Assembly (NCBI GenBank): GCA_937120965.1
Contig: CAKZKA010000064.1
Coordinates: forward strand, 1-34,433
From: an uncultured Chloroflexota bacterium
GTDB taxonomy: Bacteria; Chloroflexota; Chloroflexia; Chloroflexales; Chloroflexaceae
Length of the DNA: 34,433 bases
Reading direction: 5' to 3'
Shown here: positions 1 to 34,433 of the stretch, in pieces
Numbering within the stretch: the first letter of the stretch is position 1
How the letters are laid out: the number at the start of each line of letters is the position of its first letter
Notes under the pieces: generated by a model
What the model saw: only the letters and a program-made list of their open reading frames with translations
Told to the model about the DNA's origin: nothing
Databases searched by the model: none
Program-made: the position numbers and the translations under genes

Positions 1-366
1 GCGCGCATCGAGGCGATTATGCGCCGCTACGGCGATGACGATCTGCGTGTTCACGTAGCCTATCATCCTATTACAGTTGGCCCGCTGAACCTCGATCCGA
101 TCCGTCGGCGGGTAGTTATCAATGGCCGCAACGAGCAAACCCTGACCGAGCGTGAGTTCCAGTTGCTCTACTACCTGGTGCAAAACGCCAGTTGCGTGCT
201 TAGCACCCGGCAGTTGTTGCAGAAGGTCTGGGGACTGGAAGATACGACCGATAGTAATCTGGTGCCGGTCTATATCGGGCGGCTGCGCCGCAAAATCGAA
301 GCGGATCCGCTCAAACCTGCCCATATCGTGCGCGTCCGCGATCTGGGCTACACTTTCCGACCGTAA
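1..366 (+). CDS. Response regulator, OmpR/PhoB family (C-terminal DNA-binding part, 5' truncated by window)
   Basis: Only the last 121 codons are inside the window. The frame is open back to base 1, reading ARIEAI before the first visible Met, which resembles the linker after a receiver domain, so the gene very likely starts upstream. The remainder is a complete winged-helix Trans_reg_C domain: L-TEREFQLLYYLVQN, a recognition helix with NLVPVYIGRLRRKIE, and the C-terminal hairpin VRDLGYTF. Such domains bind tandem direct repeats as dimers and act as cytoplasmic transcription factors after phosphorylation by a histidine kinase, which is not visible here. It converges on the polysaccharide operon on the other strand. 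Whether it regulates that locus is unknown, but OmpR-like phased repeats occur upstream of some operons here (see findings). Confidence 0.93.
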   Translation, partial: ARIEAIMRRYGDDDLRVHVAYHPITVGPLNLDPIRRRVVINGRNEQTLTEREFQLLYYLVQNASCVLSTRQLLQKVWGLEDTTDSNLVPVYIGRLRRKIEADPLKPAHIVRVRDLGYTFRP

Positions 367-414
367 GGGGCGTCGGCCCTGCCAGGCTGCAACTCGTCCA
401 TCCGGCAGGCTCCT

Positions 415-463
415 AAACACAAAGGTTCCGGGAGGGCGAAGCCCTCCCGGAACCTTTGTGTTT
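415..463. terminator. Perfect 23-bp inverted repeat between convergent genes
   Basis: The left arm 415-437 and right arm 441-463 are perfectly complementary around a GAA loop, in the gap between the response regulator stop and the dehydrogenase stop. The position suggests a bidirectional terminator. The arms begin and end with AAACAC/GTGTTT rather than a clean T-run. Its inner 19 bp (430-448) is GGGAGGGC-GAA-GCCCTCCC, the same core as the dispersed repeats elsewhere in the window. Confidence 0.75.
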
Positions 464-485
464 GTGTCGTTTCCAACCCTCGCTC

Positions 486-1517
486 TCAGGCGGCAGCCCC
501 GACCGTCAGTTCAATGAGGTTAGTTTCATTCTGGGAAACGAGACCGGATCGGACGATCTCGTGCGCCATAGCCAGCGCCGCGATGCCGTCCTCGCCACTG
601 ACGACGGGCGGACGGCCGTGACGTACCGCTTCGCTAAAGGCGCGCAGCTCTTCGAAGAGCGGTTCACGCCGCTGCACCTTCTGGCGGATCATGCGGCCTT
701 CACTTACCCCCATCGTTGCCAGCGCTGGCCAGTGCTTGCCTACACATTCGTCGTTCTCGTAGAAGGTCAGATCCTGGGTAAGATAGTTGGCGACGAACAT
801 GCCGCGCTCGCCGATGATGCTGAGTTCGCGGATCTTCGTCGGCGTGAGCCAGTTGATGTCGAGGATGCCAACAACGCCATTTTCGAAGCGCAGCACGGCC
901 GATAACAGGTCTTCGTGTGAGCGATGCAGGTGGCGGTGCAATTCGACGTGCATACGGCTGATCTTCGACCCGAGGAGGTAGTTGAGAATGTCCATCTCAT
1001 GCGTGGCCAGGTCGATGGCAACACCGACATCCATAATCCGCGCCGGGAAGGGACCAACCCGCCGCGCAGAAATCTGAAAGATCTGGCCGAGTTCATGGTT
1101 GTCCAGTTGCTGCTTGAGTGCAATGATTGCCGGGTTAAAGCGCTCGATGTGCCCGACTGTGAGCAACACGCCCTTGCGCCGGGCCGCTTCCACCAGCGCT
1201 TGTCCGTCCATCACCGTCGCAGCGATTGGTTTTTCGATCAGTAGGGATACACCGTGATCGATGACTTCTCGCGCAACCTCAAAGTGGTGTTTGGTCGGTA
1301 CAACGATTGAGACCAGATCGAGGTGCTCCTCCTCCAGCATTTCCCGATAGTTCGTGTAGGCCCGGCAGCGGTACATGGCACCCACATGCGTTGCGGTGGT
1401 CGGATCGGTATCGCTGACAGCAGCGAGTTCGACCCCTTCCATGCTGGCATAGACGCGGGCGTGGTTACGTCCCATGCTGCCAACCCCGATAACGCCGGCG
1501 CGAAGTGGCGCGTGCAT
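486..1517 (-). CDS. Gfo/Idh/MocA family oxidoreductase (putative nucleotide-sugar 3-dehydrogenase)
   Basis: A 343-residue NAD(P)-dependent sugar dehydrogenase. It has an N-terminal Rossmann fold with GVIGVGSMGRNHARVY (residues 8-23), the family's EKPIA catalytic-lysine motif (95-99), and GHIERFNPA (122-130), which is typical of the WbpB/WlbA-like branch acting on UDP-GlcNAc derivatives. The start is the ATG at 1517, because GGAGG lies six bases upstream; an earlier in-frame ATG at 1559 lacks this. It is the last gene of the run from 7713. With the aminotransferase at 4583 it could make a 3-keto and then a 3-amino sugar; that substrate assignment is inference. An inositol or other sugar dehydrogenase role cannot be excluded. 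Confidence 0.88.
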   Translation of the reverse strand: MHAPLRAGVIGVGSMGRNHARVYASMEGVELAAVSDTDPTTATHVGAMYRCRAYTNYREMLEEEHLDLVSIVVPTKHHFEVAREVIDHGVSLLIEKPIAATVMDGQALVEAARRKGVLLTVGHIERFNPAIIALKQQLDNHELGQIFQISARRVGPFPARIMDVGVAIDLATHEMDILNYLLGSKISRMHVELHRHLHRSHEDLLSAVLRFENGVVGILDINWLTPTKIRELSIIGERGMFVANYLTQDLTFYENDECVGKHWPALATMGVSEGRMIRQKVQRREPLFEELRAFSEAVRHGRPPVVSGEDGIAALAMAHEIVRSGLVSQNETNLIELTVGAAA

Positions 1518-1586
1518 AACAACCTCCAGACACAAGATGATGGGTTCACAAACCGTCAACGTGGACGTTGTGCGAGCCCTGCGGCT

Positions 1587-3059
1587 TCAGTACGCTCCGT
1601 GACCCGATATGACCACGGCAATGGTGCGATAGATAATGTAGAGATCGAGCCAGATCGAGTAGTTGCGAATGTAGTGCATATCCAGGCGCACCCGCTCTTC
1701 GTAGCCGAGGTTGCTACGCCCGCTGATCTGCCACAACCCGGTCAGACCGGGTCGCACGGTTACCAGATTGTGGCGCCAGCGTCCGAAGTGCCGCAGCTCG
1801 TCAGTGGTGATCATTCGTGGGCCGACCAGGCTCATCTGGCCAAGCAGCACATTGACCAGTTGGGGCAGCTCGTCGATGCTCGTGCGCCGCAGGAAGCGTC
1901 CGATACGGGTAATCCGAGGATCGTGTTGCAGCTTGCCGGTCTCGCTCAGTTCCTTCCGCTGTTCGGGTGTCAGTAACTTGTCGCCGTCTACTTGCATCGT
2001 GCGGAACTTAAAGGCGTCGAAGGTCTTGTTGCCCACGCCCACGACCCGACGGCGGTAGATGATCGGCCCCGGGCTGTCGAGGCGCACGAGCAGGGCGACG
2101 AGTGCCAGCAGGGGGCTAAGGAGTATCAGGGCCGCCAGGGCGCCCCCCCGATCGATGATTTCCTTCCAAACTGCGTGCAGACCAGTAATACGCGTCCTGT
2201 TGAGCCCGAGCAGAGGCACCGAACCTCGCTCCCGCACCTGCACTCCGACGGTCAGCAGTTCAAAGATCCCCGGTGCAAGCGTCACATCGAGGCGGCGCAA
2301 GGTCTCCATCGCGCCGTACACGGCGGGCAACCGCTCCCGTACCATCTCGGTGTCGGCAATGATCGCGCTATCTACATCCGTGTGCGTAACGATAGCCTCA
2401 AAAGCCGTGACTGGCCCCAGTACTGGCACACCTGGCAAGACCTCCGTGCCCGGCGCCAGGTGATCATCAACGAAGCCGATCACGTGCACGCCGGCTCTAA
2501 TTGAGGCGTTGAGTTGCTCGGCAACGGCGCGCCCTTCAGCGTTGGCCCCCAGAACCACCGAACGCTGGATCAGGTAGCCGCGTTCGCGCAGTGAGTAAAC
2601 CAGGCGCCGGGCAACGAAGCGCCAGCCGATCGCCAGCGCCGAGACGGATGCCCAGGCGAGCAGCAGCCAGCCCCGTGCAATCACGAAATCCGGCTGGAGG
2701 AAGGTGAGTACAATAATCACCAGCAGGCCAACAGTGCAGGCGTTGAAAATGCGCGCGTATTCGGACGTGCCGCCAAAGATGATTTGAGGATTGTACAGAC
2801 CGTAGAGGACGAAGAGCGCAATCCACGACGGCACGAGCAAGGCAATCAGTGTCGCGTAGAAATCGGTACGCGCATCCCCGGAGTAGAAGATTCCCCAATC
2901 GGTAAAGAAGCGAAGCACGTAGGCCAGGACGAACCCCCCGGCTACACACAGGGCGTCACCCAGCCCGACTCCCAGGAGCAACCATCGCCATTCGTTGCGC
3001 CGAGCTTCTCTGGCTGGGAAGAGCTGTCCGGTTAAAATGTCAAGCAACTGGTTGTTCAT
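1587..3059 (-). CDS. Polyprenyl-phosphate sugar phosphotransferase (initiating enzyme of exopolysaccharide synthesis)
   Basis: About 490 residues. The N-terminus has several hydrophobic segments (roughly residues 25-150), followed by a soluble Rossmann-like CoA_binding_3 region (about 165-250, VVLGANAEGRAVAEQL). The C-terminal bacterial sugar transferase domain (about 300-490) has the membrane helix ILLSPLLALVALLV, then SPGPIIYRRR, FKFRTM, the DELPQLVNVLLGQMSLVGPR block and RPGLTGLWQISGRS. These are diagnostic of WbaP/WcaJ-type enzymes, which transfer a sugar 1-phosphate from a nucleotide sugar onto undecaprenyl phosphate at the inner membrane. The start at 3059 is preferred because GGGGA lies just upstream; 3074 is the alternative, five codons longer. 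Which sugar is transferred cannot be read from the sequence. Confidence 0.93.
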   Translation of the reverse strand: MNNQLLDILTGQLFPAREARRNEWRWLLLGVGLGDALCVAGGFVLAYVLRFFTDWGIFYSGDARTDFYATLIALLVPSWIALFVLYGLYNPQIIFGGTSEYARIFNACTVGLLVIIVLTFLQPDFVIARGWLLLAWASVSALAIGWRFVARRLVYSLRERGYLIQRSVVLGANAEGRAVAEQLNASIRAGVHVIGFVDDHLAPGTEVLPGVPVLGPVTAFEAIVTHTDVDSAIIADTEMVRERLPAVYGAMETLRRLDVTLAPGIFELLTVGVQVRERGSVPLLGLNRTRITGLHAVWKEIIDRGGALAALILLSPLLALVALLVRLDSPGPIIYRRRVVGVGNKTFDAFKFRTMQVDGDKLLTPEQRKELSETGKLQHDPRITRIGRFLRRTSIDELPQLVNVLLGQMSLVGPRMITTDELRHFGRWRHNLVTVRPGLTGLWQISGRSNLGYEERVRLDMHYIRNYSIWLDLYIIYRTIAVVISGHGAY

Positions 3060-3086
3060 AGCCGTCCCCACCATACACTAACTGTC

Positions 3087-4439
3087 TCAGGCGCCGACAA
3101 GGGTAGGCGAGGCAGGTGTCGTGCGCCCGGCGATGTCGGCGATCACCTCGCCTGCGGTCCGGCGGGCAAATGCGCACACTGACTCGCCATTCGTTAACTG
3201 TGGGTAGATCTGGCTGGTGTTGGCCAGGTACAGCCCACTCACCTCGCTGCGCAGCGGCGGGATGAGGTCGGTCATCCCGACGGGATGTAACGGTTCGACA
3301 TACCGCTCACGGCCGATGCGCACCGCCGCGATCTCCTCATCGCGCAGGTCGGGAAACATCTGGCGCAGGTAGCCCAGGAAGGTGGCGCGGAGCTCGTCAT
3401 CGGCCATTGTGGCAAAGCGGCTGCCCGGCGCCACATACTTGGGAAGGTAGACCAGGTGATACCCGCCCACGCAGGCCGGATCGATCAGATTTGTCGTTTC
3501 AATCACTCCGGTAAAGGGGATCCGCTCGTCAGTAATGTTCAGGGTGTAGTACGGCGTCAGGCTCCGACGCAGCACGAGCAGCACGCAGACAATGCCCAGG
3601 AAGCCTTCCAGGCGGCTCCAGCGTTCACTAACGGCCGCAGCTTCGGGCGGGAGCAGCCGGCGGGCGATGGGCGTCTGGGCAGTAATGATCACGTTGTCGG
3701 TGCTTTGCTCGGCGCCATTGATACTCAGCCCCACAACCCGCTCATTAGCCACCTGTACCTGGTCAACGGCAGTGCCAGTGGTAATCGTCCCCCCTCGGGC
3801 GCGCACCGCTGCCGCCAGTGCATCGATCAGTTCCTGGTAGCCGTTGGGCAGATAGCACATCAATTCCTGGCTTCCACCTCTGGTGCGCGTATCGGTGGTG
3901 CGTACCAGCCGTGACCAGATGTAGGTGGCGGGCACCTGGGAGAAGTCCCCATCGAACTTGGCCCGTAACAGCGGCTCCCAAATGTGGCGGGTCGTTTTCT
4001 CACCACTCAGTCCCCGCAGCCACTCGGCTACCGGTATCTGCTCCAGGGCGCGCCAGTCTTTGATCTGGCGACAGGCCAGGATGGTGTACGCCAGCCGCAT
4101 CCGGTCGATCATGTTGAGCGGCGAAAAGCGCAGAAATTCCAGAGGCGTGGTCATAGGATAGCAGCGCCCATCATGGTAGAAGCCCATTCTGGTTGAAACC
4201 ATGCGTAGTCGGTTTCGCAGGCCCAGCTCGTTCATCAGGCTCATCAGGGTCTGATCGCTGCTCAGAATAGCGTGGTAGTAGCGATCGCAACTCATACCAC
4301 CCAGTTCGTCAAAGGTGGTGCGCCCCATCAGGCCACCCAGGGTAGAGGCCCGTTCCCAGACCCTGACAGACTTGCCCCATTTCAACAATTCATGGGCCAG
4401 AGTGAGCCCCAGAATGCCACCGCCAATGATGTCAATCAT
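3087..4439 (-). CDS. FAD-dependent oxidoreductase, amino-oxidase / protoporphyrinogen-oxidase-like fold
   Basis: A 450-residue flavoprotein. The N-terminus has the dinucleotide-binding motif IIGGGILGLTLAHELLKWG, then VWERASTLGGLMGRTTF, as in amine oxidases, HemG/HemY-type oxidases and UDP-galactopyranose mutase-like proteins. The C-terminus has GLYLANTSQIYPQLTNGESVCAFARRTA, resembling the second FAD-contacting region of this family. AGGAAAG precedes the ATG. It sits between the sugar phosphotransferase and the aminotransferase, so a role in modifying a sugar or lipid carrier for the polysaccharide is likely by context. The reaction is not identifiable. The length fits the family and no truncation is seen. 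Confidence 0.8.
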   Translation of the reverse strand: MIDIIGGGILGLTLAHELLKWGKSVRVWERASTLGGLMGRTTFDELGGMSCDRYYHAILSSDQTLMSLMNELGLRNRLRMVSTRMGFYHDGRCYPMTTPLEFLRFSPLNMIDRMRLAYTILACRQIKDWRALEQIPVAEWLRGLSGEKTTRHIWEPLLRAKFDGDFSQVPATYIWSRLVRTTDTRTRGGSQELMCYLPNGYQELIDALAAAVRARGGTITTGTAVDQVQVANERVVGLSINGAEQSTDNVIITAQTPIARRLLPPEAAAVSERWSRLEGFLGIVCVLLVLRRSLTPYYTLNITDERIPFTGVIETTNLIDPACVGGYHLVYLPKYVAPGSRFATMADDELRATFLGYLRQMFPDLRDEEIAAVRIGRERYVEPLHPVGMTDLIPPLRSEVSGLYLANTSQIYPQLTNGESVCAFARRTAGEVIADIAGRTTPASPTLVGA

Positions 4440-4515
4440 TCTTTCCTGCCTTTAGTTCTCAATCGTTGCCCATACAGCTTCGCCGCACAGCACCGGTATC
4501 AGCGAGTGTTGTCCT

Positions 4516-4534
4516 GGGAGGGCGTAGCCCTCCC
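4516..4534. repeat. Palindromic core of the dispersed repeat family
   Basis: GGGAGGGC-GTA-GCCCTCCC, followed by AAACTCTCC, in the 143-bp gap between the aminotransferase and FAD oxidoreductase genes. It matches the cores at 430, 10936, 24309, 24357 and 24459. Only the palindromic module is present here. Confidence 0.8.
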
Positions 4535-4582
4535 AAACTCTCCATTCATTCAAAGGCGCGCGGGGACCGGGTTGCCCCTGGT

Positions 4583-5689
4583 TCACCCTGAGCTACTCAG
4601 CACCTCAGTGGTTTCAAGTGACAGCGCATTGAGCGCACCGCTGATGCAGGCCAGATCCTCGTCAGTCAGGCCCGGATGGACCGGCAGCGATAGCACCTGG
4701 CCACTCAGCCGTTCGGCAACCGGCAGCGACTGGTTGTAGCCCAGCGCGCGATACATGGGCTGGTGCGGGATGGGCAGGGGGTAGAACACCGCCGTGTCCA
4801 CACCCGCGGCGCGTAGCTGGCGCATCGCTTCGTCACGATCGCCCAGGATGCGCACAGTGTACTGGTGGTAGACGTGGCGCACACCGGGGCGCGCGAGCGG
4901 CTTGAGCACCTGGGGATGCGCGATCGTCCGGTCGAAGTAGGCGGCATTGGCAATCCGGCGCTCGGTGAAGCGCTCGAGCTTGGCGAGTTGGGCGTTGCCG
5001 ATTGCTGCCTGGAGATCGGTCATCCGAAAGTTATAACCCAGGAAGTCGTGGTAGTACCGCACCCGGCTGCCGTGGCTCCGCAAGAGCCGGAGCCGGTCGG
5101 CGATCTGCGGATCGTTGGTGGTGATCATGCCACCTTCACCCGACATAATGTTCTTGGTGGCGTAGAGTGAAAAACAGCCGGTACCGAAGCTACCCACCGG
5201 GCGCCCCTGGTCGTGCGCCCCGATGGCCTGTGCGGCATCCTCGATGATCACCAGCCCGTGGCGCTCGGCAATTGCGCAGAGCGCGTCCATTGCAGCCGGT
5301 TGGCCATAAAGATGGACGGGCATAATCGCCCGCGTCGCGGGGGTGATGGCCGCCTCGACCTGATCCGGATCGAGATTGAACGTTTGTTCATCAATATCTA
5401 CAAATACCGGACGGGCGCCGGCCATCAGGATACTGTTGCCGGTGGCGATGAAGCTGAACGGCGTGGTGATCACCTCGTCCCCGGGTCCAATGTCGTGGGC
5501 GCGCAGCGCTAGAAAGAGCGCCGCTGTGCCGTTGCTCACGGCGACGGCATGGGTCGCACCGCACACCGCAGCGAAGGCTGCTTCGAGCCGCGCTACTTCG
5601 GGGCCCTGGGCCAGCATGCCCGAACGCAGCACGGCGAGCACGGCCTCCTCTTCCTCGGGGCCGATCTGGGGGCGAGCGACGGAGATCAT
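4583..5689 (-). CDS. DegT/DnrJ/EryC1/StrS family PLP-dependent sugar aminotransferase
   Basis: A 368-residue enzyme of normal family length. Diagnostic elements are SNGTAAL (52-58, cofactor phosphate binding), DEVITTPFSFIATGNSI (71-87), IIEDAAQAIGA (148-158, Asp contacting the pyridine ring), and SLYATKNIMSGEGGM with Lys179 as the Schiff-base lysine. The C-terminal part has YHQYTVRI and FYPLPIPHQPMY, as usual in the family. These enzymes transfer an amino group from glutamate to a keto-sugar nucleotide. It overlaps the SIS isomerase gene by four bases (ATGA), indicating translational coupling. With the downstream dehydrogenase at 486 it may form a WbpB/WbpE-like pair making a 3-amino sugar; this pairing is inference. 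Confidence 0.94.
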   Translation of the reverse strand: MISVARPQIGPEEEEAVLAVLRSGMLAQGPEVARLEAAFAAVCGATHAVAVSNGTAALFLALRAHDIGPGDEVITTPFSFIATGNSILMAGARPVFVDIDEQTFNLDPDQVEAAITPATRAIMPVHLYGQPAAMDALCAIAERHGLVIIEDAAQAIGAHDQGRPVGSFGTGCFSLYATKNIMSGEGGMITTNDPQIADRLRLLRSHGSRVRYYHDFLGYNFRMTDLQAAIGNAQLAKLERFTERRIANAAYFDRTIAHPQVLKPLARPGVRHVYHQYTVRILGDRDEAMRQLRAAGVDTAVFYPLPIPHQPMYRALGYNQSLPVAERLSGQVLSLPVHPGLTDEDLACISGALNALSLETTEVLSSSG

Positions 5690-6327
5690 AGCCGGCCTCC
5701 TCCCGGGGTGCGTGCAACCGGGGCGTAGTGCGATTCAGGCTTTACCTCGTTCACCTCCAGGAGGCTCTCCTCGATACGCAGGCCCATCGTCACCGCCAGT
5801 GAGTGGCAGATGGCGCTGTGCACATCTTCCACCGCTGGCATGTGATAGGTCGCGCTGTGCAGGCTGATCCGGGCGAGCCGTGCCAACTTGCCGCCGTCGA
5901 AGCCGGTCAGTCCGACCGTGATCGCCCCCTGGGCATTGGCCCAACTGACCGCCTCCAGCACGTTCGGCGAGTTGCCGCTTCCCGAGATTGCGAACAACAG
6001 ATCGCCGGGCCGGTAGTGGGTCATCAACTGCTCGACGAAGATGTCGGCATAGCCCTGATCGTTGGAAAAGGCGGTCATCATCGGGACGTTGTCGGTCAGG
6101 GCCAGCGCTCGCACGCGTCGCGCGCCGGGCTTGATCGTCCATTTGGCCAGATCACAGGCGAAGTGAGAGGCTGTTGCGGCGCTGCCACCGTTGCCGCAGA
6201 CAATAATCGTGCCATCGCGTTCGTAGGTGTGCCAGAGTGCATCGGCAATTGCCTCCAGCGGTTCGTGCGGCAGTTGTTGCAGGCTCTGCGACACCAGGTC
6301 GAGATAACGACTGAGTGGAGTAATCAT
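5686..6327 (-). CDS. SIS-domain sugar-phosphate isomerase, GmhA-like
   Basis: 213 residues forming one SIS domain. Visible motifs are IIVCGNGGSAATASHFACDL, the phosphate-binding serine loop AISGSGNSPNVLEAV, and a C-terminal EDVHSAICHSL that matches the metal-binding histidine region of D-sedoheptulose-7-phosphate isomerases. GmhA converts sedoheptulose 7-phosphate to heptose 7-phosphate, the first step toward nucleotide-activated heptoses. No heptose kinase (HddA/HldE) or GmhB is visible in the window, so either heptose synthesis is completed elsewhere or the substrate is another ketose phosphate. Its stop codon overlaps the aminotransferase start. Confidence 0.88.
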   Translation of the reverse strand: MITPLSRYLDLVSQSLQQLPHEPLEAIADALWHTYERDGTIIVCGNGGSAATASHFACDLAKWTIKPGARRVRALALTDNVPMMTAFSNDQGYADIFVEQLMTHYRPGDLLFAISGSGNSPNVLEAVSWANAQGAITVGLTGFDGGKLARLARISLHSATYHMPAVEDVHSAICHSLAVTMGLRIEESLLEVNEVKPESHYAPVARTPGGGRL

Positions 6328-6459
6328 AGGTGTAAGGACTCTCTACCAGGGGCCAGGCCGCATGGCCTTAGCTCCAGGGCGACGCGGCTGATCGTAGATT
6401 GGCAACACATCAGGGCCGAAGAATATGTTCGCGTGCAACAGGCCTTCGACGCGAGACTG

Positions 6460-6909
6460 CTACGATCTGGCCACCAGGATCATGCCGATGCAGATAACGG
6501 CGACCCCGGCCGCTCGCAGGGGATTGACACTCTCACGCAGAATGAGCCAGCCGATCAAGAAGAGGAGCACGTGGTTCAAACTCACGAATGGATAGGCAAC
6601 GCTCAGATCGATCCGTGAAAGCGTCACCAACCAGAAGAACGTGCCAAACCCGTAGATGAGCAAGCCGCCAATGACGTATGGTGAGCGCACGATCTGCCAG
6701 ATGATCCCCGGTACCGTTTCCGCGCTCAGGCCCAGCGGACCCATCTGGTTCATCCCGTGTTTCAACATCGTCTGGCCGACAATTCCCATAACGGTCGCGA
6801 TCAGGATCAGCATCCAGGTGCTCATTAACAGCTCTCTGATTCGTCGTGGCGTTGCCTTGCCTGAGGCTGAGACGCGCACGGGGGCGGTTACTTCATCGAT
6901 ATGCTGCAT
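6460..6909 (-). CDS. EamA/SMR-like four-helix membrane protein (ArnE-type lipid-linked sugar flippase subunit candidate)
   Basis: 149 residues with four predicted membrane helices: WMLILIATVMGIVGQTMLKHG, IWQIVRSPYVIGGLLIYGFG, FFWLVTLSRIDLSVAYPFVSL and LLFLIGWLI followed by AAGVAVICIGMILV. The GQTMLKHGM and LSVAYPF signatures are those of small EamA proteins such as ArnE/ArnF, which flip undecaprenyl-phosphate-linked sugars. The ATG at 6909 has AGGAG nine bases upstream; an internal ATG at 6825 would remove a 28-residue hydrophilic N-terminus and cannot be excluded. It lies directly after the DPM-like GT2 gene, the order expected for a synthase-flippase pair that supplies lipid-linked sugar to GT-C enzymes. 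Confidence 0.82.
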   Translation of the reverse strand: MQHIDEVTAPVRVSASGKATPRRIRELLMSTWMLILIATVMGIVGQTMLKHGMNQMGPLGLSAETVPGIIWQIVRSPYVIGGLLIYGFGTFFWLVTLSRIDLSVAYPFVSLNHVLLFLIGWLILRESVNPLRAAGVAVICIGMILVARS

Positions 6910-6942
6910 TTCCTGGCTCTCCTGCAGGCCTCTGACGGGCGG

Positions 6943-7713
6943 TTATTCACTGGGGGCGCGGCGAATGCTCTGCGCCGTGTTCCAACTGTGTTGACTGGCA
7001 GGGCGTCGCCCGATCAGGCCGGCCATGTAGCGCAGGTGGGTGCGGGTAATCCGCAGCACTTTCGCCTTGGATTGCCCATAGCGGCGCACGCGCAGGGTGG
7101 TTGGGTACTCTGCGATGCGGTAACCGGCCAGCCGGGCTTCGACCAGCAGTTCGGTGACCATCAGGAAACCATCGGCGTGGGTGACGATCCGTTCAATCAC
7201 CTCGCGGCGGCAGGCTCGGAAAAGCGCGGTGTAGGTGTGGATGTTCCAGTCAATCAGGAGACGGTAACAGAGCGATGCGCTCTTGCTGATGACGACCCGA
7301 TACGCCGGCACGTTCTCGATCCCGCCGGCGGGATGGTATGGTGAGGCAGTGACAATGTCTACATCAGGCGTGAGCCGGTCGAGCAGCGCCGGGATCTCGC
7401 CGAAGGGGTATGTCCCATCACTATCACAGGTGACAATGACGGCGCCCCGACTGTGCGCGAAGCCGGTGCGCAGGGCGGCCCCGAGGCCACGGTTGCGCTC
7501 GTGGCTGACAATCCGCGCCTCGGGCACGTCACGAAAGGCGTCGGCAAGCAGTTCGCCGGTGTTGTCGCGGCTGCCATCATCAACCAGAATGAGTTCAACG
7601 CTCCCGCGCTGGCGCAATACGGGGAGCACTTGCCCGATCCGATCGCGCATCGCGGGAATGCCTTCTGCCTCGTTGTAGCAGGGAATGACAATGGATAGGT
7701 CAAATGTCTGCAT
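6943..7713 (-). CDS. Family 2 glycosyltransferase, dolichyl-phosphate-mannose/ArnC-like
   Basis: A 256-residue GT-A fold enzyme. It begins LSIVIPCYNEAEGIPAM, with ELILVDDGSRDNT (nucleotide binding), the donor-site acidic motif VTCDSDGTYPFGEIP, and a downstream ADGFLMVTELLVEARL acceptor region. There is no C-terminal membrane domain, so it resembles soluble DPM1-type synthases that charge polyprenyl phosphate with a single sugar at the cytoplasmic face. AGGAG precedes the ATG by about ten bases. It is the first gene of the operon running to 486, and a conserved promoter-like element lies about 100 bp upstream (7801-7850). The sugar donor is unknown. Confidence 0.92.
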   Translation of the reverse strand: MQTFDLSIVIPCYNEAEGIPAMRDRIGQVLPVLRQRGSVELILVDDGSRDNTGELLADAFRDVPEARIVSHERNRGLGAALRTGFAHSRGAVIVTCDSDGTYPFGEIPALLDRLTPDVDIVTASPYHPAGGIENVPAYRVVISKSASLCYRLLIDWNIHTYTALFRACRREVIERIVTHADGFLMVTELLVEARLAGYRIAEYPTTLRVRRYGQSKAKVLRITRTHLRYMAGLIGRRPASQHSWNTAQSIRRAPSE

Positions 7714-7790
7714 TGGTTGGTTTCTCCTGGCTTGACCCTGGTATCCGCCGACGCCTCTCCAACGCGCGAGGGTGGTTCCGCCCGTTACGG

Positions 7791-7850
7791 CTCTTAGTAT
7801 GCCGGAAGCTTCTAACGATTAACTAAATCCCTCCAATCCAGCGTCTGACA
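7791..7850 (-). promoter_or_regulatory. Conserved upstream element with 11-bp-phased direct repeats (copy 1)
   Basis: On the - strand this reads TGTCAG-N15-GATTTAG-N4-TCGTTAG, then a possible -10 (TACTAA) about 16 bases after the last TTAG. The heptamers GATTTAG and TCGTTAG start 11 bp apart, and the TGTCAG heptamer sits 22 bp further upstream, so the pieces share helical phase. The block matches 18691-18750 at identical spacing. It lies about 100 bp ahead of the GT2 start at 7713. The regulator is not identified; the geometry fits OmpR/PhoB-type operators. Confidence 0.6.
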
Positions 7851-7966
7851 CTTCGTTTAGAATCAGGGCCTGGCTCGAGGGGGGAACGCGGGGCCACCAG
7901 GTTTCCCTGGTATCAGCGGCTGTGTCGCACAATCACGAGAGGAAAATAGATTTTTCCTGGGGTAGC

Positions 7967-8156
7967 GCAGCCCTCCCAAACCCTCACAGGGAGGGGAAAG
8001 GGGAAACCCGGTTTCCCCTTTTCCCAACCGCTATTGGGATCGGCTGCCGCCCCCACAGGCAGGGGGATGGGGAAACCCGCTTTCCCCATCCCCCAACCGC
8101 TATTGGGAGCGGCTGGCACCCCCACAGGCAGGGGGATGGGGAAACCCGGTTTCCCC
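7967..8156. repeat. Tandem 69-bp palindromic repeat array
   Basis: Fills most of the gap between 7714 and 8167. The palindrome GGGGAAACCCGGTTTCCCC, or a one-base variant, occurs at 8000, 8069 and 8138, exactly 69 bp apart. The spacer between copies carries a second small stem (CCGCT...AGCGG) and a CCCCCACAGGCAGGGGG block. A degenerate GCAGCCCTCCC module precedes the array at about 7967. No coding sequence is supported here. Part of the array borders the stop of the GT4 gene at 8168, so it might also affect transcript ends. Confidence 0.85.
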
Positions 8157-8167
8157 GTATTTTCACC

Positions 8168-9466
8168 TCAGGAATTGCCTTTCCCGAGCGACGGAAGGGT
8201 GGTTTGCAGTGCGGCGTGGTAAGCCAGTTCCAGGGTTGCAGCGCTGGCGTGCCAGGTGTGGTGGCGCTCAATGTAGGCGCGCCCGGTCTGGCCCAGCCGC
8301 GTGCGCATGGTCGCATCCTTGAGCAGCGTAACAATCGCGTCAGCGAAAGCGGTGACACTTTCCACAGCCAGCAGTTCAACCCCCACCCGCGCCTGGAGCG
8401 CAACTGTGGCCTGACGCGCGGCGACCACGGGGGTGGCGCATGCCAGGGCTTCCAGCACCTTGTTCTGAATGCCGACGCCGTAGGTGAGCGGCGCGACGGC
8501 AAGAGTGGCGCGTTGCAGATAGGCGCGTAACTCTGGCACGTAGCCGGTTATCTCGATGCGCCGATCACGCTCCAGAGCGCGCAGACGTGGCCCGGGGTTC
8601 GCGCCGGCGATGACCACCCGCGCGTCAGGGCGCTGCTGCCAGACCAGGGGCATGATCTCGCGTACTAGGTGGAGCGCAGCAGCCTCGTTGGCGTGGTAGC
8701 TCATTTTGCCGCTGAAGAGGATGGTGGCCGGCTCGCGCTCTGTCTGTGGTGGCTGGAAGTACTCGCAATCAACCCCGTTTGGCACAACCCGAATCGGCAC
8801 GCCGGAGGGCTGATTGAACTGCCTGCGTAGCGTTTCGAGCGCCCAGCGGTCTTCTGGCGAGGTAATTACCACCTGGGCAAAGGCTTGCCCGTAGTTCGCC
8901 TCGTAGCGCCGTGTGCGGGCCAGGTCGAGCAGCGCCATGGCACGTGTGCCCGGAGCGGGGTTGTGCCGCAGCGTCCGCTCAAAAAGCAGGCTGATGCTGT
9001 CTACCGCATCCAGTACCAGGGGCGGAGCGTTGGCGAGCCCTGCCGCAGCGACCCGCGCTACCTCGGCGCCGCGCAGATGTTCGATGTGTACCACGTCAAA
9101 TCCGCCACTGGCCATTGCCTTTCGTACCGCCTGAACCAGCGCCGGGCTCAGGCAGTGGGCCGCTTGGAGCGGTAGTGGGCCGGGAACGGCGCGCAGATAC
9201 GCCTCCAGAATGGCCCGGCGCCCGTGCGGTATCGCCACGGTCGGGCAGAGACTGTGGAGGGTCTCGAGCGCCCGGCGGTCGTCGGGGCCGCTGATGGGGC
9301 AAACCAGCGTAACCGCGTGACCACGCGCTACAAGCTGGCGCAAGAATTGGAACGGTCGCACGCGGATCGGCGAGGGCGCATAGGGCGCGACGAAGAGAAT
9401 CCGCAACCGTCGCGCATCCACTCCGTCGCTACTCACCCGATCAGGTGGGGCGGATAACAGGCTCAT
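8168..9466 (-). CDS. Family 4 glycosyltransferase (GT-B fold)
   Basis: 432 residues. The N-terminal GT-B half begins about 20 residues in with LRILFVAPYAPSPIRVRPFQFLRQLVARGHAVTLV. The C-terminal donor half starts near IRVVPNGVDCEYFQP, followed by ATILFSGKMSYHANEAAALHLV and the retaining-GT4 signature GVGIQNKVLEALACATPVVA. These enzymes add a sugar from a nucleotide donor to a lipid-linked acceptor in the cytoplasm. It overlaps the upstream GT4 gene by four bases (ATGA), so the two are co-translated. The first ~20 residues are hydrophilic and variable; no better internal start is obvious. Donor and acceptor are unknown. Confidence 0.92.
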   Translation of the reverse strand: MSLLSAPPDRVSSDGVDARRLRILFVAPYAPSPIRVRPFQFLRQLVARGHAVTLVCPISGPDDRRALETLHSLCPTVAIPHGRRAILEAYLRAVPGPLPLQAAHCLSPALVQAVRKAMASGGFDVVHIEHLRGAEVARVAAAGLANAPPLVLDAVDSISLLFERTLRHNPAPGTRAMALLDLARTRRYEANYGQAFAQVVITSPEDRWALETLRRQFNQPSGVPIRVVPNGVDCEYFQPPQTEREPATILFSGKMSYHANEAAALHLVREIMPLVWQQRPDARVVIAGANPGPRLRALERDRRIEITGYVPELRAYLQRATLAVAPLTYGVGIQNKVLEALACATPVVAARQATVALQARVGVELLAVESVTAFADAIVTLLKDATMRTRLGQTGRAYIERHHTWHASAATLELAYHAALQTTLPSLGKGNS

Positions 9467-10710
9467 AGGTTCACCGGGGATGCCGCAGGGCCGCGCGCCT
9501 CTGCGCGGGCCAGAGCCGCGGCGTAAGCCTCTTCCACGCGCGGGTTGACCACGCGCCAGTCATAGCGCTCCTCGGCTACCCGGCGCCCGGCAGCCGCCAG
9601 ACGCTGCCCCAGGCTCGGGTCGCGCAGAATGCGCACCAGGGCCGCAGCGAAGTCGTTGGGAGTGTCGCCCACCAGCAGGTGTTCGCCCGGCGTAAGGTCA
9701 ATCCCCTCGTAGCCGATGGTGGTTGAGACAATCGGGAGACCGCGGGCCAGGGCTTCGAGGATCTTGACCCGCATGCCGCCCCCGGCCCGTACCGGCACGA
9801 TCAGGGCAGCGGTCTGCTCCAGGTATGGTCGTGGATCCTCGACGTAGCCAGTCACGGCGATGCTCGGGTCGTCCTCGCTTAGCCGGCGCACCGCTGCCGG
9901 CGGTCGCGCCCCGACTACGGCGAAGTTTACGTCCGGCACATCCCGTTTGACCAGCGGATACACTTCGTGGGCGAACCACAGCACGCCGTCAACGTTTGGC
10001 GGCCAGAACATGGTGGCCATACTGAGAATGGTCCGCGGCGCCGCGATCCGCTGTACCGGCGCTTCGCCACGCGCATCCACGGCGATGGGAACCACCGCCG
10101 TCGGCGGCAAACTGGTTCCGGCCTCGGCAGCGGCCAGTTCGAGGAAACGCAGATCCGGTTCGCTGACAGCCAGCAGCGCGTCGAAACGGGCGCAGATAGA
10201 TGCCTCGTAGCGGCGTAGCCGCCGCGCCTCAAGCTCGAGAAAGAGCCGCTTCGGCAACGGCCCGCCGTGACGGGCCATGCGGGCGACAATCGTCCAGACC
10301 GCGTTGTGCTCGTCCAGCACCCGCGCTCCCGGCAGATTGACCGCAAAGCGGGCCATGTTCAGTTGATCGGCGTGAATGATGTCGAAGGTCTCCCGGCGCA
10401 CCAGGTCGCGCAGAAGGGCCTCCAGTTCGGGCGAGGCGTCACGACGCATAATGAACGACTCACCCGTGACCGCGCTCCTCAAAAGGTGCTGTACATCGCG
10501 CAGGCGCGAGCGCTGGAAAGGTACCGTGTAGACGGCCTTGCACAGACCGCGCAGGCTCTCGGCATGGGCTCGCTCCTGCTCAGAACGTACCAGCGAAACA
10601 AGCGTAACCTCGTGGTGCCGTCCGAGGTACTGGAGCAGGTTGTAGGTCTTCACCTTGGGGCCACTGTCGGGCGGGTATGGCGCTACCAGGGTTAGCACAA
10701 GAATGCGCAT
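9463..10710 (-). CDS. Family 4 glycosyltransferase (GT-B fold)
   Basis: 415 residues. The N-terminus MRILVLTLVAPYPPDSGPKVKTYNLLQYLGRHHEVTLVSLV is the classic GT-B acceptor-domain start. The donor domain contains RTILSMATMFWPPNVDGVLWFAHEVYPLV and ends in GGGMRVKILEALARGLPIVSTTIGYEGI, the GT4 nucleotide-sugar signature. It is similar in organisation to, but clearly diverged from, the GT4 encoded just downstream, with which it overlaps by four bases. It is the first gene of a two-gene unit; TATAAA lies about 15 bp before the ATG but no convincing -35 is seen. Likely role: chain extension of the surface glycan. Substrate unknown. Confidence 0.92.
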   Translation of the reverse strand: MRILVLTLVAPYPPDSGPKVKTYNLLQYLGRHHEVTLVSLVRSEQERAHAESLRGLCKAVYTVPFQRSRLRDVQHLLRSAVTGESFIMRRDASPELEALLRDLVRRETFDIIHADQLNMARFAVNLPGARVLDEHNAVWTIVARMARHGGPLPKRLFLELEARRLRRYEASICARFDALLAVSEPDLRFLELAAAEAGTSLPPTAVVPIAVDARGEAPVQRIAAPRTILSMATMFWPPNVDGVLWFAHEVYPLVKRDVPDVNFAVVGARPPAAVRRLSEDDPSIAVTGYVEDPRPYLEQTAALIVPVRAGGGMRVKILEALARGLPIVSTTIGYEGIDLTPGEHLLVGDTPNDFAAALVRILRDPSLGQRLAAAGRRVAEERYDWRVVNPRVEEAYAAALARAEARGPAASPVNL

Positions 10711-10856
10711 AGCGGTCTCACGTTTATAGCGTCGGTTTCGTCGTGGCAGCCGGTCATGCGGCTGCGCCCCACAACACCAGAATGAAACGTGTAACCTGGA
10801 GAGACGCAGCGCCGCTGTGTCTCTACACCCAAACCCTCGCGTCAGGGCGGGGTGTG

Positions 10857-11065
10857 GGGAAACCAGGTTTCCCCATTTTTACATCAGGCCCCATGCGCGG
10901 GGCGCACAACGCCGCGATGAAAATAACTATATCTTGGGAGGGCGCAGCCCTCCCAAACCCTCCCACCAGGGAGGGGTGTGGGGAAACCCGGTTTCCCCAT
11001 TCCCAACCGCTGGTGGGAGCGGCTGGTGCCCCACAGGCAGGGGTATGGGGAAACCCGGTTTCCCC
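10857..11065. repeat. Modular dispersed repeat block
   Basis: Occupies most of the 10711-11117 gap. It holds three GGGGAAACC(C/A)GGTTTCCCC palindromes (10857, 10980, 11047), one GGGAGGGC-GCA-GCCCTCCC palindrome (10936-10954), and a linker beginning with a GC-rich stem and ending in ATGAAAATAA (about 10891-10925). The last two GGGGAAAC units are 67 bp apart with the same inner CCGCT...AGCGG stem as the array at 7967-8156. A degenerate linker copy lies at about 10755-10800. No gene is supported. Confidence 0.85.
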
Positions 11066-11117
11066 GTATTTTCACCTCAGGGCCAGCTCGATTCGAAACG
11101 CCGCATCCAGATCTGGT

Positions 11118-12611
11118 TCATTCCTCGTTTTGCAGGGCGGCCCTGACGCCGACCGTTGCCGCAGGCTGCGATTGATGGTTTCTCGGTGGGATCACTATCA
11201 GAGCTGCCAGTACGAGGGCTGTCAGCAGCAGCGGGGCCAGGCTCAGCGGTCCGGCAAGCCCGAGGGCCATCCCTAGATTGCGGGCAATGTCCCCCGTGGC
11301 CCAGGCCGGCAGCACATACCCGGTCCAGGTGTTACGAATGGCGTCGCTGGGAAAGAGTTGTCCCGCGACGCTTTCGATCCAGACCAGAGCAACCGAGGCG
11401 ATAACCAGCGTAACCACTGCTGCGCGACCCTCCGGTCGCGTCCAGAGTCGGGCGGCAAGCCAGGTAGCGCTCAGGGCCAGGAAGGGGATAATCGGCACGA
11501 TGTAGCGCGGGCCGGCAGCAAAGCCGCCCCACCACATCACCGATGAGCCGTAGAACAGGATCAGGGCGAGGGGCGCCAGAAGCAGGAGCCACCACTCGGC
11601 GCGGCGCGTGCCTCCACGCCACCAGACGATCGCTGCCGGCAGCGCAAGCAGTAGCCACGGTGCGCGAACGAAGAGCCCGCGGAAGACGCCAAAGGTCAGG
11701 CCCCAGAGGGCCTCGGCCCGGGGGGTGGTGATGCTCATAAAACCGGTATGGTGCTGCTCCTGCCAGAGGGCCGAGTGGGCGTAGCCGATTGGCAGTGGCG
11801 TGCCAAAGGCCACCAGGTCATAGGTGATTAGAAGCGCCACTGGTATGACGCCCCCAATCGCCAGTGGGCCAACCCAGCGCCAGCCGCGCCGCGCCAGGGC
11901 GTAGAGGCCGATCAACGCGGCAGGCAGCGCAACCGGATACTCGCTGATAACGGCCCAGCCCAGCAGCAGCCCGCAGAGCAAGCCGCGAACATAGGCGGGC
12001 CGGCCCTCCTCATCGTTGCGGGGCCAGGCTGCGAAGAAAGCTCCAAACAGGAGCGCGGCGGCTACCTGGTGGCTGTAGAAGTTGCCTGCGTAAGGCGCGG
12101 CGCTGGTACCCAGGCCGTAGGCCAGGGCGCCCAGAGCTGCCAGAGATGGAGCTATGCCCAGGCGCACCAGGGCCAGGTAGAATACCACCCCCAGGGCCGC
12201 CGCGGTGGTGGCGACGACCACCAGGGTCAACGCATACTGAACCAGGGCGAAGCGAACTTTGTCGGCCTGCAGGCCGCTACCATCCTCGCGCAGAGTGGAC
12301 TGAAAGGCTGCCCCGCTGCCGATCGCTTCCAGACGCTCGCGTACCGGCGGGATACTCAACGCGGGGCTGAGGGCCATATACACAGGAAGCGCCAGGAACG
12401 AAAGCCCCGGTGGTTTGTCGGTGTAGGCGCGCCCCTGGTAGATGGCGTAATCGCCGGTATTGGCAACATAGCGGTCGATGCTCACCGTGCCGTCGTCAAC
12501 CAGAGCCAGCACCAGGTTCAGCCGCGAGTTCTGGTTCCAATCCGACCAGCGAGGCAGCACGTAGGCGTAACAGGTGAAGAGCAGGATGAAGATGAGAAGT
12601 GAGCGCCGCAT
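11118..12611 (-). CDS. GT-C membrane glycosyltransferase, ArnT/GT39-like
   Basis: About 497 residues with roughly ten hydrophobic helices. It begins with a signal-anchor (MRRSLLIFILLFTCYAYVLP), then a first extracytoplasmic loop with DDGTVSIDRYVANTGDYAIYQGRAYTDKPPG; the acidic residues and KPPG resemble the catalytic-loop pattern of polyprenyl-phosphate-dependent GT-C enzymes such as ArnT. The start at 12611 is chosen because GGAGG lies eight bases upstream; longer in-frame starts run back into the neighbouring gene. Such enzymes take sugar from a polyprenyl-phosphate donor outside the membrane, consistent with the GT2 and EamA genes in this locus. It is the last gene of the run from 18535. 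Confidence 0.83.
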   Translation of the reverse strand: MRRSLLIFILLFTCYAYVLPRWSDWNQNSRLNLVLALVDDGTVSIDRYVANTGDYAIYQGRAYTDKPPGLSFLALPVYMALSPALSIPPVRERLEAIGSGAAFQSTLREDGSGLQADKVRFALVQYALTLVVVATTAAALGVVFYLALVRLGIAPSLAALGALAYGLGTSAAPYAGNFYSHQVAAALLFGAFFAAWPRNDEEGRPAYVRGLLCGLLLGWAVISEYPVALPAALIGLYALARRGWRWVGPLAIGGVIPVALLITYDLVAFGTPLPIGYAHSALWQEQHHTGFMSITTPRAEALWGLTFGVFRGLFVRAPWLLLALPAAIVWWRGGTRRAEWWLLLLAPLALILFYGSSVMWWGGFAAGPRYIVPIIPFLALSATWLAARLWTRPEGRAAVVTLVIASVALVWIESVAGQLFPSDAIRNTWTGYVLPAWATGDIARNLGMALGLAGPLSLAPLLLTALVLAALIVIPPRNHQSQPAATVGVRAALQNEE

Positions 12612-12627
12612 TGCTCCTGCCTCCATT

Positions 12628-14160
12628 TTACGGCGCGCTGCGTTGCAGCAGCGTGTAAGGCTCGGCAGTGTAGAGGACCTGGTAGTCTCGCGCCAGTACG
12701 TCGGGCGGGTAGATCCTGGTGTAACCGCTGAACGGGCCGAGCAGCACATAGGGCGGACGGGCTTCCAGCCCGTCGTACTCTACCGGCGCGCCGCCAAGCC
12801 ATACGTGGCGCACAGCCGGATCGAGCAGTTCTGTCGGCACGTAGTGATAGTTATGGTCGGTGAGCACACCCATCTCCGGCTCCCAGGTCTCGATGATCGC
12901 GCTGGTGGGTACGTTGCGGTCGAGATACGCTGCCATCTCGTGGGCGGCGTAGCGTGGGCTGAGTACGACCCGGGCCGTCAGCGCGAGCGGCGCCAGAACG
13001 ACCAGCGCCAGATAGGCTGCGCCGAGCCATACCAGGACCGCGCGCCGACGGTTCCGCAGGGCCTGGAAGAGATCGTGGGCCAGCAGGGCTGCCGGTAGGG
13101 CCCCGAGGACAACGGCGGGGAAGGCGTAGCGCGGCCAGCCCAGCGAGATTAGAAACCAGGCGAGCCAGAGCACGGCCATCAGAGTCGGCGCCAGGTGCGC
13201 CAGCGCCCACGGGCTGCGCGTGCGAGCGCGCCACAGGCCGTAGACCAGACCGGGGATCAGCAAGCCGCCATAGACCTGGATCAGGTAACGCGCGGCGCGT
13301 AGACTCGCCTGCGGGTCAAATACAAAGATCGCGCCGCCCGCGGCCTGGCGCGTCTTCGCCAGGTTCGCCGCAAAACCGTCGGGACCAAAAAAGGTGAGCA
13401 TGACCACGGTCCAGATCCCGAAGCACGTCACGGCGATAGCCGGCGGGGCCAGGCGTACCCACCAGGTACTTGCCCGGTAGTAAACCAGGTCGAGCAGGGC
13501 CAGCAGCGCCAGCGAGGGCACGACGATCAGCACAAACTGGTTCTTGGTAACCAGAGCCAGCCCGAAGGCCAGCCCGGCGAGCAGGCTGAAGCCTCGCGCC
13601 CTCGCCGGCACAAGGATGGCGGCGCTGTACGCGAGCAGACCAAGCAGAAGGAAACCTATGCCCGGCACCTCGCCCAGGACCTGACGGCCGTACTCCACCA
13701 GCCCGTCGAAGCGCAGGGTGCGTGAGGCCAGTGCCAGGAGCAAAGCCAGCGCGGCCACTGGCCAACCGTAGAGTCGGCGCGCCAGGATGTACAGGGCAAC
13801 GAGGGCGAGGGCCATATAGGCCACAATCACCAGGCGCGCCTGGGTCAGGCCAACCCCGCCGAGCTTGAATGCAGCGGCCACGGGCAGCATCACCGTCGGC
13901 CCGACGCCGATCGTCGGCCCGAAGTAGCGAAAGCCCTCACTGCTAATGTCGGCGTACACCCCGTAGCGCACCAGCGTCTCGGGCACGTGCAGGTGCGAAC
14001 CTTCGTCGAACCAGGTAGGCGGCGCGTAGGGCAGGTTGAGTAGCCCGAGGAGGGCAGCCAGGAGAGCGAGGGCCAGAGCGATGGTCCGTTCCCAGCTTCG
14101 CCGCGCGGCGGCTGATTGATGTGCAAGAGGCCCGTGCCCGACCGAGAGTTGTTCTGACAT
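12628..14160 (-). CDS. GT-C membrane glycosyltransferase, GT39/PMT-like (DPM-dependent type)
   Basis: About 510 residues. A first membrane helix (TIALALALLAALLGLLNLPYA) is followed by PPTWFDEGSHLHVPETLVRYG, where the DE pair in the first external loop matches the catalytic acidic position of GT39/GT83 enzymes. Multiple helices follow, and the C-terminal soluble tail (about the last 110 residues) contains MAAYLDRNVPTSAIIETWEPEMG, typical of these proteins. The start at 14160 is chosen because upstream sequence is a hairpin region and not protein-like. Its stop lies 17 bp before the next GT-C gene, so the two are probably co-expressed. Acceptor unknown. Confidence 0.85.
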   Translation of the reverse strand: MSEQLSVGHGPLAHQSAAARRSWERTIALALALLAALLGLLNLPYAPPTWFDEGSHLHVPETLVRYGVYADISSEGFRYFGPTIGVGPTVMLPVAAAFKLGGVGLTQARLVIVAYMALALVALYILARRLYGWPVAALALLLALASRTLRFDGLVEYGRQVLGEVPGIGFLLLGLLAYSAAILVPARARGFSLLAGLAFGLALVTKNQFVLIVVPSLALLALLDLVYYRASTWWVRLAPPAIAVTCFGIWTVVMLTFFGPDGFAANLAKTRQAAGGAIFVFDPQASLRAARYLIQVYGGLLIPGLVYGLWRARTRSPWALAHLAPTLMAVLWLAWFLISLGWPRYAFPAVVLGALPAALLAHDLFQALRNRRRAVLVWLGAAYLALVVLAPLALTARVVLSPRYAAHEMAAYLDRNVPTSAIIETWEPEMGVLTDHNYHYVPTELLDPAVRHVWLGGAPVEYDGLEARPPYVLLGPFSGYTRIYPPDVLARDYQVLYTAEPYTLLQRSAP

Positions 14161-14173
14161 CGCCAGGTGCCCC

Positions 14174-14217
14174 CGTCGAACGTGAGGGGAGGCCGGCACC
14201 TCCCCTCGCGTTCGACG
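14174..14217. terminator. Long stem-loop between radical SAM and GT-C genes
   Basis: Arms 14174-14192 and 14199-14217 pair at 18 of 19 positions around a six-base CCGGCA loop. It sits directly downstream of the radical SAM stop and upstream of the GT-C start. There is no T-run, so it could attenuate or protect the transcript rather than end it. Confidence 0.55.
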
Positions 14218-14239
14218 ACGTATAGGAGAAGGACGGCCC

Positions 14240-16015
14240 TCAGTCACCCGAACCGGCCAGGCGCTGCATTCCCTTGCCCTGCAGGCTGCCGCCCATCCAC
14301 TTGAGATGGTTGACGCCGATGGTCCAGAGCTGGCCGAGCGTGTCGGGATTGGTCGCGCCCTTGAGGAAGGTCTTGATCGGCCCGGGCCGCAGCGACCACT
14401 CACGGGCGGCGCGCTTGGCCCAGTACTCCAGGTCTTTCGAGGAGAGGTGCGGATAGTTCAGCACCGTGTGGGAGTACATATCGTAATCCTCCCACTGGTT
14501 CATCTGGATCCAGCCGTTCTCAACCGCCTCGTAGTAGAAGGGCGTGCCCGGATAGGGTGTAGCGATGTGGAACAGCGCGATGTCCACCGGGATGCGCTTG
14601 GAGAGCGCGATGGTCTGCTGGATGGTCTCGACCGTCTCACCAGGCAGACCGATGATGAAGTAGCCCCAGTTCATGATCCCGGCGCGGTGGCTGGCGGCAA
14701 TCGTCTCCTCGATCCGCTTGACGGTGGTGCCCTTGCGCGCGCGCTTGAGCACCGTCTCGCTGCCACTCTCCAGGCCCCAGGCGATCATGAAGCAGCCTGC
14801 CTTGCGCATCAGCTGCAGCTCGGCCTCGTCAACGAAGTCGACCCGGCTGTTGCAGCTCCAGCGCAGCTGGATGCCGTCTTTGATGATCGTATTGCACAGG
14901 TCGTAGACAAACTCCTTCTTGACCGTGAACAGGTCGGCCTCGAAGTGGATATGATGCATGCCCATCTCCTTGAGCATGATCATCTCCTGGAGCACGTGGT
15001 CGGGGCTGCGGTGGCGCACACTCGATTGGTAGGTGACGTGCTTGATGCAGTAGCGGCAACCGGCCGGGCAGCCGCGGCTGGTGAGCACGAAGGTGTAGGG
15101 GCCGCCGACGATCGGCACCTTGTACTTGCGCCAGGGCAGTTGATCGTGCAGGGGGATGGGCAGGCTGTCGAGGTTCTCGATGAAGGGCCGGTCAGGGTTG
15201 ATGCGAACCTCGCCGTGCTCGTCGCGGTAGGCGATGCCGAGGGTCTCGCGCAGGGCGCGGGCAATGACCTGTGGGTAGACGCCGAGGAAGCGCCCTCGCG
15301 TGGTCAGGTACGAAGCGTCAGGGAAAGGCAGTTTGCGCCAGGGGGCCGTCAGGTCGGGATTGCCGACCGGGACGGTTTCGGTTGCCTTCTCCAGTTCCAC
15401 CTGCCGATCGATAGTCTTGATCACGTCAACGATGGTCAATTCAGGCTCGCCACGCACGACAATATCGAGCGTCGGGTAGGCCTCCAGCGTCTCACGGCTC
15501 ATCGGCGTGACATGGGTGCCGATCGCCATAGTGACGGTGCCGACAGCCTTGCCGATGAAAGTGGTGCGCATATCGTTCGTCAGCGTGGGCGCCGTGGCGT
15601 GGATAATCATGTAGCGCGGCTTTTTCTCCCACATGTACTTCTCGAACGACTTCCAGTCCATCATCAGGCCGATGGCGTCAACCACCTCGACAGTGTAGCC
15701 GGCCTCTTTAACCACGGCGCCGATCTGGGCCAGGGCCGTCTGGGGCCAGATGATCCCGTCGCGGGTGCGCCGCCCGACGCGGGCGATGTCGCGCAGGAAC
15801 AGGTCACCGTCGGGCGAGGGTGGGTTCAGCACCAGCACATCAAGGCGCTTCTGGCGCTCGCGCGGCATCTCCACAAAGCGGATCTCGCCGGCCCGCTCGT
15901 CGGCTCGGGCCGGGGCGACCAGTTTGATGCCGCTGGTCTTGTCGCCCGGGGCCAGGCGCTTCTCGGCGCCGTTGTCGCCAGGCGTGGCAGTAGTGTCGTG
16001 CACGTGCTCGCTCAT
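14240..16015 (-). CDS. Radical SAM protein with N-terminal cobalamin-binding-like domain (BchE-like superfamily)
   Basis: 591 residues. After a charged N-terminal tail (~55 residues) comes a B12-binding-like Rossmann region beginning LDVLVLNPPSPDGDLFL and including AQIGAVVKEAGYTVEVVDA. The radical SAM domain has TSRGCPAGCRYCIKH with the CxxxCxxC cysteines near 316, 320 and 323 for the 4Fe-4S cluster, then WGLESGSETVLKRARKG and IIGLPGETVETIQQTI. I see no DxHxxG motif, so cobalamin, if bound, lacks the lower histidine ligand, as in several members. The start is the ATG at 16015, with AAGGAG nine bases upstream. Family members do C-methylations, cyclisations and lipid modifications. The substrate here is unknown; the glycan-operon context suggests modification of a lipid carrier or sugar. 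Confidence 0.88.
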   Translation of the reverse strand: MSEHVHDTTATPGDNGAEKRLAPGDKTSGIKLVAPARADERAGEIRFVEMPRERQKRLDVLVLNPPSPDGDLFLRDIARVGRRTRDGIIWPQTALAQIGAVVKEAGYTVEVVDAIGLMMDWKSFEKYMWEKKPRYMIIHATAPTLTNDMRTTFIGKAVGTVTMAIGTHVTPMSRETLEAYPTLDIVVRGEPELTIVDVIKTIDRQVELEKATETVPVGNPDLTAPWRKLPFPDASYLTTRGRFLGVYPQVIARALRETLGIAYRDEHGEVRINPDRPFIENLDSLPIPLHDQLPWRKYKVPIVGGPYTFVLTSRGCPAGCRYCIKHVTYQSSVRHRSPDHVLQEMIMLKEMGMHHIHFEADLFTVKKEFVYDLCNTIIKDGIQLRWSCNSRVDFVDEAELQLMRKAGCFMIAWGLESGSETVLKRARKGTTVKRIEETIAASHRAGIMNWGYFIIGLPGETVETIQQTIALSKRIPVDIALFHIATPYPGTPFYYEAVENGWIQMNQWEDYDMYSHTVLNYPHLSSKDLEYWAKRAAREWSLRPGPIKTFLKGATNPDTLGQLWTIGVNHLKWMGGSLQGKGMQRLAGSGD

Positions 16016-16076
16016 CTGCAAGTTCTCCTTGTTGCGCGCGTCGGGCGCGATAGTTGTCTGGTGTATCCTGCAAACC

Positions 16077-16529
16077 TCAAGTCTGAATTGGTCTGTGGGT
16101 TATGCTATCACGCTTCCTGGCGCGTCGCGCGGCCAGGGAGAGCCTGATTGACTGGGCCAGCATCCCCAGGAAGCTGAGTTGCAAGATGGTTACGGCTGCT
16201 GGCCCGACCAGAATGTGCAATGGTCGGTTCAAATGGGCGATCTCTAACCCGAAGAGAAAGTCTATTGCTGCGTGCAGCTCGACCGCGATGTGTTTGGCGT
16301 ACTCGTAGAGCAGACCGAGCAGCAAAGTGGTTAGCAACCAGCTCACGTTCAGGCGGCTCGGTTGTACGTAGGCCCGGTATCCGAACCAGACGCTGAGCGT
16401 CACTGCGAGCAGAATTGGCCAGTTGTGACTGACCAGAACAATACTGTACCCGAGAACGTAGTGCCACTGTCCGAAGTTGACATAGCTCCATTGCTCAAAC
16501 GACCGGAGCAGACCACGCAGCAGGTCCAT
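16077..16529 (-). CDS. Small membrane protein of unknown function
   Basis: 150 residues, not recognised. Three hydrophobic segments are visible: around NWPILLAVTLSVWFGYRAYV, around SWLLTTLLLGLLYEYAKHI, and around LVGPAAVTILQLSFLGMLAQ. The C-terminal tail is basic (LAARRARKRDS). The start codon shares one base with the stop of the upstream GT2 gene (TGATG), so translation is probably coupled. By position it could be an accessory subunit of the GT2 or of the lipid-carrier machinery, but nothing in the sequence proves that. Confidence 0.7.
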   Translation of the reverse strand: MDLLRGLLRSFEQWSYVNFGQWHYVLGYSIVLVSHNWPILLAVTLSVWFGYRAYVQPSRLNVSWLLTTLLLGLLYEYAKHIAVELHAAIDFLFGLEIAHLNRPLHILVGPAAVTILQLSFLGMLAQSIRLSLAARRARKRDSITHRPIQT

Positions 16530-17758
16530 CAGAGGGCCGCCTCGCTTCGCAACGCTGGCGCAGGGGTATAGCTCCAGTTCAGGTCGGCCTCGGCTTCCAC
16601 CTCGCGGCGGCTCAGTTCGGCCAGTACGCGCGCCAGACTCCAGGCGCTCACCAGTTGCACACCGGTAAGCACCAGCAGCGCACTGACCACGGGCGCGAAC
16701 CAGGAGGCCGCCAGGGCCGGGTTGGTCAGGTCAAACAGGACGGCGGCGATGTAGGTGATAAAGCCGCCTGCAATCGCCAGGAGCCCCAGCCACCAGTAGT
16801 GCTTCTCGATGCGGCGGCCATTACCCCGGCGCCCGAAGAGCCCCTGGCGGATGGGCCGGCGGTGGAAGAGGGCCACCACATAGCTGAACGTTGTGCCCGT
16901 AGTGTAGAGTGTTACTCCGGCTACCGCCAGCACCAGGGCGCCAAAGAGCATCGGGAAAGACCATTCAGCCTGACCGTTGGCAACGTGCAGGGCAATGTGG
17001 CCGCCGACGATCAGCAGGGCCATCAGGAGCAGTGCCAGCCCCATGCCGCCGAAGATCCGCACCGGGTTGTAGGTCAGCGCGGTCCAGACGATTGATTTGG
17101 TAAAGCGCAGCCCGTCACGCACCACGCTGAGCTTACTGCGGCCAGAGCGTTCTTTGTAGGGGATGGGCATTTCGACGATCTTCACCCCCTCGTGCAGCGC
17201 CCGCGTGCTCATCGCCGGGGTGAAGTCGAGCGTATTGGGCAACGGATAGATCATCGGCAACACCGAGCGGCGCAGCACGCGCTGGCCACTCGCGCTGTCG
17301 CTGATGCGCACGCCTGAGACCAGCGAGAGCATGGTGGCGAAGATCGTGTTACCGATGCGGCGCACCAGGGGCATCTCACTGTGCTCGCCCGCCATGCGGC
17401 TGCCGATAACGATCTCGGCGCCGTCGAGGGCCAGACGACACATGTCCGGGAAGCGCTCGGGCGGGTAGGTACTGTCGGCATCGAGGAACCCGATCAGTTC
17501 GCCGCGGGCCACGCTGAAGCCGGTTTTCAGGGCGCCACCGTAGCCGCGATTCTGCTGCCGGATCAGGCGCACCTGGTCGCCATACCCCTGCACGATGGCC
17601 GCGGTGCGGTCGGTCGAGCCGTCGTCAACCACAATGCACTCCAGATCGTCGACGCCGACTGCCGCCAGGTGGGGCCGGATCGCCAGAACGCGCTCAACAA
17701 TCGCTGCAATGCCGTCTTCTTCGTTATAGGCAGGTATCACTACGGAGAGCGTGGGCAT
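16529..17758 (-). CDS. Family 2 glycosyltransferase with C-terminal membrane domain
   Basis: 409 residues. The N-terminal GT-A domain has LSVVIPAYNEEDGIAAIV, ECIVVDDGSTDRTAAIV, the donor motif IGFLDADSTYPPERFPDM and MPIPYKERSGRSKLSVVRDG near residue 210, as in DPM/GtrB-type polyprenyl-phosphate glycosyltransferases. The C-terminal ~170 residues contain about four membrane helices (FGGMGLALLLMALLIVGGHIAL, PMLFGALVLAVAGVTLYTTG, YWWLGLLAIAGGFITYIAAVL, WFAPVVSALLVLTGVQLVSA). It likely makes a polyprenyl-phosphate sugar for the GT-C enzymes encoded downstream. It follows the acyltransferase gene by 45 bp and overlaps the next gene by one base. Confidence 0.92.
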   Translation of the reverse strand: MPTLSVVIPAYNEEDGIAAIVERVLAIRPHLAAVGVDDLECIVVDDGSTDRTAAIVQGYGDQVRLIRQQNRGYGGALKTGFSVARGELIGFLDADSTYPPERFPDMCRLALDGAEIVIGSRMAGEHSEMPLVRRIGNTIFATMLSLVSGVRISDSASGQRVLRRSVLPMIYPLPNTLDFTPAMSTRALHEGVKIVEMPIPYKERSGRSKLSVVRDGLRFTKSIVWTALTYNPVRIFGGMGLALLLMALLIVGGHIALHVANGQAEWSFPMLFGALVLAVAGVTLYTTGTTFSYVVALFHRRPIRQGLFGRRGNGRRIEKHYWWLGLLAIAGGFITYIAAVLFDLTNPALAASWFAPVVSALLVLTGVQLVSAWSLARVLAELSRREVEAEADLNWSYTPAPALRSEAAL

Positions 17759-17803
17759 ATGAGCCGCTCCTCTGTATGCCCGGCCTGCACGGCCGGGAAA
17801 CGG

Positions 17804-18535
17804 TTAATAAACGACAAGCTCGGGCTGCGACGCGGGTAGTGGATCTCGACGCAGATCGCGCACCACCCGGGCAGGGTTCCCCACCGCGACGCAGTAGTCA
17901 GGGACGTCTCTGGTTACGACGGCGCCCGCCCCGATCACGGCATTGCGACCGATCTTTACTCCATCGAGGACAATCGCCCCACTGCCGATCCACGCGCCGT
18001 CGGCGATGCTGATGCCCTGAGCGGTGATCCCCTGGTGGCTGATGGGCCGGCTGGGGTCGTTGAACACATGATTGACGGCCAGAAGTTGTACCAGTGTGCC
18101 CAGATAGACGTCATCGCCGATCGTGATTCCGCCCTGACCCCGCAGGATGCAGCTCTCTCCAATGAGCGAGCGCGCGCCGATGGTGATGTGGCTGTGGGGC
18201 AGATTGCGAAAGTTGTAGACGTGCAGAATGGCGTTCTTCATCACCAGGCTCTCAGCGCCGATGCTGATCCCGCCAGGGCAGGCGTGTAGATACACCCCGT
18301 GATCCAGGTAGGCCCCCCGGCCCAGCCGCACGTTGTCGGCGTAGCGGATGCGTACGCCATCCTCGATTGCGGCGACGCCGTCCATCTGAAGCATCGTCCG
18401 GTAGACCATAGCCCGCAGGCCGATGCCAGGCAATCCGGGTACCCAGGCCAGCGTCGCCTGCATCAGTTGCTCGAGCACGTAGCGCGGGAGCGAGGTGGCC
18501 TGCCGTGAGAGGTAGAGATTGAGCTGATTGCGCAT
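17804..18535 (-). CDS. Left-handed beta-helix acyltransferase (hexapeptide repeat family)
   Basis: 243 residues. After ~50 residues of helical N-terminus the chain consists of hexapeptide repeats ([92 protein letters not shown]). LLAVNHVF contains the likely catalytic histidine, and it ends with the usual [12 protein letters not shown]. These trimeric cytoplasmic enzymes move acetyl groups from acetyl-CoA onto sugars. It is the first gene of the operon running to 11118, with the conserved promoter-like element about 175 bp upstream. It could N-acetylate an amino sugar made by the aminotransferase or O-acetylate the glycan; the sequence does not decide. Confidence 0.9.
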
Positions 18536-18690
18536 CGGTAACGAACTCCCGGGCCGTTGTCAAGACCGCTGCCACGTTCGATTGTGAATGGTAGCTGGTG
18601 CGCGCGCGGCAAGCGTATCGGCAATCGTCGAAGCGCTTGCGCTGGTGGCACTTTCACAACCGGCTGGTGGCTCTGGTTGCCCCATACGGA

Positions 18691-18750
18691 CATTTACGAT
18701 ACAGAAGGGTTCTAACGATTAGCTAAATCCAACGCGCGCGGAGGCTGACA
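18691..18750 (-). promoter_or_regulatory. Conserved upstream element with 11-bp-phased direct repeats (copy 2)
   Basis: On the - strand this reads TGTCAG-N15-GATTTAG-N4-TCGTTAG, with TCGTAA where copy 1 has TACTAA. Every conserved block has the same spacing as at 7791-7850. It lies about 175 bp ahead of the acyltransferase start at 18535, in the 221-bp gap after the epimerase stop at 18757; nothing else was recognised in that gap. Confidence 0.6.
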
Positions 18751-18756
18751 GTTCTG

Positions 18757-19863
18757 TTACACGCCGCTGGTCCGGTATGGGCCACCTACGAGATCGGCGA
18801 TGGCGTCCACGGCTCGTTCCGCGGCCCCGGCGCGTACGGGAGCAGGCGTCTCGCGCAGGCGCGCAAGGGCCTGCGGAGCGAGCCAGGATCGGGCGCCGGT
18901 TGTGATGGCTTCGAAGGTGTTCCCGATCAGCACGGCTACTCCGGCATCTACCAGATAGCGCCACTCGGTTTCATTGCGTACAATCAGCAACGGAGTGCCC
19001 AGTACCGCCGCTTCTTCTTGCAGCCCACCCGAATCGGTCAGCAAGGCCCGGGCAGCACCGACAAGCCGCAGGGTGTCAAGGTAGCCCAGGGGCCGGCAGA
19101 TGCGAACCCGCGGCGAGAGGGTCAGCCCCTGGTGATCCAGGGCCACCCGGGTGCGGGGATGCACCGGGAAGACGATGACATGCTCTTCAGCCAGCGCGTT
19201 GATGGCGCGCACGATCCCGGGCAGGACGTCGGGGGTGGTGTTCTCGGCCCGGTGGATGGTCAGCGCCAGATAGGTTTGAGGTTGTAGTTCGAGCTGTTCG
19301 AGGATCGGCGCCTGCTCGGCGCGTACCTGGTGGCGCTGGGCGGCGTCAATCGCTGTCGAGCCGATGATCCTGATCCGCTCCTCCGGCAATCCCTCACGAC
19401 GCAGGTTGTCGGCGGCGATCTCATCGGCGGCCAGGAGCAGGTCGGCGATGTGGTCAACGATGATCCGATTCTGCTCCTCCGGCATAGCCCGGTTGAACGA
19501 ACGCCCGCCTGCCTCTAGATGGACGACCGGAATACCTAGCTTGGACGCACAAAGCGCCCCTGCCATCGTCGTGTTGGTGTCACCCTGCACCAGTACCACA
19601 TCGGGGCGCCGCTCGAGCAGAATCGGCTCCAGCCGCGCCAGAATGCGCGCGGTCTGTTCCCCGTGGCTTGCCGAACCAACCCCCAGCGTGTGCTGCGGCG
19701 CTGGCAGTCCCAGCTCCTCGAAGAAGATGGCGTCTACCTCGTATGAATAGTGCTGGCCCGAATGTACCAGCACGTGATCAAAACGCTGCTCCAACAGCGG
19801 AATCACCGGCGAGAGCTTGATAATCTCCGGACGTGTGCCCAGGACAGTCAGGACGGTAGGCAT
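18757..19863 (-). CDS. wecB: UDP-N-acetylglucosamine 2-epimerase (non-hydrolysing)
   Basis: 368 residues, the normal family length. Diagnostic motifs are VLGTRPEIIKLSPVI at the N-terminus, HSGQHYS, VLVQGDTNTTMAGAL, HLEAGGRSFNRAMPEEQNR, DHIADLLLAADE, TIHRAENT, PVHPRTR and TDSGGLQEEA. The enzyme interconverts UDP-GlcNAc and UDP-ManNAc (or derivatives) in the cytoplasm. The more common EAGLR is EAGGR here. The start at 19863 is preferred: it lies just after the upstream stop (19868), with AAAGG ten bases before it; ATGs at 19890 and 19884 would overlap the upstream gene. A WbpI-like role on a 2,3-diamino sugar is possible given the dehydrogenase and aminotransferase in the locus. Confidence 0.95.
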   Translation of the reverse strand: MPTVLTVLGTRPEIIKLSPVIPLLEQRFDHVLVHSGQHYSYEVDAIFFEELGLPAPQHTLGVGSASHGEQTARILARLEPILLERRPDVVLVQGDTNTTMAGALCASKLGIPVVHLEAGGRSFNRAMPEEQNRIIVDHIADLLLAADEIAADNLRREGLPEERIRIIGSTAIDAAQRHQVRAEQAPILEQLELQPQTYLALTIHRAENTTPDVLPGIVRAINALAEEHVIVFPVHPRTRVALDHQGLTLSPRVRICRPLGYLDTLRLVGAARALLTDSGGLQEEAAVLGTPLLIVRNETEWRYLVDAGVAVLIGNTFEAITTGARSWLAPQALARLRETPAPVRAGAAERAVDAIADLVGGPYRTSGV

Positions 19864-19867
19864 ACAA

Positions 19868-20836
19868 TCAATACCTTTCTTCATACTCAAGTTGAATACC
19901 GTAATAGCGTTTGAGAAACAACATGAGTTCGATGTAGATGCGATCGCGTCCTGCGATCATACGCTTGCGCTCCAGATCCAGCCACAGGCCCGGCGCTGGC
20001 GGACGCCAGTCCGAGCGATTGACCAGCCAGATGGTTCGTTCGCCGGGGGCGTCCGGAGCCGGTAGTGGCCCGTGGGCCGGAGCTATGGCGATCCGGTAGG
20101 CCTGCTGGCGATAGGTAAAGCGGAGCGCGTTCCGCTCCTCGCGCGTGGCCAGTCCCATACCGTCGTTGAGGATCAGATCGCTGAAGTGGCGCAGCATCTG
20201 CCCTATGGCCGCGTCGCGTTGGCGCGGGTTCAGCGTGCGACGCATACGCTCCATCGGGCTAATGACCCGGGCAGGGTTGCCGTCGGCGACGCTGCCGGGG
20301 GGGAGCGCGCCGCTCACAACTGCGCGCGAGTTGACAAAACTGTTGTCGCCCACCTCAGCGCCGGGTTGGAAAAAGACCCCGGCCGCACACCAGACGTAGT
20401 CACCCACGGTTACCCTTCCGAAGCGCACCCAGTAACCCTCGGTGTAGGGCAGAAACGAGCCGTGCGTGTAGACCATACAGCGGGCGCCCAGCGCACTCCA
20501 ATTGCCGATGTGGACCTCCTCTTCGGTGTTGATCAGGCACTGGGGGCCCACGTAGCTATGGGCGCCCAGACGCAGGCCCCTGGCCCCGTAGACCAGCGTG
20601 AAGCTGCTGACAAGAGCGTAGGGGCCGATGATCACGTCGCCGTCGCAGCGAATGAAGGTCAGCGCCCGGATCGCGCAGTGATCACCCAGGCTGATGTGGC
20701 GGCCCATCACGCTGGCGAACCAGCCGATCTGCACGTGGCGCCCGATGCGGGCGCCGCAGCACACCCGCAGCACCCAAGGCTTCAGCGCCGGCGGGAGGAC
20801 GAAGAGCAGGGCAAAGACCAGGGTACGAACACTCAT
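19868..20836 (-). CDS. Left-handed beta-helix acyltransferase with C-terminal extension
   Basis: 322 residues. Residues ~28-190 form hexapeptide repeats (ARIGRHVQIGWFASVMGRHISLGDHCAI, DVIIGPYALV, LRLGAHSYVGPQC, VHIGNWSALGARC, VTVGDYVWCAAGVFFQPGAEVGDNSFV), and VYTHGSFLPYTEGYW holds a likely catalytic histidine. It ends this domain with GSVADGNPARVI. A further ~120 residues (NPRQRDAAIGQMLRHFSDLI onward) form a mixed alpha/beta extension not usual in simple acetyltransferases and not recognised. It begins with a hydrophobic stretch (LVFALLFVLPPALKPWVL), suggesting membrane association. It sits between the deacetylase and epimerase genes, so it probably acylates a glycan or its precursor. Confidence 0.85.
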   Translation of the reverse strand: MSVRTLVFALLFVLPPALKPWVLRVCCGARIGRHVQIGWFASVMGRHISLGDHCAIRALTFIRCDGDVIIGPYALVSSFTLVYGARGLRLGAHSYVGPQCLINTEEEVHIGNWSALGARCMVYTHGSFLPYTEGYWVRFGRVTVGDYVWCAAGVFFQPGAEVGDNSFVNSRAVVSGALPPGSVADGNPARVISPMERMRRTLNPRQRDAAIGQMLRHFSDLILNDGMGLATREERNALRFTYRQQAYRIAIAPAHGPLPAPDAPGERTIWLVNRSDWRPPAPGLWLDLERKRMIAGRDRIYIELMLFLKRYYGIQLEYEERY

Positions 20837-21021
20837 ACCATTTCAGCTTGCAGATTTCGGATTGCCGATTGCTGTGACGGTGTTCCGGCACCTGCTGGCT
20901 ATGGCGCTCCACGGATCGTTCAGCGCCGGCTGGCAGCATAGGGAACCGCGCTCCTCGCTCCAGCGGGGGGAGGCTGGAAGGGGTGCGGAACGCCCCAACT
21001 CCTCCCGTCGGGCAGGAACGC

Positions 21022-21039
21022 GGGGAAACCCGGTTTCGC
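21022..21039. repeat. Degenerate GGGGAAACCCGG repeat module
   Basis: GGGGAAACCCGGTTTCGC directly abuts the deacetylase stop. It is a decayed copy of the palindromic module found at 8000 and 10980. The rest of 20837-21021 shows no gene. Confidence 0.55.
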
Positions 21040-22566
21040 TTACGTTCGCCTCGGTGTTGATGACCAACCTTCTGGCGCCACTGTGCCAGGCATCACCGGT
21101 ATGGCGAACGGTTCAAGCCCGATGCTGGCCCGCTCGAGCGCAGCCTGGCGATCTGCCCAGTGGGTCGCAATCGCGCCAGGTGTGGCAAACCAGACATCGC
21201 CACGGGCGAAGAGTTGCTCCCACACGTCCCGATACGCTGCCGCCCAGCCGGGGAACAGCGCCTCATCATAGACATAATCGTGTATATCCACCAGTAACAG
21301 ACCACCCTGGCGAGCGGTGGTCTCGACGAGGTTCTGGAGCAGGACGCGGCGATCACCCGGATTATCGGCGCGCTGACCGAACAGGTGGTCGTCCATCCAG
21401 GCCGTGGGGAGTTGCAGGGTGCCCAGGGGCCGGCGCTGCCCCTGATGCCAGGGGTAAAACGGCCAGCTTGAGCCGCGCCGCCAGCCCAGGTAGCGGTTGT
21501 GGGTCAACGAGGCGTCGTAGGCAAAGCCAACCCGTTCGTGGAGCAGCAGTGTATCTTCCGGGTTCTGCAGGTCGAGGCGCCAGTAGTGGTGACGGTTGCC
21601 CTGGATCGGCTGGCCGCTCACCTCGGCGAGCAGTGCGCGCTCGGCGGCAAACTTTTCGGCGCTGGTGTGGGCCAGGTAACTGGCGTGCAGCCCGATTTCC
21701 CAGCCCTCGGCAGCCAGCTCGCGGAACAGAGCGCGAAAGCGCGGCGCCCGGATATCGTAGAAGCTATCGGGCAGACCGGTGGCGTACTCGAGCAGCGAAC
21801 CCTTGCGTGCGACGAAGTAGAAGGCCGAGCGCGCGCCGAAACGGCTTTCGAGGTCCATCCAGGAGCGAAAGTGCCAGTGGCTGTGCTTACCCAACGCCAC
21901 CGCGGCAGCAGTGCGCAGGCCCCCTGACCCCTGGCGCGCCAGAATGCGCAGCGGCTCAATCCAGCGAAGGATCTCGGGGTAATCCACATCATGGCCGCAA
22001 GCAGCCGCCAGGCGTGCGCTGTGCGGCCAGCGCGGCATGCCTGGCCCGTGGCCCAGCTCGACGAGCTGCGCTTCAAGACACTGCCCGATGGCCGAAGCCA
22101 GGGCCTGCCGCAGGACACCGAACTCCAGCGTTGCCGTGCCGCTAAGGTCGAGATAGCCGTGCCGGTCCCGCGGGCGCTGGTACTCCTCCTGCCCGCTCAG
22201 CAGCCAGAAGACGTCGAAGACCACGTCACGCTCGATGATCACCTGTCCGCGTTGTACGGTGATCAGCGGGCCATGTTCGCTCAAGCCGGCGAAGCGTGGT
22301 CGCGTCCATCCCGAGCTAACTTCTACACCGTCGAGAACCTCTCTCACAGGACATGCCCAGCGTTCAGGCTCTGCGCGTATGAGCAGGCGGGCTGGCGGGG
22401 CCAGAGCCGGGTCTGTCGTGTACGCTATGTCCACAGGGGCGCTGTTCCACGGCTTCTCGATCCAGGCGTATCCCATACCAACAAGCAAGGTACGCCAGGT
22501 GTAGGTTATTTCTGGCCGAAACCGCTCGAGAATCGGGTCCAGCGCAATAAAAAAAGTAGGTGGCAT
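21040..22566 (-). CDS. Polysaccharide deacetylase-family protein (NodB-like with large N-terminal domain)
   Basis: 508 residues. The N-terminal ~185 residues are an alpha/beta domain of the type found ahead of NodB-like folds in exopolysaccharide clusters. The catalytic half starts with ACGHDVDYPE (His192, Asp193, Asp195: the NodB motif 1 aspartates), then ARSAFYFVARKG, WEIGLHASYLAHTSAEKF (metal-binding His), and NRHHYWRLDLQNPED with GFAYDASLTHNRYLGWRRGSSWPFYPW. A late GLLLVDIHDYV provides the conserved histidine region. It has no signal peptide, so it may act on cytoplasmic or lipid-linked intermediates, or be exported otherwise. Start at 22566 chosen because AGG lies seven bases upstream. 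First gene of the run to 18757. Confidence 0.87.
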   Translation of the reverse strand: MPPTFFIALDPILERFRPEITYTWRTLLVGMGYAWIEKPWNSAPVDIAYTTDPALAPPARLLIRAEPERWACPVREVLDGVEVSSGWTRPRFAGLSEHGPLITVQRGQVIIERDVVFDVFWLLSGQEEYQRPRDRHGYLDLSGTATLEFGVLRQALASAIGQCLEAQLVELGHGPGMPRWPHSARLAAACGHDVDYPEILRWIEPLRILARQGSGGLRTAAAVALGKHSHWHFRSWMDLESRFGARSAFYFVARKGSLLEYATGLPDSFYDIRAPRFRALFRELAAEGWEIGLHASYLAHTSAEKFAAERALLAEVSGQPIQGNRHHYWRLDLQNPEDTLLLHERVGFAYDASLTHNRYLGWRRGSSWPFYPWHQGQRRPLGTLQLPTAWMDDHLFGQRADNPGDRRVLLQNLVETTARQGGLLLVDIHDYVYDEALFPGWAAAYRDVWEQLFARGDVWFATPGAIATHWADRQAALERASIGLEPFAIPVMPGTVAPEGWSSTPRRT

Positions 22567-22955
22567 AGTGTACCTGATTTCCAGTTTGAATGCTGCTGAT
22601 AATCCTGACAAGGATGCTTCGAGGCGCTTCCGACAAATGCTTCAACGGAAAGTACTGGAAGGGCAACGACATCCTGAAAACCCTTGTTCCCGAACAAAGC
22701 ATATCAGGCAGGGTTCGTAGGCGAGTTACCGTTCACAACCCTCCGCTCCCCTCCCACCTTCCTTGCAGGTTGAAAGGGGGATCAGAGGCGTTTTCTGGTG
22801 TTGTGATGGCGCTAGCACCTGCGTCAGTAATTTGCCGCATCATCACGCGCTATACCGCTCCTGTTCCTCCCTCTCAACCTCCCCCAGCGGGGTGAGGAAC
22901 CCGGTTCTCCCTGGCAGGGCGCGGGGAGACGTGGCCCTGCCCGTCCCTCTAACGG
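22567..22955. other. Intergenic region without a recognisable gene; possible stem-loop
   Basis: No supported coding sequence. The right end (22876-22941) resembles the repeat family (GAGGAACCCGGTTCTCC) and contains a GGCAGGGC/GCCCTGCC stem at 22913-22920 and 22934-22941 that could terminate the surface-protein gene ending at 22956. Confidence 0.5.
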
Positions 22956-24119
22956 TCAGACTGTCGGGCACGTGACGAGTGGAAGGTAGATCCTGAACCT
23001 CGCGTTTGCCATTTCCCCGCCCTGATTGGAAGCTTCCGGCATTGGAGTAACCAGAGAACCGCCACTGCCCTCCGCTGAGACGTTCACTCGACCATTCACG
23101 CAACCAGCGGGTGGGGCAGGTGATGGCGACGGCGCCGGTGACGGCGACGGCGAAGGTGACGGCGACGGCGGTGGCGAAGGATCTGGACCAGGGCTCGGAC
23201 TCGGTCCCGGCAGTGGCGAACCGGTAAAGGGTGTATCGGTGGACCAGTGCTGGGCAGGGCCGCCGGGACGTGGGTTCAGGGTGCCGGGGCTGGGGCCGCC
23301 CGGTGCGCCCGAACTGTCGCCAATGCTTGTGCCGGCGCCCTCATCGAAGCGGTAGAGCGCCACGGTGCTGGCATCAGCCGGATGCGGCGCGTTCGGGCGC
23401 GTGAACGAAGCATTGTAGCGCACACTGTTCGAGATGCGCACATCGTCGAGCAGACCAGTGTAATAGCGGCTGCCCTCGAAGTCGTGCTTCTCGGCGGCAA
23501 ACACCAGGTATGGGTCGCTGTTGGGCCAGCCTGTCGCGCGGTTGAGCCTGTAGTCAATCCGCCCTGCCGGGCCGGTTCGACTCGCGTCGAGGGCGCCATC
23601 AACAAAGATGCGCATCTGGCCGTCATTCGAACGTGTCACGGCGATATGGCGCCAGGTGTTGGTCGTGACGATCGTAGTGCCGACGAGCAGCCGGTCATCG
23701 TTCCCGACGCTCACGCCGAAAACGATGCGCTGGTTGCAGATGGCAATTCCGTAGTCGCCATAGTCACCGTTGCCAAAAACGTCACGGTCAATGATGATGT
23801 TGCCATAGTACCAGCCGCTGGCCGCGCAGTCGGGGGCGGTATTGTCGGCAGCAGCCGCGCGCATCCAGAACTCGATCGTAACATCACCGCCAACGTTCAC
23901 GGGGCGCGAAGCGGTAATTTGCCCATTGCTGATCGGCCCCAGGGGAATCTTTACCCGGTCGAGATCGCTTGAACCGGCGCCGAAGAAGCGCAGGGAGCTG
24001 CCCTGCGATGCCGGGGCCGTCTCAGGCTCTACGACGTGCCAGGCGAGCAGTGCAAGGAGGGCTATGATCGTGAGTGCGGTACGTTGAACCGATTGCAGTT
24101 GAGGCATAGGCTTTCTCAT
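22956..24119 (-). CDS. Secreted LamG-domain protein with Pro-Ser stalk and YLPL tail
   Basis: 387 residues. A signal peptide (hydrophobic core LTIIALLALLAWHVV) is followed by one LamG/concanavalin-like jelly-roll (about 40-275) with DVTIEFWMRA, WRHIAVTRS, RIFVDGAL, LDDVRISNSVRY and TVALYRFDEGAG. Then comes a low-complexity P-S-P-S stalk (~300-335), a short region with two cysteines, and the C-terminus FRIYLPLVTCPTV. LamG modules typically bind carbohydrates or mediate adhesion outside the cell. It is a clear paralogue of the gene at 24559. Start at 24119 (or the ATG at 24107); longer starts read through intergenic repeats. No strong ribosome-binding site is visible. Confidence 0.85.
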   Translation of the reverse strand: MRKPMPQLQSVQRTALTIIALLALLAWHVVEPETAPASQGSSLRFFGAGSSDLDRVKIPLGPISNGQITASRPVNVGGDVTIEFWMRAAAADNTAPDCAASGWYYGNIIIDRDVFGNGDYGDYGIAICNQRIVFGVSVGNDDRLLVGTTIVTTNTWRHIAVTRSNDGQMRIFVDGALDASRTGPAGRIDYRLNRATGWPNSDPYLVFAAEKHDFEGSRYYTGLLDDVRISNSVRYNASFTRPNAPHPADASTVALYRFDEGAGTSIGDSSGAPGGPSPGTLNPRPGGPAQHWSTDTPFTGSPLPGPSPSPGPDPSPPPSPSPSPSPSPAPSPSPAPPAGCVNGRVNVSAEGSGGSLVTPMPEASNQGGEMANARFRIYLPLVTCPTV

Positions 24120-24558
24120 ACCACTTTGGATTGTAGATTCTGGATTGATTTGAACATCGGGGAAACGGGGTTTCCCCATACCCCCGCCCACGGGGTGGCA
24201 AAGCCTCCCTACCGGGAGGGGCGTGGGAAGACCCGGTTTCCCCATATGTTCACCTCAGTCATCCATGCGGCTGCGCCGCACAACGCCCGAATGAAAATAA
24301 TTATTCTTGGGAGGGCGAAGCCCTCCCAAACCCTCCCCGCTGGCGGGTTGTTTGCTGGGAGGGCTTCGCCCTCCCAAACCCTCCCGCGGGGGGCTATGTT
24401 CACGTTAGTCATCCATGCGGCTGCGCCGCACAACGCCCGAATGAAAATAATTATTCTTGGGAGGGCTTCGCCCTCCCAAACCCTCCCGCGGGGGGCTATG
24501 TTCACGTTAGGGAAACCCGGGCTTCCCATATCCCTACCGTCTGATGCGCCACGCAGGC
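24120..24558. repeat. Intergenic block of modular dispersed repeats
   Basis: Contains a GGGGAAACGGGGTTTCCCC palindrome (24159), three GGGAGGGC-N3-GCCCTCCC palindromes (24309, 24357, 24459) and two identical 60-bp linker copies (24257-24316 and 24407-24466, 150 bp apart) with the GC-rich stem GCGGCTGCGCCGC. A third partial module GGGGGGCTATGTTCACGTTAG occurs twice (ends near 24408 and 24510). No gene is supported. Confidence 0.9.
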
Positions 24559-25851
24559 TTACAGGCGCCGCGCGCGCTGGCGCAGTCGCACAGCGATTGC
24601 AAGGCCGATGATAACCGCTGCAGATATCCACGCGAGCACCAGAATGGTGATGCCGCTGGCCGGAGGTGGCGCCTCGGTCATGGTTCTGCCGCGGGCATCA
24701 GCCGCTGCAGAAGCCGGTGGCGCGACAGTTGCCACTGGCGCCGGCCGTTCTGTTGGCGTAGCCGACACCGTAGGATTCGGATCCTCTGTAGGAGGCATTG
24801 GCGCAGATTGAAGCGGTACGACTGTAACGATCGGTGGCGCGGGCGTAGCCTCGATAGGTGCGGCAGTCTCCACCGGCGCGCCGCTCTCCGCAGACGCCGT
24901 CGCGACCGCGCCGGTTGCAGTGGGTGTCGCTGTCGTAGGGGTGAAGGGCGTGTCGGTTGACCATACCGGTCCGGCCGGGTTGCCGGCGACGATAAGCATG
25001 CCGTGCGATGGCCCCCCCGGAGCGCCTGAACTGTCACCGACGAAGGTGCCAGCACCTTCATCGAACCGATACAGCGCAACGGTCTGGGCATCGACTGGAT
25101 GCGGGCCCGCGGGGCGACTGAAGGTGTCACTGTAGCGCGCCACGTTGGAGATGCGCAGATCATCAAGGAGGCCGCTGTAGTGGTACGAGCCGGGGTAACC
25201 GTGTTTCTCGGCTCCCAGCACCAGGTAAGGGTCGCTGTTGGGTTGGGCGGTCTCACGGTTAGCTCGATAATCAACCGGCCCTGCTGGTCCATCGGTGCTG
25301 CCGGTGAGCGCACCGTCAACGAAAAGCGCGATCCGCCCGCCGTCGCTGCGGGTCAGGGCAATGTGATGCCACTGACCATCGGTCACTACCACGCTGCTCA
25401 GCAGTTGCCGGTCATCCTCGCCCACGCTCACACCAGCGGCAAGCCGTCCGTCGCAGAGCGCAATGCCATAGTCGCCGTAATCACCCGGGCCGTCTACGTC
25501 GCGGTCAATGATGATGTGGCCGTAGTACCAGCCATTCGGACATGCTGGCGCCGGGTTGTCAGCAGCGGTAGCTTTCATCCAGAACTCGATTGTGAAGTCG
25601 CCAGATACGTTCACCGGCGCCGAGGTGCTGATGCGTCCGTCGGTGAGTGGCCCCAGCGGTATGCGTACCCGACCGGGTTCTTCGGCGTCGGCGCCGAAGA
25701 ACTGGAGCGACGTTTGTCCCACCGCGCGGGCGGGGGTGCTACCGTCTACACCGGAGACAAGCCAGAGCAGCAGTCCTGCTAGCGTAAGCAACCAGACCCG
25801 AGATCTCCTGGATGAGTGTTGTGCTGTGAGCGAAATACATCGTGTTGTCAC
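24559..25851 (-). CDS. Secreted LamG-domain protein with Thr-Pro stalk and C-terminal membrane anchor
   Basis: About 430 residues. A signal segment (RRSRVWLLTLAGLLLWLVSG) leads into one LamG domain (about 50-285: FTIEFWMKA, WHHIALTRS, IALFVDGAL, LDDLRISNVARY, TVALYRFDEGAG). A Thr/Pro/Ala-rich stalk follows, and the protein ends with a membrane helix (ITILVLAWISAAVIIGLAIAV) and a basic RLRQRARRL tail, so it is probably anchored in the cytoplasmic membrane with the lectin domain outside. The start is uncertain: no ATG is near the signal peptide; GTG at 25851 is proposed, with TTG at 25791 as the alternative. The ATG at 25974 would force translation through a repeat element. Confidence 0.8.
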   Translation of the reverse strand: MTTRCISLTAQHSSRRSRVWLLTLAGLLLWLVSGVDGSTPARAVGQTSLQFFGADAEEPGRVRIPLGPLTDGRISTSAPVNVSGDFTIEFWMKATAADNPAPACPNGWYYGHIIIDRDVDGPGDYGDYGIALCDGRLAAGVSVGEDDRQLLSSVVVTDGQWHHIALTRSDGGRIALFVDGALTGSTDGPAGPVDYRANRETAQPNSDPYLVLGAEKHGYPGSYHYSGLLDDLRISNVARYSDTFSRPAGPHPVDAQTVALYRFDEGAGTFVGDSSGAPGGPSHGMLIVAGNPAGPVWSTDTPFTPTTATPTATGAVATASAESGAPVETAAPIEATPAPPIVTVVPLQSAPMPPTEDPNPTVSATPTERPAPVATVAPPASAAADARGRTMTEAPPPASGITILVLAWISAAVIIGLAIAVRLRQRARRL

Positions 25852-25859
25852 TGCAGGCA

Positions 25860-25930
25860 CCCATGCGGCTTCGCCGCGCACTACCGGCGTAGAAATTTTT
25901 GAGAGGGCACAGCCCTCCCAAACCCTCCTC
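25860..25930. repeat. Diverged dispersed repeat module
   Basis: A CCATGCGGCTTCGCCGCGCA stem is followed by GAGAGGGC-ACA-GCCCTCCCAAACCCTCC (core 25901-25919), a slightly decayed copy of the linker plus palindrome seen at 24261-24336. It lies just upstream of the LamG gene whose GTG start is at 25851. Confidence 0.7.
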
Positions 25931-26000
25931 TCGGGCAAAGACCAGGGAACCCCGGCTTCTCTATGCCCCGTCACCGGGTTGAGGTGGTTCCCTGGTGTCG

Positions 26001-26040
26001 GGCCGGGGCGCCTGACCCTCCAGGGTCGGGCGCCCCGGGC
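26001..26040. terminator. GC-rich stem-loop downstream of the large propeller gene
   Basis: Arms 26001-26019 and 26022-26040 pair at 17 of 19 positions. It lies 25 bp after the stop codon at 26065 in the direction of transcription. There is no T-run, which is common for GC-rich terminators. Confidence 0.55.
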
Positions 26041-26064
26041 TATATCTGGCCCTGGCGGGTCTGG

Positions 26065-29000
26065 TCAGTTTATTGGCGCCGTTGAGGCGGCCCAGGCGGG
26101 GTCAGCGGCGTCGGGAGCAGAGGCGGTGCCAAGGGTCAGCCCGTAGCCATTGCCGGACCGGTCGGCCGTGGTCTGGCCGCTGCCTTCATCCAGGCTGAAG
26201 ATAGCAATGGTATTCGCATCGGCGACGAAGGCAGCCGTGGGCGGGGTGAAGTTGGCGGTGTAGCGCACGCTGTTGGAGAGCCGCACCTCATCGAGCTGGC
26301 CGTTGAAGAAGGGATAGCCGCTCAGGCCGCCCAGGCTGAAGGTCGTGCCCGTGGTCATCGCGCCCACTGTGCCGGCCGTGCCGGCCACGCCGTTGACGAA
26401 GATCCGCCCCGTGCCGGTGGCCGCGTTATAGGTGACGGCAACGTGGTACCAGGTATTGGCGGCCAGGGTGGTAGGGTGGGTGACCACCCGCCACTGGCCG
26501 TTGGCGAAGACCCACCAGACGACCCGGCCATTCTCCAGTTCGATAGACCAGCCATTATCGCCATTACTGGTGCCAGCGACGATACTGGTCTGGTTAGCGG
26601 TGGCGGGGCGCACCCACAGTTCAGCGGTGTGGGTGCCGCCCAGGCCAGGGATGGGACCGCGCTGGGCCTGGTCGTTATCCCCAGCGAAGGCCAGGGCGAA
26701 GTTGGTCCCCGCTGCCGGTGGGGCGGTTGGAGCAGCCGTGCTGGTCGGCGTAGCCGTACTGGTTGGAGCGGCGGTGCTGGTCGGGCTGGGCGGGGGTCCA
26801 GTCGTGCTGGTTGGCGTTGGCGGCAATGTACTGGTCGCGGTGGCTGATGGCTCAACCGTCGCCGTTGCTGTCGCGGTCGGTGCGAGGCCATTGCCTGGCA
26901 GGGCTGTCTCAGCATACCCAATGACCTCGCGGCTATTGAACACCTGGATCAGGGCACTGCTTCCGTCTGGCACTGCCGACGTCACGGTGAAGCTGACGCT
27001 CTTCTCCCCGGCGCTCGCACCGCCGGGGAGGCGTACCAGCAGTGCCCCGCGCGCCGTCCCCCCCGACTCGGCATCGGTGACTGCCGCCGGGTCCGCGTTC
27101 AGCGTGGCGCCTGGACCGAAGCCGCTCATCGTGCCAGCGCTGACCCCGCCGAAGTCAATCTCCGGCGGCAGGGTGATCAGCACGCTCCCCCCCGGCGGAA
27201 TGTCTGGGGTGGTAAAGCGCAGGCTGTAGAGCGTTCCGGCCCGCTCGGCAGTGACGCCAGCGAGCGGGCTGCCGGGCGTCATCTCGGCCAACCCGAAGCG
27301 AAAGGAGTTCGGGCGGGTGCTGGTGGCGTAGTAGAGCCGGTAGCGGAGCCCTTCCTTCAGTCCGCGCACGGCCCACAGTTCGTCCGGCACGCCGGTCACA
27401 ATCGTGTCACTGGCGCCGGTGTACACCGGCAGGTTCGGGCTGGGTCGCACCCAGGTGCGTCCGTCGGTGGAGACCACATAGCCGGTGGTGTAGCCGGCGG
27501 TGTAGCCGTTGGCCTCATACCACATCCGGTAGATGGCGCCGTCCTTGATCACGAACGGGACGCCAACGTTGTTATCGTCGAAGGTGCCATACGGCCCGGC
27601 ACGGAAAATCGCGCCATCGCTGGAGGTGCTCACCCGGGTCCAATTCACGCCATCGGGCGAGAGGGCGTAGCCGATGGCAAAGCGATAGGCAGGGCTGGTG
27701 CGGACCCCTTCGTACCACATCCGGTAGCAGGGGCCGCTGGTGCGGTTGCCCTCACAGGGGGCGGTGGCACTGGCCTGGTCGAGAATGACGCTGGGGGCGA
27801 CGATGTAGGTGGTATCGAACTGCTCGGGGTCGCCGGAGTGCCGCAGGATGGCGCCGCCGCCCGCGGAGCCGGGCACGCGGGTCCAGGTCCTCCCATCCTG
27901 CGATTCGGCCAGACCGATGCCGGCGATGGTGTACGGATCGCTAAAGCCGGAGTACCACATACGGTAGACCGCCCCGACGCGAAGGATGTTCATTGTGGAG
28001 ACACCGCTGCGGTCGAAGGCGCCGGGGACCCCGGAGCCCTCGAAGACGGCGCCGCCGCTGGCACTGCCGGGCACGCGGGTCCAGGTGACGCCATCGGGCG
28101 AGACGGCGTAGCCGATGCGGCGCTCCTGGATGGGGACGGGGCCGGTGCCGACGTACCACATACGGTAGCAGAGGCCGGAGGTACGGCCATTCTCACAGGG
28201 GGCCGTGGGCGACGCCGTATCGCGCAGGACCTGCGGGGGGAAGACCTCGGTGACATCAAAACTGGTGCCCCCACCGCCGCACGCGTCGCCCACACGGCTG
28301 AACACCGCGCCGCCCAGCAGCGCACAGGGTCCCGCCACCTGCTGCCAGGGCTGGGCATTTGCACCGGGGGCTGGCGTTGGCGGTGGGGTGCTGGTCGGCG
28401 TATTGGTGGGCATTGCCGTGCTGGTAGGTGTCGGCGTACTGGCGGGCGTTGCCGTGGGTCCTGAAGTGCCCGTTGCCGTTGGCAGCGGCGTGCTAGTTGG
28501 CGTGGCGGTTGCCGAAGGTGTACTGGTTGGTGTGGAGGATGGGGTTGGGGTCGGCGTGGGTGTGACTCCGCTTCCGGCGATGGTCACGCTGCCACGCTCC
28601 AGAACTTCCCGCGAGTCGAAGCTCTGCACCAGCACTGGGGCATCGCTGGCCGGCTGCGTCGCTAGAGCGAAGCTCACCGTTTTAGGACCGGGAGCGTCGC
28701 TGTTGGGCAGGCGCACGACCAGCGCGCCGCGGCTAACACCGCCGGCCTCGGCGTCGGTCAGAGCCGCCAGATCCGCTTCCAGAGAGGCCCCTGCCGAGAA
28801 GCCGGTCAGCGTCCCGGGCGTTACCTCGTCGAAGGGGATGCTGGCTGGCAAAGTGATCAGCACATAACCCCCCGCGGGAATACTGGTGCTGGTCGTAAAG
28901 CTCACGGTGTAGGTGCTGTCTGTCTGGCTGAGGGTGAGACTGGTCAGGGCCGTGCCAGGGGTCATAGTGGCCAGGCTGACCCGCTGCGAGTTCTCGCGGG

Positions 29001-30135
29001 TGGTATGGTTGTACCACATCCGGTAGGTCAGACCCTCTTTCAGCACGAAAGGCGCCCAGACGTAGTCGGGCGAAAGGGTGCCCGGGTCGTCTGCTCCCGT
29101 CCACACAGCAGCATTGGGTACCGGGCGCACCCAGACCACACCATCGCTCGAAACCACATGGCCAATACGATGAGCGCCTGCGTTGTCCTGGGCCTGGTAC
29201 CACATACGGAACAGCGGTCCATCCTTGACCACCGAGGCGACTGCGGCGTTCGCCGAGTCGAACGTTCCCGCTGGACCCTGGCCGATCACCGATCCACCGC
29301 TTCCCGAGCCGGGGATGCGCGTCCAGTTCAGACCGTCAGGTGAAACGGCGTAACCGATATTGAACGGCGACCCGGCAACACCCTGGTACCACATACGATA
29401 ACATACGCCGCTGGTGCGCCCGTTTTCGCAGGGTGCTGCCACACTGGCCTGGTCGAGAATGACCTTTGGCGAGGCAACGATGCTCTGATCGAACGTACCG
29501 GCAATCCCCGATGGGCGCAGTACGGCGCCCTCAGCTAGCGGACCATTCAACCGTGTCCAGGCGATGCCATCGGTGGAGATAGCGGTGCCGATGCTGAAGA
29601 TGCTGCCGTTACCGCCGACATACCACATCTGATAGCCGGTGCCGGTGCGGATGACGGTGGGAAAGGAAACATTCGCGCTATCGAAGCGACCGGCGGGGCC
29701 GAAGCCGAGGACACTGCCCAGCCCACCAGCGCCAACGACGCGCGTCCAGGTGACGCCATCAGGCGAGAGGGCCAGGCCAATCCGCCGTCCGCCATTGCTG
29801 TCAAAACCCGTGTACCACTTGCGATAACACACGCCGCTGGTACGTCCGCCCTCGCAAGGCGCGGCGGCGCTGGCCTGGTCGCGGATGAGAGCGTGACCAT
29901 AAATCTGGGCAGTGTCGAAGCTGGTGCCGGTGCCACCACAACTGTCGCCGGCACGGGCGAAGACGGCGCCCTGAACGGCCGAAGGGCACGTGCCCGGCAC
30001 ATGACCCCAGGGCTGGCGGTTGGGAATGGTCGCCGACACCGGGGCTGCATTGAACAGTACCCATGCAGTGCTGATCCCAATAAGCAGGACGGCTATGATG
30101 GTCACAAGGTTTCGGAATGAGAATTGCAGTGCCAC
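26065..30135 (-). CDS. Large secreted protein: two five-bladed propellers, two beta domains, Thr-Pro stalks and a C-terminal LamG domain
   Basis: 1,356 residues. The signal peptide (core TIIAVLLIGISTAWVLF) is followed by propeller 1 (about 40-392), a ~125-residue beta domain with IPAGGYVLITLP, a Thr-Pro stalk (about 524-592), propeller 2 (about 594-945), a second beta domain, a second stalk, and a LamG domain (about 1135-1356) with FALAFAGDND, WYHVAVTYN, RIFVNGVAG and LDEVRLSNSVRY. Each propeller has five (Y/F)-(R/Q)-x-(W/Y)-Y repeats, four followed by S-x-D-G-x-x-W-x-R, as in GH43/GH32-like folds. I cannot point to catalytic acids, so binding is as likely as hydrolysis. GTG at 30135 is preferred because it aligns with the GTG-GCA start of the paralogue at 32828 and has GAGG upstream; ATG at 30153 is the alternative. 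Residues ~595-1074 are encoded by DNA matching the 30753 gene. Confidence 0.85.
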   Translation of the reverse strand: MALQFSFRNLVTIIAVLLIGISTAWVLFNAAPVSATIPNRQPWGHVPGTCPSAVQGAVFARAGDSCGGTGTSFDTAQIYGHALIRDQASAAAPCEGGRTSGVCYRKWYTGFDSNGGRRIGLALSPDGVTWTRVVGAGGLGSVLGFGPAGRFDSANVSFPTVIRTGTGYQMWYVGGNGSIFSIGTAISTDGIAWTRLNGPLAEGAVLRPSGIAGTFDQSIVASPKVILDQASVAAPCENGRTSGVCYRMWYQGVAGSPFNIGYAVSPDGLNWTRIPGSGSGGSVIGQGPAGTFDSANAAVASVVKDGPLFRMWYQAQDNAGAHRIGHVVSSDGVVWVRPVPNAAVWTGADDPGTLSPDYVWAPFVLKEGLTYRMWYNHTTRENSQRVSLATMTPGTALTSLTLSQTDSTYTVSFTTSTSIPAGGYVLITLPASIPFDEVTPGTLTGFSAGASLEADLAALTDAEAGGVSRGALVVRLPNSDAPGPKTVSFALATQPASDAPVLVQSFDSREVLERGSVTIAGSGVTPTPTPTPSSTPTSTPSATATPTSTPLPTATGTSGPTATPASTPTPTSTAMPTNTPTSTPPPTPAPGANAQPWQQVAGPCALLGGAVFSRVGDACGGGGTSFDVTEVFPPQVLRDTASPTAPCENGRTSGLCYRMWYVGTGPVPIQERRIGYAVSPDGVTWTRVPGSASGGAVFEGSGVPGAFDRSGVSTMNILRVGAVYRMWYSGFSDPYTIAGIGLAESQDGRTWTRVPGSAGGGAILRHSGDPEQFDTTYIVAPSVILDQASATAPCEGNRTSGPCYRMWYEGVRTSPAYRFAIGYALSPDGVNWTRVSTSSDGAIFRAGPYGTFDDNNVGVPFVIKDGAIYRMWYEANGYTAGYTTGYVVSTDGRTWVRPSPNLPVYTGASDTIVTGVPDELWAVRGLKEGLRYRLYYATSTRPNSFRFGLAEMTPGSPLAGVTAERAGTLYSLRFTTPDIPPGGSVLITLPPEIDFGGVSAGTMSGFGPGATLNADPAAVTDAESGGTARGALLVRLPGGASAGEKSVSFTVTSAVPDGSSALIQVFNSREVIGYAETALPGNGLAPTATATATVEPSATATSTLPPTPTSTTGPPPSPTSTAAPTSTATPTSTAAPTAPPAAGTNFALAFAGDNDQAQRGPIPGLGGTHTAELWVRPATANQTSIVAGTSNGDNGWSIELENGRVVWWVFANGQWRVVTHPTTLAANTWYHVAVTYNAATGTGRIFVNGVAGTAGTVGAMTTGTTFSLGGLSGYPFFNGQLDEVRLSNSVRYTANFTPPTAAFVADANTIAIFSLDEGSGQTTADRSGNGYGLTLGTASAPDAADPAWAASTAPIN
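26915..28354 (-). repeat. 1,440-bp direct repeat, copy 1 (encodes propeller plus beta domain)
   Basis: Matches 31210-32649 at a constant offset of 4,295 bp. I found no mismatch or gap in the stretches compared. Both edges fall inside codons of the same frame, so exactly 480 codons are shared; outside the edges the sequences diverge at once. Confidence 0.93.
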
Positions 30136-30752
30136 GCCCTCTACCTCTGTCATCTGATGCGAAAATAGCCTGTGCGCGGGAGGATTGGGGAGGGCGCACC
30201 CCTCCCAGGAACATCTCTTTGTATCGCCGTAATGTTGCGAGACCGTGCAATCACAGCAGCAAGCTACCAGGCTATGCACCACCTGCGACTGCCGTTAGCG
30301 TGTAGCCTGGAGTGAACACTGAAAAACGCATAGCTCGGGCTGCACCGTCTGGTGACTTCTCCGGCGTATCCCGATATCTCTACAAGGAGGGTACCCTGTC
30401 GTCCTAAATCTTCCCTAAATCACATTTGGCGGTGGGTGACAGGTGTTTAACCTGGAAAAGGGTTTGAACCCGGGTTGTCGGAAGGGAGCTGGCGGAGACC
30501 CGGCTTTCCCTGTATTCACATCCAGCTCTGACAATCTACCTTTCGCCCTGCCGGCCCTGCTCATCTCGCCCGGGGGTGGAGGTGGAAACCCGGTTTTCCC
30601 ACCTTAACCAGCCAGGGATCCGCGTGAAGGTCTTGTCACCTGGAGCAACGCCGGGAAGACAGATGCGCAATCTGGTTCTCGGAATGGATTTGGGAGGGTC
30701 GCGCCCTCCCAAATCGTCCCCGTTGCTTTTCAGTGCCCGAAACACACCTGGA
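30136..30752. other. 617-bp intergenic region with promoter-like element and repeat remnants
   Basis: No gene is supported. It holds an imperfect GGGAGGG...CCCTCCC stem (30188-30206) just upstream of the propeller gene, the TTAG-type direct repeat (30404-30421), a degenerate GGAGACCCGGCTTTCCC module near 30494, a GGTGGAAACCCGGTTTTCCCACC-like palindrome (30581-30603) and GGGAGGGTCGCGCCCTCCC (30692-30710), which lies 43 bp past the stop of the upstream surface-protein gene and may act as its terminator. Confidence 0.7.
30403..30441 (-). promoter_or_regulatory. Variant of the 11-bp-phased direct-repeat element (copy 3)
   Basis: On the - strand this reads TGTCA-N15-GATTTAG-N4-GATTTAG: two identical heptamers start exactly 11 bp apart. 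The TGTCA block is one base closer than in the copies at 7791 and 18691. It lies about 270 bp upstream of the large propeller gene start at 30135. Weaker evidence than for the other two. Confidence 0.45.
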
Positions 30753-32828
30753 TCAGCGCTGCAGTAGCGGCACGTACACGCGAAACGGATTGCCGTCAAC
30801 CGGTTTGACCAGTGTTGGGATAAGCGTCGGAGTACCGTGAGGCGCGCCGGCCGAACCTGGCGGATCAAGGGTACTGGTAGGCGTACTGAACGGCGCCGGG
30901 GTAGCCGTTGCTTCTGCGATGCTGGCCGGTGTCGAGGTAGCCGTCGACATCGGGGTGTTCGTCGAGGTCGGCGTGCTGGTCGAGGTTGGGGTAGCCGTTG
31001 GCGTCGGGGTACTGGTCGAGGTTGGGGTAGCCGTTGGCGTCGGGGTGCTGGTCGAGGTTGGGGTAGCCGTTGGCGTCGGGGTGTCCGTTGGCGTCGGGGT
31101 GCTGGTAAGGGTCGGAGTGGGGGTTGCTGTGGGTGTGAACGTGGGCGTACTGGTAGGAGTGGCGGTGTTTGTAGGCGTGGGGGTGGCCTCGCTAAACGAC
31201 GCCTCGCCGTACCCAATGACCTCGCGGCTATTGAACACCTGGATCAGGGCACTGCTTCCGTCTGGCACTGCCGACGTCACGGTGAAGCTGACGCTCTTCT
31301 CCCCGGCGCTCGCACCGCCGGGGAGGCGTACCAGCAGTGCCCCGCGCGCCGTCCCCCCCGACTCGGCATCGGTGACTGCCGCCGGGTCCGCGTTCAGCGT
31401 GGCGCCTGGACCGAAGCCGCTCATCGTGCCAGCGCTGACCCCGCCGAAGTCAATCTCCGGCGGCAGGGTGATCAGCACGCTCCCCCCCGGCGGAATGTCT
31501 GGGGTGGTAAAGCGCAGGCTGTAGAGCGTTCCGGCCCGCTCGGCAGTGACGCCAGCGAGCGGGCTGCCGGGCGTCATCTCGGCCAACCCGAAGCGAAAGG
31601 AGTTCGGGCGGGTGCTGGTGGCGTAGTAGAGCCGGTAGCGGAGCCCTTCCTTCAGTCCGCGCACGGCCCACAGTTCGTCCGGCACGCCGGTCACAATCGT
31701 GTCACTGGCGCCGGTGTACACCGGCAGGTTCGGGCTGGGTCGCACCCAGGTGCGTCCGTCGGTGGAGACCACATAGCCGGTGGTGTAGCCGGCGGTGTAG
31801 CCGTTGGCCTCATACCACATCCGGTAGATGGCGCCGTCCTTGATCACGAACGGGACGCCAACGTTGTTATCGTCGAAGGTGCCATACGGCCCGGCACGGA
31901 AAATCGCGCCATCGCTGGAGGTGCTCACCCGGGTCCAATTCACGCCATCGGGCGAGAGGGCGTAGCCGATGGCAAAGCGATAGGCAGGGCTGGTGCGGAC
32001 CCCTTCGTACCACATCCGGTAGCAGGGGCCGCTGGTGCGGTTGCCCTCACAGGGGGCGGTGGCACTGGCCTGGTCGAGAATGACGCTGGGGGCGACGATG
32101 TAGGTGGTATCGAACTGCTCGGGGTCGCCGGAGTGCCGCAGGATGGCGCCGCCGCCCGCGGAGCCGGGCACGCGGGTCCAGGTCCTCCCATCCTGCGATT
32201 CGGCCAGACCGATGCCGGCGATGGTGTACGGATCGCTAAAGCCGGAGTACCACATACGGTAGACCGCCCCGACGCGAAGGATGTTCATTGTGGAGACACC
32301 GCTGCGGTCGAAGGCGCCGGGGACCCCGGAGCCCTCGAAGACGGCGCCGCCGCTGGCACTGCCGGGCACGCGGGTCCAGGTGACGCCATCGGGCGAGACG
32401 GCGTAGCCGATGCGGCGCTCCTGGATGGGGACGGGGCCGGTGCCGACGTACCACATACGGTAGCAGAGGCCGGAGGTACGGCCATTCTCACAGGGGGCCG
32501 TGGGCGACGCCGTATCGCGCAGGACCTGCGGGGGGAAGACCTCGGTGACATCAAAACTGGTGCCCCCACCGCCGCACGCGTCGCCCACACGGCTGAACAC
32601 CGCGCCGCCCAGCAGCGCACAGGGTCCCGCCACCTGCTGCCAGGGCTGGCTGTTGGGTTCAGGGGGAGAGCCAGACTGGTTTTTGACCGGAGCGAGCGCC
32701 TGATCCGGGCGATAAGGGTTGGGAAGATTTGCCACAGCCGGCGCCGGGACGAACAACACGGAGAGGACCGTAAGCGCGCTTGCCAGAACACTGAACATAA
32801 GCGCAGACAGGCGAAAACGTTGTGCCAC
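30753..32828 (-). CDS. Secreted five-bladed propeller protein with Thr-Pro stalk and YVPL tail
   Basis: 691 residues starting at GTG (32828) with a GGGGGA-rich leader upstream. A signal peptide (1-33, ending PAPAVA) is followed by a short spacer, one five-bladed propeller and its beta domain (about 60-540), a ~95-residue Thr-Pro-Ser stalk (from about 546) and the C-terminus [12 protein letters not shown]. The propeller has five YR(M/L)(W/Y)Y repeats, four with S-x-D-G-x-x-W-x-R, and paired cysteines around [18 protein letters not shown] for residues ~60-540 matches the second half of the gene at 26065. It lacks that protein's first propeller and LamG domain. Likely exported and displayed outside the cell; no enzymatic residues can be assigned. 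Confidence 0.87.
30976..31083 (-). repeat. 36-bp minisatellite inside the Thr-Pro stalk
   Basis: Three tandem 36-bp units start at 30976, 31012 and 31048, each coding twelve residues of [12 protein letters not shown] type. Copies differ by single bases. Length change by slippage would keep the reading frame. Confidence 0.85.
31210..32649 (-). repeat. 1,440-bp direct repeat, copy 2 (encodes propeller plus beta domain)
   Basis: Counterpart of 26915-28354. The 2,855 bp between the copies contains the first propeller of the large protein, the intergenic region and the stalk of this gene. Confidence 0.93.
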
Positions 32829-32916
32829 GATGTGAGTTCCCCCAACAAAATGTATTGCTGCGTCCGGTCAGAAAGTAAACGGCACAGTCTGATAGAACGA
32901 AATTCTCTCAACTTCC

Positions 32917-33786
32917 TCATTGGCCGGCAGCGAGAGCCAGCGTGGTTGCGGGATGCGTCACCTGCTTGACCATTGTCGTTCGTAGCCATGCCCCCAGATG
33001 TGCCATTGCTCCCCGATGGTAACGGGTAACCCAGGCGGGATCGCTCCAGTCGATCGGTCCGTCAGTAATATCGAAGAGCGTATGCTCGGCCCCTTCGGCA
33101 ATGTACAGCTCGGCGCCGTATGGTAGCGCCGCCCTGTGGGCAGCCACGGCATCCGGGCCAATCCGGGCCAATTCCGGTTCACTGTCGGCAACGATAACCA
33201 GAATCGGCGCGGCGACAGCCGTGATCTCCTCAGGGCCAAGCAGATTGGAGAGCAGTGCAACGCCCCGTGGCGGCTGGATTGCCTGGAACGCGGCGAATTG
33301 CCCGGCCAGGTGTTGCGTGCCAATACTCTGGGCCACGATGAACACCCGCTCGCGGTTGATCCCCGCCTGGCTCACTGCGGCCCGGTAGGCCGCCAGCGCG
33401 TCATCAGCTTCGCAGCAACCGTACTCGCCCGTGCTGCGCCCGGTGCCACGCTTGTCGAAGCGGAAAACCGCAAAGCCTTCAGGCAGGAGAATCTCGGCCA
33501 GATAGCCATAGGCATCGCGCGTCACCGGCCCGGAGTGGTGGATGACGAACACCAGCGGCGCAGCCTCGTCACCGGAGGGCAGATCGAGTTCCCCGGCGAG
33601 TGTCGCATCACCGCTCTGAAAGCGCACCTCGCGCCGCTCGCGGGCGATGCCCTCCAGACGTGGCGCAGGTAGGGCGTCGGTTGGAGAGGGCGGAGGGCCT
33701 TGCCTTGCAGTCCCCAGAGTGATAACGTTCCCCGCACACGCGCTCAGGCTCAGTACGAGTGTGAGCAGGATTGCGCTCAATAGCAT
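32917..33786 (-). CDS. Alpha/beta-hydrolase family lipoprotein
   Basis: About 289 residues. A lipoprotein signal ([17 protein letters not shown], lipobox LSAC) predicts acylation of the cysteine and surface or membrane attachment. The hydrolase core has [21 protein letters not shown] (oxyanion region), [11 protein letters not shown], the nucleophile elbow [21 protein letters not shown] with the acidic residue, and [10 protein letters not shown] with the catalytic histidine. The elbow is A-Q-S-I-G rather than strict G-x-S-x-G. The start at 33786 is chosen for the signal peptide; an in-frame ATG at 33879 overlaps the upstream stop by eight bases and would add 31 polar residues. Possible roles are an esterase or deacylase of surface glycans, but the substrate is unknown. 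Confidence 0.82.
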
Positions 33787-33871
33787 CTGTGTTGGATCGT
33801 GTGATTTATGCTGTGAAGCATAAGCATCGGCAGTCGGATCATAGTCTGCAATCTTATCGCAGATCGATCTA

Positions 33872-34433
33872 TCAGCCATTGATGAACTGACTTTTCTTGC
33901 CTTTTTCGATGAACAGAAAATTGTGTGTGGAAAAAGTATCTAAGCCGCCGATGGCAACGCGCTCTACTTCATCAGGGCACACAAGGCGGCATTGCCTGTC
34001 AGCCGTCCAGGCCTCATAACCCCTGTCCCAGAAAAATTGAAATGTGTTTCTGAGATGCGGATTGAGATGCACTCCTTCGGGCTGGTTCTCTGAAACGGTG
34101 ATCTCGATCATCCATATGGGCTTGGGTTCTCGATCCAAAAAGGATGCAGCGCCTTCCAGCATCATCTGTTCAGCACCCTCAACATCCACAAGAAAGAAGC
34201 ATTGCTGGCTGGTAAATCTTGATCCAAGAACATTATCTAGCGTGGAACACGGAGCTAAGGCTACGTACTGGCCTGGTCTTCTACCCCAGCCTTTCACTAG
34301 AGATGCCTGCGGTCCGCCGCCATAGATTTCAATTACCCCCACAGTATTGCTTACGGGTATCCGTTCAGGACGGGGAGCTAGACGCCGTTCTGCGTTGCGA
34401 GAATCGGCAGAATCCGGCATACTACGCCTATGG
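33872..34433 (-). CDS. FkbM-family methyltransferase, C-terminal part (5' truncated by window)
   Basis: About 186 codons are visible and the frame is open to the window edge, so the gene probably begins outside. The visible part has [24 protein letters not shown] (the family's D-x-E-G-A-E signature), [14 protein letters not shown] and a C-terminal HNFLFIEKG. The N-terminal SAM-binding glycine loop is not in the visible part, which also argues for truncation. FkbM enzymes O-methylate sugars or other hydroxyls in polysaccharide and antibiotic pathways. Base composition is lower in G+C than its neighbours (26 of 60 bases at 33901-33960), hinting at different ancestry. Its stop is 86 bp upstream of the lipoprotein start. 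Confidence 0.82.

Follow-up and report, generated by a model that had tools for sequence, protein, structure and literature searches.

A predicted OmpR/PhoB-type promoter design conserved at surface-glycan operons of Chloroflexaceae

Glycan operons and promoter elements in the window

The window, the whole stretch of 34,433 nucleotides analysed here, is a complete contig (C64) of an assembly of 307 contigs, so its edges are contig ends. Two glycan operons on the minus strand are each preceded by a predicted promoter element (sites A and B), a third, weaker copy (site C) lies further right, and a regulator gene is found at the left edge. This edge gene is on the plus strand, convergent with the site A operon and cut by the contig end. 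It encodes a winged-helix Trans_reg_C domain (PF00486), which bears out the description of the gene in an earlier note as an OmpR/PhoB-type response regulator. The features are as follows.

1–366, plus strand: candidate regulator, C-terminal DNA-binding part, OmpR/PhoB-type, with recognition-helix region DSNLVPVYIGRLRRKIE
486–6909, minus strand: rest of the site A operon, as in the next six lines
486–1559, minus strand: GFO/IDH/MocA oxidoreductase
1587–3074, minus strand: sugar transferase
3087–4439, minus strand: amine oxidase-like
4583–5689, minus strand: DegT aminotransferase
5686–6327, minus strand: SIS
6460–6909, minus strand: EamA-like
6943–7713, minus strand: GT2 glycosyltransferase, first gene after site A
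7796–7801, minus strand: site A −10-like hexamer CATACT, 10 bp past the last half-site
7812–7828, minus strand: site A proximal pair, ATTTAG (7828–7823) and CGTTAG (7817–7812)
7845–7861, minus strand: site A distal pair, TCTAAA (7861–7856) and TGTCAG (7850–7845)
8168–17758, minus strand: rest of the site B operon, as in the next seven lines
8168–9466, minus strand: group 1 glycosyltransferase
9463–10710, minus strand: group 1 glycosyltransferase
11118–12749, minus strand: gene without a hit
12628–14403, minus strand: PMT_2
14240–16021, minus strand: radical SAM/B12-binding
16077–16529, minus strand: gene without a hit
16529–17758, minus strand: GT2
17804–18535, minus strand: hexapeptide-repeat transferase, first gene after site B
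18696–18701, minus strand: site B −10-like hexamer TATCGT, 10 bp past the last half-site
18712–18728, minus strand: site B proximal pair, ATTTAG (18728–18723) and CGTTAG (18717–18712), 11 bp apart
18745–18761, minus strand: site B distal pair, TGTAAC (18761–18756) and TGTCAG (18750–18745), 11 bp apart
26065–30282, minus strand: gene that follows site C; its product of 1405 aa has a LamG domain at the C-terminus
30388–30452, minus strand: site C, TGTCAC (30441–30436), ATTTAG (30420–30415), ATTTAG (30409–30404), N10, TACCCT (30393–30388)

Operon extents, including the site B operon as one transcription unit, are predicted from strand and spacing. The TAA within the site B half-site TGTAAC doubles as the stop codon of the gene at 18757–19890, of the Epimerase_2 family (WecB-like). 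Two kinds of palindromic repeat lie between the window genes: GGGAAACCCGGTTTCCCC-like units about 67–69 bp apart, and GGGAGGGCGAAGCCCTCCC-like units. They are scattered at 7972–8160, 10828–11068, 24160–24255; 430, 4516, 10936, 24309–24484. Two repeated stretches 4295 bp apart with 99–100% identity (26908–28229 and 31203–32524) are either an artefact of the assembly or the result of a recent event that duplicated part of the LamG gene (1405 aa).

The earlier note had aligned positions 7811–7850 and 18711–18750 base for base. When the window was re-read, the match stood as TCTAACGATTA-x-CTAAATCC-N14-CTGACA, with the heptamers (N)TGTCAG, GATTTAG and TCGTTAG at 0, 22 and 33 on the coding (minus) strand, and the two elements precede glycan operons as described, with first genes starting at 18535 (site B) and 7713 (site A). 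A search of the 5.18 Mb genome with TCTAACGATTANCTAAATCC, allowing up to 3 mismatches, returned 2 matches, which are elements A and B themselves; the reversed control gave 0, and 0 were expected from shuffles of the window. The random occurrences inside genes that the note had named as a counter-argument did not turn up in this search. The match between A and B is confirmed as real and beyond chance.

A four-part promoter conserved across the family

Among 41 genomes of the family, the full 40-base pattern at up to 3 mismatches is confined to the window's own genus. The hexapeptide transferase after site B has orthologues in most of the family (73–95% identity). Scanning upstream of these and of the orthologues of the site A GT2 gene, we tabulated 23 promoters; in several genera these orthologues share a four-part promoter design. 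Genome G027 carries two sites on one contig, again about 10.6 kb apart, and in the Chloroflexus-like genomes (genus g4) the order Epimerase_2, site, hexapeptide gene reads as in the window. The element design is kept in these promoters of orthologous operons, where the note had pointed to a lack of conservation as an argument against it.

The window having other intergenic repeats, one could ask whether A and B arose by recent duplication or are mobile, with no regulatory role. This is scarcely credible: A and B share only the half-sites and the −10 and differ in spacer and flanks, their counterparts occupy orthologous positions in different genera, and no Rfam family matches the element, on which ground its reading as an RNA element was also rejected.

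The element is longer than first noted. Half-sites lie at −11, 0, +21/22 and +32/33, followed by 10 bp and a −10-like hexamer, TAnnnT. The extra half-site at −11 is TCTAAA at site A and TGTAAC at site B, and the distance from the last half-site to the hexamer is exactly 10 bp at both. The consensus of the 23 tabulated promoters has TAA at −9 to −7, TGTCA at 0–4, TTAG at 24–27 and TTAG or TCAG at 35–38, then 10 bp and a TAnnnT-like hexamer at 49–54 whose first base is C or G in four; the spacer holds almost no information. Since most of these promoters were located by half-site similarity alone, before the −10 was considered, the 10-bp step is no search artefact for most of them. The step between the pairs is 21 or 22 bp, and the 11-bp and 10-bp steps are invariant.

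In its letters the site behaves as a tandem repeat. Half-site self-match is highest at offset 11 (3.76 of 6 letters, versus at most 2.13 at other offsets), and in four genomes (G014, G016, G036, G037) the central gap is filled by a third in-phase half-site. The inverted repeat CTAA-TCG-TTAG was rejected as the recognised shape: it is not conserved, the dyad being present only in some sites of genus g1. The direct repeats of pho boxes have an 11-bp period. Direct repeats about 11 bp apart, with the proximal repeats in place of a −35 box at a set distance from the −10, give the element the architecture of class II promoters of the OmpR/PhoB type. The note's reading as an 11-bp-phased tandem operator of this type gains support from half-sites and spacing that are kept across genera while the spacer drifts, and equally from the self-match peak and the in-phase half-site that fills the gap in relatives. 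A variable gap between the pairs, combined with rigid 11-bp and 10-bp steps, would fit two separately bound dimers, the proximal one fixed with respect to RNA polymerase.

CGTTA and TGTCA resemble the −10 and −35 motifs of ECF sigma factors, a likeness that might make the element an alternative sigma-factor promoter and not a regulator site. We consider this very unlikely. TGTCA and CGTTA are about 33 bp apart start to start, against a sigma spacer of 16–18 bp, the element has four phased blocks and a separate TAnnnT −10, and between the pairs the spacing shifts by one base, against a constant 11 bp within them.

We propose that each of the two pairs of 11-bp direct repeats would be bound by an OmpR/PhoB-type dimer, with 21–22 bp from TGTCA to the proximal pair. 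The proximal pair would sit at the −35 position, 10 bp upstream of the −10 hexamer, and the bound activator would probably recruit RNA polymerase to a promoter with a poor −35. The geometry points to activation rather than repression. A protein bound at the proximal pair, which overlaps the −35 position, could also block RNA polymerase, and the element would then serve as an operator for repression of the promoter, or for both activation and repression. That role appears improbable. Beyond the repeats, no TTGACA-like box is conserved in the −35 region, which is what a promoter in need of an activator would show, and the distance to the −10 is rigid at 10 bp.

Further sites and their target genes

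A promoter model (R1) was trained on 22 of the 23 tabulated promoters, all of them orthologous to site A or B. Outside its training set it found two sites in the window's own genome, C58:45719 (E 1.2e-6) and site C at C64:30388 (E 0.0025), with more in relatives. A two-block score, run over about 1 Mb with both strands counted, turned up many strong sites, 47 distinct ones reaching at least 22 bits over all loci examined. Strong scores ranged from 22 to 61 bits, versus a best reversed-control score of 9.5, and no reversed sequence reached 10. A second model (R2), built from 40 sites of the two-block scan, gave six matches at E 0.1 or better in the own genome, three on C64 and three on C58, a count that rests on model and pattern searches. 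All six are confined to these two glycan contigs. Two of them are weak by R2, C58:67880 (E 0.025) and C58:52409 (E 0.062), yet score 26–29 bits by two blocks; C58:52409 falls within its ORF when the longest reading is taken, and the ORF may really start further down. On contig C1407 of genome G001 (locus L195), which also carries a regulator orthologue, back-to-back sites at 11647 (minus) and 11691 (plus) face divergent genes.

Of 150 genomes drawn from the class, R2 at E 0.01 matched only members of this family and three genomes from a second one (f3). The three f3 matches are weak in the model search and score 30–31 bits by two blocks; they lie upstream of group 1 glycosyltransferases, and all have C at position 36:

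G079:C1:1651872
G100:C81:54678
G098:C128:78666

The genes with Pfam hits that follow the sites are mostly surface-glycan genes, and several first genes have no Pfam hit. The target families are glycosyltransferases (GT2, GT4), DegT aminotransferase, sugar transferase, flippases and the HlyD and GNVR export proteins, and further asparagine synthase-like proteins, HAD phosphatase, GHMP kinase and GDP-mannose dehydratase. By their family names, SIS, HAD phosphatase and GHMP kinase jointly suggest heptose synthesis. Pfam families of the downstream genes include none for phosphate uptake, which sets these targets apart from a Pho regulon. Both here and in relatives, surface-glycan operons would form a regulon driven by a common promoter design.

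An orphan regulator at the edge and its universal paralogue

The edge gene is one of about 23–25 OmpR-type/Trans_reg_C genes in the genome. Orthologues of at least 69% identity are found in genera g1, g2 (G001), g5, g10, g13, g16 and g18. Where contigs allow, the regulator lies 7.2–8.3 kb from site A and is convergent with the site A operon (G000, G001, G014, G015, G016, G025, G027). The acidic DD pair of the receiver is replaced by S followed by S, G, N or R in 12/12 orthologues readable in the alignment, and the phospho-acceptor Asp is kept; none of the 12 has a full receiver phosphorylation site (DD, D, T/S, K), and in the window copy this region falls beyond the contig end. In G025 the two genes scanned beside the regulator are not kinases. 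The edge regulator belongs to an orphan clade with a degenerate receiver, and the residue loss in the orthologues suggests that it probably acts without classical phosphorylation; the retained Asp leaves room for other possible forms of control. One orthologue, G027:C11:109595-109954 (L093), keeps the DNA-binding domain and has an in-frame stop; its receiver-coding part was not found upstream. In the loci scanned, no convincing element lies upstream of the regulator gene, and autoregulation through the element was rejected; the best score, 11.0 bits, belongs to another regulator, in G007.

Presence of the regulator and of the site are associated (Fisher p 0.006 over 41 genomes; 2.5e-4 without g4). 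One base of the last half-site also co-varies with the regulator. Position 36 is T in 44/45 sites and C in 1/45 in regulator-bearing genomes, versus C in 18/22 and T in 4/22 in genomes without it. The counts do not represent independent events; regulator presence is phylogenetically clustered, and the model was partly trained on the same sites. The four T exceptions all fall in G002 and G036, whose congeners bear the regulator and in which a full-length protein search found no regulator orthologue. By genus the split is complete except for one G025 site, and a single event, or a few, may account for the change. A hexapeptide-gene tree, built with independent gains and losses of the regulator in view, was poorly resolved.

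The edge regulator is not the universal regulator of these promoters, because the Chloroflexus-like genus g4 keeps the promoter and a search there found no close orthologue; in the C. aurantiacus-like genome G007 no OmpR-type gene lies near the glycan cluster. The note's link between regulator and element is thus upheld as a correlation, in a conserved neighbourhood, in co-varying presence and in one half-site base, and fails as a general rule in the Chloroflexus-like genomes, which lack the regulator.

A second OmpR-type gene (G000:C299; G007:C1:2519493 in the C. aurantiacus-like genome) is a universal paralogue found in nearly all genomes of the family, g4 included. Its receiver keeps DD, D, S and K in 7/7 aligned copies. 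The paralogue clade is sister to the edge clade (support 100/99), and the paralogue's recognition helix, ESNLVAVYIRRLRTK, is near-identical to that of the edge regulator, unlike those of the other OmpR-type paralogues compared. This paralogue, as a normal two-component regulator, could itself be the activator, the edge regulator binding elsewhere or modulating it. Its sister position and recognition helix speak for this, as do its presence in g4, where the promoter is present, and the GAF-HisKA gene that follows it in G007, and the paralogue may act on the promoter in Chloroflexus-like genomes. As an account of the promoters in general we find it unlikely, since the paralogue also occurs in genomes without detected sites, leaving the site distribution unexplained, and the T/C difference at position 36 tracks the edge regulator instead.

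On this balance sites A, B and C are probably activator-dependent promoters of glycan operons, of the OmpR/PhoB type, and the likeliest activator in this genome is the edge-encoded orphan regulator, whose orthologues have lost the acidic receiver pair. More tentatively, the pseudo-receiver orphan could have taken over an older glycan regulon from the phosphorylation-dependent paralogue, with the half-site changing from TTCA to TTTA alongside; we see this as possible, if rather doubtful.

Relation to known systems and significance

The promoter class is of a known kind, that of OmpR/PhoB-type activated promoters. PhoB activation is thought to need a strict spacing to the core promoter (PMC10294691). 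Like PhoB promoters with their pho boxes (class II activation), the element has direct repeats and TGTCA-like half-sites; unlike them, it precedes glycan operons and not phosphate genes, has proximal half-sites ATTTAG/NNTTAG, and consists of two pairs with a 21–22 bp step. The actinomycete GlnR is an atypical OmpR/PhoB regulator without a phosphorylation pocket, with boxes such as gTnAC-n6-GaAAC and four DNA-binding domains arranged head to tail on a four-site promoter (PMC10704036). The system described here shares with it an atypical OmpR/PhoB-type candidate and four half-sites at the promoter, and differs in its targets (nitrogen genes there, glycan genes here) and in the gap between its two pairs. 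The GlnR N-terminal domain (PF21695, GlnR_1st) was hit only in the G001 copy, at 24.5 bits, below the cut-off of 27.

HP1043 of Helicobacter pylori is an orphan OmpR/PhoB regulator with a degenerate receiver, and its TTTAAG-N5-TTTAAG site overlaps promoters (PMC8345958). All three traits recur here, whereas HP1043 has one half-site pair modelled head to head and an essential housekeeping regulon. ChxR of Chlamydia trachomatis and other pseudo-receiver regulators are also of the OmpR/PhoB type without key receiver residues (PMC3960148, PMC12632262); unlike them, the edge orthologues retain the phospho-acceptor Asp and have lost the DD pair.

We found no description of such a glycan regulon in the open-access literature searched. 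As far as that literature goes, three things appear to be new: the regulon itself, the exact architecture of its promoters and the orphan regulator that co-varies with them. The sequence alone defines an apparently undescribed glycan regulon in relatives of Chloroflexus, and since its promoter architecture is precise and a regulator candidate can be named, the regulon is directly testable. If the regulator switch is true, it would be a clean natural case of promoter half-sites following a change of regulator, with the hand-over visible throughout a bacterial family while the promoter frame stays fixed.
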